Shown here one piece after another: positions 1-64,000 of a stretch of 64,000 bases of DNA (positions within the stretch are counted from its first letter, which is position 1; each line of letters begins with the position of its first letter). The notes under the pieces were generated by a model that saw nothing but the letters and a program-made list of their open reading frames with translations, did not search any database and was not told the DNA's origin. This DNA comes from Pseudomonadota bacterium (GTDB lineage Bacteria; Pseudomonadota; Gammaproteobacteria; Pseudomonadales; Pseudohongiellaceae). The position numbers and the translations under genes are program-made. The stretch lies in the NCBI GenBank assembly GCA_027623555.1, contig JAQBSZ010000006.1:62001-126000 (forward strand), written 5' to 3'.

Positions 1-1149
1 GTGCAATTGCTCGCGCAGAACGGTGAATTCGCAGATGCCTTGTTAGAAATGCAGCTACTCGTGCAATTGACCGATCTGACGCCAGCCATGATTCTGTTGC
101 AAGCCCAGATCCTGCAAAGCATGGAAGACAGCGCACAGGCGCTACGCGTACTGCGCAATGGGGTCAGGCAATTTGCAGACGACAAATCGCTGCGCCTGAG
201 TTATGCCAGACTGCTTATTCAGAATGAACAATTCGCCGCTGCCCAGCAGCAGTTCGAGATTATAGTTGAACTGGATCCGCTGGATTGGGAAACCCTCTAT
301 TCTATCGCGCTGCTGGACCTGGAGATGGAAAACTTCGACAGTGCGGCGCGGCATTTCACCCGCCTGGTAGATGTGGGCCAGCGAGCCGATGAAAGCCAGT
401 ACTACCTTGGCTATCTCTACGAACAGCAAGAAGACTTCGCGCGCGCCATCGAACACTACCGACAGGTACGAATCGGCACGAATAACTTCCTGGCGGCTCA
501 ACAGCAGGCTACCAGATTCTCCATTCAGATGGGCGAGCTGGAAGAAGCGCATCGCTGGCTCATGGTCCTTTCCCAGGGACAGCCAAGGCTGGAGATTCTG
601 TTCACTTCGATTGAATCCAGCCTGCTGATCCAGTCCGGCCATGCCATAAAGGCAAAGGAATTGCTCGATCTGGCCCTGAACCGCCATCCCAACGAGACCG
701 ACCTGCTGTTTGCCCGCGTGCTTTACCATGACTCCCAGGGAGACCGGGCTGGCTCGGAAGTTGACCTGCGCCAGATCATTCTCATGCAGCCCGAAGACTC
801 GCGCGCACTGAATCATCTGGGCTATATGCTGGCGGATCAGACCACGCGCTATGCTGAGGCTTTGGATCTGATTGAACGGGCAATTGCCATCTCACCGGAT
901 GACCCGGCCATCATCGACAGCCTCGCCTGGGCGCAGTACAAGCTCGGGCAGTACGAGGATGCCTTGAGAAATCTGCGGCGTGCCTTCGCGGCCTTTCCCG
1001 ATCATGAAGTTGCCTCCCATCTCGGTGAGGTGTTATGGATGATGGGGCGTGAAAACGAGGCAATCCAGGTCTGGGACGATGCCCTGCAGGCCCAGCCTGA
1101 TAGCGAACTGATAAGAGAAGTTATCGAGCGATTAAATCCCTCACGATGA
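1..1149 (+). CDS. TPR-repeat protein, 5' partial
   Basis: Tetratricopeptide-repeat protein whose reading frame is already open at base 1, so the N-terminus (probably with a signal peptide) lies outside the window. The visible 382 residues consist of successive helical hairpins with TPR-type spacing, for example the stretches containing ALNHLGYMLAD and ALDLIERAIAISPDDPAIID near residues 265-305. It sits directly upstream of lolB, where gammaproteobacteria often carry a TPR protein of the outer-membrane biogenesis neighbourhood. The role is probably protein-protein interaction in the envelope. The exact partner cannot be read from the sequence. TPR identity is clear; function is inference. Confidence 0.85.
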   Translation: MQLLAQNGEFADALLEMQLLVQLTDLTPAMILLQAQILQSMEDSAQALRVLRNGVRQFADDKSLRLSYARLLIQNEQFAAAQQQFEIIVELDPLDWETLYSIALLDLEMENFDSAARHFTRLVDVGQRADESQYYLGYLYEQQEDFARAIEHYRQVRIGTNNFLAAQQQATRFSIQMGELEEAHRWLMVLSQGQPRLEILFTSIESSLLIQSGHAIKAKELLDLALNRHPNETDLLFARVLYHDSQGDRAGSEVDLRQIILMQPEDSRALNHLGYMLADQTTRYAEALDLIERAIAISPDDPAIIDSLAWAQYKLGQYEDALRNLRRAFAAFPDHEVASHLGEVLWMMGRENEAIQVWDDALQAQPDSELIREVIERLNPSR

Positions 1150-1216
1150 GCCCACTGGTCTTCCGATTTAAAAGTCGTAGTACCGGTCTAAACGTCATAG
1201 CACGAACTTCGATCTT

Positions 1217-1903
1217 ATGCTGACAGCGGTGCTTCCTTTTATAACTGTCTATCCGAACCGCGACTCAAGAGTGCGCCTGATTCGGTTGCTGTCCTTTCCA
1301 GGCTTGCTGAGCTTACTGATTGCCTGTACCAGCATGCCACCACCGGCTGTCGAGAACAGTAGCTGGGTAGTGCATAGAGATCAATTGCAGCAACTGGATT
1401 CCTGGCTGCTGCGGGGCCGGGTTAACGTGCGTTATGACGAAGAATCACACACACCGCGCATCCAGTGGCAACAACAGCAGCAGGACTACAACATCCGCCT
1501 TTGGGGTACCTTCAACGCAGGCAATACCACGATCGACGGAAGCCCCGGTTTTGTCACCATGGAAACCGATGGTAATGTCCTGACTGCCAGCAGCCCGGAA
1601 GATCTGATCCTTGAACAGCTCGGCTACGAACTGCCGGTGTCCTATCTCGAATACTGGATAAAGGGACTACCAGCGCCGGCTTCCAGCGCCGAGCTGTCTT
1701 TCAACGCACTCAACCAGCTCTCCCGGATGTACCAGGACGGCTGGACGATAAGTTATACCGATCTGCGTCAATATGGCGCGATCACCCTACCCAGACGAGT
1801 CGAGGTCACCCGGCCGCGCAATGACATCCGCCTGCGTTTCGTCGGCCTGGTCTGGACCATCGATGAGGATGCCAACGGCACTCCTAATGAAGCCCGCAAC
1901 TGA
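1217..1903 (+). CDS. lolB: Outer-membrane lipoprotein receptor LolB
   Basis: LolB accepts lipoproteins from the periplasmic chaperone LolA and inserts them in the outer membrane. The protein has an N-terminal hydrophobic segment ending in a lipobox (LLIAC, lipidated Cys about residue 37). A LolB-like beta-barrel follows, with the typical WLLRGRVNVRY start and a LEYWIKGLPAP motif. The signal peptide is more natural from the GTG at 1271 than from 1217. Neither start has a good Shine-Dalgarno site, so the first 18 residues are doubtful. The stop overlaps the ispE start (TGATG), and lolB-ispE-tRNA-prs is the usual gammaproteobacterial order, which supports the call. Confidence 0.93.
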   Translation: MLTAVLPFITVYPNRDSRVRLIRLLSFPGLLSLLIACTSMPPPAVENSSWVVHRDQLQQLDSWLLRGRVNVRYDEESHTPRIQWQQQQQDYNIRLWGTFNAGNTTIDGSPGFVTMETDGNVLTASSPEDLILEQLGYELPVSYLEYWIKGLPAPASSAELSFNALNQLSRMYQDGWTISYTDLRQYGAITLPRRVEVTRPRNDIRLRFVGLVWTIDEDANGTPNEARN

Positions 1904-2760
1904 TGTCGGCGACTACCCTCACCCTGCAGGCTCCGGCCAAACTGAACCTGTTTCTGCACGTAACCGGACGTCGGGAAGACGGTTACCACGAACTGCAGAC
2001 CCTGTTTCAGTTACTGGATTTTGGTGACACCCTGGAATTTACGTCGGTTGAGGACGGAACCTTGTCACTGCAGTTAGCTCCCGATCCTCTCTCACAGTCG
2101 GTCCCGACCCAGGACAATCTGATTATCAGGGCAGCAAAAGCACTGCTCCTGCTCGCCGCTGGCCAGGAGTTGGGAGCCTGCATTACACTGACTAAACGCA
2201 TCCCGCTGGGAGCTGGACTCGGGGGCGGTAGCAGCGATGCGGCCGCCACACTAATAGGTTTGAATACGCTGTGGCGACTGGGATTGACGGCCCAGGAACT
2301 CTGTAAAATCGGCGTGCAACTGGGGGCGGATTTACCCGTCTTCATCCGGGGGAAATCCGCCTGGGGAGAAGGAATCGGGGAACGACTCCAGGCGCTGGAA
2401 CTGGAGCCTGCCTGGTATCTGGTGGCCACCCCGGATTGCCTGGTTTCAACGGCCGAGATTTTTTCTCAGGAAAATTTGACACGGAACTCCCCAACCATCA
2501 AAATTGCCGACTTTCTGGCAGGCAGGGCCAGGAACGACTGCGAGCCGATCACCCGCAAGTTGTATCCAGAGGTGGACGAAACGCTCACTGTTTTGAGCCA
2601 ATTCGGCAACGCCAGAATGACTGGCACCGGTTCCAGCATCTTTCTAAGTTTCCGCGATGAGGCCTCTGCCGCAGATGTCAGAGCGAAATTACCGCCCGAG
2701 ATGCGAATATTTGTAGCCCGGGGCATTAATTCGCAGGTTCATAGTTTTTCTCATAGCTGA
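1903..2760 (+). CDS. ispE: 4-diphosphocytidyl-2-C-methyl-D-erythritol kinase
   Basis: GHMP-family kinase of the MEP (non-mevalonate) isoprenoid pathway. It phosphorylates the 2-hydroxyl of CDP-methylerythritol with ATP in the cytosol. The N-terminal APAKLNLFLHV segment and the glycine-rich ATP loop PLGAGLGGGSSDAAA (about residue 100) are the family hallmarks. Near the C-terminus is the MTGTGSSIFLSF motif of GHMP motif 3. The length of 285 residues is normal. Translation is coupled to lolB through a TGATG overlap, and a tRNA-Gln and prs follow, as in Pseudomonas and relatives. Confidence 0.97.
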   Translation: MSATTLTLQAPAKLNLFLHVTGRREDGYHELQTLFQLLDFGDTLEFTSVEDGTLSLQLAPDPLSQSVPTQDNLIIRAAKALLLLAAGQELGACITLTKRIPLGAGLGGGSSDAAATLIGLNTLWRLGLTAQELCKIGVQLGADLPVFIRGKSAWGEGIGERLQALELEPAWYLVATPDCLVSTAEIFSQENLTRNSPTIKIADFLAGRARNDCEPITRKLYPEVDETLTVLSQFGNARMTGTGSSIFLSFRDEASAADVRAKLPPEMRIFVARGINSQVHSFSHS

Positions 2761-2826
2761 TATACGCTATGCAAATAGCGGCTGGACGCTATAAATAGAA
2801 ACACCACAAGTGAATACAAGATTTTT

Positions 2827-2901
2827 TGGGGTGTAGCCAAGTGGTAAGGCACAAGGTTTTGATCCTTGCATGCGTTGGTTCGAATCCAGCCACCCCAGCC
2901 A
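2827..2901 (+). tRNA. tRNA-Gln (TTG anticodon)
   Basis: A 75-base cloverleaf with acceptor arm TGGGGTG pairing with CACCCCA, anticodon loop TTTTGAT giving TTG, T-loop GGTTCGAATCC and an encoded CCA end. Its location between ispE and prs is the conserved gammaproteobacterial position. Confidence 0.97.
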
Positions 2902-3035
2902 AATTACAGACCGACGATAAGTAAGAAGTAAAGAAGACGTGACGTTTTACTGCCATTGTTTAAACTGGAAAATAATCCAATTGCAAAGCAGTGAATGCTC
3001 TGAATCCAGTTACACCTGGCCAATAGGAAGCAAGC

Positions 3036-3986
3036 GTGGCTAACAACTTAATGGTCTTTACTGGCAATGCAAATCCCGCGTTAGCGGACGCCATTGCCAA
3101 AAATATTGGCGTTCCCCTGGGTTACGCCAGTATAAGCAAGTTCAGCGACGGCGAGATTTCAGTGGAGCTGAATGAAAATGTTCGCGGAAAGGATGTTTTC
3201 GTTATTCAGCCGACCTGTGCGCCTACGAATGACAGCATCATGGAGTTGCTGTTGATGGCAGACGCTCTGCACCGGGCATCTGCCAATCGCATCACCGCGG
3301 TGATTCCTTATTTCGGTTATGCCCGGCAGGACCGCAGAGTCAGGTCGGCACGGGTTGCGATCAGCGCCAAGGTTGTAGCCGACATGATCAGTGCCGTCGG
3401 CGTGAACCGGGTGCTTACAGTGGACCTGCATGCCGAACAGATTCAGGGTTTTTTCAGTATCCCGGTGGACAACGTGTATGGCTCGCCAGTGCTGACTGAT
3501 GATATCGAGCGTCAGAATTACAAGGATTTACTGGTGGTATCACCCGATGTCGGTGGTGTGGTGCGTGCCAGAGCGGTCGCGAAGCAATTGAACACGGATC
3601 TGGCGATCATCGATAAACGGCGCCCGACCGCCAATGAAGCCCAGGTCATGCATATCATCGGTGACGTGGCAGGTCGAAGCTGCCTGATCGTGGATGACAT
3701 GGTGGACACCGCAGGCACCTTGTGCAAGGCAGCCGATGCGCTGAAAGAGGCCGGCGCGAAAAAGGTCATAGCTTACTGTACCCATCCGGTACTGTCCGGC
3801 CCGGCCATAAAGAATATTGAGGGATCGAGTCTGGATGCCCTGGTAGTGACCGACACGATCCCATTGAGTGATGAGGCGAAAAAATGCCGCCGCATCAGAC
3901 AGCTATCGATGGCCAAGTTACTGGCCGAATCGATTCGGCGTGTCAGCAACGAAGAATCCATTAGCGCGATGTTTGATAATACCTGA
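3036..3986 (+). CDS. prs: Ribose-phosphate pyrophosphokinase
   Basis: Makes PRPP from ribose 5-phosphate and ATP, feeding purine, pyrimidine, histidine, tryptophan and NAD synthesis. The start is a GTG (MANNLMVF). Diagnostic segments are [16 protein letters not shown] near residue 35, the RQDRR ATP-site loop near residue 100, the catalytic [11 protein letters not shown] segment near 130 and the PRPP-binding loop [12 protein letters not shown] near 220. The length of 316 residues is typical. Its position after tRNA-Gln and before rplY and pth matches relatives. Confidence 0.98.
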
Positions 3987-4146
3987 AGGTATCTATATCA
4001 CGCGGATAAACCAGGACAGCGGTTTCAAAAGAATCGCTGTTCTTTATTTTAAAACCCTGCCATTAGCCGGTCGCAAGCTATTGGCAGTCAAGAACGACTA
4101 CACTCGATAACTGAGTCACCAGTCGCTCTGACACCAGGAAAAAATT

Positions 4147-4857
4147 ATGTCGCAAGAATTTGAGTTGCAAGCAACAGTTCGGACTGACTCGGGGAAAGGT
4201 GCGAGCCGCCGCCTGCGTCGTCTGAACAATGAAATACCTGCCGTGTTATACGGCGGGCACAAAGATCCTGTCTCATTGACTATCCTGCACAAGGATATTG
4301 CCAAAGCGATTGAGAACGAGGCGTTCTTCTCTCACGTCATCACGTTGAAGATTGGCAATAAATCGGAACAGGCCGTAATTAAAGACCTGCAACGGCACCC
4401 TGCCAAGACGATTGTCATGCACGCTGATTTCCTGAGAGTCAGTGCCAATGAACCTATCACCGTTAACGTACCAATTCACTTCCTCAATGAGGAGAAGTGT
4501 GTGGGCGTCAGAATTGGTCATGGCACCATTCTTCGGACTCTCAATGAGATCGAAATTAAGTGTCTGCCCAGACACTTGCCGGAATACATCGAAGTCGATC
4601 TGTTGGAGCTGGATGTCGGCGATTCCATCCACCTGTCGGAAATCACCATGCCAGAAGGCGTAACCTGTCTGGCCCTGGAACATGGTGACGAGAATGACGA
4701 TCTGTCGGTTGTTATCTTGCAGGCTCCACGTGTTGACAGCGACGAAGATCAACTTGAAGACGAAGCTGCTGCTGCCGCTTCTGCTGCCTCTGAAGAAGCA
4801 GCCGGTGACAAGAAAGCACCAGCTGACGATGATTCCGATGGAGACCGCGAAGACTAG
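4147..4857 (+). CDS. rplY: 50S ribosomal protein L25/CTC family
   Basis: 5S-rRNA-binding large-subunit protein, long (CTC/TL5) form. The N-terminal L25 domain includes the RKDxGKGASRRLRR-type start (TDSGKGASRRLRRLN) and PAVLYGG. A TL5 beta domain follows (about residues 95-190). The last 40 residues are an Ala/Glu/Asp-rich tail, which is common and variable in gammaproteobacterial forms. It lies 21 bp upstream of pth, as is usual, and probably shares its transcript. Confidence 0.97.
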   Translation: MSQEFELQATVRTDSGKGASRRLRRLNNEIPAVLYGGHKDPVSLTILHKDIAKAIENEAFFSHVITLKIGNKSEQAVIKDLQRHPAKTIVMHADFLRVSANEPITVNVPIHFLNEEKCVGVRIGHGTILRTLNEIEIKCLPRHLPEYIEVDLLELDVGDSIHLSEITMPEGVTCLALEHGDENDDLSVVILQAPRVDSDEDQLEDEAAAAASAASEEAAGDKKAPADDDSDGDRED

Positions 4858-4878
4858 GCCAATCGCCAGGTAACGCCT

Positions 4879-5463
4879 ATGTCAGGCAATCCCCTGAAAC
4901 TGATTGTAGGCCTGGGAAATCCAGGTCCACAGCACGATTCCAATCGCCATAATGCTGGCGTCATATTCCTGCATCACCTGTGCAAGAGTTATGGCGGCCA
5001 GTTACGTGGTGAAAGCAAGTTCTACGGTGAATTCGGAAACATCACCATCGATGGCCATGAAGTGAAGCTGTTGTTCCCTACCACGTTCATGAATAACAGT
5101 GGCAAGTCTGTCGCCGCCGTGTGCAATTTTTACAAGATCGACCCGGCTGCAATGTTGGTCGCCTACGACGAGATTGATTTCGATGTCGGAATTGCGCGCT
5201 TCAAGGAAGGAGGCGGTCACGGAGGTCATAATGGCATTCGCGACATAATAAACGCCCTGGGAGGTTATCGTGACTTCTATCGATTGCGAATCGGAGTCGG
5301 TCATCCCGGCCATAAATCCATGGTGTCCAATCACGTACTGAGTGATCCGTCGCGCTCCGAAGCAGAAGCGATCATGGCCAACATCGAAGATGCAATTCGG
5401 GTCATACCCAAGGCAGTCGATGGCGATTGGGAAGCCGCCATGTTGTCACTACACAGCGAATAA
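4879..5463 (+). CDS. pth: Peptidyl-tRNA hydrolase
   Basis: Cleaves the ester bond of peptidyl-tRNAs that drop off ribosomes, recycling tRNA. The family signature VGLGNPGPQHDSNRHNAG contains the catalytic His of the RHNAG motif. FMNNSGKSV and the GGHGGHNGI loop bind the substrate. The length of 194 residues is standard. It is followed 13 bp later by ychF; the pth-ychF pair is conserved through Gammaproteobacteria. Confidence 0.98.
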   Translation: MSGNPLKLIVGLGNPGPQHDSNRHNAGVIFLHHLCKSYGGQLRGESKFYGEFGNITIDGHEVKLLFPTTFMNNSGKSVAAVCNFYKIDPAAMLVAYDEIDFDVGIARFKEGGGHGGHNGIRDIINALGGYRDFYRLRIGVGHPGHKSMVSNHVLSDPSRSEAEAIMANIEDAIRVIPKAVDGDWEAAMLSLHSE

Positions 5464-5476
5464 GGAATGAGTCTGC

Positions 5477-6568
5477 ATGCCTGTTAAATGTGGAATCGTT
5501 GGCCTGCCCAACGTGGGTAAATCGACATTGTTCAACGCCCTGACCGAAGCCGGTATCGCCGCCGAGAACTTTCCATTCTGCACGATCGAACCCAACTCGG
5601 GAATCGTCGCCATACCCGACGAACGCCTGGATAAGCTGGCGGAAATCGTCAAGCCGCAGAAAGTCATTCCAACCACCGTAGAATTCACCGACATCGCCGG
5701 GCTGGTGGCAGGCGCGTCCAAGGGCGAGGGTCTGGGTAACCAGTTCCTGGCCACTATCCGCGAATGCGATGCCATTGCTCATGTCGTGCGCTGCTTCGAA
5801 GACAGCAATGTCATTCACGTGTCAAACAAGATCGATCCAAACTCCGATATTGAAACGATCAATACCGAGTTAGCCCTGGCCGACCTCGAGACTCTCGAGA
5901 AAGGCCTGGACAGGGTGAGCCGTGTCGCCAAGAGCGGCGACAAAGATGCGCAGCGCCAGGCGCTGTTGCTGGAAAAAGTAAAGGCTCACCTTGACCAGGC
6001 AAAACCGGTGCGCACGCTGAATCTGTACAAGGAAGAACAGGCCGATCTGTATTCTCTGCACCTCTTGACGATGAAGCCAGTGATGTATATCGCCAATGTC
6101 GACGAAAGCGGATTCGAGAATAACCCATACCTCAACACTGTAATCAGTATTGCCGAAACAGAAGGCGCGGAAGTCGTCGCCATCTGCAACAAGCTCGAGT
6201 CCGAGATCGCCGAACTCGAAGACAATGAGAAGCTGGAATTCCTGCAAGAGCTCGGCATGGTCGAACCCGGTCTCGACCGCGTCATTCGCGCCGGTTATAA
6301 GCTACTTGGCCTGCAAACCTATTTCACGGCGGGCGAGAAAGAGGTGCGCGCCTGGACAGTCAAACAGGGCGCCACCGCACCCGCGGCCGCCGGCGTAATC
6401 CACACAGATTTCGAGAAAGGTTTCATTCGCGCGGAGATCGTCTCCTACGCTGATTTCGTCGTGAACAATGGCGAACACGGCGCCAAGGAAGCCGGTAAGT
6501 GGCGGTTGGAAGGCAAGGAGTACATCGTGCAGGATGGCGATGTCATACACTTTCGCTTTAACGTGTAA
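5477..6568 (+). CDS. ychF: Redox-regulated ATPase YchF (Obg-related P-loop NTPase)
   Basis: Ribosome-associated P-loop protein of the Obg family that prefers ATP over GTP. The P-loop [15 protein letters not shown] is at residues 8-22, the switch region reads FTDIAGLV, and the atypical G4 motif (CNKLE) fits YchF. A coiled-coil insertion and a C-terminal TGS domain with [12 protein letters not shown] follow. The length of 363 residues is exact for the family. It is the last gene of the rplY-pth-ychF run. Confidence 0.98.
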
Positions 6569-6679
6569 CTTGAACTTCTTGCTCGCCCACCCTTACTTAA
6601 GAAAGATTAGCGAACAGAAGCAGGCGTTGTTAACCTGCAATCCTATTAATCCCAATTCCCAATGAGCACATGGCGATAA

Positions 6680-7642
6680 ATGGAATTTAAAGACTATTAC
6701 GACATCCTTGGTGTCGATACCAACGCCGATAAGTCTGCCATCAAGAAAGCCTATCGCAGGCTTGCTCGCAAATTTCACCCGGATGTTAGCACTGAGAAAG
6801 ACGCCGAAAATAATTTCAAGGAAGTCTCCGAGGCTTACGAGGTGCTGGGCAATGATGAACGGCGCACCGAATATGACGAGCTGAGAAAATACGGTCGCAA
6901 GGGGGAGTCATTCACGCCACCTCCTGGCTGGAAAGGTCACACTCAGGGCGATTTCGATACTCGCAATGGCGATTTCTCAGATTTCTTCGCCAACCTGTTC
7001 GGTGGAGGTTTTGCTGAACGCTCGCGCAGCAGCCGGGGCTTCGACAGCAGCGAGGATTTCTACTCCTCCCGAGGACAGGACATAGAAATTGACCTGCCGG
7101 TTTTCCTCGAAGAAACTATGCGGGATGATAGAAAGACCATCGAGTACAGGCTGCCGAAGTATGAAGCACAAGGACCGGCAAAAGAAATCCGCAAAACCCT
7201 GAAAGTCAAAATCCCCAAGGGCGTGCAGGATGGCGAGCGAATCCGGCTCAAGGGTCAGGGCGGCCCCGGTTTTGGCCAGGGCGCGGACGGTGACCTTTAC
7301 CTTCGTATCAAGCTGGTTCCTCACCCACTTTTCGACGCAGTGGGCCACGACCTGCACCTTACCCTGCCAATTGCGCCCTGGGAAGCCGCCCTTGGGATAA
7401 GTGTCGTGGTGCCAACCCTGGACTCGAAAATCAACCTGACCATACCCCCGCAGAGCCAGACCGGCCAACGCTTGCGCGTTAAGAACAACGGTCTCTACTC
7501 GCGCACTGGCAAGGGCGATCTGTACGTTATTCTCAAGGTGGTAATGCCGGAGAAAATGGATGGACAAACAAAACAACTCTGGCAACAACTCCAGCAGCAG
7601 GTCAAATTTGACCCTCGTCATGATTTAGGGAGCCAGACATGA
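6680..7642 (+). CDS. cbpA: Curved-DNA-binding DnaJ-family co-chaperone CbpA
   Basis: DnaJ homologue that stimulates DnaK and, in E. coli, binds curved DNA in stationary phase. The J domain occupies residues 1-70 with the HPD tripeptide (KFHPDVS). A Gly/Phe-rich linker (about 80-130) and two DnaJ C-terminal beta domains without the zinc-finger cysteines follow, which separates CbpA from DnaJ. The length is 320 residues. The stop overlaps the start of the cbpM-like gene, and CbpM is the specific inhibitor of CbpA. Confidence 0.95.
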   Translation: MEFKDYYDILGVDTNADKSAIKKAYRRLARKFHPDVSTEKDAENNFKEVSEAYEVLGNDERRTEYDELRKYGRKGESFTPPPGWKGHTQGDFDTRNGDFSDFFANLFGGGFAERSRSSRGFDSSEDFYSSRGQDIEIDLPVFLEETMRDDRKTIEYRLPKYEAQGPAKEIRKTLKVKIPKGVQDGERIRLKGQGGPGFGQGADGDLYLRIKLVPHPLFDAVGHDLHLTLPIAPWEAALGISVVVPTLDSKINLTIPPQSQTGQRLRVKNNGLYSRTGKGDLYVILKVVMPEKMDGQTKQLWQQLQQQVKFDPRHDLGSQT

Positions 7643-7941
7643 GCAATCAACGCATCCTGATTCCTCTGCGGGAACTCTGTGAAGAGTTGGAATTGTCGCG
7701 TGAAGCCTGCGTCGAGTTGGTGGAACAGGGCATTATCAATCCCCCAGGCGACGAACCGGAACGCTGGACCTTCGATATCACCATGGTGAGCGTGGTCCGT
7801 CGTGCCGTGCGCTTGCGGCAAGACCTGGACCTGGATTGGTCCACAGTGGCCCTGGTGGTTAGCCTTTTGGAAGAACGGGATCAGCTACGCACAGAGATCC
7901 AGGTCCTGCAGCAACGCCTGGATCGCTTTCTGGAACCGTGA
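7639..7941 (+). CDS. cbpM: Chaperone modulator CbpM
   Basis: Small MerR-like helical protein that in E. coli binds the CbpA J domain and blocks its co-chaperone activity. It has 100 residues with the typical order: an N-terminal winged-helix-like part (LRELCEELELS), the FDITMVSVVRRAVRLRQDL helix and a C-terminal coiled coil (LLEERDQLRTEIQVLQQRL). The ATGA overlap with cbpA shows translational coupling. This is the last chromosomal gene before the integrative element. Confidence 0.93.
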   Translation: MSNQRILIPLRELCEELELSREACVELVEQGIINPPGDEPERWTFDITMVSVVRRAVRLRQDLDLDWSTVALVVSLLEERDQLRTEIQVLQQRLDRFLEP

Positions 7942-8163
7942 ATCTTGACAAATACCACCAGAATCGCCAAAATTCGCGGCCTTTCGGCAATCACCAGAAT
8001 CCCGCGAAGAAAGATGAAACTACTGAATTGAGGGATTCAAATGTGCTGTAGATTGGGATTCTTCCTTCAATTTTACAAGCAGGCGTGGATGGATTACGTT
8101 ACTGCTGAAATCGAAGAGAAAATTCGCAGATACAGAAAATTTGGAAGCCGGGTCAAGAACAAT

Positions 8164-8240
8164 GGCAATGTAGCTCAGCTGGTTAGAGCACAGCATTCAT
8201 AATGCTGGGGTCGGTGGTTCAAGTCCACCCATTGCTACCA
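8164..8240 (+). tRNA. tRNA-Met (CAT anticodon), elongator type; integration target
   Basis: A 77-base cloverleaf with D-arm TAGCTCAGCTGGTTAGAGCA, anticodon loop TTCATAA, T-arm GGTTCAAGTCC and an encoded CCA. The GAGCACA...TGGGGTC context fits elongator tRNA-Met better than tRNA-Ile2, which also carries CAT. The first acceptor pair is G1-U72 instead of G-C. The integrase stop codon begins 7 bases after the CCA. This is the typical picture of an element inserted at the tRNA 3' end, which may also have rewritten that end. Confidence 0.95.
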
Positions 8241-8246
8241 TATAAA

Positions 8247-9323
8247 TCAAAGGCTTACGTGGTTTTCAGGTGTGTAGGCCTTTTTTATTGTGCCCGATTT
8301 TGTACCCTCAACAAGGCACAATGGTACACGTTCACTCGGCCCAGACAAACTGTCGGCATAAGCCATTAAGTGACTTGCCGACAAGTGCGCATACTTTCGC
8401 ACCATGGAAGCATCTGACCAACCACCTAACTCCTGCAAAACATGTAATGGAGTTCCTTGCTGAATATGCCAACTGGCCCAAGTGTGCCTTAAATCGTGCC
8501 ATCGAAAATTCTCAATGCCGACACGCTTTAATGCTTTACGCCAAGCATGGTTATTTGCCCTTGCCACTGGCTTACCTTGATAGGTAAAAACATAAGTGGG
8601 ACAAACACCCTCTTGACGCCTTAGTACCGCTAACGCAGTCTCATTCAAAGGAACTGCAATAGCCTTTTTCCCTTTCGCTTCATCAGCATGTATCCAAGCA
8701 CAGCTTCGAGCCATATCCACTTCAGACCATTTCAACTGAGTGACATTGTTCTGTCGTAACCCCGTTGCAAGACTAAAGCGCATCATCTCAGCTAAATGAA
8801 TCGGTAAGCTCGCCAACAACCTATCAGCCTCCTCCCTCTTCAACCAGCGTACTCGACGTTTCTCTACTGGTAGAAAACGAATATAAGGCACTCTTTCTAA
8901 CCAGCCCCATTCCCTTTCTGCACACCGCAATACGGCGCGCACCAGTGCTAAATGCCGGTTCACTGTGCCTGCTGTTACCCCTGTTGCTAACTTAGCTTGT
9001 GTAACAGCCGCAATGCGTTCTCGGTCTACCTCTTTGAGCAAACAATTGCCCAAATGCGGATGTAACCATCTGAATAAAAATACGTCTTTATCCAAAGAGC
9101 GCTTGCAGCCTTTCTTCTCAGACATCCAACGCACCACTGCTTCTTGCCACGTACTGGACGGTTTACACCCAAGATGCACAACCCGCCAAGCTTCTGACTT
9201 TAATTGGTCGTGAAATTCTTGAGCAGATCGTCTTTCGGACGTTTTAGCAGATCGGCGTATGTGCTGTCCGTTGGGGGTCGTAAATTTGACCCACCAGATG
9301 TTGCCGCGTTTATAAAGTGACAT
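8247..9323 (-). CDS. Tyrosine recombinase/integrase (tRNA-targeting)
   Basis: Site-specific recombinase that would integrate and excise the element at the adjacent tRNA-Met. The N-terminal MSLYKRGNIWWVKF start is followed by an Arm/SAM-like domain (about 60-150) and a catalytic domain (about 160-330). The catalytic residues are visible: Arg in FSLATGLRQNNVT, His-x-x-Arg in FRWHDLRHTWASWH, His/Trp in LGGWSD and the nucleophile Tyr in SMVRKYAHLS. The length of 358 residues is normal. Its C-terminus points at the tRNA, as in many phage-like and island integrases. The 5' end overlaps the HTH gene upstream by 124 bp in another frame. Confidence 0.95.
   Translation of the reverse strand: MSLYKRGNIWWVKFTTPNGQHIRRSAKTSERRSAQEFHDQLKSEAWRVVHLGCKPSSTWQEAVVRWMSEKKGCKRSLDKDVFLFRWLHPHLGNCLLKEVDRERIAAVTQAKLATGVTAGTVNRHLALVRAVLRCAEREWGWLERVPYIRFLPVEKRRVRWLKREEADRLLASLPIHLAEMMRFSLATGLRQNNVTQLKWSEVDMARSCAWIHADEAKGKKAIAVPLNETALAVLRRQEGVCPTYVFTYQGKPVARANNHAWRKALKRVGIENFRWHDLRHTWASWHIQQGTPLHVLQELGGWSDASMVRKYAHLSASHLMAYADSLSGPSERVPLCLVEGTKSGTIKKAYTPENHVSL
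8249..8286 (+). terminator. Rho-independent terminator after tRNA-Met
   Basis: A ten-pair stem, AAAGGCTTAC with GTAGGCCTTT (one G-T pair, arms 8249-8258 and 8274-8283), runs into six T on the + strand. It terminates the tRNA transcript and lies inside the last codons of the convergent integrase gene. Confidence 0.75.
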
Positions 9324-9550
9324 GGAATACCCTCCTTATCACCATACGGCGCCTGCACCTGTGTAGGATACAAAGACTGTAAATAAAGTACAAGATCAGA
9401 TCTAAGAAATACCCAGCGCTTCCCTGGCTTGGCACCTTTAACTTGTCCAAGACAAGCTCTCTGCCTTAAAACAGCAGGTGACATATGAAGGAATTTAGCG
9501 GCTTGATTTAAGTCGAAAGTTGAATCTTGAAGGGAGTCCATATTTTCCAT
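9200..9550 (-). CDS. HTH (excisionase/MerR-like) DNA-binding protein
   Basis: A 116-residue protein with an N-terminal helix-turn-helix of the excisionase/AlpA type (FDLNQAAKFLHMSPAVLRQRA, then GKRWVFLRSDLVLYLQS), about residues 12-60. The last 40 residues are read from the same DNA as the integrase N-terminus in a different frame. It is probably the directionality factor or integrase regulator, inferred from its position just upstream of and overlapping int. The start may be the second Met (residue 4). No strong Shine-Dalgarno site is seen. Confidence 0.75.
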   Translation of the reverse strand: MENMDSLQDSTFDLNQAAKFLHMSPAVLRQRACLGQVKGAKPGKRWVFLRSDLVLYLQSLYPTQVQAPYGDKEGIPCHFINAATSGGSNLRPPTDSTYADLLKRPKDDLLKNFTTN

Positions 9551-9735
9551 AGGTTATGCCGTGGTGAATGTGTTCCACAATAAATCTATAGAATTTTTTG
9601 GTAAGTTTTTACTACAAACTTTCCGGATGGCAAAGTAAGTTTTTCTTGAAATTATAATCATCTACTATGGCGAGGAATTGAACTTCCGCTGCTATCTTTG
9701 TTAACTGGCATGCAAAACTGAACAGGTTAGCAGGG

Positions 9736-9878
9736 TAATTGGCGTTGAAAACTGATCACCGATTATGTTTTTTTACCAGGTTCAAATGGCCTTATAACTT
9801 ACGTGTTGTAAGTAGACATTGAATCGCAAAGTGGTCAGTTGTAGGCGCCAATAGGTGATCAGTTCTTGACGCCAATTA
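9736..9878. mobile_element. MITE-like element with IS21-type termini, 143 bp
   Basis: The stretch starts TAATTGGCGTTGAAAACTGA and ends with the inverted copy ending CGCCAATTA. The outer 25 bases pair with about three mismatches. There is no ORF inside. An internal second copy of the right-end motif (GGTCAGTT...GGCGCCAAT) recalls the multiple terminal repeats of IS21-family elements. It lies in the 440-bp gap (9551-9990) between the HTH gene and the GHKL ATPase gene. I saw nothing else in that gap. The IS21 link is by end-sequence style and is not proven. Confidence 0.6.
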
Positions 9879-9990
9879 ACAGCTTAAGAATGTATGGTGC
9901 GTCATCTGGCCTCAATCCATTCGATCAGTGCAAACTACGAAACCACCGAGACTAAGAAAGATAGCAAATTTGTTCATTTCGCGAAAAATA

Positions 9991-11562
9991 CTAAGGAAGT
10001 CTGACTAGGATTTGTTCTATCAAACGTCGCGCAACCACACGATTAGCTGAACATTCACAAATAAGATCAAAAACATTTTGGTAAATTTGACGTTTCTGCC
10101 TTGAGTAGGAACTAAGCGGATCGTGTGTCTCGCTTGCAGTATTCCCTGAATTCGCTATTTTGGAAATTCCATCTACTTTTTTTAACAGCTTGGATTGATC
10201 TTTAGTATTAAGGTTTTCGCTGTTTGCGACTGCAGACATTTTGTCCATCGATACTGAATTTGACTTGATAAGCTCATCTTTGTATTTCTTGGAAATAGCC
10301 CCTTGCTTAAGAACATCCAGATTCACTCGAACCCTTTCCTCTTCCAACTCGAACTCTTTGATTTTATTTCGAACCGCTGAATTTTGCCGACATATTCGTG
10401 CGATGTTTCTGCCATAGGTCGCAATCTTGCCTATAAAGTCAGCATACCTTGCATTAACTTCAAAATCGTCTCTGCGACCCGTAGGAACTAGCTGTCGATT
10501 TACGATGTGCAATTCCCCAACAGACCAAGAATTAAATCTCGGTTCAGGAAATGCTTCTGTGAGTAGGTTACTCTGACCGATCTGAATATTCCCTTCTCTA
10601 ACCCTTAATCCCCTGATCAATTGCGAGGACGGAATTACCCCAAGATAGGAATGATGCAATATCCAACCTACGGCGGCGACGCCTCCGTGCATTCCTTCTA
10701 CCTCTACAAGTTCCAATCGCTTGAATTTATCACTCACTGAATCGGAAAGACTGAATTGATCCCTATAGGGTCGATATACAGTTCGCTCTTCACCACAATT
10801 TTCTACACATATTTCATAGGCGCTATAAACATTATTTTCTTTTAGAAATTCCTCTATCTCGCTCCCAAATTTAAATCCGGGATCAAATGGAACGGGCGCA
10901 TGCTGCGAAAGATAATCATAGACTTCTTCTTCATTCAACAACATGTCGTTTTTGTATCTGACAACACCTCTAAGCTCTACTTCGAAATAATGATCAGTCT
11001 TGAGCGCCGCCTCATCAAACGATACCTCGGCAATCTCATTCAGAAAAGATTTTAGGTCGCCCTCATAGTCACGATCAGCGACCAATTTCTTAAATTGAAC
11101 ACCATCCCACTTAATCTCTGATATCGTATTCTCAGCTGAACAAGAAGTTCTGAATATTAGCTCTCGACAATATGAAAGCCCAGCGAAGCGACCGACACCC
11201 CGAAACCCTCTAGCCTCTGTATCAACCTTTTGGCTAGCTCCAACCGAAACCATAGCACGTTCAAATTTCTGTGCGCCTATTCCGATGCCGTTATCACGTA
11301 TAACTATACTTCGATTGTCTCGGTCTATGGTCAGCCTGATTTGAGCGTTCTTTGCTTTATATTTCCCCTTTCTAGATGCCTCATCTATTGCATCCACTGC
11401 GTTCTGAATATATTCACGAACCATCGACATTGGGTCGACGTACATTCCCCCCGAAATAAGCTCCAGTATGTCTTTTCCAATAACCATAGATGAAACATCT
11501 GGCTTCTGAGTCTTTCTTGAACTGACAATTCGTGAATCCGCCGCGATTACTTGGGAGTCCAC
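9991..11562 (-). CDS. GHKL (HSP90-like) ATPase, last gene of candidate defence operon
   Basis: A 523-residue protein with an N-terminal Bergerat-fold ATPase. The N-box MVREYIQNAVDAIDEA has the catalytic Glu at 50 and Asn at 54, the G1 box is DNGIGIG at 90-96, and the G2 box is GFRGVGRFAGL at 119-129. The middle region (about 280-380) resembles the HSP90/MutL second domain. The C-terminal third is helical and low-complexity. It overlaps the stop of the radical SAM gene upstream and ends the seven-gene operon. HSP90-like ATPases of this type occur in several defence operons, where ATP-driven clamp closure is proposed. The precise role here is unknown. Confidence 0.85.
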   Translation of the reverse strand: MDSQVIAADSRIVSSRKTQKPDVSSMVIGKDILELISGGMYVDPMSMVREYIQNAVDAIDEASRKGKYKAKNAQIRLTIDRDNRSIVIRDNGIGIGAQKFERAMVSVGASQKVDTEARGFRGVGRFAGLSYCRELIFRTSCSAENTISEIKWDGVQFKKLVADRDYEGDLKSFLNEIAEVSFDEAALKTDHYFEVELRGVVRYKNDMLLNEEEVYDYLSQHAPVPFDPGFKFGSEIEEFLKENNVYSAYEICVENCGEERTVYRPYRDQFSLSDSVSDKFKRLELVEVEGMHGGVAAVGWILHHSYLGVIPSSQLIRGLRVREGNIQIGQSNLLTEAFPEPRFNSWSVGELHIVNRQLVPTGRRDDFEVNARYADFIGKIATYGRNIARICRQNSAVRNKIKEFELEEERVRVNLDVLKQGAISKKYKDELIKSNSVSMDKMSAVANSENLNTKDQSKLLKKVDGISKIANSGNTASETHDPLSSYSRQKRQIYQNVFDLICECSANRVVARRLIEQILVRLP

Positions 11563-13133
11563 TATGCCACCTCCAAACCGGCGTCTTCCACCTTTTCATC
11601 TGCAGGGACAACGAATTCTAGGATCTTAGTTCGCGCACGGTTGGCAGCTTGCTTATCCCAGATTTGTTTCTCTTCTTTCTGATCTAGATGATAGAAATAA
11701 GGTAGAATTTTTTTCAGCTTATTGTTCTTTGTCGCTTTCACTGCAGAGGGGTATTGCTTAGGAAAGCGCGCAGACAATAATTCTACTAACTCTGACCGTT
11801 CATCATCATTCAATTTAGCGTATTCCGCATTATATTGATCAAACTCCGCCCTGCCGCCCAGCTCGTCGTACCAAGAACGATTAAAAATGAATTTGTGTGG
11901 CAAATTGAGAAGATTCACAAACTCTTCTTCACTATCACCGAATGCTCTTCGAAAATATTCAGGCGCGCCACTGACAATTCCGTGTGTTGCCTGCAGGATT
12001 AGCTGCATAGACCTCAATATATAGCGATTCCATTTCACGCCTATATGAGATCTGTCTTTAAGATCAACGGGTTGATAGCGCATTGGAAAAGAGAATATCC
12101 GTATGCCTAACTCTTCGTTGAGATGAATATTTAGCTTCATCCTCTCGTATAGGTCTTCCGGTGAATCATGGAAATTATAGAGCATATAATTAGAAAGGTT
12201 GTGGAGGCCTGCTTCTGCAGAATACCTAATGGCAGTCTCATATGGTTTTCTTAATCCCGCATGATCAAAGGCAATCCTTAGTGGGCTTATACAAATCGTA
12301 CTCATCTCTTTTAGGTACATCGGGTCTTTGCAAAGAATTCTGGCATCAACTCCTTGATTAAAATCCACCCTCCTTTGATAGATTTTTCCATTTCTCTCAA
12401 GCGTAGCTCCTTTCTCAAATCCGAGGCCCCTTATTTCAGCCATGATTTCTTTATACTTTCCGGATGCGACTACATTGTTGTCCATCAGAACCAAGTCTTT
12501 CTTTGGACCATACCGGCGCTCGATGTCATTAACTACCTGACTAATTGAGTCAGTATCTCGCTGTTTGCCCTCTAATTTTGGCACACCACAAAATTTGCAA
12601 CTCCTCACGCAGCCTCGTGAAGCGTAGGTAAAATATGCATCTGTTACTGAGTATTCATAATCTGTCTGATCTAATATGGAATAATCAGGGGTCAGAAATT
12701 CGATTGGAGTACTTTGAAAGTCATCCGAATACAGCTCTTCAGCGAAATCATCTAACTGCAGCGATACAGCTGGCGCTTTGTCTAGCAGGCCTTGAATAAA
12801 TCTAATTCCTCTCCATGATGGCTCAGCTTTATACGCCTCATTCATAAGTGAGGCAGCAATGCCGCCTACGAATATACGGCTCGAGTTACCGTTCGCCACC
12901 TTTAGTGCAAAATTGATTGCGTCAGCCGTTTTTTTCCATTCGAATGAAAACAATGAGGTGATATATATTCTGTCCCATGCCTCATTTAGAACCGACCCAT
13001 CCTCACCCTTAATGAACTTTACCAGATCCTTTTTCCCCAACTCGCCATGGTACTGTGCGATTTTCATCAGGCCGAGGGGCGGGTACTTATTTTTGTAACC
13101 TGGTTCTATCAATAGTATTTTTCGATTAGCCAT
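11562..13133 (-). CDS. Radical SAM protein with B12-binding-like N-terminal domain
   Basis: A 523-residue enzyme. The N-terminal 150 residues look like a cobalamin-binding-type Rossmann domain (LLIEPGYKNKYPPLGL start, FVGGIAASL loop) but lack a clear DxHxxG B12 ligand motif. The radical SAM core starts with the 4Fe-4S motif C175-VRS-C179-KF-C182, followed by DNN and Gly-rich strands. About 200 C-terminal residues are unassigned. Such enzymes cleave SAM to a 5'-deoxyadenosyl radical for methylation, sulfur insertion or rearrangement. It is encoded between a DGQHR-type and a GHKL gene with 1-bp junctions, so it probably acts on nucleic acid or on a partner of the system. That last step is inference. 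Confidence 0.85.
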   Translation of the reverse strand: MANRKILLIEPGYKNKYPPLGLMKIAQYHGELGKKDLVKFIKGEDGSVLNEAWDRIYITSLFSFEWKKTADAINFALKVANGNSSRIFVGGIAASLMNEAYKAEPSWRGIRFIQGLLDKAPAVSLQLDDFAEELYSDDFQSTPIEFLTPDYSILDQTDYEYSVTDAYFTYASRGCVRSCKFCGVPKLEGKQRDTDSISQVVNDIERRYGPKKDLVLMDNNVVASGKYKEIMAEIRGLGFEKGATLERNGKIYQRRVDFNQGVDARILCKDPMYLKEMSTICISPLRIAFDHAGLRKPYETAIRYSAEAGLHNLSNYMLYNFHDSPEDLYERMKLNIHLNEELGIRIFSFPMRYQPVDLKDRSHIGVKWNRYILRSMQLILQATHGIVSGAPEYFRRAFGDSEEEFVNLLNLPHKFIFNRSWYDELGGRAEFDQYNAEYAKLNDDERSELVELLSARFPKQYPSAVKATKNNKLKKILPYFYHLDQKEEKQIWDKQAANRARTKILEFVVPADEKVEDAGLEVA

Positions 13134-13134
13134 T

Positions 13135-14157
13135 TTAAACCACTTTAAGTTTCGCTTTGCTTCTGAATTTTCTTAGTTGCTCGACTGCCTCTGCAACGCC
13201 TGCTTCCCCTCCGAGACCTTTCAGGGTACCGCTCGAACTCCAATCAAATGCGGGCATGAAATCAGACAATTTCCCTGCAAAGTATCTTTCCCACGAATCA
13301 ACACCACTCCTGCTTCCTTCGACATACAAATCCGCTGCTACTGACATTAGACTGTATACGCCAATGCCTTTGTTAATCATATGTTTTCTTGGATCAGACC
13401 ACTCTTTGCTAACCACCTCCGCCACACATTGCCAAAAACATCTAACTATCTCGTAAACATCATTTACTTCTCTATCCTCCAATGCTGACGTCTCTTTCAG
13501 AAATCTCTTAACAGCCTTTTGCATAGTTCTAAGGGATGCTCTTCGCTTAACTCCAATTGTTTGTTTCCCCCCCAAATTTAACTGCTTATACCAAGGAGAC
13601 AGCTCGTCCTCTGTAAGTTTAATACTGATCACTAGTTCCGGCCTGATATTCTCGATATCTTTAACTAGTTTCGCTTCATGGAAATCTAATAAGCTGCTAC
13701 TTAAGCCCTTGGCCTTACCATTTATTGTATTGAATACTCTCATTTCCTCTTGTTGAGATAATCCAACAAAAGCCATAAATGGAAAGTCTATTGACAAATC
13801 TGACAGAAATCCCAGCCTGTGCTGGCAATCAACTTGATACATTATGTTCTTTACATCCAAATTTACGGCTAACTTATCCCCGCTTTTTGAAGACGTGATT
13901 GTCCATGCATCATCTTTTCTGGGACGCAAATTGAATGTCAGCGGAATAGTTGCAGCACCGGGCTGCTGAATAAACTTTCTGAAATCAAGACTGTGCTTAT
14001 TGTTTATGGGTCTCTGGTAACCCTTACCTGTTGATTCGTCCAGAACATCAGCAATACTGATTGCACTTAGCAAACTGGAACTTGCAAAGCCGATGAAGAC
14101 CTCCCTGCCACCGCTGAGACCGAGTTTTCCGTGAATATTAGCGAAATTGTTAGACAT
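13135..14157 (-). CDS. DGQHR-domain (DndB-like) protein
   Basis: A 340-residue protein of the DGQHR superfamily, related to DndB, the regulator of DNA phosphorothioation. The signature appears as V109-D-C-Q-H-R-L-G, with Cys replacing Gly (DCQHR at 110-114). The preceding YQRPINNKHSLDFRKF and following FNTINGKAKGL segments also match the family, which shares a ParB/Srx-like fold. It is the fifth gene of the operon, separated by 75 bp from the ParB-like gene upstream and 1 bp from the radical SAM gene downstream. It may bind or modify DNA. The DGQHR identity is firm to the eye; the function is inference. Confidence 0.85.
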   Translation of the reverse strand: MSNNFANIHGKLGLSGGREVFIGFASSSLLSAISIADVLDESTGKGYQRPINNKHSLDFRKFIQQPGAATIPLTFNLRPRKDDAWTITSSKSGDKLAVNLDVKNIMYQVDCQHRLGFLSDLSIDFPFMAFVGLSQQEEMRVFNTINGKAKGLSSSLLDFHEAKLVKDIENIRPELVISIKLTEDELSPWYKQLNLGGKQTIGVKRRASLRTMQKAVKRFLKETSALEDREVNDVYEIVRCFWQCVAEVVSKEWSDPRKHMINKGIGVYSLMSVAADLYVEGSRSGVDSWERYFAGKLSDFMPAFDWSSSGTLKGLGGEAGVAEAVEQLRKFRSKAKLKVV

Positions 14158-14232
14158 GATGCAGCCTTTTGATGCAAATATGCATCGAAATAATGCAGTT
14201 TTGTGTAGAAATTGTCAATGAATCAACGAAAA

Positions 14233-15231
14233 TTACTTGCCATATACCTGCTTCATCAAATTCTGGAGAAGAGTGATCGTCCTAGCCAATCGGTATTTGG
14301 CGTCCTGTTGTGGCTTTGCGTCAAGAGCATCAAATTCTGATTTCTTCATATCCTTTACTTGCTCGTGAATATTCTTTAACTGTACGACAAGGCTCTTGGT
14401 TTTGCCTTTGTCCTCCAAAGTCTCATACGCACCGGATAAGCTACTTTTGCCACTTACAAACTTCGTGAATTCCTTTGGATGATCACAAACAATCGGTAGC
14501 ATTTTGCGGAGTTCCTGAGCAGTTATTTCGCCTTTTCGTATTTCGTTGATTATCCTTTCATCCAGTTTAGGCTCTATCTTTCTTTTCGCCTTCGCCTTTT
14601 TGCTTGTCAAATAAACTTCGTAATAGCTGTATCGATTTGGCTTATCCTCACCGTGCTCAACCATTAAACTGTATGTGTCGAACATTTTCTGAGCAAGCTG
14701 GACAGAAATATTCATTTCATCCTTCAACTCACCCACTTTCCTACCTCCGTTTATCAATCTATAGATAACGCCTGCTTGCTCATAGGCCGACCATTTAGTC
14801 TTTCCCTCGATATGCTCCTGATTCAAATATGAGTAAATAAGGTCTTCATCGGTATCTGCCGGCAGAACCATGCACGAGAGCTTCGAAAATTCTTTAGGGT
14901 TTTTCTGGGCGAGATATCTGCATGCCGCGAGGCGGCTGTTTCCTTCGATCACTTCGAAACTAGAATCCAGAACAACTATGGGGTTCTGTATATTCCCATG
15001 ATGCCTAATTGCCCCAACCAATTTTTTGACATGCTCCAACGAAAGCAGCTCTAATTGAATCTCGTCTTGATCTAATGGTGTTGTTGATTGGTGAACTATA
15101 GAATAGATTCGCGGATTGTTCTCCCAGAATGTTAGATCCCCATGGCTTAGCAAGCCTCGCTTAATCGGGATTGATTTTCCTGAAATTGGAAGCACATCGT
15201 CACCGAAGCCTTTCGTTTTATTGCTCCACAT
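14233..15231 (-). CDS. ParB/Srx-fold N-terminal domain protein (second in operon)
   Basis: A 332-residue protein with a ParB N-terminal (ParB/sulfiredoxin-like) domain in residues 30-115: ENNPRIYS, then LVGAIRHHGNIQNPIVVLD and the nucleotide-binding VIEGNSRLAACRYL (93-106). A ParB-type HTH region probably follows (EQAGVIYRLINGGRKVGEL). The C-terminal half is Lys/Glu-rich and helical. No parA is nearby, so plasmid segregation is unlikely. ParB-fold proteins without ParA occur in DNA-modification and defence loci. It lies 9 bp downstream of the helicase gene in the operon. It shares domain order with the gene at 17136-18107 and may be a distant paralogue. Confidence 0.85.
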   Translation of the reverse strand: MWSNKTKGFGDDVLPISGKSIPIKRGLLSHGDLTFWENNPRIYSIVHQSTTPLDQDEIQLELLSLEHVKKLVGAIRHHGNIQNPIVVLDSSFEVIEGNSRLAACRYLAQKNPKEFSKLSCMVLPADTDEDLIYSYLNQEHIEGKTKWSAYEQAGVIYRLINGGRKVGELKDEMNISVQLAQKMFDTYSLMVEHGEDKPNRYSYYEVYLTSKKAKAKRKIEPKLDERIINEIRKGEITAQELRKMLPIVCDHPKEFTKFVSGKSSLSGAYETLEDKGKTKSLVVQLKNIHEQVKDMKKSEFDALDAKPQQDAKYRLARTITLLQNLMKQVYGK

Positions 15232-15240
15232 TATGATCTC

Positions 15241-16713
15241 CTATGGATGGCCTTCATCGTGGTCATTCAACACCCCATCTAGTATGTCACTAATATCAAT
15301 GCTGAGAACGTCCTGTAAGTCTGCATCATCAGTATCGCCCATTCCTACTTTTACAGCTGACGACTTGAGTGTAATCAAAGCGTCAATCCATTCATCAATA
15401 GAACCTGCCATCTGAATATTTGTAACATGACAAGTTTTTTCTTGCGAGATTCTGTGAATACGGTCCTGTGCCTGAAGGTAATCATCTAGGCTGAACGACC
15501 TATCAAAAAAGATAACATGATTCGCCACAGTTAGCGTCAAGCCTTCTTTGGCAGCCGCTGGAGTCGCAACTAGAACCTTACAGTCTCCATCATGTTTAAA
15601 CTTCTGTACAGAGCCATCTCTATCTGCGATAGCCATAGAGCCATTGATCTGCACAGCACCATACTCTTTGAAATAATTTGCTAGGTATCTACAGTTATCT
15701 ACAAATGAAGTCCAAATAATCACTTTCTCGTCTGCATTGACTATGCGATCAACAAGAGAGCGAGTTGCGGGAATTTTGCCGGGAGTTTCAGAATATGAAT
15801 CGTCGACTAATCTCGGGTTTGATGCTATTTGATTGAGTCTAAGCAACCTCTTCAATATTGCCTCCGAGTCATCAGTGACCAACTTACCGTCTTTTAACAG
15901 CTCTATCCTCAAATCTCTCTTCAACTTCGCGTACATGCGCTGTTGATTGCTTTCCCATTCTCCATATACAGTCTGATAAACCTTCCCTGGAAGCTCCAGT
16001 CCTGATCCTTCTTTGGTTTGGCGAAGAGCAAAAGAGGATATTCTGGGCATCACACTCTTCAACTCTGCAACAAATTTTTCTTTCGCATCTCTTTCAGGCA
16101 AATCCAAACTCGACTTAAATTCTTTGAAATCTATACCAAGAGCGTCTCCAAGGTCTAGAAAGTAAATCTGAGACCAAATGTCATATGGGCGATTTGCCAT
16201 CGGTGTGCCCGTCATGATTATTCTCTTTTTGAAACAGTGCGATAGCTTGAAAAATTCTTTAGTTAACCGAGATTCAGCGTTTTTTATCTTCTGAGACTCA
16301 TCAAGGATAATCGCCATGGACCGATGCATCGACAACGATTCGAATTTCTGAGACTCTAATGCAATCGCTTCATAGCTTGTAATATAGATGCGACACGAAC
16401 TGAACAGTGCTTTGTGATTTGCTGCTCGATCCGTAGATATAACTTTAGGCTTGAGGTGAGAATGAACATCAAACTCTTGCTGCCAATTTCGAATTAGCCC
16501 CTTCTTCGTTACAATGATTACTGTGTCAACAGTGTTTGACTTCAACCAGTCAAGTGCTAGGTCTATTGCTATCTTAGTCTTCCCTAAACCTTGCTCGAAG
16601 AATATCGCTGCATAGTCAAGATCAGCCACGGCATCTATAGCTTCTTGCTGAAATGGAAATGCGCTGGTTAATTTTCGCAAGTCCAAGTTGCTAACTTTCT
16701 TAAGCGTAGCCAA
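15241..16713 (-). CDS. SNF2-family DNA translocase/helicase
   Basis: A 490-residue superfamily 2 ATPase of the SWI2/SNF2 type. Walker A reads FEQGLGKTKIA (residues 39-49), motif II is ILDESQKIKN, and motif III is MTGTPMANRPYDIWSQ. The C-terminal RecA-like domain carries QAQDRIHRISQ (motif VI). It is compact, without accessory nuclease domains. SNF2 proteins translocate on double-stranded DNA and are the motors of several defence systems (for example DISARM and Dpd). Here it lies between two ParB-fold genes and next to a PD-(D/E)XK gene, which suggests a sensing or cleavage complex. Confidence 0.92.
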   Translation of the reverse strand: MATLKKVSNLDLRKLTSAFPFQQEAIDAVADLDYAAIFFEQGLGKTKIAIDLALDWLKSNTVDTVIIVTKKGLIRNWQQEFDVHSHLKPKVISTDRAANHKALFSSCRIYITSYEAIALESQKFESLSMHRSMAIILDESQKIKNAESRLTKEFFKLSHCFKKRIIMTGTPMANRPYDIWSQIYFLDLGDALGIDFKEFKSSLDLPERDAKEKFVAELKSVMPRISSFALRQTKEGSGLELPGKVYQTVYGEWESNQQRMYAKLKRDLRIELLKDGKLVTDDSEAILKRLLRLNQIASNPRLVDDSYSETPGKIPATRSLVDRIVNADEKVIIWTSFVDNCRYLANYFKEYGAVQINGSMAIADRDGSVQKFKHDGDCKVLVATPAAAKEGLTLTVANHVIFFDRSFSLDDYLQAQDRIHRISQEKTCHVTNIQMAGSIDEWIDALITLKSSAVKVGMGDTDDADLQDVLSIDISDILDGVLNDHDEGHP

Positions 16714-16728
16714 TCCCCCGCCCCCTCA

Positions 16729-17136
16729 TCATTGTAAGTTCTTGCTTATCACGTGCCATTTGGAAGTCAAAAATCCTTCTTGTAGCACTATGTTTTCAAG
16801 CAATATACACGATGTCTTTTCACTGCCTAGGGGCACAGCCAATACCAACTCCCCAAAATCTTGGGATTCGATGATGCGCAAATATTCGATCAGCTGATTG
16901 CGTGTATGTTCATTATGGATATCGTGCCGCGTCTTAGCCTCCCCGATATACCTGAATGTGTTATCAAGTCTCATCCATACTAGATCCGGCACAAATGTTC
17001 CTGTACTCGGAGGCCTGTTCCCAACTCGCGAATCTTGATTATCTATTAGCTCAATGAAGTTTGATCTATCCTCGTTCATGGAGCACCATGCACTAATTAG
17101 ATCAATCAGATTGTAGTGCTCTCTAGACTCACTCAT
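16729..17136 (-). CDS. Small PD-(D/E)XK nuclease-like protein
   Basis: A 135-residue protein whose middle carries a restriction-nuclease-like core: P50-D51 in FVPDLVWM, followed 15 residues later by E66-A-K68 in YIGEAKTRHD, then a helix (HTRNQLIEYLRIIE) and a strand (GELVLAVPLG). That order (PD...ExK, alpha, beta) fits the PD-(D/E)XK superfamily, probably as a DNA endonuclease. The start overlaps the ParB-like stop by one base and the stop lies 15 bp before the helicase gene. The assignment is by motif only; the fold has not been checked. Confidence 0.7.
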   Translation of the reverse strand: MSESREHYNLIDLISAWCSMNEDRSNFIELIDNQDSRVGNRPPSTGTFVPDLVWMRLDNTFRYIGEAKTRHDIHNEHTRNQLIEYLRIIESQDFGELVLAVPLGSEKTSCILLENIVLQEGFLTSKWHVISKNLQ

Positions 17137-18107
17137 TACTTAACAAGTTCATTATCGAAGAAATTCTGCATTGAGAAACAAGTGTCTTCAATGCATTGGA
17201 TCGCGTCTTCATCTTCTCTCAATCTCTTCATGTCTTCATACTGAATAATACGTATTTTTTCTTGAACTGCGTAACAAAGCTCTTCCAATGTAGCTTCGAG
17301 TAACTCCTTTACCAGTTCCGGCCTGTCTATAAAACTGATCGCCTTCTTAGCTCCTTCAGTTAGGAACACTTCTCTTGCTCTAGGGTTCTCTAACATCGCA
17401 GGCAGGTCTCTTACATATTCTTGCCTTGGTTCAAATTTCCCATCTACAACCCATTGTATGAAGTCTTTTTTGGTAAATCCCGCCCCTGAAATGGCCGCGC
17501 TAATTTTTGGCTTTTGTGCATTAAAGAACAGACTGAATTTGTGATCATCAAATTGGCCTTCAGGAATAGCGTTTCGATATTCTGTATTCATCTGCTGATA
17601 AGCAGCTATATTTCGCATAACGGTATGTTTATTGCCTCCGCAGAAATCGACTAGTTCGCCTGGAGGAATCTGTTCTTGTGTATAGAGTTCATACAAATAT
17701 TTGGCTTTGGCAAAGGGGGTCCAGTTTCTCACTCCGACTAAATGTGCTTGTAGCCTGATAGCGTGAACTTCTTCGTCGCTTAGATTGTCGTGAACCATTG
17801 CTGGTATGGCTTGCCAAATTTCATTGTTCGGTTCGTCTTCACAAAATTTCTTGTAGATTGCCAATCGAGTGTTCCCTTCAATAGTTGTAAACCTCTCCCC
17901 GTTTTTCTCAACTATTATAGGATTTATCAATCCTTTGTTAGATCTAATTGCCTGTTTAAGCTCTAGATAGGGAGCATCTCCAGGCTGAAGGGCGTCTCCT
18001 ATTAGTGAGTGATCCACATTGTCAAAATTCTCGAGGAGGGGTGAAATTCGCGGATTTGCAGAGTCATAGTCTACAAGGGTTATATCTAGTAGAGTGAGAG
18101 CAACCAT
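17136..18107 (-). CDS. ParB/Srx-fold protein, first gene of candidate defence operon
   Basis: A 323-residue protein beginning with a ParB N-terminal domain. It has YDSANPRIS (residues 14-22), then LKQAIRSNKGLINPIIVEKNG and the TTIEGNTRLAIYKKF motif (about 74-88) that corresponds to the GxxR nucleotide-binding loop. The middle part (LYELYTQEQIPPGELVDFCGGNKHTVMRN) looks like the ParB HTH. It opens the operon, whose promoter should lie in the 240-bp divergent spacer up to 18347. No parA partner is present. Role inferred: DNA recognition or NTP-dependent switching in the system. Confidence 0.85.
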   Translation of the reverse strand: MVALTLLDITLVDYDSANPRISPLLENFDNVDHSLIGDALQPGDAPYLELKQAIRSNKGLINPIIVEKNGERFTTIEGNTRLAIYKKFCEDEPNNEIWQAIPAMVHDNLSDEEVHAIRLQAHLVGVRNWTPFAKAKYLYELYTQEQIPPGELVDFCGGNKHTVMRNIAAYQQMNTEYRNAIPEGQFDDHKFSLFFNAQKPKISAAISGAGFTKKDFIQWVVDGKFEPRQEYVRDLPAMLENPRAREVFLTEGAKKAISFIDRPELVKELLEATLEELCYAVQEKIRIIQYEDMKRLREDEDAIQCIEDTCFSMQNFFDNELVK

Positions 18108-18243
18108 AGGTTAAGACCTTTTCTTTTTATATTGATTTAGAGACCCCAATGAGTCTGCCTATCGACCCTGACTAGCTTTAAATCAGGGGTAGACTCAGCA
18201 TCGATCAGACTACAATATTCCCATGGAAATGATAAGCTCCATA

Positions 18244-18271
18244 TTGACATGATTTGGGCAATCCCTATGGA
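18244..18271 (+). promoter_or_regulatory. Candidate sigma-70 promoter for the membrane-protein gene
   Basis: TTGACA at 18244-18249 and TATGGA at 18266-18271 are separated by 16 bases, about 77 bp upstream of the ATG at 18348. It lies in the divergent spacer that must also hold the promoter of the minus-strand operon. Confidence 0.4.
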
Positions 18272-18347
18272 TACTCGCATATCAGACTGATATCCCGTTT
18301 TATGTCAAATGGAAGTCAACCACTAGTATAAAGACAATAGGTGCTAT

Positions 18348-18971
18348 ATGGCTGAATCTTCAGATTTTATGTTGAAAGAATACGAGAATATCTCACAGGC
18401 GCACTTCAAGACGAACGAATCGATTGCCATATTCTTCAGATATTACCTACTGCTAATGGCTATACCCATAGCATTTTTAGGCACCTCTTGGGAGCAGGTC
18501 GAAGCGAAGGATGTGGTTAACATGGGTTCTGCTTTGGCGGCTATGAATGCGGCAATATTTGGTATTTTTGCGGTCATGGGATTATGCGTCATGTATTACG
18601 TGATTGGATTGCGGCTCGACGCTCTGCTTTATGCTAGGACGGTTAATGGCACTCGGAAATATTTTGCAGACCGCGGGAAAAATTCAAAAGACAAAATCGA
18701 TGATTTCTTAGTACTACCCACTAATATGAGTTCGCCAAAATTCACTGCCTCAAACGGATTTTTGGGACTAGTTTCATCGTTTACCATACTGGATAGTTGT
18801 TATGCTATTGCTGCCACCTTTTTCTTCAATGTTTCCAGCTATGAAAGTAGAAACTGGAATTTCGAGGGACAGTTCTTGGCATTACTATTCGCGATTCTAG
18901 TAGCCAGTGTAGTTCTACACATAGTTGCTTTCGAGTGCGCAAAAATTCGGATGAGTGAAACCTGGGATTAG
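18348..18971 (+). CDS. Four-TM membrane protein, unknown
   Basis: A 207-residue integral membrane protein I do not recognise. Hydrophobic segments lie at about residues 25-43 (YYLLLMAIPIAFLGTSW), 65-90, 140-160 and 175-200, giving four predicted helices. A soluble loop of about 45 residues (91-136) sits between helices 2 and 3. It is divergent from the candidate defence operon and lies upstream of the nuclease-helicase gene, so it may be an accessory or effector of either. Membrane proteins of this size often act as abortive-infection effectors, but nothing in the sequence proves it. Confidence 0.7.
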   Translation: MAESSDFMLKEYENISQAHFKTNESIAIFFRYYLLLMAIPIAFLGTSWEQVEAKDVVNMGSALAAMNAAIFGIFAVMGLCVMYYVIGLRLDALLYARTVNGTRKYFADRGKNSKDKIDDFLVLPTNMSSPKFTASNGFLGLVSSFTILDSCYAIAATFFFNVSSYESRNWNFEGQFLALLFAILVASVVLHIVAFECAKIRMSETWD

Positions 18972-19538
18972 CTGCTCCTTAAAAGTTTCGTTACCGAAAG
19001 TATCCCATACTTGTCCTAAGGATTCGGATGCCGCTTCTAGCGAGGTGTATATGCAATAATTAGTTTTGTTCCGCCGTCAAGCTTAGCATGTGAGGCCGCT
19101 AAAACATTTTCCAGCTTATTCTAGACTTTTTGAACACCGTAAAGGGTGTTGACTAGTTACCACGAAAATCCCTGTTAAGCCAATTCTACGCGGCAACTGC
19201 ACTTTCCCAGGACGTAAAAGCACGCAGCCGGGAGTATCGTTGATTTACTGTTGATACTAACCAACAAAAGGAGGACAAGTTTATTTTCTGACCGCGAATT
19301 ATTTAGCTAGAAAACATGTCAAACCACTTTAATTCCCGTAAGAATCACCAGTCGACTACAACTGTAGTGGCATAGTTAGAATTGCATAATAGTTGGAGTC
19401 TATATACGAACATAGACTACGCAAACCATTCCCAGGATTAAAGGGCGAAAACCGTGTTAACCTGCGAGCTCTGCGCCCGAAGAAGTTGGCAAAAGACATA
19501 GGAATTCACAGGTATAAGAAATAGAGAATTTGCAGGAT
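18972..19538. other. 567-bp intergenic stretch, no gene recognised
   Basis: No ORF of convincing length or codon use was found on either strand. The only structure noted is a weak hairpin (AACACC-N6-GGTGTT near 19132-19150) not followed by a T-run. The 5' control region of the nuclease-helicase gene should lie here. Confidence 0.5.
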
Positions 19539-22500
19539 ATGAAGGTTTCAAACAAACAAGTTGTACTCAGCGCTTCTGATCTCGTCGGGTACCTCAATTG
19601 TAATCATTTGAGTGCGCTCGATCTTGATGTTGTACATGGGCATCGTGAAAAACCAGAACATTACGACCCGCTTTTAGAGCTTCTGAGGGAAAGAGGAAAT
19701 CAACACGAGCAAGCCTATTTGGAGCATCTTCAAAAAGGTGGGTTTCAATATGTATGCATTGACGGTGTTGATATCTCCGATGCCAGTGTAAACGCGACGA
19801 CAGATGCGATGAAAAGCGGTTGCCAGATTATTGTGCAAGCCGCTTTTCGGGCAGGTAGCTTTGTTGGACGAGCAGATATCTTGCGGCGGATAGAGAGATC
19901 CAGCAATCTCGGTGATTGGTCTTATGAAATTATCGACACGAAGCTTTCTCGGGAAACCAAGGGCGGGAGCGTATTGCAGCTTTGTCTCTACGCCGATTTA
20001 CTTTCTGAAGTTCAAGGGTTTGCGCCAGAGCATATCTACATTGTTGCACCTTGGTCTGATTATGAGCCTCAAGCGTTCAGATTTAATGACTATGCGGCCT
20101 ACTACAGGAAAGTAAAAGCTCAAGCTCTTGATGCTCTCGTTAGTGAGGGCATAGGAGAAACTTACCCTGAGCCTAAATCACATTGTGACATCTGCCGATG
20201 GAGAAACGACTGCGATTTAAGACGTCGTAATGACGATCATCTGTGCCTTGTTGCCAACATCTCGAAAAACCAAATTTCTGAGCTGAAAGTAAACGGTATT
20301 GCAAACGTTAAAGCACTCGCCGAACTGCCTGAAGTTATGCCTTTTACACCGCAAAAAGGATCTGTTCTTACCTATGAGAAATCAAGAGATCAAGCGAATG
20401 TTCAAGTTCGAGCCCGAGAGACCGGCGAACTTACATACGATATAAAACAAATTGTACCAAAAGTAGGGTTCTCGGCGTTGCCAGAACCTTCGATAGGGGA
20501 TGTGTTTTTTGATATTGAGAGCGACCCCTTTGTCGGTGAGCATGGCCTTGAATACCTATTAGGTTATTCCTATTTCGAAAATGAGAAACATATTTATAGC
20601 AGCCTTTGGGGGTTTGAGCGCGCTGAAGAGAAAGCGATATTCGAGCGGCTTATTGACGACATCACGGCAAGACGTGAAATATATCCAGATATGCATATTT
20701 ACCATTTCGCACCATATGAACCTGCTGCGCTAAAGCGCCTTATGGGGCGATATGCCACAAGGGAAGATGAGGTTGATAATCTCCTGCGCGGCGAGGTGTT
20801 CGTTGATCTTCTTAGTGCTGTACGAAACGCAATGTATGCAGGGGTTGAGAGTTATTCCATCAAAAAATTGGAACCGTTTTTTGGCTTTCAACGAAAGGTC
20901 GTATTGCATGATGCCAATGTTGCGCTTACCAAATTGACGTCTTGTATCGAACTCAATGATACTAAACTTATTGATGATGCCACCAAAAAAGTTGTTGAAG
21001 GATATAACGCGGACGACTGTTTTGCGACGCATGCCCTTAGAGATTGGCTTGAAACTTTGAGGCGCGACCTCATTGCAGAAGGGCACGAAATACCAAGGCC
21101 GCCTATACCAGAACCAACCCCCCTAGAAGACCTCAATGAAAGAGCTAAAAAGGTCCTGGCCCTTATTGGAAAGCTCACTCAGGATGTGCCCGTAGATCGG
21201 GTGGAGCGGTCTGAAGAGCAGCACGCACGATGGTTGCTTGCCTACCTTCTTGACTGGCATCGACGTGAAGAAAAGGCTGTTTGGTGGGAGTTTTTTAGGC
21301 TTAGAGATCTGACGCCGGATGATCTTGTATCTGAAAAAGCAGCTATTTCAAGGCTTTCTTTTTTGGAAACGGTTGAGAGCACAAAGTCAGGTATTCCAAT
21401 AGACAGATACGCATTCGAGCAGCAAGACACCGACGTCAAGGAAGGCGACAAACTCATTCAAAATGGCGGAGATACCTTTGGTACTGCTGAAGCTATTTGC
21501 AAAGATAGTCGTACGATTGACATCAAAAAATCTAAGAAAACAAAAGGCATGCATCCTGAAGCGGTTTATTCGCATCTGTTTATTCGTACTAACGAGCAAG
21601 CAAATTCAATAATGCGTATTGCTGGATATGTTGCTGAAACTGGAATTGAAGGCTCGGGAGATTATATTTCAGCGCGTGAATTACTGCTGAGAAAACTTCC
21701 CGAGATATCTGATAATTCCATGAACGAGGAAGGTGAAACTATTCTACAATCCGCCTTAAGGGTTGCTAAAAATATTAGCTCTGGTGTATTGCCAATGCAA
21801 GGGCCGCCAGGTACAGGGAAGTCTTATACGGGCGCAAGAATGATCTGCGCTCTTGTAAAGCAAGGGAAAAAAGTTGGCATCACGGCAAATAGTCACAAAG
21901 TGATCAGAAACCTTATAGATAAAGTGATTGAGGCTGCAATCGAAGATGGCACCAACATCAATATAATTCAAAAGCCGAAAGATAAGGTGCCAGATCAAAA
22001 TAGTCTGGTGTTTGCAAAAACTAATGAGGAGGTTTTTACCGCTCTTTCTTCTGGCACGGCACAAGTTGCTGGAGGCACACATTTTCTTTGGAGTAGAGCG
22101 GAAGCAGCGAGTACGCTAGATGTTCTTTTTATTGATGAAGCTGCACAGATGTCATTGGCAAATGTTCTAGCAGTTTGTCCGGCAGCAACGTCGGTTATTT
22201 TATTAGGTGATCCTCAACAGCTAGATCAACCGACACAGGGATCTCACCCAGACGGGACAGGAGTTTCATCTTTAGATCACATTCTCGGGGGTGCCCAGAC
22301 AATCAGCCCAGAGCAAGGGTTATTCTTGAAAGACACTTGGAGACTTAGTCCTGATATTTGCGCATTTAATTCCGAGCTATTTTATGATTCAAAACTGTCT
22401 TCCGTAGCCGGATGCGATAAGCAGATAATTCTATCTGAAAGTACTTTTGTAGGCGCTGGATTGCGATATTGTCCTGTAGATCATTCAGGTAACACCAGTT

Positions 22501-22943
22501 CATCCATCGAAGAAGCAGAGGTTGTTCAGAAAATTGTACAAGCAATTTTGGCATCCAATACAACGTGGACTGACCGAGACGGCATTGTGCGCCCTGTCTC
22601 CTTGGACGATATTTTGATTATTGCTCCTTACAATGCTCAGGTGTTCGAAATACAGCAGCGTATCCAAGATGCTCGTGTTGGAACTGTTGACAAATTTCAA
22701 GGACAAGAGGCACCGATTGCAATATATTCTATGGCGACATCGTCTTATAAAGATGCGCCAAGAGGGATGGAGTTTTTGTACAGTGGCAATAGATTAAATG
22801 TTGCAATTTCCCGTGCTCAATGCTTGGCCATACTGGTGGCTTCGCCTCAAGTGTTTGAAGCTGAATGTAAAATGCCTCGCCAAATGCAGCTCGTCAATGC
22901 CTTTTGTAGATATTTAGAAATGGCGGAATCTATTACGGTATGA
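19539..22943 (+). CDS. TM0106-like RecB nuclease / RNase H-like / UPF1-type helicase fusion
   Basis: A protein of about 1134 residues with three modules. (1) A RecB-like PD-(D/E)XK nuclease (1-230) has IIDTK-type active-site residues and a likely Cas4-style Fe-S cluster formed by Cys21 and C216-xx-C219...C225 (CDICRWRNDC). (2) A YprB/RNase H-like exonuclease domain begins at FFDIESD (D325). (3) A superfamily 1B helicase has Walker A GPPGTGKS at 755-762, motif II IDEAAQ near 866, motif III LLGDPQQLDQ, motif V VDKFQGQE and motif VI NRLNVAISRA. It probably degrades or unwinds foreign DNA. The start is uncertain: a TTG at 19530 is also possible. I infer it is a stand-alone defence or repair gene in the mobile region. 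Confidence 0.88.
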   Translation: MKVSNKQVVLSASDLVGYLNCNHLSALDLDVVHGHREKPEHYDPLLELLRERGNQHEQAYLEHLQKGGFQYVCIDGVDISDASVNATTDAMKSGCQIIVQAAFRAGSFVGRADILRRIERSSNLGDWSYEIIDTKLSRETKGGSVLQLCLYADLLSEVQGFAPEHIYIVAPWSDYEPQAFRFNDYAAYYRKVKAQALDALVSEGIGETYPEPKSHCDICRWRNDCDLRRRNDDHLCLVANISKNQISELKVNGIANVKALAELPEVMPFTPQKGSVLTYEKSRDQANVQVRARETGELTYDIKQIVPKVGFSALPEPSIGDVFFDIESDPFVGEHGLEYLLGYSYFENEKHIYSSLWGFERAEEKAIFERLIDDITARREIYPDMHIYHFAPYEPAALKRLMGRYATREDEVDNLLRGEVFVDLLSAVRNAMYAGVESYSIKKLEPFFGFQRKVVLHDANVALTKLTSCIELNDTKLIDDATKKVVEGYNADDCFATHALRDWLETLRRDLIAEGHEIPRPPIPEPTPLEDLNERAKKVLALIGKLTQDVPVDRVERSEEQHARWLLAYLLDWHRREEKAVWWEFFRLRDLTPDDLVSEKAAISRLSFLETVESTKSGIPIDRYAFEQQDTDVKEGDKLIQNGGDTFGTAEAICKDSRTIDIKKSKKTKGMHPEAVYSHLFIRTNEQANSIMRIAGYVAETGIEGSGDYISARELLLRKLPEISDNSMNEEGETILQSALRVAKNISSGVLPMQGPPGTGKSYTGARMICALVKQGKKVGITANSHKVIRNLIDKVIEAAIEDGTNINIIQKPKDKVPDQNSLVFAKTNEEVFTALSSGTAQVAGGTHFLWSRAEAASTLDVLFIDEAAQMSLANVLAVCPAATSVILLGDPQQLDQPTQGSHPDGTGVSSLDHILGGAQTISPEQGLFLKDTWRLSPDICAFNSELFYDSKLSSVAGCDKQIILSESTFVGAGLRYCPVDHSGNTSSSIEEAEVVQKIVQAILASNTTWTDRDGIVRPVSLDDILIIAPYNAQVFEIQQRIQDARVGTVDKFQGQEAPIAIYSMATSSYKDAPRGMEFLYSGNRLNVAISRAQCLAILVASPQVFEAECKMPRQMQLVNAFCRYLEMAESITV

Positions 22944-23236
22944 AATGTAAGCGAAACGACCGCTATTGGCTGTGGGTTCAATTGGTTAACGCAACTAGCG
23001 CTAGCCCATACTCAAACTCAGAATAATGCACCATAAGCTAATCCTATATCACCGCTGTCTTTTGTCAAAACGAAGAGTCATGCACTCGAAAATATCGGTA
23101 GCTCTCCGCAGCCACCAAAAGTCACCTCCTTACTAAGTATCCTAAGACTCCTGTCGGAAGGTTGTAAATCTTAACGCGCCAGGTCTCCCATCTTATATGA
23201 AGAGCAATTCATCCAATCATATAAGGAACCTCCCCA

Positions 23237-23668
23237 ATGCATCGCTCCCCGAGAACCATCACGACCCTTCTCTGCCGCGATCTCCTCGAAGATCCCGACG
23301 ACGACCCGCACTGCCGCGTAACTCTGAACTTCCCCCTTCGCACCATCTCGACCAGCTATCGAGTCGGCTTCGACGGCAGCTTCGCCATTACAACTTTCAC
23401 GGCCAATTCCTTGCACTGCCTTGGCTCCATATTGGTTGCACAAGATAACCAGAATTGGACCGAGCCACGTTTATTCCATTGGAATACTTTGAACCAATAT
23501 CGAGAGCTGTTCCAGAACTGTTCCGTCCCCGAACCCCTACCCTGGAAATCCCTGTTGGCCGCATTCGCGAACGAGGAACTGATTCCCCTTGACGGAGTTT
23601 CACTCAATCCCGACAAGTTACCTTCATCCCACGATATTGGCAAGTTGATGACCCCCTTCGAGCGATAA
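23237..23668 (+). CDS. Hypothetical protein, 143 residues
   Basis: Not recognised. The frame is preferred over its overlaps because codon third positions are strongly C-biased in the first half and an AAGGAAC Shine-Dalgarno-like site precedes the ATG. The protein is soluble, with an acidic DLLEDPDDDP segment near residue 17, a beta-rich middle (VTLNFPLRTISTSYRVGF) and no membrane segment. A second gene with a clear ribosome-binding site starts 28 bp downstream but is cut by a MITE, so the pair was probably an operon. The higher GC of its 5' half differs from its neighbours. Confidence 0.6.
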   Translation: MHRSPRTITTLLCRDLLEDPDDDPHCRVTLNFPLRTISTSYRVGFDGSFAITTFTANSLHCLGSILVAQDNQNWTEPRLFHWNTLNQYRELFQNCSVPEPLPWKSLLAAFANEELIPLDGVSLNPDKLPSSHDIGKLMTPFER

Positions 23669-23696
23669 ATTCAAACCTCAACCCAAAGGAGAAAAC

Positions 23697-23771
23697 ATGA
23701 CGAAAGTTAAAGCTGATCCAACCATCAAAGTGCTCAGGAGAGGCAAATTGTTGATTTGCAGTGAAAATTGA
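23697..23771 (+). pseudogene. Small gene truncated by MITE insertion
   Basis: A strong Shine-Dalgarno site (AAAGGAGAAAAC) precedes an ATG that encodes MTKVKADPTIKVLRRGK. The frame then enters the 151-bp MITE at 23749 and stops at a TGA inside its left terminus (23769-23771). Only about 17 native codons remain. No clear continuation was seen beyond 23899, so the 3' part may have been lost or be too short to recognise. Confidence 0.6.
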
Positions 23772-23899
23772 CCCACTTTGCGCCATATTTGCATTGAATA
23801 ATTGAACCACAACTTGCTACTGTTCACGCGGGGTTGAAGCTTGTTAAAGGGAGCAAAATTGAATGCAATTATTGGGTCAATTTTCACTGCAATTCAACA
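23749..23899. mobile_element. MITE-like element with IS21-type termini, 151 bp (copy 1)
   Basis: The left end TGTTGATTTGCAGTGAAAAT(TGACCC) and the right end, inverted, match over 26 bases with one mismatch. The flanks extend the match by AAAT/ATTT. Inside are further copies of the ATTGCATTGAA-type motif but no ORF. The ends are in the style of IS21-family insertion sequences, which carry multiple terminal repeats, so this is probably a non-autonomous derivative moved by an IstAB transposase elsewhere. The same structure recurs at 49556 and 51609. Confidence 0.75.
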
Positions 23900-24116
23900 A
23901 TTTCCCTAATTGCATAGGAAACAAGAGCCAATCTTAAGAGTACTTTTTAACTCAGGCATACCATTTCTGGTGTATGAATTAATATTCCACTAATTCGTAA
24001 TACCCGTAAGCTGAAATCTTGACCATTGCAAGTTGTTCCAATATTGCTGGGTCGTATAAATGACAATCAATGTCCTCTAAGTAGCTAGCTCGATTGGAGC
24101 AACCTAAATCTTCTTC
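23900..24116. other. Intergenic, nothing recognised
   Basis: Together with the MITE this makes about 345 bp without an intact gene. I see no tRNA, repeat or convincing ORF. It may hold remains of the gene cut at 23749. Confidence 0.4.
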
Positions 24117-24398
24117 CTAATAAAGATCAATAAAGGGAGCAATGGCACTGCCAAAGTCCAGTTGATCCCGTAGGGATTCACCAGAACTGGCAGTATCATA
24201 TAAATCAATGTAAAAATGACGGGCATGGCCTACCAGCAATAAACAATCATCAGAGACCATCCGTTCGACACTATCGACTCGCCGTAATCCCCTCTTAATT
24301 TCATGGGTGCTAATCGTGGAGGAAAGCCGATAGTGTTCCACCATAGAATAATCATACATGCTTACCGCTCCAATTAAATGCGCCTTAACCGCCAGCAA
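24117..24398 (-). CDS. Hypothetical ICE-associated protein, 93 residues
   Basis: Not recognised. A soluble 93-residue product (YRLSSTISTHEIKRGLRRVD, then MVSDDCLLLVGHARHFYIDLYD) with no membrane segment. Support for being real: it starts 58 bp from an 8-7-8 palindrome (24456-24478) of the type found in front of the conjugation operons, and no better frame covers the stretch. It probably belongs to the ICE regulon. Function unknown; the start could also be the Met at residue 14 or 20. Confidence 0.5.
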   Translation of the reverse strand: MLAVKAHLIGAVSMYDYSMVEHYRLSSTISTHEIKRGLRRVDSVERMVSDDCLLLVGHARHFYIDLYDTASSGESLRDQLDFGSAIAPFIDLY

Positions 24399-24455
24399 AA
24401 CGCTGGTGTTAAGACCCTCTAATTTGAGCGGCTTGGTTTTTGTTAGACAGAATCT

Positions 24456-24478
24456 ACTTTCCTAAGGAATAGGAAAGT
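24456..24478. promoter_or_regulatory. ICE operator-like palindrome, site 1
   Basis: Perfect inverted repeat ACTTTCCT - 7 bases - AGGAAAGT. It lies upstream of the minus-strand gene starting at 24398. It has the same geometry and sequence type as the sites at 25206, 27522, 33064 and 48042. Confidence 0.6.
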
Positions 24479-24634
24479 TACAGTATTTACTAATTGTAAA
24501 AATTGAGAACCACCACATCACATGATTTGTTATCAACTTGATATCGGATCAGCAAGGAAAGAGAAATCGGAAGAGCTAGCCTAAAAAACGAAACAAAGGG
24601 GAATTTAAGTAGGGCTAGGTTGGCAGGCTTGAGT

Positions 24635-24880
24635 TTAATCGTCAGTTTGAAAACTATAGATATAAGGCTTTCCGTCTTCGCGTTCAGAGCCGTCAATTTC
24701 AAGTTGGTAGCCGCCTTCTATTGGAACAAGATCCCCATAGATACCATTCATTATATCGTCATACACACTCAGCAGTGTCGTACTGGCAGGTTTGTTTTCA
24801 GGCACCCATTTCTCCACTTTGTTTTGAACATGTAGTGAAATGTAGTTTACAACAATCTGAATTTTTTCTTCTTTGGTCAT
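24635..24880 (-). CDS. Hypothetical acidic protein, 81 residues
   Basis: Not recognised. The product is small, acidic and without membrane segments. It begins MTKEEKIQIVVNYISLHVQ and has a C-terminal half (YQLEIDGSEREDGKPYIYSF) that reads like a compact beta-containing domain. The amino-acid composition is protein-like rather than shadow-like. No good Shine-Dalgarno site precedes the ATG. It lies in the accessory zone between the 93-residue gene and the recombinase control region. Confidence 0.4.
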   Translation of the reverse strand: MTKEEKIQIVVNYISLHVQNKVEKWVPENKPASTTLLSVYDDIMNGIYGDLVPIEGGYQLEIDGSEREDGKPYIYSFQTDD

Positions 24881-25142
24881 GGCGACAATCTTATCTAGTC
24901 AGCAGTCAATATTCTAAAAACACTCTTTTTCAATCTAAGATGACGCTCTTCCGATAAGCCCGAATTTCCGCATGCCCTGCAAACTGTGCCCTAATCGTAC
25001 CGATTCAAACAGGACAAATCAATTCACCATAGATTCGCTTGCTATCTAAGAGAATTAGGTTCTAAACCCTATAAAAACAGTGGGGCATTAAACGGTTAAG
25101 AAAAATCCGTGTTTAGGCTGTTTTGGGTCCTTCGCCATTAAA
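24881..25142. other. Intergenic, nothing recognised
   Basis: First part of a roughly 970-bp stretch without a full gene. One half-site TTAAACGG (about 25089) resembles the repeats at 25598-25663. No ORF or RNA is recognised. Confidence 0.4.
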
Positions 25143-25199
25143 CCGCGTCACTACATATCTGTAGTGACGCGGAGGTAGAGAGCAGGCCACACGTGGCCT
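25143..25199. repeat. Two adjacent perfect hairpins
   Basis: The first is CCGCGTCACTACA - TATC - TGTAGTGACGCGG (25143-25172, 13-bp perfect stem). Eleven bases later comes AGGCCAC - AC - GTGGCCT (25184-25199, 7-bp stem). No T-run follows, so they are not ordinary terminators. Strong hairpins in a non-coding ICE region near a recombinase gene could be part of an oriT, a single-strand origin or a recombination site. Confidence 0.6.
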
Positions 25200-25205
25200 C
25201 CATTA

Positions 25206-25228
25206 ACTTTTCTGACATGACGGAAACA
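25206..25228. promoter_or_regulatory. ICE operator-like palindrome, site 2
   Basis: ACTTTTCT - GACATGA - CGGAAACA, a degenerate version of the 8-7-8 palindrome. It closely resembles site 3 (27522) including the CATGA spacer and the following TTA. It ends two bases before the ATG of the small interrupted ORF at 25231. Confidence 0.5.
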
Positions 25229-25230
25229 TT

Positions 25231-25380
25231 ATGAGCGTATTTCAATCACCTGATCTTCATACTTTTGGTCAACCAATGTGGCTATTGCATACTCAATAGC
25301 AGCGGTTCAAAAGAGCCGTCATTCGTGCTCATGCGCAAGGAAGAGCGTTTATTGACTCACTAAAGGAGGATTGCCTATAA
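25231..25380 (+). pseudogene. Small ORF with an in-frame amber codon
   Basis: The ATG at 25231 opens a 50-codon frame ending at TAA 25378-25380 with a TAG as codon 23. The part before it reads MSVFQSPDLHTFGQPMWLLH; the part after it reads RFKRAVIRAHAQGRAFIDSL and looks like a normal helix. It is either a decayed small gene or two short peptides. The amber lies in the right arm of a GCTATTG/CAATAGC palindrome (25281-25300). Gene identity unknown. Confidence 0.35.
25281..25300. repeat. Palindromic repeat GCTATTG-N6-CAATAGC, copy 1
   Basis: A perfect 7-bp inverted repeat around CATACT. A second copy with spacer CAGTCT is at 26973-26992. The two copies flank the recombinase gene at 26033-26899. 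Possible operator or recombination site. Confidence 0.5.
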
Positions 25381-25597
25381 GTAAAATGCAGTACCCGTCT
25401 GATGCAAAAAAACTATTAACATCAGCCCCTACTGGGATCACTGATCTAATGGCTTCTTAGCTAATCAGGTTTTAAGGGAGTGGTGTCCTGTGACATTTAT
25501 AACCAGCAGTACGGTTATTCTCTATTAGCTACCACTAATAGACAGTCATCAACACTTACCAAACGTATCACACCAATATGTTCAGTGACTCAACAGT

Positions 25598-25663
25598 CTG
25601 TTTTAACGGACGCAGTATACAGAGGCAACCGTTTAAACGGACGTCTAACCGTTTAAAACGGAC
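25598..25663. repeat. Three iteron-like CCGTTTAAACGGAC repeats
   Basis: CTGTTTTAACGGAC (25598-25611), CCGTTTAAACGGAC (25629-25642, a perfect 12-bp palindrome CCGTTTAAACGG) and CCGTTTAAAACGGAC (25649-25663). The last two are spaced 20 bp, about two helical turns, apart. The array lies 370 bp upstream of the recombinase gene and could bind a replication initiator or a regulator. Confidence 0.6.
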
Positions 25664-25773
25664 AAATTGAACATAAAATAAAACCTGCTTTTTTGCATAC
25701 AAAGACACCTTTGAAAGACATTGTATTCGTCGTCGTTGCGTCAATTTATTAACGTAGACTTAACTGTGGAAAA

Positions 25774-25796
25774 TCGGCCCTACTGATTAGGGCCGA
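25774..25796. repeat. Hairpin upstream of the recombinase gene
   Basis: Perfect 9-bp inverted repeat TCGGCCCTA - CTGAT - TAGGGCCGA, without a T-run, 237 bp before the chosen start at 26033. Possibly an attenuator or operator. Confidence 0.45.
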
Positions 25797-26032
25797 ATCA
25801 AAATATTCAAAATGTTGCTCTGTAATAGTTCTTTGTCTGAGGATTATTGAGTGTGTCTGTCAATTATCTATCGAGCAATTTTCCAACTCGTTATAACATC
25901 CATAAACAATCGAAATTCCTTTCGCTAAAGGCAGTCTTGTTATCCATAAACATTCCTGAGTCCTGGGAAAGTTTACCGTCTCTTTCTTTGATCGATTACC
26001 TCATCTTCGTGCCATCACTTTGGAGGTCGATG

Positions 26033-26899
26033 ATGAATAAACTTAATTATCAATTAAAAAATTTATGTGAACGTAACCACGATGGCAGTCATGGAACGCG
26101 CTCAGAGCGTCATCAAATATTGCAGGGCATCGCTAATCAATTACTGGCATTAGGATATCGGCGTATGGAGGCCAATTCCTTAAAGCCAAAACACATTGAA
26201 GCCTTGGTAGCCCATTACCATCAAGAAGGTTTAACACCTGGAACAATTAAAAACCGCATGTCAGTGCTGCGGTGGTGGGCTGAAAAGATCAACAAGTCCA
26301 ATGTCATTTGTAATGACAATGCCTTTTATGGCATTGCCGACCGAATTTTTGTGACTAACTCCTCCAAAGCCTGTGAGTTAGATAAGGCGCTATTAGCAAG
26401 AATTGACAGTGAGACCATCAAAATGAGTTTGGAGTTACAAAAGGTATTTGGTCTCAGACGCGAAGAAGCCATGAAGTTTACGCCGGATTTTGCCGATCAG
26501 GGAAATCACATTCGGCTTAAGTCGTCCTGGTGTAAAGGGGGTAAAGCAAGAGAGATTCCAATTAAGACGGATGAGCAACGAGATGTATTAGCTAGGGCGC
26601 ATGTACTGGCGGGAAGAGGATCGTTGATTCCCGATCATATGCAGTATGTCCAACAAATGCGGATTTATGAAAGTGAAACGCACAAGGCAGGGCTTTCAAA
26701 AATGCATGGCTTACGCCACCGCTATGCACAAGAACGCTATCTTGCTTTGACGGGATGGGCTTCACCAGCCTGTGGCGGGCCAAAATCTCAAAACCTCAAT
26801 TCTGAAGAACGTAAACAGGATTGCCTTGCACGATTAGCGATCTCCCAAGAATTGGGGCACGAACGCAAATCTATAACAGCGGTGTATCTAGGTACGTAA
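26033..26899 (+). CDS. ICE integrase-domain protein (Phage_int_SAM_2/Integrase_1 type)
   Basis: Tyrosine recombinase of the class carried inside PFGI-1-like ICEs. The N-terminal SAM-like domain (LNYQLKNLCERNHDGSHGTR, then SLKPKHIEALVAHY and TIKNRMSVLRWWAEK) precedes a catalytic domain with Arg (KVFGLRREEAMKF), His-Arg-His (MHGLRHRYAQ), His (ELGHER) and Tyr (ITAVYLGT), all present. An in-frame extension reaches 25847, but a GGAGGT site at 26022-26027 places the start at ATG 26033 (288 residues). Its substrate site is unknown. It is not next to a tRNA, unlike the integrase at 8247. Confidence 0.88.
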   Translation: MNKLNYQLKNLCERNHDGSHGTRSERHQILQGIANQLLALGYRRMEANSLKPKHIEALVAHYHQEGLTPGTIKNRMSVLRWWAEKINKSNVICNDNAFYGIADRIFVTNSSKACELDKALLARIDSETIKMSLELQKVFGLRREEAMKFTPDFADQGNHIRLKSSWCKGGKAREIPIKTDEQRDVLARAHVLAGRGSLIPDHMQYVQQMRIYESETHKAGLSKMHGLRHRYAQERYLALTGWASPACGGPKSQNLNSEERKQDCLARLAISQELGHERKSITAVYLGT

Positions 26900-26972
26900 A
26901 GGTTTGAAAAACCATCTTTCAAACGGCGTTGCCTGCGCTGCTCCTTGACTCGATAGATAAGCATTTACTGTT

Positions 26973-26992
26973 GCTATTGCAGTCTCAATAGC
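26973..26992. repeat. Palindromic repeat GCTATTG-N6-CAATAGC, copy 2
   Basis: Second copy of the palindrome at 25281, here extended to 8-bp arms (TGCTATTG/CAATAGCA). It is located between the recombinase gene and the gene at 27127. Confidence 0.5.
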
Positions 26993-27126
26993 ACTGAACG
27001 GGTATAAGCCATTCACGATTAACACCGCAATGAAAGCGTGAAAGTTTTTATACCAGCCCTTTGGGAGAAAGATTCCCTTGGGGGATGTTTTTCTCTTTTT
27101 TATCTTGAAAGATTCGGAGAATCACA

Positions 27127-27468
27127 ATGGAATATTTGGAAATAGCGGGACAAGTAAAATTGAAAGCGGATTTTGATCAAGTCAAAGTAAATTCAGTATT
27201 GAAAGCGTTATCCAATATTGAAAGTGCTATTTTTGGCTTTATTGAGGTCAGCCTCAAAGGTGACGTTCTTAGCATTCACGCCGACGGTGAAATTGCAGAG
27301 AGCAATTCGATTAAAGCGCTATTTTTAGACCTGCAAGATCAGTTTGCGATTGGCTCATCATTTAAGATGTTTAGTGTTCGATGGGAGTTTTATGTCATGT
27401 TATCAATACTCTCATTACCTACCCAAACAGCACTTGTTAAGACGACACAAACTGCGCTCATGCAGTAA
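27127..27468 (+). CDS. Hypothetical ICE protein, 113 residues
   Basis: Not recognised. A CGGAGA Shine-Dalgarno site precedes the ATG. The product starts MEYLEIAGQVKLKADFDQVK and is predicted alpha/beta, with IFGFIEVSLKGDVLSIHADGEI in the middle and no signal peptide. It is a single-gene unit closed by a very strong terminator 4 bp after its stop. It lies directly upstream of the pilL transfer operon and may be a small regulator or accessory factor. Confidence 0.65.
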   Translation: MEYLEIAGQVKLKADFDQVKVNSVLKALSNIESAIFGFIEVSLKGDVLSIHADGEIAESNSIKALFLDLQDQFAIGSSFKMFSVRWEFYVMLSILSLPTQTALVKTTQTALMQ

Positions 27469-27471
27469 TCC

Positions 27472-27517
27472 ATGGCAAAGGCTTTCCCTTACAGGTAAGC
27501 CTTTGCCATTTTTTTTA
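27472..27517 (+). terminator. Strong rho-independent terminator
   Basis: Perfect 13-bp stem ATGGCAAAGGCTT (27472-27484) / AAGCCTTTGCCAT (27497-27509) with a 12-base loop and a run of nine T. It separates the 27127 gene from the transfer operon. Confidence 0.92.
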
Positions 27518-27521
27518 TTAA

Positions 27522-27544
27522 AGTTTCCTAGCATGAAGGAAACA
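27522..27544. promoter_or_regulatory. ICE operator-like palindrome, site 3
   Basis: AGTTTCCT - AGCATGA - AGGAAACA, a perfect GTTTCCT/AGGAAAC palindrome with a 7-base spacer. It lies 66 bp upstream of the pilL start and immediately after the terminator, so it should control the first transfer operon. Confidence 0.65.
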
Positions 27545-27610
27545 TTAAGGTCATTGGTGTAGGCAGTCTTTCTATAGTCTATTGCCTTGATTCAACAAAA
27601 TGGAAAACAG

Positions 27611-28417
27611 ATGATGAAATTTAAAAATCCTTTGCTGATATTTATCCTTTGCTTGTGTGTATTTTCCATTGGAATGGCGCAAGACAATGCACAGAGCGTG
27701 CCGATCAGTCGTTATACCGCGGTTGAAATTGGAATCACCCTAGAACAATCGTCATTACTTCAAAATGTGGTGGATATTGATATTCCTCCTTCCATCAACA
27801 TCGTGGGCGAAGGCATTTCATATTTACTCGCCCCGTATGGTTTTGCCATTAATACCGACGAACAAAGACCATCCGAACAATCCATTTTACTGATGCAGGT
27901 TTTGCCTGAACCCCATCGTCATTTAGCGTTAATGACTGTGGTTGACGCCTTGACTGTATTGGGCGGCGAAAGTTTTAAGCCAGTCATTAATCCTGTGACT
28001 CGCACAGTGCATTATGAATTAAAAGAATCTTATCAACACTATATAACTGAATCGGATATAGAACAGGCTGCATTGAATTGGAGCGAACGAAATCGTCAGA
28101 TTGAAACGGTGGACTTTGAAACACTCCCAGACTCTCCATTAGGTTCTTCTTATATTTACGGACCAATTTTATCCGGGGAGAGTCTAGGCAGTATCACTGA
28201 ATCCCTTGGCTTAAATGGCATGAGCCTGGCACAAAGAATGATTCAGATATTTCAGGAAAACCCCCATGCCTTTAGTGGCGGCAACATGAATGCTTTAGTC
28301 ATTGGCTCACAGCTTGCAATACCTGTTCAGACAACCGCTTCGATGACCCCTGCCGAAGCTGCTCAGTTTGTGAGGGATCAATATAGTCAGTGGAGCGAAG
28401 GGAGGGTTGGACAGTGA
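27611..28417 (+). CDS. pilL: ICE protein PilL-like (TIGR03748 type)
   Basis: First gene of the transfer operon. It encodes a secreted protein with a signal peptide (MMKFKNPLLIFILCLCVFSIGMAQ). A PilL N-terminal domain (SYLLAPYGFAI, then DALTVLGGESFKPVINPVTRTVHYEL) and a C-terminal LysM-like part (PILSGESLGSITESLGLNGMS) follow. PilL-type proteins belong to the type IV pilus/T4SS surface machinery of PFGI-1-class elements. A TTG at 27587 extends the frame, but the ATG at 27611 gives a proper signal peptide. The stop overlaps the next GTG (GTGA). Confidence 0.85.
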   Translation: MMKFKNPLLIFILCLCVFSIGMAQDNAQSVPISRYTAVEIGITLEQSSLLQNVVDIDIPPSINIVGEGISYLLAPYGFAINTDEQRPSEQSILLMQVLPEPHRHLALMTVVDALTVLGGESFKPVINPVTRTVHYELKESYQHYITESDIEQAALNWSERNRQIETVDFETLPDSPLGSSYIYGPILSGESLGSITESLGLNGMSLAQRMIQIFQENPHAFSGGNMNALVIGSQLAIPVQTTASMTPAEAAQFVRDQYSQWSEGRVGQ

Positions 28418-29241
28418 AAGAAGGTGTAATGTTTATTAGTGGCTTGTGTTTATGTCTGTTGAGTGTAAGTGCTGTTGGCGCTACCGGTGACGAGGTGAAT
28501 ACTGCCAGCCAAACGTCTATCCGCGAAACCCCCATTACTCGTACGCAAGTGGTGGAAACCCAAGCGGCCTTATGGCGTTTAGATATCAGTGAATATGAGC
28601 GCTATCTTGAGTTGATGGCAGGGCCATTGGGTAAGTGGAACGATAATCTTGATCCGTTAATGGCATTGGGGATGTTTCCTCAAAATCCGCAGGATGTCAG
28701 ACGTTATGCCGAGCTATATGCTCAACAGGAATTTGAATTGACTGAACGAGTGCTCGATTTTCAACAAGCGTACCGAGCAGCCTTTGATCGTTTATACCCT
28801 TTTGTTGGGATGTTAGATCAACGTTTACTTGCCCCCTATTTCGAGAATGAATTATTACAAACGCAATCTCAGGAAGCCGCGCGTCAAGCGCAGCAGATAT
28901 TTTTAGCCAATGACAGATTATTAATTTTTGTGCCGCTTGATTGTGGCAGATGTCTGTCGTCGATCAGCCATTTGATGGGACTACTGGCACAGGTCACCGA
29001 GTCCGGTGTGGATGTCTATATTCGTGAGGCAATTGATGATGACGCCGTGGCACGGTGGGCATTAGAGAATAATATTCAATCACAGTGGGTCGAAGAAGGA
29101 GAACTTACCTTAAATCGTGATGAAGGTTTGTATCGCGGTCTTGTCAGTCAAACCACTGAAATTAATAGAATTGTCTTGCCTATCTTCCTCAAACGCAGCG
29201 ATCAGTATTTGCAGTTAGATCCCAGAAATTTAGGCTTATGA
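28414..29241 (+). CDS. ICE protein, TIGR03759 family
   Basis: Periplasmic transfer protein of MPF_G elements. The chosen GTG at 28414 overlaps the pilL stop and has GGAGGG upstream; an in-frame GTG at 28390 lies inside pilL. A signal peptide (FISGLCLCLLSVSAVGA) precedes the family segment WRLDISEYERYLELMAGPLG. The C-terminal half is thioredoxin-like, with LLIFVPLDCGRCLSSISHL containing a CxxC-type pair (CGRC). Its exact role in the apparatus is unknown. Confidence 0.87.
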   Translation: MKEGVMFISGLCLCLLSVSAVGATGDEVNTASQTSIRETPITRTQVVETQAALWRLDISEYERYLELMAGPLGKWNDNLDPLMALGMFPQNPQDVRRYAELYAQQEFELTERVLDFQQAYRAAFDRLYPFVGMLDQRLLAPYFENELLQTQSQEAARQAQQIFLANDRLLIFVPLDCGRCLSSISHLMGLLAQVTESGVDVYIREAIDDDAVARWALENNIQSQWVEEGELTLNRDEGLYRGLVSQTTEINRIVLPIFLKRSDQYLQLDPRNLGL

Positions 29242-29765
29242 ACCGTCGCCACTTTACGCAATGGCTAGTGGGGATGGCATCGCTGAAAGGCAATGCAGCT
29301 TGGGCAGGCATTCCCTCAGCCTATCAAAGGGTTGGACGTGCCAGGAACGTCCCGGCAGATATTCTTTATGCCGTTGCTATGGCAGAAAGTGGTAGCCGGT
29401 ATCAGCAATCCCAACACCCTTGGCCGTGGGCATTAAACATAGCAGGGCAAGGCATATATTGCGCCACGCAGCAAGAGGCTTTGCAAAAAGCACTTGATGC
29501 CATCGACTTAGATCAGTCAATTGATCTTGGCCTTATGCAAGTATCCTGGCATTGGCATCACCAACGATTTCAGCATGTGAGTGAGGCACTTGTTCCTCTT
29601 AATAATCTCAATGTAGGCGCGGTCATTTTACGCGAACAATTTGAGCTCAATGGGAATTGGTGGCAGGCGGTGGGCGCTTATCACGACCCAGGTAAAGATC
29701 AGCAATCACTCATTCAAGCCGAATTTTACCGCCATAAAGTTAAGCAACATTGGGAGCGACTATAA
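29238..29765 (+). CDS. Lytic transglycosylase (SLT domain) of the ICE
   Basis: Peptidoglycan-cleaving enzyme that opens the wall for assembly of the mating apparatus. It has an N-terminal secretion signal with an RR pair (MNRRHFTQWLVGMASL). An SLT fold follows, with catalytic Glu in YAVAMAESGSRY and LGLMQVSWHWHH and AVGAYHDPG motifs. At 175 residues it is compact, as in related ICEs. ATGA overlap with the gene upstream, and the stop is directly followed by the next ATG. Confidence 0.9.
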   Translation: MNRRHFTQWLVGMASLKGNAAWAGIPSAYQRVGRARNVPADILYAVAMAESGSRYQQSQHPWPWALNIAGQGIYCATQQEALQKALDAIDLDQSIDLGLMQVSWHWHHQRFQHVSEALVPLNNLNVGAVILREQFELNGNWWQAVGAYHDPGKDQQSLIQAEFYRHKVKQHWERL

Positions 29766-30260
29766 ATGAAAAAATTCACTGTGTTATTTTCATTGATGGC
29801 AGTGTTAACTGTTAACACCAGTGAAGCAGTAACCATTATTTATGATTCGGGCAATACCTATTCCATTGCCCCCTATGTACCGGGTCGGGTTGACAGTGAG
29901 GTGGTGAGAGTCGCCCCAAATCAGAATTCTGCTGCATTCCAATTACCTATTGAAACCCCTTCCATGCGCCCTGGCAGAGTAACGTTAACTCCTATGTCTC
30001 TTAGGTATTTACAACAGCCGCTTTTTTTGGTGGGCAGTGGTCCGGTTTCGCAAACGTGGCTAGAAGACAAAAAACAAGCACTCATAGAGATCAATGCGGT
30101 GGGATTATTGATCGAAGCCAACGACATGGTCGATGTTGAAACGATGTTGTCAATTGCCGGTGACTTACGCTTAGTCCCCGCTTCAGCTCAAGGGTTTGCC
30201 GAAAAGTTGGGGTTGACCTATTACCCGATTTTGCTTTCTAAAGACGGCTGGGAACAATGA
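29766..30260 (+). CDS. ICE protein, TIGR03765 family
   Basis: Secreted protein of 164 residues with a signal peptide (KKFTVLFSLMAVLTVNTSEA). The family pattern includes LFLVGSGPVSQTWL near the middle and GFAEKLGLTYYPILLSKDGWEQ at the C-terminus. It always sits just before traD in this class of element, as here, with an ATGA overlap. It is presumed periplasmic; the biochemical role is not known. Confidence 0.87.
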   Translation: MKKFTVLFSLMAVLTVNTSEAVTIIYDSGNTYSIAPYVPGRVDSEVVRVAPNQNSAAFQLPIETPSMRPGRVTLTPMSLRYLQQPLFLVGSGPVSQTWLEDKKQALIEINAVGLLIEANDMVDVETMLSIAGDLRLVPASAQGFAEKLGLTYYPILLSKDGWEQ

Positions 30261-32323
30261 GCGATAAATATGAAATTGAAGTCTTACTAAGGCCACCGGT
30301 GGAACTGGCATCTGCTGCGGTGTCATTTTGTGCCGCAGGCATAGTCTTTAAAGCCCCTGAAATCTTAATGATGACCCCTTCTGTAGCGTTAATCAGTGGC
30401 AGTGCCCTGGTAGTACTGGGTTGCTGGCGAGGTCGTCAAGGATGGAAAATTCTGCGTTATCAACGTCACCTTAAAAGCAGTCCACGTTATGCCATGTCAT
30501 CGAAGAACATTCCAGTGAGTCAACGAGTCTTGTTTTTAGGCAGGGGGTTTCGTTGGAATCAAACTCACACCGAACGACTCTACGCAGCCCGTGATAAACA
30601 CTCAGCACAATACCTGCGAATTAATCGACTTACTCAATGGATTCGACGCATGGAAGTGATGTGTGAAAACACGCCTTTCATTAGAATAATTTTTCGTTTC
30701 ACGGCAATTGATTCCGTCTTGAACCCCGTGCGCCCCGCGCCTCCTGTAGGCGGTGATCCGGTCATCCATGGAGTGGGGTTTGGGGCGGAAACCAACGCGA
30801 CCATGCCTTTAGTGGATCGCGTGGGACATTTAGTGGTAGTTGCAAGAACGCGCCATGGCAAGACTCGGCTGGCAGAAATTCTCACCACACAAGATATTCA
30901 CCGGGGGAATAACTGTGTGATCGTGCTTGATCCAAAAGGGGATGCTGAATATCTAAAACGCATTTTTATTGAAACTAAACGGGCTGGGAGAAAGCTCATT
31001 GTGTTTCATTTGGGCTATCCACAATTGAGCGCTTCGTATAATGCGATTGGGTCTTTTTCCAGCATTACTGAAGTGGCCAGTCGTATTGCCAGTCAACTCT
31101 CTGGCGAAGGGGATGCGGCGGCGTTTAGAGAATTTGTCTGGCTGTTTGTCAATATTATTGCGGTGGCCATTGCCGGTTTAAATGAAACCCCTGACTTTCA
31201 AAAGATCAGGCGCTATATGTCTGATATCGACCCTTTGCTCATCGCCTATGGGCACCATTGGCTTGAGGAAAACGGTAATGAAGATTGGCAAGAAGAGCTT
31301 AAAAAAGTACGAAGCGAGGTGCATATTAAAACGGTGCCTAGGGGTGAACAGGGTAAACACCCTGATGCCATTGCACTGGTGAGATACCTCAAAACCCAGG
31401 GGGAATTGGATCAAGTCTTGGAAGGTTTGGTATCGGTCTTTCGTTATGAGAGAGAGTATTTCCAAAAAATAACCATTGCAGTGAAGCCCTTTTTAGAAAA
31501 ACTGACCACGGGCAATATAGCGTCGATTTTATCGCCCAATCCTGTTGATCATGAAAATTCTAATAATCGCCTTGAATGGGGAGACGCTATACGTGATGAA
31601 GCGGTGGTGTACGTGGGCTTGGATGCGTTAACTAATCCTGAAGTTGCCAGCGCCGTTGGCGCGTCAATGTTTAGCGACCTGACTAGTTTAGCCGGACATA
31701 TTTACAAGTACGGGATTGAAAAGCCAGGACAACAATCAACCCACAGAACTAAGCGTCAACCAGCCATCATTATTCATGGGGATGAATTCTCTGATTTGAT
31801 CGGGCCACAGTTTAAAACCTTAATCAATAAAAGTGGGGGGGCCGGGTATGAGTTGAACTTATACACGCAAACCTGGAGTGATCCCATTGCCGAACTGGGC
31901 AGTGAAGCCAAGGCCGGTCAGATTGCAGGCAACATCGGTACGATGATCATTATGGGGGTTAAAGAAATATCCACCTGTGAAATGTTCACCAAGCAATTAC
32001 CTGAAGTATCAGTTAGCGAGATTATGGCGGTATCAGGAGTCACCGATACGCCTGCCAGTGATGGCAGTTTTGGCTTTACCTCAAACAATCAAGATCGTAT
32101 CAGTATTAGTCGAGTGCCAATGATTGCACCGGCTGATGTGATTGCATTACCTAAAGGGCAGGCCTTTGTCCTGCTCAAAGGCAGTGAGTTATGGAAAATC
32201 CGCATCCCTTTGCCGTCAAAAACTGATGATGAAGCTTTACCCGATGACCTTGGCGCGATGCTCAATGCAATGCGCAAGAATTATAGCTCGGTTATTGATT
32301 GGCAATCCTATCATCGGCGGTAA
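30257..32323 (+). CDS. traD: Type IV coupling protein TraD (SXT/TOL subfamily)
   Basis: Inner-membrane ATPase that links the relaxosome to the secretion channel. Two TM helices (about 15-60) precede the motor domain. Walker A is ARTRHGKTR (196-204), with Ala replacing the usual first Gly. A DPKGDAEYLKR segment follows, and Walker B-like IIIHGDEFSDL lies near residue 510. The length of 688 residues fits the subfamily. Its presence means the element was built to export DNA, although no relaxase is visible in the window. Confidence 0.93.
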   Translation: MSDKYEIEVLLRPPVELASAAVSFCAAGIVFKAPEILMMTPSVALISGSALVVLGCWRGRQGWKILRYQRHLKSSPRYAMSSKNIPVSQRVLFLGRGFRWNQTHTERLYAARDKHSAQYLRINRLTQWIRRMEVMCENTPFIRIIFRFTAIDSVLNPVRPAPPVGGDPVIHGVGFGAETNATMPLVDRVGHLVVVARTRHGKTRLAEILTTQDIHRGNNCVIVLDPKGDAEYLKRIFIETKRAGRKLIVFHLGYPQLSASYNAIGSFSSITEVASRIASQLSGEGDAAAFREFVWLFVNIIAVAIAGLNETPDFQKIRRYMSDIDPLLIAYGHHWLEENGNEDWQEELKKVRSEVHIKTVPRGEQGKHPDAIALVRYLKTQGELDQVLEGLVSVFRYEREYFQKITIAVKPFLEKLTTGNIASILSPNPVDHENSNNRLEWGDAIRDEAVVYVGLDALTNPEVASAVGASMFSDLTSLAGHIYKYGIEKPGQQSTHRTKRQPAIIIHGDEFSDLIGPQFKTLINKSGGAGYELNLYTQTWSDPIAELGSEAKAGQIAGNIGTMIIMGVKEISTCEMFTKQLPEVSVSEIMAVSGVTDTPASDGSFGFTSNNQDRISISRVPMIAPADVIALPKGQAFVLLKGSELWKIRIPLPSKTDDEALPDDLGAMLNAMRKNYSSVIDWQSYHRR

Positions 32324-32328
32324 CGGTT

Positions 32329-33057
32329 ATGACGAGCAAGCAAGACTATCAGGCACCAAAGAGAAAAGAGCCAGGGTTTATTGGCAACAGTTTTTCTGTG
32401 TTGGTGCAATTTATCACCTGGCTGGTAATCAGTTTGATTGTGTCGATTGGCATTGAGTGGATTGGGATGACATTTTACTGGACAGAACAGGGATCGAATC
32501 ATGCCAAGGGTGTATTGGTAGCCGATCAAGCCTACCTGAACCAACAGTTAGTGGATAAAACTATGCCTATTAAAGCCTGGGTTATCCAATGGACAGCCAT
32601 GGGAGTTGACTGGATCGGTAATCTGGATTGGTTAAAACCGAATGGGAATCACACTGAAGATTATTCTAATGGCGTTCTCACCAATTTGACTGAGTGGGCA
32701 AATGACTTACGCATTCAACACAAAGATAAACTTCAGGCCGGAGAATATGTCAGCCAGACATTTGTGACTCGTTTGGGGCTGATTGCTTTTTCATTACCTA
32801 TATTTGTAGTGGCAATGTGGGTGGGGGCAATGGACGGATTAATTGAACGGGATTTACGTCGATGGGGCGGCGGTAGAGAAAGCTCCAATGTCTTTTCCCT
32901 TGCCAAAAATGCCATTACTCCGATTTTTGTATTGGCCTGCGTCATTTACATCAGTCTGCCTGTGAGCCTAGACCCGGTAGTAATTATTTTACCCTTTGCC
33001 GTATTGGTGGGCTTATCCATGCGTATTACGTTTGAACGATTAAAGAAATATTTTTAA
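32329..33057 (+). CDS. ICE membrane protein, TIGR03747 family
   Basis: A 242-residue inner-membrane protein with TM segments at about 20-45, 155-175 (LIAFSLPIFVVAMWVGAM) and 205-235, and the conserved IERDLRRWGGGRESS loop. It is encoded right after traD, as in all PFGI-1-type modules. An in-frame ATG at 32299 lies inside traD; the ATG at 32329 follows the traD stop by 5 bases and is preferred. It probably assists the coupling protein. Confidence 0.88.
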   Translation: MTSKQDYQAPKRKEPGFIGNSFSVLVQFITWLVISLIVSIGIEWIGMTFYWTEQGSNHAKGVLVADQAYLNQQLVDKTMPIKAWVIQWTAMGVDWIGNLDWLKPNGNHTEDYSNGVLTNLTEWANDLRIQHKDKLQAGEYVSQTFVTRLGLIAFSLPIFVVAMWVGAMDGLIERDLRRWGGGRESSNVFSLAKNAITPIFVLACVIYISLPVSLDPVVIILPFAVLVGLSMRITFERLKKYF

Positions 33058-33063
33058 AAATAA

Positions 33064-33086
33064 ACTTACCTGACACAGGGGAAAGT
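33064..33086. promoter_or_regulatory. ICE operator-like palindrome, site 4
   Basis: ACTTACCT - GACACAG - GGGAAAGT, two mismatches from the perfect palindrome. It lies in the 81-bp gap before the RAQPRD gene and so marks a second transfer transcript. Confidence 0.6.
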
Positions 33087-33138
33087 TTTTGGTCAAGTCT
33101 GAGATAAAAGTATCAGATCATTGCGTTAAGAGGGAAAC

Positions 33139-33432
33139 ATGATGAAAAAAACATTAACCGTCCTATTGATATTGTTACTAGGAACAGCGCCTGTGTTTGC
33201 TATCACGGATGAAGAAAGGGCTGCACTACTGCGTGCATCGGCAGAGATATTAATGGTTGAAGCGATAGTGGAAGAAGCCGAGCAGGCAAAGAATGATGAA
33301 GACACAAAACCAGTCCAATACCAGGAAATTAAGAATGATCTAGAAAAAATCAAGCAGGGACTGTTGGATGTGATTAACGACGTCAGACGTGAACCCCGTG
33401 CGTTACCGCCAATCAGCGGAGACTACCAATAA
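33139..33432 (+). CDS. RAQPRD-family ICE protein
   Basis: Small secreted protein of 97 residues with a signal peptide (MMKKTLTVLLILLLGTAPVFA). A charged helical body (EERAALLRASAEILMVEAIV) and the name-giving C-terminal motif follow, here RREPRALPPISGDYQ in place of RAQPRD. It starts the T4SS pilin-region operon behind operator-like site 4, with AGAGGG before the ATG. It is universal in MPF_G elements. Function unknown, presumably periplasmic. Confidence 0.88.
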   Translation: MMKKTLTVLLILLLGTAPVFAITDEERAALLRASAEILMVEAIVEEAEQAKNDEDTKPVQYQEIKNDLEKIKQGLLDVINDVRREPRALPPISGDYQ

Positions 33433-33671
33433 TGACAGTTTCAGCGTCTCAAGAAGCGGCGTTTACCTCGGCAACCATTGGTGTGCCGATGAGCAGTTTT
33501 AGTAACACGATTTTAATCCTCTTTTTTTCGATTTTATATTTGTGGGTGTGCTGGGTAATTGTGACGCAATGGAAAGCCTGGACACAGGGCAAGATCAATT
33601 TTTATGATTTTTTAATGCGCTCGGTACGCTCGGTTTTTTTAACTTTGTTTCTGGGTTTTATTCTTATTTAA
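33432..33671 (+). CDS. ICE membrane protein, TIGR03758 family
   Basis: A 79-residue hydrophobic protein with two TM helices (about 25-48 and 60-79). The WCWVIVTQWKAWTQGKI-like loop and the FLMRSVRSVFLTLF end match the family. Overlap TAATG with the RAQPRD gene. By size and position it corresponds to small inner-membrane or pilin-like components of the apparatus. A gap of 139 bp with no gene follows. Confidence 0.83.
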   Translation: MTVSASQEAAFTSATIGVPMSSFSNTILILFFSILYLWVCWVIVTQWKAWTQGKINFYDFLMRSVRSVFLTLFLGFILI

Positions 33672-33810
33672 CTCAAAAGAGAAAATTAGCTAGGACATTA
33701 AATAACAAATAATTCGAGTGCATCGCTCGATCAGTTTTACCCCTCGTTATCCGCTACCAACAGGTTAAGGCAACGATCGACATTTTTCCATTATTTTGTA
33801 AGGATGAAAA

Positions 33811-34191
33811 ATGAAGACCTTAACGTTAGTAGCAGTACGAAAAAAACGAGGACTCGGACTCAGTAGAGTGTATCAAACACTCTGTCTTGGTTTACTCTCA
33901 ATGGCGGCACAGGCGCAATTGCCACAACCCGTCAATCCGACCAGTGGAGCACCCAACGGCAACTACCTTGCCTTCATGGAAGGCTGGACTGGTGATGCGG
34001 TGGACTACATTGCGCTGGCAATTTCCGGTGCCGGATTTCTCTGGATAGGCTGGATTTTACTCTCCAAGTTCAATGAAGCGCGCGTCTCAAATGATCCCGA
34101 TTGGGGATCTGTGGGATTAACCGCCGTGATTGCGGGCGTGTTGTTGGCCATTGTCTCATTCTTCTTGAATGAAGCTACGGGGATTATCTAG
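33811..34191 (+). CDS. ICE membrane protein, TIGR03745 family (pilin-like)
   Basis: A 126-residue protein with a signal sequence (cleavage near AAQAQLP), a short extracytoplasmic stretch (YLAFMEGWTGDAVDYIALAI) and two TM helices. This is the VirB2/TraA-like arrangement of a conjugative pilin or its relative. A GTAAGGA site lies 7 bases before the ATG. The next gene starts 2 bp after its stop. Confidence 0.85.
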   Translation: MKTLTLVAVRKKRGLGLSRVYQTLCLGLLSMAAQAQLPQPVNPTSGAPNGNYLAFMEGWTGDAVDYIALAISGAGFLWIGWILLSKFNEARVSNDPDWGSVGLTAVIAGVLLAIVSFFLNEATGII

Positions 34192-34193
34192 CC

Positions 34194-34562
34194 ATGAACT
34201 TCAATCAAGAATCCAATGAATTACTCCCGTTACGACTGAATGCAGAGCCGGCGATTTTTCGAGGTTGCAGCGTTTCTGAGTTGATGATGCTGGTCATGAT
34301 AGGCGGCGCTGTTTTAGTGCCTAGCAGCATTATTGTGTGCGGATTAATGGGTTACTTGATGATGGGCGTTGGCATTGGATTATTGCTAGTCATTGCTTGT
34401 GTGGTGATAGGGGCGAACGTAATGCAACGAATCAAACGCGGCAGGCCGCTGGGCTTTTACCAGCTCAGATTAAGACTGTGGTTTGATAATTTGCATCTCG
34501 TTCGTTCTCCCTACATTCGCGAAAGCCAGGTATGGGACATTGGCAGGAGGATTTGTCGATGA
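34194..34562 (+). CDS. Conjugal transfer protein, TIGR03750 family
   Basis: A 122-residue inner-membrane protein starting with a soluble ELLPLRLNAEPAIFRGCSVSE segment. Two adjacent TM helices (about 30-75) and a basic tail (RIKRGRPLGFYQLRLRLW) follow. This resembles TraL/VirB3-like small components that sit next to the pilin gene. Its stop overlaps the next start (ATGA). Confidence 0.85.
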   Translation: MNFNQESNELLPLRLNAEPAIFRGCSVSELMMLVMIGGAVLVPSSIIVCGLMGYLMMGVGIGLLLVIACVVIGANVMQRIKRGRPLGFYQLRLRLWFDNLHLVRSPYIRESQVWDIGRRICR

Positions 34563-35239
34563 ACGCACTGGGCAAAAATAATCAGGCACGGCAGCGGCTC
34601 CTGGCTGCCAGTGACCATATCCGCAGTTTACGTCTGGTCATCATAGGTTTGGCTGTCATGGTGATAGCACTTTGGTGGCGATCTGGAATATTGCAGGAAA
34701 CCCGTCGTCTTTATATACCCCCGGATATGACGCAAGGGTTGGTGACCGATTTTGACACAGTGCCAGCACCGACCATTTACACCTTTGGCCTTTACATTTT
34801 TCAGCAGTTAAACCGCTGGAAAAGTGACGGTGAAAAAGACTATCCCCAACAGATATTTACCTTACAAGGATTTTTAACGCCCGGCTGTCGGGCGGCACTG
34901 GAGCAGGACATGAATCAAAAGCAACGCTTGGGAGAATTACGTCAGCGTGTACGCACTATGCAAGAAATTCTAGGCCAGGCGTATTCACGCCAACGGGTAA
35001 AAATTGAAAGCACCAGCTCCTGGATGATCTGGCTGGATGTCAATGTGGTGGAGTCAATCGGTGGTCATGAAGTGAAAAATGTACTGCTGCGTTATCCCTT
35101 GCGTGTGGTGCGTTTTGATGTGGACAGAGAAATTAACCCCTGGGGATTAGCGATTGCCTGTGACAACGCCATGCGTCCACAACTGCTATCTGATGTCCTT
35201 ATCGAACAACCTTTTGTGAGACCTGAGAGGGCATTGTGA
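34559..35239 (+). CDS. ICE protein, TIGR03746 family (TraE/VirB8-like)
   Basis: A 226-residue bitopic protein: cytoplasmic N-terminus, one TM helix (about 25-42, LVIIGLAVMVIALWW) and a periplasmic domain with YPQQIFTLQGFLTPGCRAALEQD. This topology matches TraE/VirB8 scaffold proteins. A perfect AGGAGG (34546-34551) and the ATGA overlap fix the start at 34559 rather than an in-frame ATG at 34532. Confidence 0.87.
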   Translation: MNALGKNNQARQRLLAASDHIRSLRLVIIGLAVMVIALWWRSGILQETRRLYIPPDMTQGLVTDFDTVPAPTIYTFGLYIFQQLNRWKSDGEKDYPQQIFTLQGFLTPGCRAALEQDMNQKQRLGELRQRVRTMQEILGQAYSRQRVKIESTSSWMIWLDVNVVESIGGHEVKNVLLRYPLRVVRFDVDREINPWGLAIACDNAMRPQLLSDVLIEQPFVRPERAL

Positions 35240-36093
35240 AAACAACTATTTTAATTTTGATTGGTGTCATGACAATAGGGACAGTCCCTTTGGTGTTGGC
35301 ACAACCAAGTGCGCCAGAACGAGTGATATGGAACTCACGCCCTATTCCTGTTCATGTGCAACGTTACCACGAAAGAATTGTGCATTTCCCTGATGAAATT
35401 AGGTTTTGGTTGCCGGATTCCTTGCGATCAAAAGTAAGTGTCATTGCGGCCAATGGCGTGTTGTATATCCGGGCATTGGAGACTTTTCCTAAGTCTAGAA
35501 TGCGAGTGCAGGGGCTTAATGACCAACAGATTTTTCTGTTGGATGTGGTGGCTAATGATGTTGCCAGTGTCAATGAGGAATTGATAGTCATGACTGAAGA
35601 TAGTGTCGTTAATCTGACTAATAATTTGGCTGCTGAATCTCAAACCCAGGATTGGCGCGTACGATTAACCCGTTATGCCGCGCAAGCACTTTATGCGCCA
35701 GAACGATTATTGGTGGGGGACAATGCTATCCGCCGTGTGCCCTTGGACATCACTCAACCAATTCCTTTAGTGCGTACTGGCGTTATTGAAGCCACGCCAA
35801 TTGCCTCATGGCGCGGTGGTGGACTGACAGTAACGGCAGTTAAGTTGCGTAACCTTCAACGACACACTTTGTCGCTAACCTTCGAATCGTCCAATGACAA
35901 TCAGGCCATTGATCTGAGCCGAATGATTCGAGGAAACTGGCTGACGATTACGGTGCAGCATGCCTCTTTAGGTCAAATTAATGACAGTAAAGACACAACC
36001 ACTTTATATTTGGTATCGCAGTCTCCCCTTATTGAAAGCCTTGGTTTTCCACTGCCAGACACGGCATTAAGCGTGGAGAACAACGGTGGCTGA
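35236..36093 (+). CDS. ICE protein, TIGR03749 family (TraK-like)
   Basis: A 285-residue secreted protein with a signal peptide (ILILIGVMTIGTVPLVLA). It has a beta-rich body carrying WLPDSLRSKVSVIAANGVLYIRA and QIPLVRTG-like segments. By order (E-K-B) it corresponds to TraK/VirB9, the periplasmic collar protein. GTG start overlapping the upstream stop; its own stop overlaps the GTG of the next gene. Confidence 0.86.
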   Translation: MKTTILILIGVMTIGTVPLVLAQPSAPERVIWNSRPIPVHVQRYHERIVHFPDEIRFWLPDSLRSKVSVIAANGVLYIRALETFPKSRMRVQGLNDQQIFLLDVVANDVASVNEELIVMTEDSVVNLTNNLAAESQTQDWRVRLTRYAAQALYAPERLLVGDNAIRRVPLDITQPIPLVRTGVIEATPIASWRGGGLTVTAVKLRNLQRHTLSLTFESSNDNQAIDLSRMIRGNWLTITVQHASLGQINDSKDTTTLYLVSQSPLIESLGFPLPDTALSVENNGG

Positions 36094-37450
36094 AAAAAGA
36101 ATCAATCCTTTAGTCATCGGCGGCGTAATTACCGGTTTTGTATGTTTGTCACTGGTGATGTATGACGAAAAGCAAACGCGCTATGAACCAGTAGAACAAT
36201 TACCGGGTTTTGATCCGGAACTACGCAGAGAAGATGGGGATACTCAAACCGATACCATCAAGGCATTGCAAGCCTATGCTCGTGAAGCGGTTGAAAAAGC
36301 CGATTCGCTTTTAGATTCCACGCAGCAAAACATGACGCTAGTGTTGGAAAATCAGCAAGGCGTTTCAAGGCTCGCGCAAGACAATTCTCAAACGCAGCAA
36401 AACTTGCAAGAAACAAATGTCTCAATGGATGCAATGGCGCAGCGTTTGTTGATTCTTCAACGTGAACTGTCTGAGCTACGCACAGATCAGGACCAAATTA
36501 ACGTGCCGGTTAATGTTGGGGGAGTCAATCAAGAGGGGCTGCCTTTGGGCTTTGGTTTTGATGATGAGATTGCAGTTGTTTCTAATCCAAATCAAGGGGA
36601 GTGGTATGATCCCATCGATCGGGTGAGTGAGGAAGATGGTGAGGGTAATCGTTTTAGCGGTTTATTGTCCCGTCCTGATCGTAACCCCAACACAAGTAAT
36701 GCCACAGAGAATGATTCGTCTTTGCCTGAGATTACCATTGAGCCAATCTATACCATTCCCAAAGATGCCACACTGACCGATGGTGTGGCATTGACGGCGT
36801 TAATTGGCCGCATTCCCGTTGAGGGGCAAACACCCGATCCTTATCCTGTCAAAATATACATTGGCAAGGAAAACTTACTTGCCAATGGACATGACCTGCC
36901 AGAAATTGAAGGCATGATTTTTAGCGGGTTAGGGTTTGGCGATTGGAATCTTTCCTGTGTGAGTGCGCGTTTAACTTCCGCGACGTTCATTTTTGAAGAT
37001 GGTTCAATCGTTAATCATACCAGCCAAGGCCAGAGTCTTGGGTATATTTCAGATCCTAGTGGCATTCCGTGTGTAGCCGGTCGCTTTGTCACCAATGCAC
37101 CCATGTTTTTAGCACAAAGAGTGGGCTTGGCAGGCTTAGGGGCTGCAGGCTCGGCGTATGCCGATGCTCAGCAAGAACGCTCCACCTCCCTCCTCACAGG
37201 TTCAACAACCAGTACTGTCATAGGTGATATCAATAAATTGGCATCCGGGGATGCGGTGCAATCGGCGACCGAAGAAGTGAGTCAGTGGCTGTTAGCCAGA
37301 CAACGACAAAGTTTTGACGCGGTTGTCGTGAACCCTGGTGTGGGCGTCTCAATCCATCTTGAACAAAGCCTTCCTTTAGACCGAATTTCAACTGCAAGGA
37401 GAATACGTTATGCACAATCCTATTCAGATTCTACTAATTTGCTTGATTAG
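36086..37450 (+). CDS. ICE protein, TIGR03752 family (TraB/VirB10-like)
   Basis: A 454-residue protein with one N-terminal TM helix (VIGGVITGFVCLSLVMY) and a coiled coil (about 60-140, rich in Q/L/E). A TrbI/VirB10-like domain follows with VALTALIGRIPVEGQ, FSGLGFGDWNLSCVSARL and YISDPSGIPCVAGRF. It spans inner and outer membranes as the channel scaffold. GTG start. The 3' end overlaps the lipoprotein gene by 41 bp. Confidence 0.9.
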   Translation: MAEKRINPLVIGGVITGFVCLSLVMYDEKQTRYEPVEQLPGFDPELRREDGDTQTDTIKALQAYAREAVEKADSLLDSTQQNMTLVLENQQGVSRLAQDNSQTQQNLQETNVSMDAMAQRLLILQRELSELRTDQDQINVPVNVGGVNQEGLPLGFGFDDEIAVVSNPNQGEWYDPIDRVSEEDGEGNRFSGLLSRPDRNPNTSNATENDSSLPEITIEPIYTIPKDATLTDGVALTALIGRIPVEGQTPDPYPVKIYIGKENLLANGHDLPEIEGMIFSGLGFGDWNLSCVSARLTSATFIFEDGSIVNHTSQGQSLGYISDPSGIPCVAGRFVTNAPMFLAQRVGLAGLGAAGSAYADAQQERSTSLLTGSTTSTVIGDINKLASGDAVQSATEEVSQWLLARQRQSFDAVVVNPGVGVSIHLEQSLPLDRISTARRIRYAQSYSDSTNLLD

Positions 37451-37766
37451 TGCCCTGATACTTGGTGGGTGTGTGAGTTCAAAAGACCAAGTGTTTGGCA
37501 ATGATATGCCGAGCATGGTTGAGATTCACAACGAGAAATTTAATCAAGTGACGACAGATGAAATGGATTTTCCGGTGCGTGAAGTTGATGATGAATCACC
37601 CCTACTTGAACCGAATTTTCAATGGTTACCCAATCCTGTCATGAGAATGTATGTGACACGGCACTTAACGCAGGCGGGTCAGCCCGTACCGGGCTATACC
37701 ACCATTTTTCGTTTTTATACCACTGAGCATCTTTCCATGCCTGGTGAAATGAATGGGTGGGAATAG
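37410..37766 (+). CDS. Conjugal transfer lipoprotein, TIGR03751 family (TraV/VirB7-like)
   Basis: A 118-residue lipoprotein with a signal peptide ending in LGGC (lipidated Cys21) and an otherwise soluble chain ending YTTIFRFYTTEHLSMPGEM. In these modules the lipoprotein lies between the VirB10-like and VirB4-like genes and anchors the core complex to the outer membrane. It overlaps the preceding gene by 41 bp. Confidence 0.87.
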   Translation: MHNPIQILLICLISALILGGCVSSKDQVFGNDMPSMVEIHNEKFNQVTTDEMDFPVREVDDESPLLEPNFQWLPNPVMRMYVTRHLTQAGQPVPGYTTIFRFYTTEHLSMPGEMNGWE

Positions 37767-37768
37767 CC

Positions 37769-40483
37769 ATGTTGTTCAAATCAAAAAAACAAGAACAGCG
37801 GCCAATCACGGAAAAAGACGTGAACAAATTGTATCAACGCCCCAAGTCAATCACAGACTGGTTGCCGTGGACGGACTATGAAGAAGACTCACAAACCTTC
37901 ACGTTAGAAGATGGGTTCAGCGCCGCCATAATGTTCGAAATTACCGGGGTTTCAACCGAAGCGCGTTCTCAACGTTTTTTGTCAGAAGTTCAGACCAATA
38001 TTCAAACCTGTATTAACCACACAATTCCTGCCTTAGATAACCCCTTTGTAATACAATGTTTTGTGAATGATGAAGATTCTTTGTCGTCGCTATCAAACCA
38101 GATTAATAATTACTATACCCGAAACTGTCGAGACACCCCTGAACATCAGGCGTTTTCTAAAAGCTTTTTAGCGCGTATGCAGCGTCATTTTAAACGGGTG
38201 ACTAATCCTGATGGTGTGTTTGAAGACACAGCAGTGACAGGTGGCAGTTGGCGTGGAAAAGTCAGGCGTGTACGAGTGTTTTTATATCGCCGCCGCAATC
38301 AAAACGACATTGAGTTACTTGATCCGGTAGAGGAAATCAATCAAGTGGCGGCGCGTTTCGTCACACAAATGCTAGCTACAGGCATTGGTATCCGACGTTG
38401 TGACGATCAAGATTTATATGCCTGGTTACTGCGATGGTTTAATCCGCAGGCACAAGTCAGTAATGGTGATCTTGATGCCCTCATTGCCATGTTGCCTTTA
38501 CCCAAAAAGCAAGACAAGGCGTTCAGTCATGATTTGACTGAATTAGCGTTTCTATCTCAGTGCGTATCAGACCAGGAAAACGGCGTGTGGCTGTTTGATG
38601 ACGTGCCTCATCGAGCGATCACTATTGATGCAATTCGACGAAAACCGATGCCTGGGCATTTCACTGGTGAGCGTCAAGTCGGCGATAACCTGTATGCCTT
38701 ATTCGATAAGCTACCTGAAGGCTGCATTCTTTCTATTGCAATCACCATCCAGCCTCAAGACATTGTGGAAAACCATGTGGTGCAAATTCTCAATTCAGCT
38801 AAAGGTGAAACGGCTGAGGCTATAGCGGCAGAACAAGATGCCAAAGAAGCGCTTCATTGGATGTCCCATGGTGATTATTTATTACCTACGGTGATGACTT
38901 TATTCGTCAGAGGCAATGATCTGTCGGATTTACAAACCAAATCCAATGAAGCCAATGCCTTGTTGTTAGCCAATGGTTTACACCCGGTGCGTGAGAAAGA
39001 TGAGCTGCTCCCTGTGGATACTTATATTCATCAGCTACCGATGAATTACGAACCTAAGCGGGATAAGTTAACCAAAAAAAGCAGGCTGATTTTTTCCAGT
39101 GATCTGGCTAATTTATTACCGTTTTATGGTCGAAGTCGCGGCACGGGAAATCCTGGCTTGGTGTTTTACAACCGTGGCGGTGAACCGCTTTGTTTTGATC
39201 CACTTAACGTCGAGGATCGGGTGAAAAATGCCTTTGGTCTAATGCTTGGACCGCCAGGTTCAGGCAAGTCAGCCTTGATGGTGTATCTGCTGTTACAAGT
39301 GGTGTCTGTCTACGGGGCGCGTATTTATATTATCGAAAAAGGCGGCTCCTACAAACTGTTTGGTGATTACTGCAAATATTTTGGGCTAAGTGTCAATCAG
39401 GTCACGCTCAATGCTAATGAAGATGTCAGCCTGCCGCCCTTTTCAGATGCGTATGAAATGTTAACGCGTGAAAAGAAATGCCACGGCTTCGATCGCAATA
39501 AGTCCTTAGAGGCATCAGATAACAGCGATGACAACGACCAACGTGATTTGCTAGGCGAGATGGAATTGAAAGCACGGACTATGATCACGGGGGGAGACCC
39601 CAAGGAGGAAGCGGCCATGACCCGAGCGGACAGGCTGACAATCCGGGATGCCATCATCAATGCGGCCATTGAAAAGCAAAGCGCTCACGTGGATGAAATT
39701 GTGTTGACACAGGACGTCGTAAAGGCATTAAAAAACTTCGCTCAAAATACATCCAGTACGCCCAAAAGGCGTGAGCGGGCCCAAGATATGGCGGATGCCA
39801 TGGCGCTTTACTGCTCTGGCACAGCCGGACATTTCTTTAATCGTCCTGGGCAATCCTGGCCGGAAACTGATGTGACTATTTTGGAAATGGGCATGTTAGC
39901 CAATGAAGGCTACGAGGATCAGTTAGCCCTTGGATTTATGGGCTTGATGAATCAAATCAATGGCGTAGTCGAGCGTGATCAATACAAGGAACGTCCCACT
40001 TTTGTGTTGGCCGATGAAGCGCATTTGTTTACCACCAATCCTTTGCTGGCAATTTTTCTGGTCAAAATTGTCAAGATGTGGCGCAAACTTGGCACATGGT
40101 TATGGTTAGCCACACAAAACCTGCAGGACTTTCCAGATGCCTCTAAGAAGCTGTTGAATATGTTCGAGTGGTGGGTCGCTATGGTGTGTCCCAAAGATGA
40201 AATTGAGGAAATTTCGCGTTTTAAAGAATTATCCGACGAGCAAAAGTCTATGCTTCGAGCCGCTAGAAAAGAAACCGGTAAATTCACGGAGGGCGTTGTA
40301 CTGGCGGACAAACTGCAATGTCTGTTTAGAAATGTACCCCCTGCATTGGCCTTAGCCTTAGCGATGACTGAGAAGCATGAAAAACAACAACGGGCGGCAC
40401 TGATGAAAGAACACCACTGCTCTGAATTGGAAGCAGCCTTTATGGTGTCCGACTTAATCGAAAGTAAGAATAAACACAAATAA
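37769..40483 (+). CDS. Conjugative transfer ATPase, TraC/VirB4-like (PFL_4706 family)
   Basis: Cytoplasmic motor of the type IV secretion system, about 904 residues. The N-terminal part binds the channel; the C-terminal RecA-like domain has Walker A GPPGSGKS at 494-501 and Walker B FVLADEAHLF with D749-E750. The KMWRKLGTWLWLATQNLQDF segment is the typical motif after it. A GTG at 37757 would add MGIA but the ATG at 37769 is better placed. It is complete, without frameshifts, so the apparatus is probably functional or recently was. Confidence 0.94.
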   Translation: MLFKSKKQEQRPITEKDVNKLYQRPKSITDWLPWTDYEEDSQTFTLEDGFSAAIMFEITGVSTEARSQRFLSEVQTNIQTCINHTIPALDNPFVIQCFVNDEDSLSSLSNQINNYYTRNCRDTPEHQAFSKSFLARMQRHFKRVTNPDGVFEDTAVTGGSWRGKVRRVRVFLYRRRNQNDIELLDPVEEINQVAARFVTQMLATGIGIRRCDDQDLYAWLLRWFNPQAQVSNGDLDALIAMLPLPKKQDKAFSHDLTELAFLSQCVSDQENGVWLFDDVPHRAITIDAIRRKPMPGHFTGERQVGDNLYALFDKLPEGCILSIAITIQPQDIVENHVVQILNSAKGETAEAIAAEQDAKEALHWMSHGDYLLPTVMTLFVRGNDLSDLQTKSNEANALLLANGLHPVREKDELLPVDTYIHQLPMNYEPKRDKLTKKSRLIFSSDLANLLPFYGRSRGTGNPGLVFYNRGGEPLCFDPLNVEDRVKNAFGLMLGPPGSGKSALMVYLLLQVVSVYGARIYIIEKGGSYKLFGDYCKYFGLSVNQVTLNANEDVSLPPFSDAYEMLTREKKCHGFDRNKSLEASDNSDDNDQRDLLGEMELKARTMITGGDPKEEAAMTRADRLTIRDAIINAAIEKQSAHVDEIVLTQDVVKALKNFAQNTSSTPKRRERAQDMADAMALYCSGTAGHFFNRPGQSWPETDVTILEMGMLANEGYEDQLALGFMGLMNQINGVVERDQYKERPTFVLADEAHLFTTNPLLAIFLVKIVKMWRKLGTWLWLATQNLQDFPDASKKLLNMFEWWVAMVCPKDEIEEISRFKELSDEQKSMLRAARKETGKFTEGVVLADKLQCLFRNVPPALALALAMTEKHEKQQRAALMKEHHCSELEAAFMVSDLIESKNKHK

Positions 40484-40596
40484 TTTGAACTTTGAAGGAT
40501 TGGAAAATACTTTCTTGATGACACGGAAAATTATTGATGTTTTTGAACGGATCATTTCTTAATTATTGTTATTCACATTATTTTAGGAGTAAAGCA

Positions 40597-41067
40597 GTGC
40601 CCATTTTCATGAAGAGTTTGATTGTTATTTTATTAGTGGGATGGGTGTTGCCTACGCAGGCACAATTTTCCCCTTATCCACACACCATCATAGTCATCAC
40701 CTCCGATGAGCTGGCGATCTCAGGGTTGCCTCTGGTCTTTGGTGATTCGCCGCAGATTGATATTTACAGTTTGGATGCAGTGGCAGCGGTGGAAGCAAAA
40801 ATGAGCGAGAGATTACCGGGCGATGAAGAGCAAGCCTTGGTAGTGATGCAACAGCGCATTGAGCAAATAGGCAAAGCACGCTTAGAGGCTGATTTAGTCA
40901 AGGCGTATCAAGCGCTGACAACGGCAATGTCCTATGACCTGGATCGTTACCCGGCCATGATTTTTGATGGGGAGGTCGTGATTTATGGCATAACGGATAT
41001 CTGGGTTGCCACCGAGATTTATCAAGATTGGTTAGCCGAAGAATATGAGGACGATAATAATGAATAA
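40597..41067 (+). CDS. ICE protein, TIGR03757 family (TrbC-like)
   Basis: Secreted protein with a signal peptide (MKSLIVILLVGWVLPTQAQ) and the family pattern IIVITSDELAISG, YSLDAVAAVEAKMSERLPGDEEQA and AMIFDGEVVIYGITDI. TTAGGAGT at 40583-40590 lies 6 bases before a GTG at 40597, preferred over an in-frame ATG at 40534; ATG 40609 is also possible. It resembles TrbC/TraW-TrbC-type pilus assembly proteins. Its stop overlaps the next gene's start codons. Confidence 0.85.
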   Translation: MPIFMKSLIVILLVGWVLPTQAQFSPYPHTIIVITSDELAISGLPLVFGDSPQIDIYSLDAVAAVEAKMSERLPGDEEQALVVMQQRIEQIGKARLEADLVKAYQALTTAMSYDLDRYPAMIFDGEVVIYGITDIWVATEIYQDWLAEEYEDDNNE

Positions 41068-42073
41068 ACTAATCATTGTTTTTTTTCTCTTGTTTCAATT
41101 GGCAAGCACGCCTATTGAGGCTGGTGAGGCACAGGCCACCACCCTTACCACTACTGAAATTATTAGCTCGGTGAGTCTTGATCCTACCTGTCTGAATTAC
41201 TGCATCACGGGTGTTTGTGTGTGGTTGTTTTGTACGATTATTGGCTGTGAAGTTGAAACCAGCATCCAGGTAGCGCACTACAACCCTGATTTGGTTGTGA
41301 GTGTGTTTGATGAGCCAGGAGAAAACCCCTGGACAAAAGTGGAAGCCATTTTTGGGAATTTAGAAAAACAGGCCAGCGATAGTTTAATCAGTTTGTTCCA
41401 TGATGCTCAAGGCGGTGGAGGCCACCGCACCGAAGGAGGCAATACTAATACCGATCAAAGCTTACGCTTCAAAGAAGTCACCGCCGTTGGGCATCCTTTT
41501 TCATTGTTTGATTCCTTGCTGAGCAATACCAGTTTGTATTGTCCTTCAGAGGCTGACCCCTTTACGCCTTATTTTTCCTCAGCGATTGATTCACTGTCCT
41601 GGCGTCTAGGGCTACCTGAGATGTTGTACCTGAGTAATTTGATTCCAGGGCGACGTTTAGTGGGTTCTGGGGTACTCCAGCAATGGGGCGCGGTGTGGCC
41701 GCGCACGGGATTTATTAATCAAAAAGACGACGTCAAAGCGGCGGCTGTAGTGGCACAACGAGCAGGCAATATTGTCACCCAAACCGGGCAACCTCATGTG
41801 TATACCGCCCTCAATGGCAATGGTTATAGCCGCACCATTTTGCCGGGCGAATTGATTGAAAATGATCCCAGTACTGGTGTGTGGCAAATGCTGGCTCCGA
41901 AGACGGATGAAGTGTGCTACGCCTTCGGCGAAAACGATGTGTATCGCCAATCATGGTCAACCAACCGACAAGCACAAGACAACCGATATGCCTTTGCCCT
42001 GTGGCGGCCATATGAGTGTTGTGAAGACAAAGGCATTTATTTATTTACCGTTTCCGTGAGAGTTTGTGTATGA
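41060..42073 (+). CDS. ICE protein, TIGR03756 family (TraU-like)
   Basis: Cys-rich secreted protein of about 337 residues, related to TraU of F-type systems. Signal peptide (KLIIVFFLLFQLASTPIEAG), then CLNYCITGVCVWLFCTIIGCEVE with many cysteines, HYNPDLVVSVF and a C-terminal half with SRTILPGELIE and YAFALWRPYECC. The cysteines imply disulfide bonds in the periplasm. No DsbC-like gene is found in the module, unlike some relatives. The start may instead be 41045. Confidence 0.87.
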   Translation: MNKLIIVFFLLFQLASTPIEAGEAQATTLTTTEIISSVSLDPTCLNYCITGVCVWLFCTIIGCEVETSIQVAHYNPDLVVSVFDEPGENPWTKVEAIFGNLEKQASDSLISLFHDAQGGGGHRTEGGNTNTDQSLRFKEVTAVGHPFSLFDSLLSNTSLYCPSEADPFTPYFSSAIDSLSWRLGLPEMLYLSNLIPGRRLVGSGVLQQWGAVWPRTGFINQKDDVKAAAVVAQRAGNIVTQTGQPHVYTALNGNGYSRTILPGELIENDPSTGVWQMLAPKTDEVCYAFGENDVYRQSWSTNRQAQDNRYAFALWRPYECCEDKGIYLFTVSVRVCV

Positions 42074-43431
42074 GTCACTTAAAAAGCATGAAAGGCAATA
42101 GAGCCAGTATTGTGAAAGTCTTTTTGCTTGCTGCTGTCATACAATTTGCGAGTCCATTAGTGCAGTCCGCTGACGCGCCTGATGAGGACAGTTTATTCTA
42201 TTATGAAATCGGCGGTGGGCGTGACATTACCATCCCGCCTCGCATGAATATCAACACGATTGATTTTGCCTTAAAGGCTCAAGCCTCTGCCTTAAGTTGC
42301 AGTGGTTTTGATCCCATGGTGGCGATTGAAAGTTCTTTGGACAATATTAAAAATGGCGTAGACAACGCGATTAATGCCATTGAGTTGGCGGCGACGGCGG
42401 CGATTGCGAATTTACCTGGATACATTTTACAAAAAGCCAATCCGGGTCTGTATGACCTTTTTCAAAATGCACTGTTAAGAGCGAATGAATCATTTTCACT
42501 CGCTACCAAAAATTGCGAACGCATCCAAAGTGAAATTTCACAAAATATAAACCCCTATGCACAATGGGCGACGATCAGTTGGGGCGATTCTTGGCAGCGA
42601 TCAGTGGGTATTGGAGGCGCCAACATTCATGATGCCCAAGAGGAGGCAGAAAACGCACCCGAAGATGGGTTGCGGTGGATAGGGGGGACTTATAGAGGCG
42701 GCGCTAACCAAGCACCTATTTATGTGTTGTCGGATGTGGCAACCGCTGGCTTGAACATTTTATCTCAGCGCCCTCCCGAAACCACCTCAGACTTACCCAG
42801 TACTGCTGCTTTGTATGAGCATTTCACCGGTCCAAATGCAGTGGATGTGTGGATCAACAATGTCTTGGGTGACATTGTGGTGGGAATTTGTGATGAATGT
42901 GGTGCTGGCGGCAGACCGGGCAAAGGCTTGATGCCAATGATCGAGGAAACCACTGATGACCTTATCGTGTTAATCGTCGATTTAGTCTCAGGCAATACAC
43001 CCTCTACTCGCGATAATTTAGATGAGATTGAAGCCCCTGGCATAGCGATAACCCTGCAAGTGATTTTAGCAATTCGTAATCTTCCGAGTCGAGAGCAAGG
43101 TTTATTCATCAATAAATTTGCGCAAGAAGTAGCCGAGGCGAGAGTCATGGATGACGCCATGATTATTCGTCGTTTATTGCTAGCAGGGCGCAAGGAAGGC
43201 AATGTGTCTTCAAACAGTGTTGCTCAAGAAGAAATTGCCGTTGCATTAGACGAATTGGAAAGTGAAATCTCCAATGTGATTTTTGAAAAAGACACTCGCA
43301 ATAAATTTGTCACCAATACCGTTGTTGAATTACTGCTACGAGATAACGCGACACGCCAGGCATCAATCAATACGCCTGCGGCGGTTCCGATTGATCCACG
43401 CCCGTTTGAAAATGGTGGTGTTACCCAATGA
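42070..43431 (+). CDS. ICE protein, TIGR03755 family (PFL_4711-like)
   Basis: A 453-residue secreted protein. The signal peptide (VFLLAAVIQFASPLVQSA) is followed by FYYEIGGGRDITIPPRMN, a run of small residues (INAIELAATAAIANLPGYIL) and helical C-terminal segments. It occupies the TraH/TraN-like position between the TraU- and TraG-like genes. ATGA overlap with the previous gene. Biochemical role unknown. Confidence 0.85.
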   Translation: MSHLKSMKGNRASIVKVFLLAAVIQFASPLVQSADAPDEDSLFYYEIGGGRDITIPPRMNINTIDFALKAQASALSCSGFDPMVAIESSLDNIKNGVDNAINAIELAATAAIANLPGYILQKANPGLYDLFQNALLRANESFSLATKNCERIQSEISQNINPYAQWATISWGDSWQRSVGIGGANIHDAQEEAENAPEDGLRWIGGTYRGGANQAPIYVLSDVATAGLNILSQRPPETTSDLPSTAALYEHFTGPNAVDVWINNVLGDIVVGICDECGAGGRPGKGLMPMIEETTDDLIVLIVDLVSGNTPSTRDNLDEIEAPGIAITLQVILAIRNLPSREQGLFINKFAQEVAEARVMDDAMIIRRLLLAGRKEGNVSSNSVAQEEIAVALDELESEISNVIFEKDTRNKFVTNTVVELLLRDNATRQASINTPAAVPIDPRPFENGGVTQ

Positions 43432-43754
43432 GGGAAATTCCTGCAAAACCTTTTCGTTTTCGCTGGACGTCGATTGGGGTCGGGCTATCAATGGTGTTCG
43501 TTTTTTTGCTTTGTCTTTTGGTGGGTACCGATGAATTAATCACCAAAAGTGAGCGCATTAACACGCTGCCATGGCCATGGTGGCGTGGTTTGTTTTATAC
43601 CCTGCTGATAATTCTCTGGCCGTGGCTGATCAAGGCAGTGGCAAAAACTCATGGGATTCAGGTGTCACGTCGCCCAGTCATCATTCTTGTGCTGTTGTAT
43701 GAAACTTTGGTGGTACTTAATCCATTAGCAGCACTGATGCATTGGTGGAGGTAA
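43428..43754 (+). CDS. Hypothetical ICE membrane protein, 108 residues
   Basis: A small membrane protein with three hydrophobic segments (about 16-35, 50-68, 82-102). It overlaps the previous stop (ATGA) and precedes traG by 3 bp. A similar small hydrophobic gene occurs here in other PFGI-1-type modules. I cannot name the family with certainty. Confidence 0.75.
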   Translation: MREIPAKPFRFRWTSIGVGLSMVFVFLLCLLVGTDELITKSERINTLPWPWWRGLFYTLLIILWPWLIKAVAKTHGIQVSRRPVIILVLLYETLVVLNPLAALMHWWR

Positions 43755-43757
43755 GCC

Positions 43758-45317
43758 GTGGCCGTAGATAGCACACTGGAATTATTTACTACTTTGTTCG
43801 GTTGGCTATTTTACAACAGTATATGGGGCGTCTTGGTCGCCACCGGCATGGTATTTCTGCCATTTTTAGGCATATTGATAGACAGCATAATTAGCGCCTA
43901 TGCCAAAGAGGAAGGTGAAGAAGCGGGTAATACCACCTTACGGTTGATTGAAGTGGAATTTTTTGTCGCCTTTTTTGTGATTTTGATTGCAGCAGTCCCG
44001 GCCACGCCACTAAATGCTGTTGATCTGTCGTTTACGCCACGAGCAATGATCGGCACGGCGGGGCAGCCCGTGGCAACAGTCAACAATTCCCAAACCACTT
44101 ATGGCGGTAATAGCTCATTTAATCTGTCACCGGTTTCTGTCGATGTTCCGGTGTTCTGGTTTGCGGTGATGAGTTTTAGTTCGGGTTTCAATAGAGCTGT
44201 CATGGAAAATGTTCCTCCCACGCTAAACCTTCGTAGTTATATCGAAGAATTGCATGTTGCCAAAATTGAAGACCTGAAATTGCAGCATGAGATCAATGAC
44301 TTTTTCAGAGATTGCTTTATTGAGGCCAGATCCAAGTATCTGTCACAGCGTCCTACCAGTGGAGCGATTACAGCTATTTTAACCCAGTATGGAGAGGCCG
44401 ACCCAGAATGGATAGGGTCTCACCTCTACCAACAAATCCCAGGGTTTTATGATGTGCTGCGTGCTGACACTGTGCGTGAAGGGTATTCATGGTCAGCATT
44501 GCGCGATATCGAATGGGATATCAATAATCATCCTGTCTATGGAAAACCTTATTGCACCGAATGGTGGCAGGGGATTCACCAAGATGTACTGACAGAATTA
44601 AATGATCTGGATTTGTTGTCTGCAGCGGCAGAACCTGGCTGGGATCCAACTCCTCGCCAAGACGCGATTATTAAAGTTGCATTGCTTAATACGCCACCGC
44701 GCTGGACAACAAGAGGCTATGACTTTGCTTACGGTAATTTTACATCCAATGGCAATGGGCTGATCGAGTCTGTCCAAAATGGTTCTCAACAAATCTTAGC
44801 AACTTACGGGCTAAGCAAAGCCAGTGTGTCGTTCGCCGCTTACTTGAGAGTGTTTTTAGAAAGCGCGCCAATGTTTCAAGCACTAATATTAATGGGATTG
44901 TATGCCTTGTTGCCTTTTTTTATTCTCATTAGCCGTTATAAATTCTCCACGTTGATTTTGGGCGCATTGATTTTGTTTTCAGTAAAGCTTTGGACAGTCT
45001 TATGGTTCTTTGCCTGGTGGATGGATCAAAACCTGATTCATGCCCTGTATCCAGATCCCGGTAGTATCACCACCTTATTCAGTACAGATTTAACCTTAAA
45101 GCGCATCATCCTTAATTTTCTGACGGGAAGTCTATACCTCGTTTTACCACTGTTAATGTCAGTGTATTTAGGGTTAGCGGGCATAAGAGCAGCCACGCAA
45201 TTAGATGGCGCGACTCAAGCGATAACCCGAGGCGCTGGAGGTGCAGGTCGTGTTAAAGCAAGTGTAGGAGGCTTGGGTGGCAAGCTTGCGGCCATGAAAA
45301 AAGCAGGCAAGAAATGA
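43758..45317 (+). CDS. traG: TraG N-terminal domain conjugal transfer protein
   Basis: Large inner-membrane protein of mating-pair stabilisation and pilus assembly, 519 residues, GTG start. TM helices lie near residues 20-45 and 70-90 (VEFFVAFFVILIAAVPATPL), with a further cluster at 375-480. It carries the TraG-N landmarks FWFAVMSFSSGFNRAV and YIEELHVAKIEDLKLQHEINDFFRDCFIEARSKY. The C-terminal tail is Gly/Lys-rich (RGAGGAGRVKASVGGLGGK). Last structural gene of the apparatus. It overlaps the following small ORF (ATGA). Confidence 0.9.
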   Translation: MAVDSTLELFTTLFGWLFYNSIWGVLVATGMVFLPFLGILIDSIISAYAKEEGEEAGNTTLRLIEVEFFVAFFVILIAAVPATPLNAVDLSFTPRAMIGTAGQPVATVNNSQTTYGGNSSFNLSPVSVDVPVFWFAVMSFSSGFNRAVMENVPPTLNLRSYIEELHVAKIEDLKLQHEINDFFRDCFIEARSKYLSQRPTSGAITAILTQYGEADPEWIGSHLYQQIPGFYDVLRADTVREGYSWSALRDIEWDINNHPVYGKPYCTEWWQGIHQDVLTELNDLDLLSAAAEPGWDPTPRQDAIIKVALLNTPPRWTTRGYDFAYGNFTSNGNGLIESVQNGSQQILATYGLSKASVSFAAYLRVFLESAPMFQALILMGLYALLPFFILISRYKFSTLILGALILFSVKLWTVLWFFAWWMDQNLIHALYPDPGSITTLFSTDLTLKRIILNFLTGSLYLVLPLLMSVYLGLAGIRAATQLDGATQAITRGAGGAGRVKASVGGLGGKLAAMKKAGKK

Positions 45318-45562
45318 AAATCAACAACCCAATAATCAAATCTACAGTGGCTATTACTGACTTAATAGCAACCTTGCCGGGTTTAAGGCAACAACACACC
45401 GTAATCAACCCACTTGCGTGGTGTGCAGTGGTTTTAACTAAAACCCTGAATGATTATTTAGTGATCTCACCCAACTGGGGAGCATTAGCCCCCATTGGGT
45501 CTGCTGCGCCTTTGTTGAAATTAAACTTGAAACAGGAGCAATGCAATGAGTACATCAACTAA
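45314..45562 (+). CDS. Hypothetical protein, 82 residues
   Basis: Not recognised. A short frame translationally coupled to traG (ATGA) whose end overlaps the DUF3577 gene by 17 bp. The composition is Leu/Ala/Asn-rich with a mildly hydrophobic middle (PLAWCAVVLTKTLNDYLVI) but no clear TM helix. Overlaps on both sides suggest it is translated. It has no known counterpart to my knowledge. Confidence 0.5.
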   Translation: MKINNPIIKSTVAITDLIATLPGLRQQHTVINPLAWCAVVLTKTLNDYLVISPNWGALAPIGSAAPLLKLNLKQEQCNEYIN

Positions 45563-46133
45563 AGAAAATGTCAGTAATAAAACTACTGGGTTTGCGGCAA
45601 ATAGATCTGCAACAGCAGCAAAGCCGAACTCATCAGTAGGCAACGGTTCTGCACCTTCAGAACGATCTTCTGCAGCAGCAGAAGAAACTCGGTACTTCAA
45701 TGAGTTTGGTTCGGGGTTAGCCTATGTCAACAGTATTTCAGAATTTGTTGACGCAGGTAAAACACGGAATCACCTTCATATGTCAGTTATCCAGGGCCCG
45801 GAAAATAATGTTCATTATGAATATCATCGTCTGTTGGTCGTTTCGGAATACCCATATGACGCCATAATGAAGCAACGAGAGGCTATTCAAGCAAAAGGAG
45901 TAAAGGTATTGATCCGCTTTAAAATGGTCAATCCACGAGTAGAGAAATTCATCAAACGCTCAGGCGAAGATGCTGGAGAGTTAGGCACATGCATCGGAGG
46001 AATCTTAACCAGAATCCTTACTATGAAAGTCGATGGGGAGTTGGTCTTTGAAGACAAGCGAACCTTTAAACATTCAACTGCACAAAACCAAACTGAAAGC
46101 GAATCATCACTTGACGATGATATTCCTTTTTAA
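45546..46133 (+). CDS. DUF3577/STY4534-family ICE protein with SSB-like tip
   Basis: A 195-residue protein of the STY4534 family found in SPI-7/PFGI-1-type elements and linked to element replication. The low-complexity Ser/Ala/Asn N-terminus (1-50) precedes an alpha/beta core: [40 protein letters not shown], then [11 protein letters not shown]. The last nine residues, SSLDDDIPF, reproduce the acidic C-terminal tip of bacterial SSB, which docks exonucleases, primase and PriA. An AGGAGC site precedes the ATG. It closes the transfer operon and is followed by a terminator. Confidence 0.85.
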
Positions 46134-46147
46134 TTTTTAGTCCTAAA

Positions 46148-46181
46148 GCAACAGCGCCGAGTAATCAGCGCTGTTGCATTT
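46148..46181 (+). terminator. Terminator of the transfer operon
   Basis: Perfect 10-bp stem GCAACAGCGC (46148-46157) / GCGCTGTTGC (46168-46177), loop of 10, then ATTTT. It follows the DUF3577 stop by 14 bp. Confidence 0.8.
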
Positions 46182-46255
46182 TAAACCCTTTCGGGAACAC
46201 AGTTTGTTCCCATAGGGGCTTGTCGTGTTCCTCTATCACAATACTGGAGCACAAC

Positions 46256-46747
46256 ATGAAAAAGCTTTCACTTTTAAATGAAAAATATTCAACAGAAGAA
46301 ACATTTGAACGAGAAGAAGAACTGATAAATGAAGCAAAGGCGATTTTGTTTAAACGGTTAAGGACAAATAAAGTGCAACTTTCTTCGTCGACTATGACAC
46401 GCGATTATGTGATGTTAGAACTCGGTAGAAGAGAACGTGAAGCATTTTTTTGTCTGTTTCTGGATAATCAACACCGTGTAATTGACACTCAGGTGCTATT
46501 TGAAGGCACTATTGATGGATCTATGGTACATCCACGTGAGGTATTAAAAGCGGCGTTAAAAGTAAATGCCGCTGCAATGATATTCTCACATAATCATCCA
46601 TCAGGAATAGCAGAACCAAGTCAGGCTGATATTAGCATCACCAGACGGTTGAAGTCTGCATTGGAACTGGTTGATATTAGGGTACTGGATCATCTGATTG
46701 TGGGTGAAAACGTGGTGACATCGATGGCTGAACGAGGTCTTGTTTAA
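46256..46747 (+). CDS. RadC-family JAB/MPN-domain protein
   Basis: A 163-residue RadC-like protein lacking the N-terminal HhH domain, as is common on ICEs and plasmids. The metalloprotease-type JAMM motif is intact: [18 protein letters not shown] (HxHPxG...SxxD). Helices after it ([21 protein letters not shown]) match the family. The start is set by TGGAGC before ATG 46256; an in-frame GTG at 46220 is less likely. It is a single-gene unit ended by a strong terminator. Possible roles are DNA processing or anti-restriction, not proven for this family. Confidence 0.92.
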
Positions 46748-46773
46748 AATACAGTATGAAGTTGTATTGCTGT

Positions 46774-46809
46774 AACGCCTATAGGAGTTATTCTATAGGC
46801 GTTTTTTTT
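46774..46809 (+). terminator. Terminator after the RadC-family gene
   Basis: Perfect 11-bp stem AACGCCTATAG (46774-46784) / CTATAGGCGTT (46793-46803), 8-base loop, run of T at 46802-46809. Confidence 0.9.
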
Positions 46810-47017
46810 ACCACTGATTATCGTACAAACTATCACAACGCTCGATTGGATCAAGATCACCTGTACGATGATCATAATTAACATAATCGGTCGAAGAATA
46901 ATCGGCATCCCCGCCGTCTACGATATCGATAAATAAAACCAGTAAAGACCAGCACAGTTTCAATGAACCCGTAAGAGCCCATAGAATTGCATGGGAGATA
47001 AATTTAAGGTTGCTCAT
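46808..47017 (-). CDS. Hypothetical small membrane protein, 69 residues
   Basis: Not recognised. Starts MSNLKFISHAILWALTGSLK with one TM helix (about 5-32) and an acidic tail (DGGDADYSSTDYVNYDHRTG). A clear AAGAGGAG site 6 bases before the ATG at 47015-47017 fixes the start; a longer frame from 47059 overlaps the gene upstream and is unlikely. It forms a two-gene operon with 47022-47261. Accessory gene of unknown role. Confidence 0.65.
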   Translation of the reverse strand: MSNLKFISHAILWALTGSLKLCWSLLVLFIDIVDGGDADYSSTDYVNYDHRTGDLDPIERCDSLYDNQW

Positions 47018-47021
47018 TGGA

Positions 47022-47261
47022 TTACTCCTCTTGCAGTGTACGTTTAAAAATGCAAACAAGTCGACTTCGGCTTTGTGAGCAGTCGACCAATTCCCATTGA
47101 TCCTTGCCCAGAGTATTTAACGCATTCGTCATTGCCTGGTCATCGCCAGTAATTGGAAATGTCTTGGTGAAATATTCCCAGGAGGGCGCCGCAAACGTAG
47201 TGGCGCCGAAAAGCAGGAATCCAGATAAACAGACTGTTTTGGTTAATTGAGTGATTCGCAT
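47022..47261 (-). CDS. Hypothetical secreted protein, DUF4177-like
   Basis: A 79-residue protein with a signal peptide (MRITQLTKTVCLSGFLLFGATTFA) and a short domain whose end, LNTLGKDQWELVDCSQSRSRLVCIFKR, follows the pattern of DUF4177-type proteins (a GWELV-like motif followed by a beta strand and a basic end). AAGGATAG precedes the ATG. The stop overlaps the ribosome-binding site of the next gene, so both are co-transcribed. Function unknown. Confidence 0.65.
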   Translation of the reverse strand: MRITQLTKTVCLSGFLLFGATTFAAPSWEYFTKTFPITGDDQAMTNALNTLGKDQWELVDCSQSRSRLVCIFKRTLQEE

Positions 47262-47379
47262 TTGATCTATCCTTATATGTCGCCTTCATTTTCTATGACG
47301 GATACAGTCTATGCCGTTATAGAAAAAGAAGGAGGGCAATTGAGGGGTATAGAATGAACTGCCCTGCTAGATCACGTCA

Positions 47380-47946
47380 TTATTTAATTGTCTGTTTTGC
47401 CTTGCTGTCGTTCGCTTCGATGTATTCGCGTAACGAGTTCCAGATATTGTGTAGATTAAGACTACTTTCTTCGGCCACTTTTAAAAATCGTTCACTCTCG
47501 CACAGCTTGGCGTGGGAAGCCCATAAGTGCCATAAGTAATGATCGGTTTTTTCATCACAGCGAATTGGTCGCCCACTGCCGGAGTGTTTTAAACACATGG
47601 CATCCCTACGTCTTGAAAACTCAGAGGCATGCATACCAAACAAGCGACGCATCAACTTTAGTGGCGCACCTTGTACCAAGTATATATCTTCAATTTCTTT
47701 TTCTTGTCGTAATTGATCAATGATTTCAAGTTGTTTGTCCATTTCTGGGACATTGATCGCAAAGGAAAAATAGGTCTGTGCTCGATCTAAAAACATTCCT
47801 TGTTGGGTAAAGCTTAATTCAGACAGCTTATCAATGAGTCTATCGGGGATGGCAAAATCAGTGAAATCTTCAGAATGACATTTGCTTAAGGAACCCAGAA
47901 TATTTTTTATGGCAGCTCGACACACCTTTTCTTCAAACTTCGTCAT
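47380..47946 (-). CDS. DUF2857/STY4526-family ICE protein
   Basis: A 188-residue protein of the DUF2857 type found in the replication/maintenance region of SPI-7-like islands and PFGI-1-type ICEs. Typical features are LIDKLSELSFTQQGMFLDRAQ, then LVQGAPLKLMRRLFGMHASEFSRRRDAM, a GRPIRCDEKTDH turn and WHLWASHAKLCESERFL. The middle looks like an HTH. AGGGAT precedes the ATG. It lies 95 bp downstream of operator-like site 5. Its precise role (replication or regulation) is not known. Confidence 0.8.
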   Translation of the reverse strand: MTKFEEKVCRAAIKNILGSLSKCHSEDFTDFAIPDRLIDKLSELSFTQQGMFLDRAQTYFSFAINVPEMDKQLEIIDQLRQEKEIEDIYLVQGAPLKLMRRLFGMHASEFSRRRDAMCLKHSGSGRPIRCDEKTDHYLWHLWASHAKLCESERFLKVAEESSLNLHNIWNSLREYIEANDSKAKQTIK

Positions 47947-48041
47947 CGTATATCCCTATTGCGCATTATTTAATGTTGTTTACAAGCTTTTAGGCAGATG
48001 CTCAACAAGATATTATGGCTGGATTTGATTGTCCTAAAGAA

Positions 48042-48064
48042 AGTTTCGTTTGCGCAAGGAAACT
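48042..48064. promoter_or_regulatory. ICE operator-like palindrome, site 5
   Basis: AGTTTCGT - TTGCGCA - AGGAAACT, one mismatch from perfect. It lies upstream of the minus-strand DUF2857 gene and abuts the IS256 transposase remnant. Confidence 0.6.
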
Positions 48065-48065
48065 T

Positions 48066-48357
48066 TTATTGATAGGAAAATGCCATGAATTGGAAGATCT
48101 CGCGGGGTTTTATTTCAAGTTCACTGTGTTCGCTGTGGAGGCGTTTACAGGTCTTGCCGTTACGACTACTGCCATTGCCACGCGTTTCATGCTTTGCGTA
48201 ACCCAGGTGATCATCCAGTTCTCCTTCGACAGTAGACGCCCAGAACTGCTTTGTTAATGCTTTGGCAAATTCTTCAAAATCCTTTTTCAGAATTGAACTC
48301 TCCGGCCACCTTGTTAGCCATGAACAGCAATTTATTGTCTACGATAATTGATACCAT
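48066..48357 (-). pseudogene. IS256-family transposase remnant, frameshifted
   Basis: On the minus strand an ATG at 48357, preceded by AGGAG, opens a frame that stops after about 27 codons (…FNSEKGF). One frame over, the sequence continues KKDFEEFAKALTKQFWAS, then GELDDHLGYAKHETRGNGSS and RNGKTCKRL…ELEIKPRE. The DHLGYxK and SRNGK segments are hallmarks of the N-terminal region of IS256 (mutator-type) transposases. Similarity fades near 48095, so only about 80 of roughly 400 residues remain. The frameshift lies near an A-run at about 48280. Confidence 0.75.
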
Positions 48358-48565
48358 GATTCATTACTCCTATAGGTTAGTAGAAATCACAGGATTTACA
48401 CAGTTATTGCTACATATTTATTTTTAGTGCGTGGGAAGGATTATTTAATACCCAAGGAATATTCTAGGTAATATCAAACCATTCAAACAACTTTTCAGCA
48501 TTTTGGAAAAGTTTACGCTCGTTGATTTCAGATATTTTATCCAGCATATGCACTCGCAAATATGA

Positions 48566-49522
48566 ATGCTTTTGTGGATCAATATGTTACGAATATCTCT
48601 GGTTACCCAAACTATATTTTGTTTGGTCAGTATGACGTTGACCAGCTTATTTGCCCTCTCACTGTCTGGCGTTAGCCTGGATTCTCTAACTAAGCCAGGT
48701 GAAAATACAGCAACATTACTACTGGCCTGCATTTTTATTTTAATTGGCAGCTGTATTGATGTCGGAAAATATTTATTTTGGATGTTTAGGAATCAAAGTC
48801 AATATTTTATTAGCCTCAGTATTATCTTGATGGTTTTTTCGTGGGTAGCTAGTTGCGCTTTCCTAATGACGTCAGAATCAAAGCTCGTGGACTTAGCGCA
48901 ATTAAAAACAAGTGAATACGTTGCCTTAGAGCAAAGAATCAGCAATCTTACACTTGATATCGCATCACAAGAGAAGCTATTGAGTAATCGCCTAGAGAGC
49001 ACTTATCACAGCCAATGGGAAGCAGGTCAAGATACAGCTGCCACTATTGCTGGTTTGCGAGAAACCTTAGCAACCTTGTTAGAATCGAGTTCAACTGTGG
49101 GACAACAAACTGCTGCCAATGCAGTAGCATCTACTCGGTTCTTTCAGCAATTAGGGGAGAGCTTACATTTAGACACTAATACGATTAGACTCACTGGTTA
49201 CGGTGTATTAAGTCTTTTATTGGAGCTAAGTACGCTTGGGATGATTAGCCTGTCTCAAGTCCTCAAAAATGAGAAACTCAAATCTTTGATACAACCGACA
49301 TCCGATGACTTTAATTCAGTCATGTTAAACAGAGAGGCGCATCTATCAGTGGTCAATTTGGTGACCGATATCATGACCGGGGAAATGCCCCCAGTATTGC
49401 GTAAAATCCAAGCTGCCAAGTATGGAATTGAAATTGATATTACCCGTAACCTGCTCAAAAAATTGCATAACGCTGGGATGCTAGAAAGAGACAAAAGAAA
49501 TAGCTATAAATTACCACTTTAA
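48566..49522 (+). CDS. Membrane protein with coiled coil and C-terminal winged-helix-like region
   Basis: Not recognised. A 318-residue protein with TM helices at about 12-32, 48-68 and 80-100. A coiled coil (about 115-150, QRISNLTLDIASQEKLLSNR) and a fourth TM (about 210-232, YGVLSLLLELSTLGMISL) follow. A cytoplasmic end (255-318, LRKIQAAKYGIEIDITRNLL and LHNAGMLERDKRNSYKLPL) reads like a winged-helix domain. It could be a membrane-bound regulator or a DNA-associated ICE protein. The start may be the ATG at 48584. It is accessory to the ICE by position. Confidence 0.65.
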   Translation: MLLWINMLRISLVTQTIFCLVSMTLTSLFALSLSGVSLDSLTKPGENTATLLLACIFILIGSCIDVGKYLFWMFRNQSQYFISLSIILMVFSWVASCAFLMTSESKLVDLAQLKTSEYVALEQRISNLTLDIASQEKLLSNRLESTYHSQWEAGQDTAATIAGLRETLATLLESSSTVGQQTAANAVASTRFFQQLGESLHLDTNTIRLTGYGVLSLLLELSTLGMISLSQVLKNEKLKSLIQPTSDDFNSVMLNREAHLSVVNLVTDIMTGEMPPVLRKIQAAKYGIEIDITRNLLKKLHNAGMLERDKRNSYKLPL

Positions 49523-49555
49523 GCGATTACTAAAACAGAGTTACGTTACTAAGAT

Positions 49556-49697
49556 TGTTGATTTTCAGCGAAAACTGACCCAGTAATTGCATTGAACTTT
49601 GACCCGCCAGATAGGTATCCAACTCGCGTATATAGTGGGTCAAAGATTCATTACAAAAATTGCAAAAAAGTGGGTCAATCGAGCACACAAATCAACA
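49556..49697. mobile_element. MITE-like element with IS21-type termini, 142 bp (copy 2)
   Basis: Left end TGTTGATTTTCAGCGAAAAC(TGACCC); right end is the inverse of TGTTGATTTGTGTGCTCGAT(TGACCC). With flanks, GATTGTTGATTT/AAATCAACAATC is a perfect 12-bp match. Non-coding. It lies 33 bp after the stop of the membrane/winged-helix gene and before the AbiEii stop, so it disrupts no gene. Confidence 0.7.
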
Positions 49698-49749
49698 ATC
49701 GCTTTCTTCCATGAAGAATTTGTTCAATTTTAGCTTTCATTAGCCCGAT

Positions 49750-50652
49750 CTACACGCTTAGCTTTTCCTTCAAAACCTCATACAGGCTGAGATGCTTTTC
49801 AGGGTTTTTATTTTTCAGCTTCCTTAAGTTTTGCAATTTCCACTGCACGGCCGGAAATCTTCTAAAATCATAAATCCCCCAATCAGGCTCAGCATTTTTT
49901 ACACTGAGCAAAAATTCCCTGTCCTTTTCAGTCAGGTTTGCATGAATAGTTCTGATAAGCTGCTTTCTTATAGCTTCAAATTCCTCATAGCTGAAAGGCT
50001 CATTACTCATTCCCTCGAAGTGATTAATCATTGTCTGGCGCTGATCCAGAAAATTAGGTCTAATCACTTCGCTAATGGGTCTATCATGGCTTATAAGACA
50101 TAAAAGGAAACCGGCCCTGATCTCATCAGAAAACCCTTCAGCTTCAAGAAGATATTTAACATCAAATAAATCCCTGGGATGCTGCCTGTCCAGTGCCGCA
50201 CATATTTTCCCTCCATAGAGTTGGCCCAAAGGAACGACTGGCGCGACACAGAAAACATCAAACTCGCTTTGGGCTTTATCACAAAGCGTCATATTGGATG
50301 GTGCCTCAATCGTACCACGCCCAATCTGATTGACTTCAAGCTTTATACTTACGCCTTTAGCAGAAATTAGGAGTTTTAATTTATCCGTTTTATGCTCAAC
50401 TTGAACATCAGGGATGATGGTTTCGATCCGCTGTTTTATACGCATCAATGCCGAGGAAATATTTTCTAATGATGTTGGCCTATCTTCGATTGGAACATAG
50501 GTTAAATCTATATCTACCGAGAGGCGTGGCATGTCTCGGACAAATAAGTTGATGGCCGTACCGCCGTGTAGCGCAAAGCAGTCCTCTTTGGCAACTTCCG
50601 GAATGACACTGAGTAGTAATGCTGCCTGTTTTTTATATTGCTGACCGTCCAT
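49750..50652 (-). CDS. abiEii: AbiEii-type nucleotidyltransferase toxin
   Basis: Toxin of a type IV toxin-antitoxin/abortive-infection pair. The nucleotidyltransferase core is plain: HGGTAINLF (29-37) and SVDIDLTY with Asp47 and Asp49 as metal ligands, then LIRTIH and helical C-terminal parts. Family members add nucleotides to tRNA 3' ends or other targets and arrest growth after phage infection. The length of 300 residues is normal. The start overlaps the end of the antitoxin gene by 20 bp. It looks intact. Confidence 0.9.
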   Translation of the reverse strand: MDGQQYKKQAALLLSVIPEVAKEDCFALHGGTAINLFVRDMPRLSVDIDLTYVPIEDRPTSLENISSALMRIKQRIETIIPDVQVEHKTDKLKLLISAKGVSIKLEVNQIGRGTIEAPSNMTLCDKAQSEFDVFCVAPVVPLGQLYGGKICAALDRQHPRDLFDVKYLLEAEGFSDEIRAGFLLCLISHDRPISEVIRPNFLDQRQTMINHFEGMSNEPFSYEEFEAIRKQLIRTIHANLTEKDREFLLSVKNAEPDWGIYDFRRFPAVQWKLQNLRKLKNKNPEKHLSLYEVLKEKLSV

Positions 50653-51415
50653 GCTTTTCTAACTCTTTTGGTATCGTTATTTGGTATTTACTATCATAGA
50701 CACCGTTCATTACAATACTACGCTTGCCGGAACCAAGATCCACTTTATCCAGATTTAAATATTCCAGCCAGCTATGCCCAGCTTTCTCTGCCAGATACAG
50801 AAATAACCTTTTTACTTTTACCGAGCTGCATTGTTCAAGTAAATTTTGAACATGGTCGGGTCTCAGATTATTGAGCCCTTCCATTAGCTCATAACATTCC
50901 AGCAGTTCCTGCTTTTTTGGAGCAAGATACAAACACTCCATGAGTGCCCTCGCAGCACCAGAGATATTTATACTGAACGAATTATGGTCATGCTCTACAA
51001 GCCCTACCTCCGTAGGAAGAAACTTGAGGGCATAGAATTCAACTTTTACTCCCCAGTCGTAGTTTTTAAACCAAGCCGGTAGTTTTTCATTTTTCGCACC
51101 AAACAAAGTGACCTTTTGGGTGGATAGCTCAAGGTATTGAGATTTACCTAACAAAGATAAGGCTGTCTTACCTCCGGGATGTATTTTTAAACCTGCCTGC
51201 TCTTGTAAAGCGTATATCGCGCCTTCATAGCCGACACTATCCCCATAGCGCTTCACGGCCCCAAAGCCTATGGATTCCAGCCAATTACTTTTCTTGTATC
51301 TTTTGAGCAAGTCCAGGCTATAACCCTGTCTGCTTAACCACGCAGAAAGCAGCACAACACCATGGGGGTATGTTGACATCAACTGGTTTATTTTACTTCT
51401 TGTATAGGTACTCAT
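50633..51415 (-). CDS. abiEi: AbiEi-type antitoxin/transcriptional regulator
   Basis: A 260-residue partner of the AbiEii gene. The N-terminal winged-helix part (SKINQLMSTYPHGVVLLSAWLSRQGYSLDLLKRYKKSNWL) is the DNA-binding AbiEi_3-like region. YALQEQAGLKIHPGGKTALSLLG and a helical C-terminal domain (about 150-220) follow. AbiEi proteins neutralise the toxin without binding it tightly and repress their own promoter. Two near-identical palindromes at 51408 and 51479 are likely operators. Confidence 0.87.
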   Translation of the reverse strand: MSTYTRSKINQLMSTYPHGVVLLSAWLSRQGYSLDLLKRYKKSNWLESIGFGAVKRYGDSVGYEGAIYALQEQAGLKIHPGGKTALSLLGKSQYLELSTQKVTLFGAKNEKLPAWFKNYDWGVKVEFYALKFLPTEVGLVEHDHNSFSINISGAARALMECLYLAPKKQELLECYELMEGLNNLRPDHVQNLLEQCSSVKVKRLFLYLAEKAGHSWLEYLNLDKVDLGSGKRSIVMNGVYDSKYQITIPKELEKHGRSAI

Positions 51416-51493
51416 AGTACTAACATAGGCTTTATTTCAAACCATTTCAAGCAATTAGTTTATATTCCATCTCACATAGGTACTTATAGTACC
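51408..51493. promoter_or_regulatory. Paired palindromes at the abiE promoter
   Basis: GTACTCATAGTAC (51408-51420) overlaps the abiEi start codon. GGTACTTATAGTACC (51479-51493) lies 72 bp further upstream. Both are imperfect palindromes of GTACT(N)ATAGTAC type and fit AbiEi autoregulation through paired inverted repeats. The rest of the roughly 300-bp gap to 51719 holds only the MITE at 51609. Confidence 0.65.
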
Positions 51494-51608
51494 AATACAG
51501 CCGTCATTTTAAACCAGAATATGTCCTTTCAAACTGGAATTTAAAGGCATTACTTGGCAGCTCGAGGGGGCCGATGCGCTTTGTCTGGATTAGGTTTGAA
51601 AACCAAAG

Positions 51609-51759
51609 TGTTGATTTGCACTCAAATTTGACCCATTAAGCCATCATAATTGCATTGAACTTTGACCCATGCAAAATGTCTCTAAGCTCCGAATAGGCTG
51701 AGTCTGGCCGGGTCAGTTATTACTGCAAATTCTGGGTCAAAATTGGATGCAATTCAACA
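51609..51759. mobile_element. MITE-like element with IS21-type termini, 151 bp (copy 3)
   Basis: Left end TGTTGATTTGCACTCAAATT(TGACCC); right end is the inverse of TGTTGAATTGCATCCAATTT(TGACCC). It is exactly the same length as copy 1 and has the same internal ATTGCATTGAA(CTTTGACCC) repeat. Its right end lies inside the 3' part of the gene at 51720-52010 and supplies that gene's stop codon. Confidence 0.75.
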
Positions 51760-52010
51760 CCTGCATAGGCTCCAATGTTATTTTCACCCTCTTTAGGATT
51801 GATGCTAAATCGCGTTTCTTCGCGATCAAATAATTCCAAAATTACCAAGGAATCTGCTTCACGCCACTCACCATCATAGATTATGCTCTCTTCACTATTA
51901 GAATCTTCATCCCAAACGAATTCTTCCAAAATAGCAGCACCGCCTGGATAAAGGTTCAATTCGGATTGGGCTTCTGGTTCGTCACATTCACTAAAGTAAT
52001 TATGAGTCAA
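51720..52010 (-). pseudogene. Hypothetical acidic protein truncated by MITE
   Basis: The frame gives 96 residues. The first 84 (MTHNYFSECDEPEAQSELNL to the AYAG near 51760) are native and very acidic (WDEDSNSEESIIYDGEWRE). The last 12 (VELHPILTQNLQ) are read from the MITE right end, including the stop. The native C-terminus is therefore lost or replaced. Family unknown. It may still be expressed as a short acidic protein. Confidence 0.55.
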
Positions 52011-52072
52011 TATGTTGATGTTTCATATACAACATCAAATCCAAACTATTTAATTTCAATCCGCTTAAAAAT

Positions 52073-53248
52073 CTATATTTCTACCTGACTAAGTAGATAA
52101 GTCAAGATGATGAACCCGAAGAAAAGAAATAGCGCACCTGATAGGTAAAGGGCATATTGAAGGCTGTACAAATCTGCCACATAGCCTAAAAATGGAGAGG
52201 TCGACGCGAAAAAAATACGAATTATAAAGCTTCTGATAGACATTACCGTTGCTCGCATATTAGAAGGTATATGTCTGTTCATATAATCACGAAGGACTGG
52301 TGTCGCCACTCCTCGAGTAAGGTAAAACAATAGTAGAATCAATAAACCCCATAACGAGTTGATATAAGCAACTGTCAAATAACAGGCTCCTATTAACAGC
52401 AGAATTAGGCTGAGCAGTGTTTTAGTGTTAATTTTCCTTTCAATTTCGTGAGCAAAGAAGGCAGGAATAGCAACAGCCAAATTGAGCCCAGCGCCTATCA
52501 ATCCAAAATAAACCACCTCGATGTCAAGCGCTTCAAAGTAAGGTTGGGCAAACCAGGCCATTGTTAATGTTGCTGCCCCAACAATTGCAGAATAGAAAAT
52601 ATACGCCCTCAAGATTTTGTTTTCTATCATTGAAAAGTGAATGATATTCTTAATATTCTTCCAAGGTTTACTTTTACCATCTTCTAAACGGTGTATTTCG
52701 GGCTCAATCAACGCCAGTGCAGTTATAAAACCAACTAGGGCAATACCAAGTTGGTAATAGAAAGGAGTTCTTAAACTAATTTCTGCTAAAAAACCTCCAA
52801 TGACGAAGGCAATTGCCTCAGCAAAGTTTCCCATTGAGATTGTTCTTCCTTCGAGTTTAATAAAGTCATTACGCCGATTTAACTCGACTAAAGAGTCGTA
52901 CATCAAAGCCGTATCCGACCCTGAAATAAAACTTTGACCAATACCTAAACAAAGTGCTGCCAATAAAAATCCGTCAAAGCCATAAGAAAGAGAATAAGTT
53001 AGAATGCCTAAGAATCCGAAAAATGTTCCTATGACTAGAGAGTTTTTCCTCCCCAATACATCCGCAACGTAACCAGAAGGAATTTCAATAAGTGCTATGG
53101 TTACAGAATAGATTGCTTGAATCACAAATAGATCGGTGATTGTCAGCCCATTTTCTTCATAAAATAACCAGATGACAGGCATGAAAAGCGCCATCCATTT
53201 GGATGCCTTAATGACATAAAGCTTCCAGATATTTGAACTGATGTTCAC
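52073..53248 (-). CDS. Major facilitator superfamily transporter
   Basis: A 391-residue protein with about 12 hydrophobic helices. The DVLGRKN motif sits between helices 2 and 3 (MFS motif A variant, GYVADVLGRKNSLVIG), followed by SGSDTALMYDSLVELNRRNDFIKLEGR. The latter segment is typical of a subgroup of multidrug-type MFS proteins with unknown substrates. It is AT-rich like the mobile region to its left, so it may be cargo. It is a single gene on the minus strand with no partner. Confidence 0.88.
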   Translation of the reverse strand: MNISSNIWKLYVIKASKWMALFMPVIWLFYEENGLTITDLFVIQAIYSVTIALIEIPSGYVADVLGRKNSLVIGTFFGFLGILTYSLSYGFDGFLLAALCLGIGQSFISGSDTALMYDSLVELNRRNDFIKLEGRTISMGNFAEAIAFVIGGFLAEISLRTPFYYQLGIALVGFITALALIEPEIHRLEDGKSKPWKNIKNIIHFSMIENKILRAYIFYSAIVGAATLTMAWFAQPYFEALDIEVVYFGLIGAGLNLAVAIPAFFAHEIERKINTKTLLSLILLLIGACYLTVAYINSLWGLLILLLFYLTRGVATPVLRDYMNRHIPSNMRATVMSIRSFIIRIFFASTSPFLGYVADLYSLQYALYLSGALFLFFGFIILTYLLSQVEI

Positions 53249-53330
53249 GATACGAAAAAAGAGTGACGCATGGAAGGTTGAGGATCCTTGGCTACCGTGT
53301 TCGACTAATTAGATGTGCAAAGTGCAAAGT

Positions 53331-53372
53331 GCAAAAAAAAATAGACCGACTGAGATTCACTAGTCGGTCTAT
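53331..53372 (-). terminator. Terminator of the minus-strand oxidative gene cluster
   Basis: Perfect 11-bp stem ATAGACCGACT (53341-53351) / AGTCGGTCTAT (53362-53372) with a 10-base loop. On the minus strand it runs into ten T (53331-53340), 52 bp after the stop of the 53425 gene. A threefold GTGCAAA repeat lies just beyond. Confidence 0.85.
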
Positions 53373-53424
53373 TCAAATTATAACGCGTTGAGATTAGCAG
53401 AGAAACTTACTCAACAACCACAAT

Positions 53425-54753
53425 CTAACGCTGTTCATTCTCGCTTCGTTCTGCTAACAAGCTCTCATAGCCTTCATCATCCAAATGAGTAACCGCAATC
53501 CAGGCATGATTCATTTCGTCTCCAGTGCGGCTACCCCACACAACGAATTGATCAGGGTCGGTGACATTCGGGTTATCCGCAGTATTGTCATACCATTGCT
53601 TCAGTACAAGAACAGCACCTGTAGGCAGTAATGGTGCAACGTCTGGATTGTAGATGTGGCTATGGTGCCACGTGGCACTCCAATTTGATACCTGGCTGAT
53701 TGGTTCTGTGCGACCTGTCGCAGGATAGAAGACTTCCAGCGATGCTGCATTCATACGAAGATGACCGTGGGGCTGAAAGCTGTCGATTCGTACAGGATGG
53801 TCAAATGATTGGAATCCCTCCATCATCGTATATCCATTTGGAGGTATTACCAGATCTCCCTCTTTGCCGATTTGATATTGTTTCAGATCTTGTTGGTATT
53901 TAGCTTGCTCTTCATAACCTTCAGGATGTAACCACAGAGCTACTTCAACAACATTGTCTCTAATCATCTCACCTTGAGCGGTGGCACCTAGACCGCCCGG
54001 GAACATGTGAATACTCCAGCGAACCTGTGAACCGGCCGGGACTGTACGGCAGACACCCTCGGGAATAAGTTCACCCCATTTACCCATAGCATACTCGGTT
54101 AATTGACCATAAGTTTCAAATTCGCCATCTTCGTTAGGCGCATAAATGTCAGAATTGGCATGGTGCACTACGGCTTGTGCATCGCCGCGGGGTTTCACTT
54201 GCACTGCCTTGATGCACCGATCTTCCGATAATCCAATATCCACGAAATGCTTGCTCCACAGATCGCTTCCACTAGCAGGAATATCCATAGGTTGGGAAGC
54301 AACGACTAAATCTGGTTGACCAAGCTCAGTTGTAAAATTCCATTCATTTAAATCGGGTAGTTCGGGCATCTCTGGAACGATATCAGCGTCACCCAGAGGT
54401 GAGCCTTGGTTCACCCACGCGATGATCGTGTCAATTTCGTCTTGCTCTAGGCGCCAGTCACCTTCAAGGTCCTGGATGCCAATGCCGTGATCGTATGCGT
54501 AGGGCGGCATGGTTCTATCGGCTACTTTCATTTGGACCAATGGAGCCCAAGGGCGTACCTGCTCATAACTGGTCAACTGCATAGGGCCAATACCACCTTC
54601 ACGATGGCAAACCACGCAATTTTCGTTAAGAATTCGACCAACGTCTCCGGTGTAAGTAACTGAATCATCGGAATCGGCTTGAGCCATTGCCTGACCCTGA
54701 AAGCCGATTAATGCAAACGCCGCTATGGTAAACCAGCCTTTTGCAATCTTCAT
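53425..54753 (-). CDS. Cytochrome c / PHM-like copper monooxygenase-type secreted protein (copy A)
   Basis: A 442-residue secreted protein with a signal peptide (cleaved near AMAQ) and one haem c site C46-VV-C49-H50 followed by REGGIGPM. A C-terminal region has a His-His pair (VVHHANS) and an HxH motif (FQPHGHLRMNA) at spacing like the two copper sites of peptidylglycine alpha-hydroxylating monooxygenase. AAGGAGAG sets the start at 54753. The same architecture recurs at 61433-62776. It is probably a periplasmic oxidoreductase; the substrate is unknown. It is the last gene of the cluster before the terminator. Confidence 0.8.
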   Translation of the reverse strand: MKIAKGWFTIAAFALIGFQGQAMAQADSDDSVTYTGDVGRILNENCVVCHREGGIGPMQLTSYEQVRPWAPLVQMKVADRTMPPYAYDHGIGIQDLEGDWRLEQDEIDTIIAWVNQGSPLGDADIVPEMPELPDLNEWNFTTELGQPDLVVASQPMDIPASGSDLWSKHFVDIGLSEDRCIKAVQVKPRGDAQAVVHHANSDIYAPNEDGEFETYGQLTEYAMGKWGELIPEGVCRTVPAGSQVRWSIHMFPGGLGATAQGEMIRDNVVEVALWLHPEGYEEQAKYQQDLKQYQIGKEGDLVIPPNGYTMMEGFQSFDHPVRIDSFQPHGHLRMNAASLEVFYPATGRTEPISQVSNWSATWHHSHIYNPDVAPLLPTGAVLVLKQWYDNTADNPNVTDPDQFVVWGSRTGDEMNHAWIAVTHLDDEGYESLLAERSENEQR

Positions 54754-54839
54754 ATTGCTCTCCTTAACATACAGATTGTTCAATTAAATGATCTAAGTGT
54801 TATCTAGAATGACTACAAGTATTTTGTCATGAGGATTAA

Positions 54840-55790
54840 TCATGGAGTTACAGTGATTCTCTGGTAGACGTTTGTCCAACAACACTGGTTGGTATTAGAG
54901 CTATCAGGCGCACCAAAATTGTCCACCTTGGCATGAATGATATAGTCACCGGGTTCTATAAAACTGGCATAGACTCGGGCCAGGCCTTCGCCTCCAGGGA
55001 CTGAAACTACATTAGGCCCGCTTTGATTGGCTACTAATGTGCAGCCTTGGCACAGGACCGAAGGTTCTTTTGGTTGCTCTTCAACCTCGACAGTGCTCGC
55101 ATGGTCTGGGTGAGAAGTAAAAGTTATCGCACCAGCGCCCTGATACTTATTAAATGTAACACCTATCGGCACTACTTCCGTAAATCGTGGGTCATCGGAA
55201 TCACGCACAGATGGATCTTCCACTTGTACTGTTAACAGAACTTCAGATCCGGCCTTCACAGACACGGGATAATCACGAACTGAAGCGAACAGGCCCGCAG
55301 AAATACCGTTGCTTTCACCAAAACCAGCAATCGGCTGCAGAGAGCCCTGTGGACGTGGGAGAATGAAGTCAAGTTCGTAAGCAGCTCGGCCTGCTCGGCC
55401 TGGGACTTTAAGTACTTCCTGATCGCCGGTTTTTAAATTCCACCAAACATCGATGTCTGCCTGGTCCTGGGGTACTGTGACTGCAAATACACCGGTATGG
55501 CGGCCGGGAATAAAATGGGTTGGTTGCATACCGCTAAATTCGGTGGGGTCCATGAAGTTGGCTTCACCCAGTGGAATATCAACCGCGTCCTGATTTCTAT
55601 TGAGGTAGCCGTATGAAAAGCTTCTGGAACCATTGGGGTTTACTATCCAGCCCTCCATTATTGGAATAATTGGCAATCCTTCTGGAGGTATCAGGCTGAG
55701 GAATCGGGGCTGCTGTGCCTGAACTGAAATACTGCCCAATGCTAGCAGCATCAAGGTGAGAATACCGAGTGTTTTACGCAAATGTTGCAT
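54840..55790 (-). CDS. Secreted beta-sandwich protein, partner of the cytochrome/Cu protein (copy A)
   Basis: A 316-residue exported protein of unnamed family. A signal peptide (cleaved near VQAQQ) precedes segments EGWIVNPNGSRSFSYGYLNRN, QPTHFIPGRHTGVFAVTVP and a C-terminal Ig-like part (ARVYASFIEPGDYIIHAKVDNFGAPD) ending QCCWTNVYQRITVTP. GGAGAG sets the start at 55790. It is clearly homologous to 60514-61440. It always neighbours the cytochrome c/Cu gene here and so probably functions with it. Confidence 0.75.
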   Translation of the reverse strand: MQHLRKTLGILTLMLLALGSISVQAQQPRFLSLIPPEGLPIIPIMEGWIVNPNGSRSFSYGYLNRNQDAVDIPLGEANFMDPTEFSGMQPTHFIPGRHTGVFAVTVPQDQADIDVWWNLKTGDQEVLKVPGRAGRAAYELDFILPRPQGSLQPIAGFGESNGISAGLFASVRDYPVSVKAGSEVLLTVQVEDPSVRDSDDPRFTEVVPIGVTFNKYQGAGAITFTSHPDHASTVEVEEQPKEPSVLCQGCTLVANQSGPNVVSVPGGEGLARVYASFIEPGDYIIHAKVDNFGAPDSSNTNQCCWTNVYQRITVTP

Positions 55791-56045
55791 GATTTTGCTC
55801 TCCAGATTGCCTTCTCGATGTAACTTTTTATGCATTAGTAAGATTATTTCGCGGCCTTGCAACATTAATGGATCCTAGTGTTCAATCTTGACTTATGTGT
55901 TTTTATTCATTTGTATAATTTACTATTTAATCATGCGAAGTGCAAACAGTTTGCCTTGAAAGATTAGTACTAAAGTGAAGACATTCAAACACAGAATGTA
56001 CATATGTCCGGGTGCCCAGCTATGCCCGATCCCATCTATTTCATG

Positions 56046-57986
56046 TCAGGGTAATGCCAAGGCAATAAGCTCAGCCGCTGTGCTTCCACCCCCGACAAAT
56101 AAGGCAATATACTGCTTGCCCTGATGCTCGTAAGTGAAAGGCAAGCCAGTTTGATTAGCCGGCAAGTCAATTACGGCAAGAATGTCGCCGGTTTGCTTGT
56201 TTACCGCCCGCATTTTCGGCTTCGCACCCGCAACACCGGTACCCTCCGCGACGAATAGTAAAGTTTTAGTCAGCAAGACTCCTGCCCGCGTCGGCACACC
56301 GGTACGCGGAAGATTAATACCTTCCAATAACGGGTGATTAGTAATGCGATCTGGTGTGTCGGCATTCGCGATCATCCACAAATGATCGCCCGAATTCATA
56401 TCGATGGCAGTAACTCGACCATAGGGTGGTTTGACGAGCTCGAGACCTTGAACGCGGGGTATACGAACGCCAAAACCTTGACTGAGATCCAAGTCTGAAC
56501 CCGCATATTTTGCTAGCGACATTACCCCCAATTGTGTTCTCGAAGGCACGTAGAGAATCCCAGTCTCTGGGTCAAGCGCGGAGCTTTCCCAGTTGGATCC
56601 GCCAGTTGCATTGGGCAATGAAAGCGTGCCGCGTGTACCGTCTGAGGCCTCTGTCAAAGACGGAGGTGTATAGATCGATGGGCTGAGGCGATAGTCCTGG
56701 ATGGCCTCCAAAGCCAGCTCCCTAACTTCAGGCGTAAAATCTATCAGGTCACTTTCGGTAAATCCCTGGCGATCAAATGGCGCTGGACGAGTAGGAATGG
56801 GTTGAGTGGGGGAATACCATTCTCCGGGCACATCGCCTGCGGGAACCGGACGCTCCACAATAGGCCAGATGGGCTCGCCATTCAGTCTGTCAAAAGCGTA
56901 AACAAATGACTGCTTGGTTACGGACATAACCACCTTTCTGCCATTGGGCAAATCAGCGAAAATTGGCGGCGATGGAACGTCGTAATCCCAGATGTCATGG
57001 TGAACCAACTGAAAGTGCCACTGACGCTCGCCGGTTTTTATATCTAAAGCTACCAGGGAGCTAGAAAATAAGTTATCACCATGACGCTCGCCGCCAAAGG
57101 CATCACTGGTGGCAGCTTCTGTCGGAAGATAGACATGACCTAATTCTGGATCTCCTGAGATCGCTGCCCAGACGCCGGTGTTACCTGTTATCTCGTTTCC
57201 AGTAATCCAGGATTCAAAACCAACTTCTCCACGCTCGGGAATGGTATGGAAAGTCCACAATAGCTCACCTGTGTGCACATCAAAGCCGCGTACATCTCCC
57301 TTTGTATTTAATTTGGAACGCGGTCGGCCACCGCCTCTGTGTGCTGACCCCACAACAATGACATCATTCATCACAAACGGCGGCGCTGACAGACCGATTT
57401 CGGGGTAGGCATAGCGGGGATCATCGCCGTTACGGACACCTACAAACAGGTCAACGATGCCATTATCACCAAAATTCGAATCAGGAATACCAGTTTCGGC
57501 ATCCAGCGATACCATCAGATAACCCGGGGAAACATCGATTACTCGAGCATTATTCCCATCACTCCAATAGGCAACACCACGGCCGGAACCCTTGCGCGGA
57601 GCCTCGTCGTATCGATCGCCTTCCTGATAGCGGAACATCCACAGTACCTGGCCACTTGTGGCATCAAGAGCCACAACATTTCGTGTGCTACCGATATTTG
57701 CGTATAACACCCCTTCTATTTCCAATGGTGTAGAAGGGTTTGTATAGTCTGTATTGGGCCCGAAATTTGCCGTCGAGAATCGCCAGGCAATCTCAAGATC
57801 AGCTACGTTTTCTGCGTTGACCTGATCTAGCGGCGAATAACGATTGGCAGATTCGCTACCGTGAATATTAGGCCAATCCCCGTCATCTACGCTGGTGCCG
57901 GTTTGACCAAAAGCAAAGGAGGCGCAGGCAAAATAGCTTGCGGCAACAATGAGGTTCAAACCTATTCTTCTAGTTTCTATCATCAA
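56046..57986 (-). CDS. PQQ-dependent dehydrogenase, quinoprotein propeller
   Basis: A 646-residue periplasmic enzyme with a signal peptide (cleaved after SFAFGQ) and an eight-bladed propeller. WRFSTANFGPNTDYTNPSTPLEIEGVLY and tryptophan-docking repeats of the VALDATSGQVLWMFR, RGFDVHTGELLWTFHT and DIKTGERQWHFQ type mark it. It is of the glucose/alcohol dehydrogenase (quinoprotein) family without a fused cytochrome c, so electrons must pass to separate carriers such as the haem proteins encoded nearby. Substrate unknown. Confidence 0.92.
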   Translation of the reverse strand: MMIETRRIGLNLIVAASYFACASFAFGQTGTSVDDGDWPNIHGSESANRYSPLDQVNAENVADLEIAWRFSTANFGPNTDYTNPSTPLEIEGVLYANIGSTRNVVALDATSGQVLWMFRYQEGDRYDEAPRKGSGRGVAYWSDGNNARVIDVSPGYLMVSLDAETGIPDSNFGDNGIVDLFVGVRNGDDPRYAYPEIGLSAPPFVMNDVIVVGSAHRGGGRPRSKLNTKGDVRGFDVHTGELLWTFHTIPERGEVGFESWITGNEITGNTGVWAAISGDPELGHVYLPTEAATSDAFGGERHGDNLFSSSLVALDIKTGERQWHFQLVHHDIWDYDVPSPPIFADLPNGRKVVMSVTKQSFVYAFDRLNGEPIWPIVERPVPAGDVPGEWYSPTQPIPTRPAPFDRQGFTESDLIDFTPEVRELALEAIQDYRLSPSIYTPPSLTEASDGTRGTLSLPNATGGSNWESSALDPETGILYVPSRTQLGVMSLAKYAGSDLDLSQGFGVRIPRVQGLELVKPPYGRVTAIDMNSGDHLWMIANADTPDRITNHPLLEGINLPRTGVPTRAGVLLTKTLLFVAEGTGVAGAKPKMRAVNKQTGDILAVIDLPANQTGLPFTYEHQGKQYIALFVGGGSTAAELIALALP

Positions 57987-58166
57987 TTAACCTGAATGGG
58001 TTCTTCTAGCTTAACTTGCGATCTCAATTTCTTAAGCGGTCATAGACTGCATGGTGTGTAAAAGCGTGAATTCGATAAAACCGTCTTTATGCGGATAAAC
58101 ACTGGCAACAATTTTTACACTGAATTTTCCATGAGCCCTTATATGACCGGAAAACCATTTTCTGTC

Positions 58167-59219
58167 CTAAGGGCGAACTCGTATGTATTTTTGTATAGTT
58201 CGACCCATCGGTTCGCCGCCGTACATATTACCTTCCGCATCTACGGCAACAAACTCTGCTCCCACTCCGCCAAGCACATGCGGATTCGCAAAGGGAGTTA
58301 AGACAAAATAATTCACCCAACCCGATTTAACCTCACCTATTCTTATTCCCATCTCCCAGCCCGGATTCTCTACATTGTCAGACTCTGAATCAGCCACAAA
58401 AATATTGCCGTGGTCATCAAAAGATATTCCACTGGGTCTACCAAATTGCGTCCAAACAGCTAAAAACTCACCGTCCTGGTCAAAAAGTTGAGTTCGGCTG
58501 TTAGAGCGATCACCTACATAAAGTTTTCCATCATTATCAATTGCGATAGTGTGCAATGCTCTAAATTCGCCGGGAGCGTAGCCGGTTGATCCCCAGGACT
58601 TAATAAAAGAACCATCACTGGCAAATTTCATCACACGATTATTACCGTCATTATTGTGCCCATCAGCGACAAAGATATCGCCATTGTCTCCAATTACCAC
58701 ATCAGAAGGGGATGTAAAATGATTGTTACTACTGCCTTCTTCCCCTGGGGTACCCAATACCATTAGAACCTCTCCGGCTGGGCTAAATTTGATGACTTGA
58801 TGAGCTCGGGAGTCACCTGCAGGGAGCCTGTCTCTTCGTACTGCTTCAGTTACCCAGACATTACCATCAGAATCGACATCAAGCCCATGCGGCCAGATAA
58901 ACAAGCCAGCGCCAAAACTCGCGACCAGGTTTCCGTCGGGGTCAAATTTGAGAATCGGATCCAAATCAGAATCTACACATTCGTAGCCAAAATTCTCTCG
59001 AGGGGCATCGCATCTAACAACTGCCCAGATGTGCTTGCCATCCGGGTCAACAGCCACATCGCCAACCGCACCCATTTCCCGTCCATCTGGAAATTTTGCC
59101 CACCCAGGAACAGTACGATAGGGGTTCGGCAACCCTTGAGAAAAAGCTTGCATACCCATTGCCAGCAATATGATTGCCAATAGCCCTTGAATAAACTTCG
59201 AATTGCTTGCTTTGAACAT
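58167..59219 (-). CDS. NHL-repeat six-bladed beta-propeller secreted protein
   Basis: A 350-residue exported protein with a signal peptide (cleaved near MQAFSQG) and repeated NHL-type strands (GDVAVDPDGKHIWAV, HGLDVDSDGNVWVTE, SDVVIGDNGDIFVADG, HTIAIDNDGKLYVGD, SGISFDDHGNIFVAD). This arrangement matches the peptidylglycine-amidating lyase (PAL)-like propellers. With PHM-like genes on both sides, a PHM-PAL type relation is attractive but unproven. GTGAGGTAAG precedes the ATG. Confidence 0.85.
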   Translation of the reverse strand: MFKASNSKFIQGLLAIILLAMGMQAFSQGLPNPYRTVPGWAKFPDGREMGAVGDVAVDPDGKHIWAVVRCDAPRENFGYECVDSDLDPILKFDPDGNLVASFGAGLFIWPHGLDVDSDGNVWVTEAVRRDRLPAGDSRAHQVIKFSPAGEVLMVLGTPGEEGSSNNHFTSPSDVVIGDNGDIFVADGHNNDGNNRVMKFASDGSFIKSWGSTGYAPGEFRALHTIAIDNDGKLYVGDRSNSRTQLFDQDGEFLAVWTQFGRPSGISFDDHGNIFVADSESDNVENPGWEMGIRIGEVKSGWVNYFVLTPFANPHVLGGVGAEFVAVDAEGNMYGGEPMGRTIQKYIRVRP

Positions 59220-59335
59220 GTTCTTACCTCACTTGAATAACACTAAGCTGTGTTTATATTGTTAATTTTGAAAATCCTGTACTGCTATACACATTGAGAT
59301 GAGTTTGAGCATATCGAGACTACCCACTCATTAGA

Positions 59336-60391
59336 TTACTGCTCAGAAATTTCCATTTCTTCCTGCACGCGCGCGCCACGCAACATATTGGTCATGCCAT
59401 AGTTACCTTCGTGACAAGCGTATTCGTAAAGCAATCCATCAACTTTAGTCATGGATACAATGGCGGTAAACTTGTCAGTGTAGGTAGTTGGATCATCAAC
59501 TGTAAATTCATAATCAACGGTAGAAGGCCCTACCCTGGTGAATTTTTCTGTTAGTACCTTGTCATAGGAGCTTCCGGGTAGCCCCGAATCGGCAGCTAGA
59601 CCAGCAAAACTTGCAGTAAGGCTGTTAAAGTTTCTGGTCACAACAACCAATGAATCACCATCCCAATAACCACGGGAATCACCGGTCCAGAAACGAATAT
59701 CATCATGAAGTGATTCGATGTCTTTTGAGGAATCATAGAGAGGGACAATGCGAGCATCGTGAATCATTTCAGTCAAAATCACTGCGGTGTCTCTGTTTTG
59801 AAAGATCTGTATATTATTATTGTAAACGCTTGGGGTAAAAGGAGGCCCTGAGTTAAAGCCGACCAGGCATCTTTCAGAAAGGCCACGATCTTCTGGACCG
59901 TCTGTACCAATACCGCGAGCAAGATGTCTGGCAGGTCTTTCTGCTGTTTTTTCAGAACCGCGGGTTCCAAACTGTAACTGCACTCCTTCCTGTAGATCGG
60001 GAACGCGACCATTCTTTGGATAGACTATATGTGAAGTTCGTACGTTGCCACCAATACCAGCTTGCTCCAGCCAGAAGTCATCATAAGTCCTCCCCACTTC
60101 ACCAGCTGGAGGGGGATTCTCAACTGTTGTGACATCTGTTTCAGCCGTTGGTGCCAAAGCGGCAGCTATTTCTTCTTCGGTTAGAAACTCGCGCTCACCA
60201 AATTGTGAGGGTCTTTCCATGGGAGTATTGGATGAAAAATTCCATACTCCTTGCAGATCTGGTTGCCCCCACTCTGTGCGAGGAGCCAGGTAATCCTCAG
60301 TTGCAAAACCAAGAGACAACAATGAACAACCAACGATAATTGATGCACTGGAAATCGCCAGTGTTTTTAGCATTTTCACGAGAGGTCCCAT
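59336..60391 (-). CDS. Secreted hypothetical protein of the oxidative cluster
   Basis: A 351-residue exported protein with an N-terminal hydrophobic segment that could be a lipoprotein signal (ISSASIIVGCSLLSLG). The mature protein starts with WGQPDLQGVWNFSSNTPMERP, a motif seen in many uncharacterised proteins of environmental bacteria, often in clusters with PQQ and Cu enzymes. Other landmarks are RGYWDGDSLVVVTRNFN and YEYACHEGNYGMTNML. No catalytic motif is recognised. The ATG at 60373 (MLKTLAIS) is an alternative start. Confidence 0.75.
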   Translation of the reverse strand: MGPLVKMLKTLAISSASIIVGCSLLSLGFATEDYLAPRTEWGQPDLQGVWNFSSNTPMERPSQFGEREFLTEEEIAAALAPTAETDVTTVENPPPAGEVGRTYDDFWLEQAGIGGNVRTSHIVYPKNGRVPDLQEGVQLQFGTRGSEKTAERPARHLARGIGTDGPEDRGLSERCLVGFNSGPPFTPSVYNNNIQIFQNRDTAVILTEMIHDARIVPLYDSSKDIESLHDDIRFWTGDSRGYWDGDSLVVVTRNFNSLTASFAGLAADSGLPGSSYDKVLTEKFTRVGPSTVDYEFTVDDPTTYTDKFTAIVSMTKVDGLLYEYACHEGNYGMTNMLRGARVQEEMEISEQ

Positions 60392-60513
60392 AATAAAAAA
60401 GAGATATAACCAACCATCCTTTTAAAAGGATTTGCCATTATTAATCTTTGACCCTGTTTGTGTAATTTCTCAGCACGGTGTCTGCCTCAAATAGCTAGAC
60501 ACACCTGTAAAAC

Positions 60514-61440
60514 TCAAGGCGTAACTGTTACCGGTACATAAACATTTGACCAGCAGCACATGTTATCGAACCTGGTGTCGGGTGCTAAAAAATTGTCAGC
60601 TCGCAGCCGAATAATATACTCACCAGGCTCCCAGAACGTCGCGTTGGTCTGAACATGGGTCCAGTCTTCGGCGCTACTTTGGCTAAAGCCTGCTTCTGCT
60701 CTGTCACTGCCAGTAATTAAGGCTGGTTCTAACTCTGGAACAGAAGGCCCTTGATGTAGTACCCATTCCGTGCCCAGAGGGTAGAAGAGCAATTTACTTT
60801 GTTCGGGATAGTCAGCGCGGTTGCCACGATCCTGCACATAGGCAGACAAATTCACAGGAATTCCAACTGATGCGGCGACTCTAGCAGCCATAATCCCTTC
60901 GCGTGTCGTAGACTCGGCTCCATCTATATCGAATCGAATGGCTGGTGCAAGCGAGCCAAGAGCTCTCTCCCCGTCACTCATTTCGTAGGTTGTCGAAGTA
61001 GCCCTACCGGGAACGGAGTACTCATACCCAGCATGCTTTAAGGTCCACACAACTTCAGTACCTGCCATATCAGCTGGTACTGTGACTGCGAATGCGCCTC
61101 TTTCATTTATTCCAACAAAACCACCGCGATTGTAAACAGGGAAGTGCGTGGGCTGCACGCCGTCGAACTGTGCTGGTTCGATAAAGTTGTTCGGGCCCAG
61201 GGGAATATCGACTACCTCTTCCCGATTTCTGTTAGCAAAGCCGAACAACATCGTCACTGAACCGTTATCGTTGGGAGTCCAACCGTTGAATATAGGAGCA
61301 ACCAGATCACCACTGGCCTTTCGGTCAGCCAACGGGTATTCACGCAAATGCGAAGGTAGCTGAGCAAAGAGAGGTGTAACAACCAATCCCATCAGAAAAA
61401 GCGCTTGTGTCCTTACTGCAAGGCGCTTGATCTTATTCAT
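60514..61440 (-). CDS. Secreted beta-sandwich protein, partner of the cytochrome/Cu protein (copy B)
   Basis: A 308-residue paralogue of the 54840 gene. It shares the pattern NGSVTMLFGFANRNREEVVDIPLG, QPTHFPVYNRGGFVG and a C-terminal part GEYIIRLRADNFLAPD with an MCCWSNVYVPVTVTP end (compare QCCWTNVYQRITVTP). Signal peptide cleaved near PLFAQ. It overlaps the stop of the cytochrome/Cu gene upstream by 8 bp, so the two are translated together. The CC pair may form a disulfide or metal site. Function unknown. Confidence 0.75.
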   Translation of the reverse strand: MNKIKRLAVRTQALFLMGLVVTPLFAQLPSHLREYPLADRKASGDLVAPIFNGWTPNDNGSVTMLFGFANRNREEVVDIPLGPNNFIEPAQFDGVQPTHFPVYNRGGFVGINERGAFAVTVPADMAGTEVVWTLKHAGYEYSVPGRATSTTYEMSDGERALGSLAPAIRFDIDGAESTTREGIMAARVAASVGIPVNLSAYVQDRGNRADYPEQSKLLFYPLGTEWVLHQGPSVPELEPALITGSDRAEAGFSQSSAEDWTHVQTNATFWEPGEYIIRLRADNFLAPDTRFDNMCCWSNVYVPVTVTP

Positions 61441-62776
61441 CGAATTCCGCCTCTCCTAACGCAGTACCAGTTCTGTTTTCGCGTTCTTTTCGCTCGTCCA
61501 GCAGTTTTTCGTAACCCTCATTGTCCAGATGAGTAACAGCGATCCAGGCGTGCGACATTTCATCACCTGTGCGCTGACCGGACGTAACCCACTGGTCCGG
61601 ATCAGGATTCCAGGGATTATCGGCTGTGTTGTCGTGCCAACCAGTCAAGATAATGACGGCACTTGCTGGAACGAGTGGTTGATATCCCTCTTCATAGGTA
61701 TGGCTGTGATTCCAGCCAGCACTCCAGTTGGACACCTTACTGACTAGTTCGGTACGCCCTGTATCAGGATAGAAAATTTCCATAGACATGGCCACACCGC
61801 GCAGGTGCATGTGAGGCTGCCAGCTGTCAAGACGAACCGGATGATCAAAGGAATGAAATCCTTGAGTCATCAACTTGCCGTGAGGGGGAATGAGGTAATC
61901 GTCGGACTCACCGTTCTTGCTAAGATAATAGTTATCAACATCTTGAAAATAGGCTGTTTCTTCGTCGAAGTCATCCTCTTCATCGTAGTACCAGATACCA
62001 ACTGTTACTTGATCGTCGGCTACTGCGTTTCCATCGGGATAGTAATGGATACTCCATTCAACCATCGAATTCGCGGGTGCCACTCTACAAGCTCCTTTTG
62101 GAATCTTTTCACCAAGTTTGCCCATAGCAAATTCGGATAGGAGACTATTCCATTCCCATTCACCATTTTCGTCTAGAGTTAAGAGCGTGGTGACGCCATG
62201 GTGTGTTGATCCGCTCGCGGCTGCCGACGGTATTGTCTCAACTGCTTTAATGCAGCGGTTTTCGGTAATTCCAGTAGGTACCCTAGGCTCCCACCAGTAA
62301 TCCTGACCTCTCGCTGGAACGTCCCACTTCTCGGACTTGATGGTGTGGTCAGGAGGGCCCAACTCTTTTGCAAACTGAAATTCACCAGGGACCGGGAATT
62401 CCTTCGCAGGCGGCAATTCTTCGGGGTTACCAATGGGAGACCCCGCATCAACCCATGCAACGATGGTATTAATGTCTTCATTAGACATCCGCCAGTCATT
62501 TTTCAACTCTTGAATTCCGATATCGTGGTCGTACTGATAGGGCGGCATTTCTCGCTCGGAGACCTTCAGGCGAATAAGCGGAGCCCAGGGTCGAACTTCA
62601 TCATAGCTGGTGAAGGACATCGGACCGATTCCACCTGGCTGGTGGCAAATTTGGCAGTTGTCTTGCATGATTCTCGAGACCTGGTTTGCATAGGTGATCT
62701 CTTCCTCAGCTGCAACTGCCAGCACAGGCAACAACGAAAACACAGCAAAGACCCAAATTAACCTTGCTCTTGTCAT
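61433..62776 (-). CDS. Cytochrome c / PHM-like copper monooxygenase-type secreted protein (copy B)
   Basis: A 447-residue paralogue of 53425-54753. Signal peptide cleaved near AVAAE; haem c site C41-QI-C44-H45 followed by QPGGIGPM; His-His pair in STHHGVT; HxH in WQPHMHLRGVAMSMEIFYP. The end, GDEMSHAWIAVTHLDNEGYEKLL, is almost the same as in copy A. AAGGAGAGAATC before the ATG fixes the start at 62776. It is expected in the periplasm passing electrons to or from copper centres. Confidence 0.8.
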   Translation of the reverse strand: MTRARLIWVFAVFSLLPVLAVAAEEEITYANQVSRIMQDNCQICHQPGGIGPMSFTSYDEVRPWAPLIRLKVSEREMPPYQYDHDIGIQELKNDWRMSNEDINTIVAWVDAGSPIGNPEELPPAKEFPVPGEFQFAKELGPPDHTIKSEKWDVPARGQDYWWEPRVPTGITENRCIKAVETIPSAAASGSTHHGVTTLLTLDENGEWEWNSLLSEFAMGKLGEKIPKGACRVAPANSMVEWSIHYYPDGNAVADDQVTVGIWYYDEEDDFDEETAYFQDVDNYYLSKNGESDDYLIPPHGKLMTQGFHSFDHPVRLDSWQPHMHLRGVAMSMEIFYPDTGRTELVSKVSNWSAGWNHSHTYEEGYQPLVPASAVIILTGWHDNTADNPWNPDPDQWVTSGQRTGDEMSHAWIAVTHLDNEGYEKLLDERKERENRTGTALGEAEFDE

Positions 62777-62887
62777 GATTCTCTCCTTACCTTTTCCCTG
62801 ATTCGAAAATGCCAGTGCTGAGCAGCGCAGTTTCGGTTGAGAATTGTACAATTTCATCTCCTAGATATCTCTCTTCTGCCGCCAACA

Positions 62888-64000
62888 TCATGGCACCAGC
62901 GGCTCGACATGCGTGATACGGCCATTAAGCTGACCTACAACCCAGAAACTAGAGAGATTGTTTGGATTGGCTGACTTCTGCACGTCGACATGACGAATAT
63001 TGGTTTCAAGCGGCAGCAGATACTCTGTGAACTCCCCGGTCTCGACATTCAGTCGCACAGCGAGATCGTTGTTCATACCAGCTGTCCAGACATAGGTCTC
63101 GTCATCGAACTCCGCATCGTATGGACTCGTCCATGGCGTGGGCATCTGCCACTCCGTGATCTCTTCCGTCTCTGGATCGAACATGCCGATACCGTTACCC
63201 CGATACTGTGCCCACCACAGACGATCTTTGGAGTCCACATTGCCGCGCCGACCACCCGCACCGGGCGTCGGTATCTGGTAGAAAGTGGTCTCAAGGGTCT
63301 TGGCATCCGTCTTCCAAACGTGTTCTTTGTCCATGTTGATGCCGTACATGTTGTTCTGCGAGTCGGCAATGACATCGTAGGCATTATGGGGCGGACTGCC
63401 GGGCGGGTGAGTAACCTCTGTCCACTGGTTGGTCTCAAGGTCCACCTGATATGCCACCCCCAATTCTCCGCCTTTGTAGCCATTGACCCAAATGAGGCCA
63501 TTGACCGAATTGCCTCTCGGGTCGAGCACTGTCACCCGGGCATCATTGGTAGCACCATCAACGTCCCAGTGCGGGAAAAGAAACGTCTCCATTTCCTCTG
63601 TGTTCGGGTTCAATCTCGCCACATACCCCTGGTGCATTCCACTGGCGTAGATCATTCCGTCGTCGTCAAAGTCGAGGGCGTGACTGCCAATCGCATACCC
63701 GGGCTTTTGAATCGGAAGATCGTACTCAGTCGTTGCGCCCGTCTTAGGGTCCAATTTCCCTATATAAGGAGAAACGAAATCGTTGTACCAGACATAACCA
63801 TCGGGACCCAGCACAGCATCGTGGGGCGCGGCATCCACTCGCGGTAATTCATAGGTGGTGATTATTACCTGGGTTGCTTTGCCCGTGGGACGGGGCAAAG
63901 TCTGCAGCGGGAATTGCCAGGTGTCAGCCGAACTCAAATTGATGCTGCTGATGTACCTCCCCTTGTCGATCTGCTCTGCCGATGGCGGCTGACTAATCAT
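62888..64000 (-). CDS. Vgb-lyase-like beta-propeller protein, 5' end at window edge
   Basis: A secreted-type propeller resembling virginiamycin B lyase (streptogramin lyase). Repeats such as HDAVLGPDGYVWYNDFVSPYIGKLDPKT, ALDFDDDGMIYASGMHQG, DSKDRLWWAQYRGNGIGMFDP and EFDDETYVWTAGMNND form the blades. The frame is open to base 64000. The Met there is probably internal, because no signal peptide is seen and related proteins carry a longer N-terminus (often a cytochrome c). It is in the same orientation as the cytochrome/Cu cluster. Confidence 0.85.
   Translation of the reverse strand: MISQPPSAEQIDKGRYISSINLSSADTWQFPLQTLPRPTGKATQVIITTYELPRVDAAPHDAVLGPDGYVWYNDFVSPYIGKLDPKTGATTEYDLPIQKPGYAIGSHALDFDDDGMIYASGMHQGYVARLNPNTEEMETFLFPHWDVDGATNDARVTVLDPRGNSVNGLIWVNGYKGGELGVAYQVDLETNQWTEVTHPPGSPPHNAYDVIADSQNNMYGINMDKEHVWKTDAKTLETTFYQIPTPGAGGRRGNVDSKDRLWWAQYRGNGIGMFDPETEEITEWQMPTPWTSPYDAEFDDETYVWTAGMNNDLAVRLNVETGEFTEYLLPLETNIRHVDVQKSANPNNLSSFWVVGQLNGRITHVEPLVP

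What the first reader, a model, noticed from the sequence alone, without database searches (positions are those of the whole stretch)
9991..18107. Seven-gene operon joining two ParB-fold proteins, a PD-(D/E)XK nuclease, a SNF2 motor, a DGQHR protein, a radical SAM enzyme and a GHKL ATPase: candidate undescribed defence/DNA-modification system
The genes run on one strand with junctions of -1, 15, 9, 75, 1 and -1 bp, are AT-richer than the chromosome, and sit directly behind a tRNA-targeted integrase. Individual families are known from Dnd/Dpd/BREX-like loci: DGQHR in DndB, ParB-fold in SspE/DpdB-like proteins, SNF2 in Dpd and DISARM, and HSP90-like ATPases in several systems. I do not recall a named system with this exact set, and the radical SAM member is the odd one. 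Inference: recognition (ParB/DGQHR), chemistry on DNA (radical SAM), motor (SNF2) and cleavage (PD-(D/E)XK), with the GHKL protein as an ATP switch.
Basis: partly seen in the sequence, partly recalled or inferred. Interest (0 to 1): 0.88.

Follow-up and report, generated by a model that had tools for sequence, protein, structure and literature searches.

The report
Radical-enzyme-centred modular DNA defence operon
A seven-gene operon on a mobile element joins a strongly conserved radical SAM enzyme and an Hsp90-like ATPase to a block of nuclease and motor genes that is replaced as a unit between relatives; it likely marks the cell's own DNA and would destroy invading DNA that lacks the mark, and it matches no named defence system in the libraries searched.

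Summary
In detail: seven minus-strand genes at 9991-18107 with the stated junctions, beside an integrase at tRNA-Met. The same seven genes in the same order recur in five other loci. But it is not one fixed unit. Of 32 loci with this radical SAM (rSAM) family, 29 have an Hsp90-type GHKL gene next to rSAM. Other parts come and go: short DGQHR protein (13 of 32); the four-gene ParB/PD-(D/E)XK/SNF2/ParB cassette (16, six on the opposite strand); HerA/NurA-like pairs (6); PIN protein (8); long DGQHR-HEPN protein (4); none of these arms seen in 4. Between loci whose rSAM proteins are 97-98% identical, the cassette proteins can be only 37-59% identical, so the cassette is exchanged as a block. No library or paper search named the set. 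Best reading: a modification-restriction-like defence system whose mark is likely made by the rSAM enzyme, with exchangeable killing arms. The mark, its chemistry, the polarity and any anti-phage effect are inferred and untested.

The parts
17136..18107 (-). ParB1: ParB-type N-terminal domain protein, 323 aa; first gene of the four-gene cassette
   Evidence: PF02195 E 0.0016 (below cut-off); NPR and EGNTR invariant in 12 aligned sequences, window included; profile hits Noc structures at E 5e-4
16729..17136 (-). PD-(D/E)XK-type nuclease, 135 aa
   Evidence: no library hit; P50 D51 ... G65 E66 A67 K68 and Q81 invariant in 12 aligned sequences, window included; fold not predicted
15241..16713 (-). 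SNF2-family ATPase motor, 490 aa
   Evidence: PF00176 E 2.7e-31, PF00271 4.3e-19; Snf2/Rad54-family structure 1z63 at E 2.4e-42
14233..15231 (-). ParB2: second ParB-type protein, 332 aa; last gene of the cassette
   Evidence: PF02195 E 0.025 (below cut-off); EGNSRLAA invariant in 11 aligned sequences, window included
14190..14218 (-). promoter-like TTGACA-17-CATTAT in the 75-bp gap between cassette and core
   Evidence: pattern match only; 10 such sites in the region against a mean of 21.3 in shuffles, so weak
13135..14157 (-). DGQHR protein (DndB/DpdB-like), 340 aa
   Evidence: TIGR03187 E 1.4e-33 above cut-off; PADLOC DpdB 1.8e-12; QVDCQHRLG invariant in 11 aligned sequences, window included
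11562..13133 (-). radical SAM enzyme, 523 aa: B12-binding-like Rossmann domain + radical SAM barrel + helical C-terminus; centre of the system
9991..11562 (-). GHKL ATPase of Hsp90/MORC type, 523 aa
18348..18971 (+). possible extra member: divergent small membrane protein, 207 aa
   Evidence: hydrophobic segments, and a homologue (36% over 165 aa, E 1e-25) beside the cassette of the sister locus L007; no other homologue among the loci searched in that call

Best explanation
This is a modular operon in which a radical SAM enzyme paired with an Hsp90-like ATPase likely puts a chemical mark on the host's own DNA, and an exchangeable ParB/nuclease/SNF2 cassette is predicted to find and cut DNA that lacks the mark. 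Shown by sequence and context: rSAM and GHKL form the near-constant pair; the short DGQHR gene, when present, lies immediately upstream of rSAM; the four cassette genes stay together and are replaced as a unit while rSAM hardly changes; the key motifs of the rSAM, GHKL and nuclease proteins are intact. Inferred: the substrate is DNA; the DGQHR protein brings the enzyme to DNA (DndB and DpdB belong to DNA modification systems; their roles are recalled); the GHKL protein acts as an ATP-gated clamp that couples sensing to action; SNF2 moves the nuclease along DNA; the two ParB-type proteins read the mark or its absence. Other arms (HerA/NurA-like, PIN with a second GHKL, DGQHR-HEPN) would be alternative killing arms for the same mark.
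For: (1) Near-constant pair: GHKL lies next to rSAM in 29 of 32 loci. In 72,556 plasmid records rSAM has 17 hits, 12 of them at 60% identity or more; the GHKL query hits exactly those 12, and PIN hits all 12 plus 2 others; the 12 hold duplicates. (2) Block exchange: ParB1/PDEXK/SNF2/ParB2 identities are 42/39/58/46 in L100-L101 with rSAM 97; 41/37/59/47 in L101-L102 with rSAM 98; 47/34/51/47 in L020-L021 with rSAM 90; but 82/72/80/77 in L100-L102 with rSAM 97. On the rSAM tree the arm type changes at least 7 times among 27 labelled rows of four types. (3) The cassette keeps company with an rSAM: of 8 viral contigs with ParB1, 7 have this rSAM and GHKL and the eighth has a different rSAM-like gene overlapping ParB1. 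(4) The commonest arms carry DNA-processing proteins: SNF2, PD-(D/E)XK, HerA/NurA-like. (5) DGQHR is related to DndB and DpdB of DNA-modification systems. (6) Mobile and defence setting: F-type conjugation genes and an AbiE pair on the island; related loci on plasmids and viral contigs.
Against: Nothing here shows DNA as the rSAM substrate, any modified base, or phage protection. Three loci with an rSAM of the family lack GHKL (L028, L030, L113). The short DGQHR is not seen in 19 of 32 (in L026 and L106 the DNA upstream of rSAM is not held), so it cannot be the general targeting subunit. In 4 of 32 loci (L022, L026, L032, L106) I saw no killing arm; L022, L026 and L106 run into a contig end. 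rSAM is nearly invariant while DGQHR and the cassette diverge; in an ordinary restriction-modification system the modifying enzyme's specificity would change with the nuclease's. PIN and HEPN arms would also suit an RNA target. No cassette without an rSAM-like gene and no surely solitary rSAM-GHKL pair was found, so the usual asymmetry (solitary modifier viable, solitary nuclease not) could not be tested. The family is rare in the sampled genomes, so the locus sample is small and biased to plasmids and viral contigs; L121 and L122 came in through ParB1 itself, not through rSAM.
Confidence: 0.5

Rival explanations
1. Tag-and-destroy: the rSAM enzyme would mark invading DNA, not the host's, and the cassette would cut the marked DNA.
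For: Same anatomy and block exchange. Each of the 8 ParB1 cassettes found on viral contigs has an rSAM-like gene beside it, as expected if the nuclease needs the mark. PD-lambda-5, whose A-family protein sits upstream of rSAM in L028, was cloned into a host with the mrr region deleted (PMC9519451, passages).
Against: DGQHR relatives DndB and DpdB are recalled from host-DNA modification systems. No sign of how foreign DNA would be told apart before marking.
Confidence: 0.18
2. RNA-targeted system: the rSAM enzyme would modify tRNA or another RNA, and the nucleases would act on RNA when the mark is missing.
Against: The MiaB/RimO auxiliary cysteines (recalled) are absent: only C175, C179, C182 are invariant, C268 and C281 frequent. 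The commonest arms carry SNF2 and HerA-like motors with PD-(D/E)XK or NurA-like nucleases, which usually act on DNA.
Confidence: 0.1
3. Viperin-like: the rSAM enzyme would make a diffusible antiviral nucleotide and the other genes would be separate defence cargo.
For: Prokaryotic viperins are antiviral rSAM enzymes (PMC12926258, passage).
Confidence: 0.05
4. Loose defence island: rSAM-GHKL and the cassette would be independent systems that merely sit together.
For: The cassette is on the opposite strand in 6 of 16 loci, and a weak promoter-like site lies between the two modules in the window.
Against: The cassette is upstream on the same strand in 10 loci; it is beside an rSAM-like gene in 8 of 8 viral contigs, and the plasmid records with a ParB1 hit also hold rSAM in 7 of 8, the eighth being a 43% coverage match to a partition protein.
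Confidence: 0.12

Closest known systems
Dnd / Ssp phosphorothioate systems (DndB, DndBCDE + DndFGH or other nucleases)
   Same: DGQHR/DndB-type protein; a modification module combined with different nucleases, as described for Dnd in PMC10853773 (passages)
   Different: No DndA, DndC, DndD or DndE match among the seven proteins; the central enzyme is a radical SAM protein with an Hsp90-like ATPase. DndB Pfam score 21 is below its cut-off of 29.1
Dpd 7-deazaguanine DNA modification system
   Same: DGQHR protein related to DpdB (E 1.8e-12 in PADLOC, 5e-13 in NCBIfam); an SNF2 protein related to DpdE
   Different: No TGT-like DpdA among the seven; DpdB score 48.7 against a cut-off of 300, DpdE 40.6 against 500
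PD-lambda-5 (Vassallo et al. 2022, PMC9519451)
   Same: PD-Lambda-5_A family protein (PADLOC, E 8.4e-72) directly upstream of a distant rSAM in L028, a weaker relative in L030; [quoted passage not shown]
   Different: The window has no such full-length protein (partial matches 3.4e-4 and 0.041) and no methyltransferase among the seven
Zorya ZorD, DISARM DrmD, BREX helicases
   Same: SNF2-type motor
   Different: Scores far below NCBIfam cut-offs (ZorD 84.1 of 1500, DrmD 61.5 of 950); no other Zorya, DISARM or BREX protein among the seven
MutL/MORC-type GHKL ATPases in restriction-modification operons (Iyer et al. 2008, PMC2292703); MzaB; Tiamat TmtA
   Same: GHKL ATPase near nucleases and SWI2/SNF2 helicases (passage); weak TmtA and MzaB similarity
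   Different: That paper's main text as held has no occurrence of 'radical SAM' or 'ParB'
B12-fold radical SAM enzymes (AprD4, MgmA, TsrM) and MiaB
   Same: Two-domain fold
   Different: About 13-15% identity; none of the named top hits is a DNA-modifying enzyme

Membership tests
Radical SAM superfamily | CxxxCxxC cluster motif and rSAM barrel | tested here: met
   motif in 32 of 32 aligned rows; Foldseek probability 1.00 to rSAM structures; PF04055 itself below cut-off, 19.3 against 29.5
MiaB/RimO methylthiotransferases | three further cysteines for an auxiliary cluster in the N-terminal domain (recalled) | tested here: not met
   no other cysteine column conserved in 30% or more of rows except C268 and C281, in 25 and 24 of 32 rows
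Cobalamin-dependent radical SAM methyltransferases | B12-binding domain that holds cobalamin | tested here: inconclusive
GHKL ATPases of Hsp90/MORC type | N-box, DxGxG and glycine-rich lid motifs; N plus middle domain | tested here: met
PD-(D/E)XK nucleases | PD ... (D/E)xK active-site motif | tested here: met
   invariant in 12 of 12 aligned; fold and activity not tested; no PDB profile hit of worth
ParB/Srx superfamily (ParB1, ParB2) | ParB N-terminal domain | tested here: inconclusive
   below Pfam cut-off; EGN(T/S)R motif invariant; ParB1 profile to Noc E 5e-4, ParB2 profile no ParB hit
DGQHR domain family | TIGR03187 above its cut-off | tested here: met
   116.8 bits against 58.85
Dnd phosphorothioation | DndC/DndD/DndE modification proteins | tested here: not met
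   no such match among the seven proteins
Dpd system | DpdA (TGT-like) plus DpdB above cut-off | tested here: not met
   no TGT match among the seven; DpdB 48.7 against 300
PD-lambda-5 | PD-Lambda-5_A protein | tested here: not met
   only partial matches of ParB2 (3.4e-4) and ParB1 (0.041) in the window; full-length in L028
Prokaryotic viperin | single-domain rSAM of the viperin clade | tested here: inconclusive
Any DNA modification-restriction system | a modified base in host DNA and cleavage of unmodified DNA | not testable with these tools
   needs mass spectrometry and plating tests

The most novel reading that the evidence does not exclude
A broadly spread, unnamed class of modular immunity in which a radical SAM enzyme with an Hsp90-type partner writes a DNA mark of new chemistry, and interchangeable killing arms (ParB-nuclease-SNF2, HerA-NurA, PIN-GHKL, DGQHR-HEPN) read it; stand-alone phage relatives of the enzyme (phrog_9298) would be the phages' own copies of the mark writer.
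Probability: 0.3. Interest if true: 0.92.

Novelty: new variant of a known kind. Interest (0 to 1): 0.76.

Why it matters
If the inference holds, radical SAM chemistry would join methylation, phosphorothioation and 7-deazaguanine insertion as a way for bacteria to label their own DNA, with a common core that accepts different killing modules. The rSAM family is large: all 7,998 candidates scored matched, further candidates were left unscored, and the 120 listed are 64-91% identical to the window protein. The question is directly testable by nucleoside mass spectrometry on existing strains that carry the locus on plasmids, such as Novosphingobium aromaticivorans DSM 12444.

Tried and rejected
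Naming the set as a known system: Pfam, PADLOC and NCBIfam scans of the seven proteins gave no system. Nine paper searches: none of the titles and abstract starts listed, nor the passages read, describes these genes as a system. I read passages of PMC10853773, PMC5379612, PMC7159879, PMC3226654, PMC2292703, PMC9519451 (65, plus its section 7), PMC4158269 and PMC12926258. The library holds open-licence papers only, so a description elsewhere is possible.

The genome-contig scan with the single protein gave one locus and used the cap. A viral scan with the PIN protein found no relative. The PIN query in the window's own genome found nothing; relatives in plasmids are as low as 24% identical, so this is inconclusive. 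The PD-Lambda-5_A query met only partial matches in phages and plasmids, without an rSAM annotated beside them (L117 has no annotation).

How loci were chosen: of 96 viral-contig relatives of rSAM 80 were kept, giving 79 loci; 14 (L019-L032) went into the tally, and the other 65 (L033-L097) hold short rSAM ORFs that match part of the query, with no GHKL hit and weak SNF2-like hits in 7. L121 and L122 came in by ParB1. Of the 12 plasmid rSAM records, 9 were fetched; H6, H9 and H10 were not. L103 is nearly L005 and is counted in the 32. The tree leaves out L026, L103, L106 and L122. In one search the single-sequence profiles (SNF2, PIN, long DGQHR, HerA/NurA-like, PDL5A) printed without names; I assigned them by position.

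Genome samples with the rSAM query: 9 of 274, of which only the window's own genome scores high (the other 8: 17.8-23.8 bits, partial), 4 of 398 (own, G333, G426, and a fragment in G550), 2 of 48 (G333, G426 again), 3 of 58 (own, G668, G674), 1 of 385 (the G550 fragment again).

The tree has long branches (L113, L121, L027) and the program warns of false joins there; the two switches I cite (L108 with L020/L021; L005 with L001, L100-L102) are in groups at 100/100 without those rows. The count of 7 changes was not compared with shuffled labels. The promoter-like site is no better than chance.


Full report
Observation. The window encodes seven minus-strand genes at 9991-18107, with junctions of -1, 15, 9, 75, 1 and -1 bp, in a G+C-poor region. 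It lies behind tRNA-Met 8164-8240 and an integrase. F-type conjugation proteins (TraC, TraG/D) and an AbiEi/AbiEii pair lie further in, so the region looks like an integrative conjugative element with defence cargo (inference). No repeat of 15 bp or more of the tRNA end was found in the window.

The proteins. In transcription order: ParB1, a PD-(D/E)XK protein, SNF2, ParB2, DGQHR, radical SAM (rSAM), GHKL. SNF2, DGQHR and GHKL are clear by profile. ParB1, ParB2 and rSAM fall below Pfam cut-offs, and the small nuclease has no hit. Their motifs are invariant in alignments that include the window: PD...GEAK in 12, EGNTR in 12, EGNSRLAA in 11, QVDCQHRLG in 11, CxxxCxxC in 32, and the GHKL N-box and GFRGxGR lid in 22 (three of those rows are GHKL proteins from alternative arms, and the middle glycine of DxGxG is alanine in some distant rows).

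Context. I collected loci from plasmids, genomes and viral contigs and scored 33 of them with profiles (arms without a printed name were identified by position from BLAST). Of the 33, 32 hold this rSAM family. GHKL is the neighbour in 29 of 32. The exceptions are L028 and L030, which have a PD-Lambda-5_A-type protein upstream, and L113, Marinitoga camini virus 1, where rSAM sits beside proteins the depositors call HerA and a single-strand exonuclease. Short DGQHR occurs in 13 of 32, each time immediately upstream of rSAM. The ParB1-nuclease-SNF2-ParB2 cassette occurs in 16 of 32 (L004 and L023 divergent; L121 fetched through ParB1), 10 upstream on the same strand and 6 on the opposite strand. 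Other arms: HerA/NurA-like in 6; PIN in 8, with a second GHKL in 7 of these (and a PIN-GHKL pair elsewhere on the plasmid of L003); long DGQHR-HEPN in 4, the HEPN part below its cut-off; PD-Lambda-5_A type in 2. In L022, L026, L032 and L106 no arm was seen; three of these run into a contig end. The HerA/NurA names rest on weak PADLOC hits, depositors' names and BLAST. The complete seven-gene order of the window recurs in L001, L100, L101, L102 and L025.

Co-occurrence. In 72,556 plasmid records rSAM has 17 hits, 12 at 60% identity or more. The GHKL query hits those 12 and no other. PIN hits 14 including all 12. ParB1 hits 8, of which 7 are among the 12. By names and scores at least three pairs of the 12 are duplicate or near-identical records, so fewer events are involved. 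In viral contigs ParB1 was found at 8 loci: 7 have this rSAM and GHKL, and L122 has a different rSAM-like gene with a CxxxCxxC motif overlapping the start of ParB1 (no Pfam hit).

Block exchange. Percent identities for ParB1/nuclease/SNF2/ParB2/DGQHR/rSAM/GHKL (12 pairs; six shown): L100-L102 82/72/80/77/73/97/74; L100-L101 42/39/58/46/73/97/78; L101-L102 41/37/59/47/77/98/86; L020-L021 47/34/51/47/none/90/88; window-L007 34/24/47/none/53/83/65; L001-L100 92/75/86/87/87/90/63. In the first five the cassette ranges from similar to wholly different while rSAM stays close; in the last, cassette and rSAM are equally close. On a tree of 29 rSAM proteins, arm type changes at least 7 times among the 27 labelled rows of four types, 11 if strand arrangement counts (no comparison with shuffled labels). 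In two groups at 100/100, ParB-cassette loci and long-DGQHR loci are neighbours (L020/L021 with L108; L001/L100-L102 with L005).

Mechanism. The best-supported reading is a modification-restriction-like system: rSAM with GHKL, often with DGQHR, likely marks host DNA; the cassette is predicted to recognise and cut unmarked DNA. Anatomy and exchange are shown; the mark, its chemistry, the polarity and protection are inferred. The strongest rival is the reverse polarity, a tag put on invading DNA. Near-invariance of rSAM while the readers diverge suggests one chemical product read by many arms, rather than a sequence-specific partner for each nuclease; it also fits ordinary restriction-modification less well.

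Relation to known systems. The logic is like Dnd, where a modification core is combined with different nucleases (PMC10853773, passages), and DGQHR links to DndB/DpdB, but defining proteins of Dnd and Dpd are absent from the operon. PD-lambda-5 is linked through L028 and, weakly, L030. No NCBIfam or PADLOC system, and no paper met (listings and the passages named under Tried and rejected), names this set.

Verdict. The finding is real and more interesting than stated, because the odd member is the centre. Novelty of chemistry depends on an experiment that has not been done.

Noticed in passing
window 18348-18971: A membrane protein divergent from the operon has a homologue (36%, E 1e-25) beside the cassette in L007; possibly an extra member in these two related loci.
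   Followed up: partly
window 49750-51415: AbiEi/AbiEii pair on the same island (PF08843 2.2e-33, PF11459 2.1e-59; PADLOC AbiEii 1.2e-119).
   Followed up: partly
window 19530-22943: TM0106-family RecB-like nuclease fused to an AAA_11/AAA_12-type helicase (TIGR03491 1.2e-76; PADLOC MkoA 2.6e-37), next to the operon.
   Followed up: no
window 25847-26899 and 27-46 kb: A second integrase-like gene and F-type conjugation genes (TraC 1.9e-69, TraG/D C-terminus 3.9e-10), RadC-like gene at 46220.
   Followed up: partly
L033-L097: These 65 viral contigs hold short rSAM ORFs, mostly about 300 aa; the three tested (L035, L039, L048) match phrog_9298, which the window rSAM also matches (5.6e-39). Possible phage-borne version of the same chemistry.
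   Followed up: partly
L028 8361-11614; L030 8251-11620: PD-Lambda-5_A-family protein (weaker in L030) directly upstream of a distant rSAM.
   Followed up: partly
L104, L105, L029, L031, L111: Gene run NurA-like, HerA-like, GHKL, rSAM (a second GHKL follows in L104 and L105); a human faecal phage record (L111) and two viral contigs share it with two genomes of the window's phylum.
   Followed up: partly
L122 7631-8989: A very different rSAM-like gene overlaps the start of a ParB cassette that lacks the usual rSAM and GHKL.
   Followed up: partly
L005 / L103: Two unknown large proteins (598 aa, and 753 aa with a weak GTPase hit) follow the core in Agrobacterium S7/73 and Rhizobium AB2/73.
   Followed up: no
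L021 8919-16613: Next to the operon on this viral contig lie a helicase-like protein with partial DpdE/DrmD/BrxH similarity and a GajB-like UvrD helicase.
   Followed up: no
L007 4930-5955 and L106 8570-10009: ParB2 of L007 and GHKL of L106 are each found as two separate ORFs, so they look broken or mis-sequenced there.
   Followed up: no
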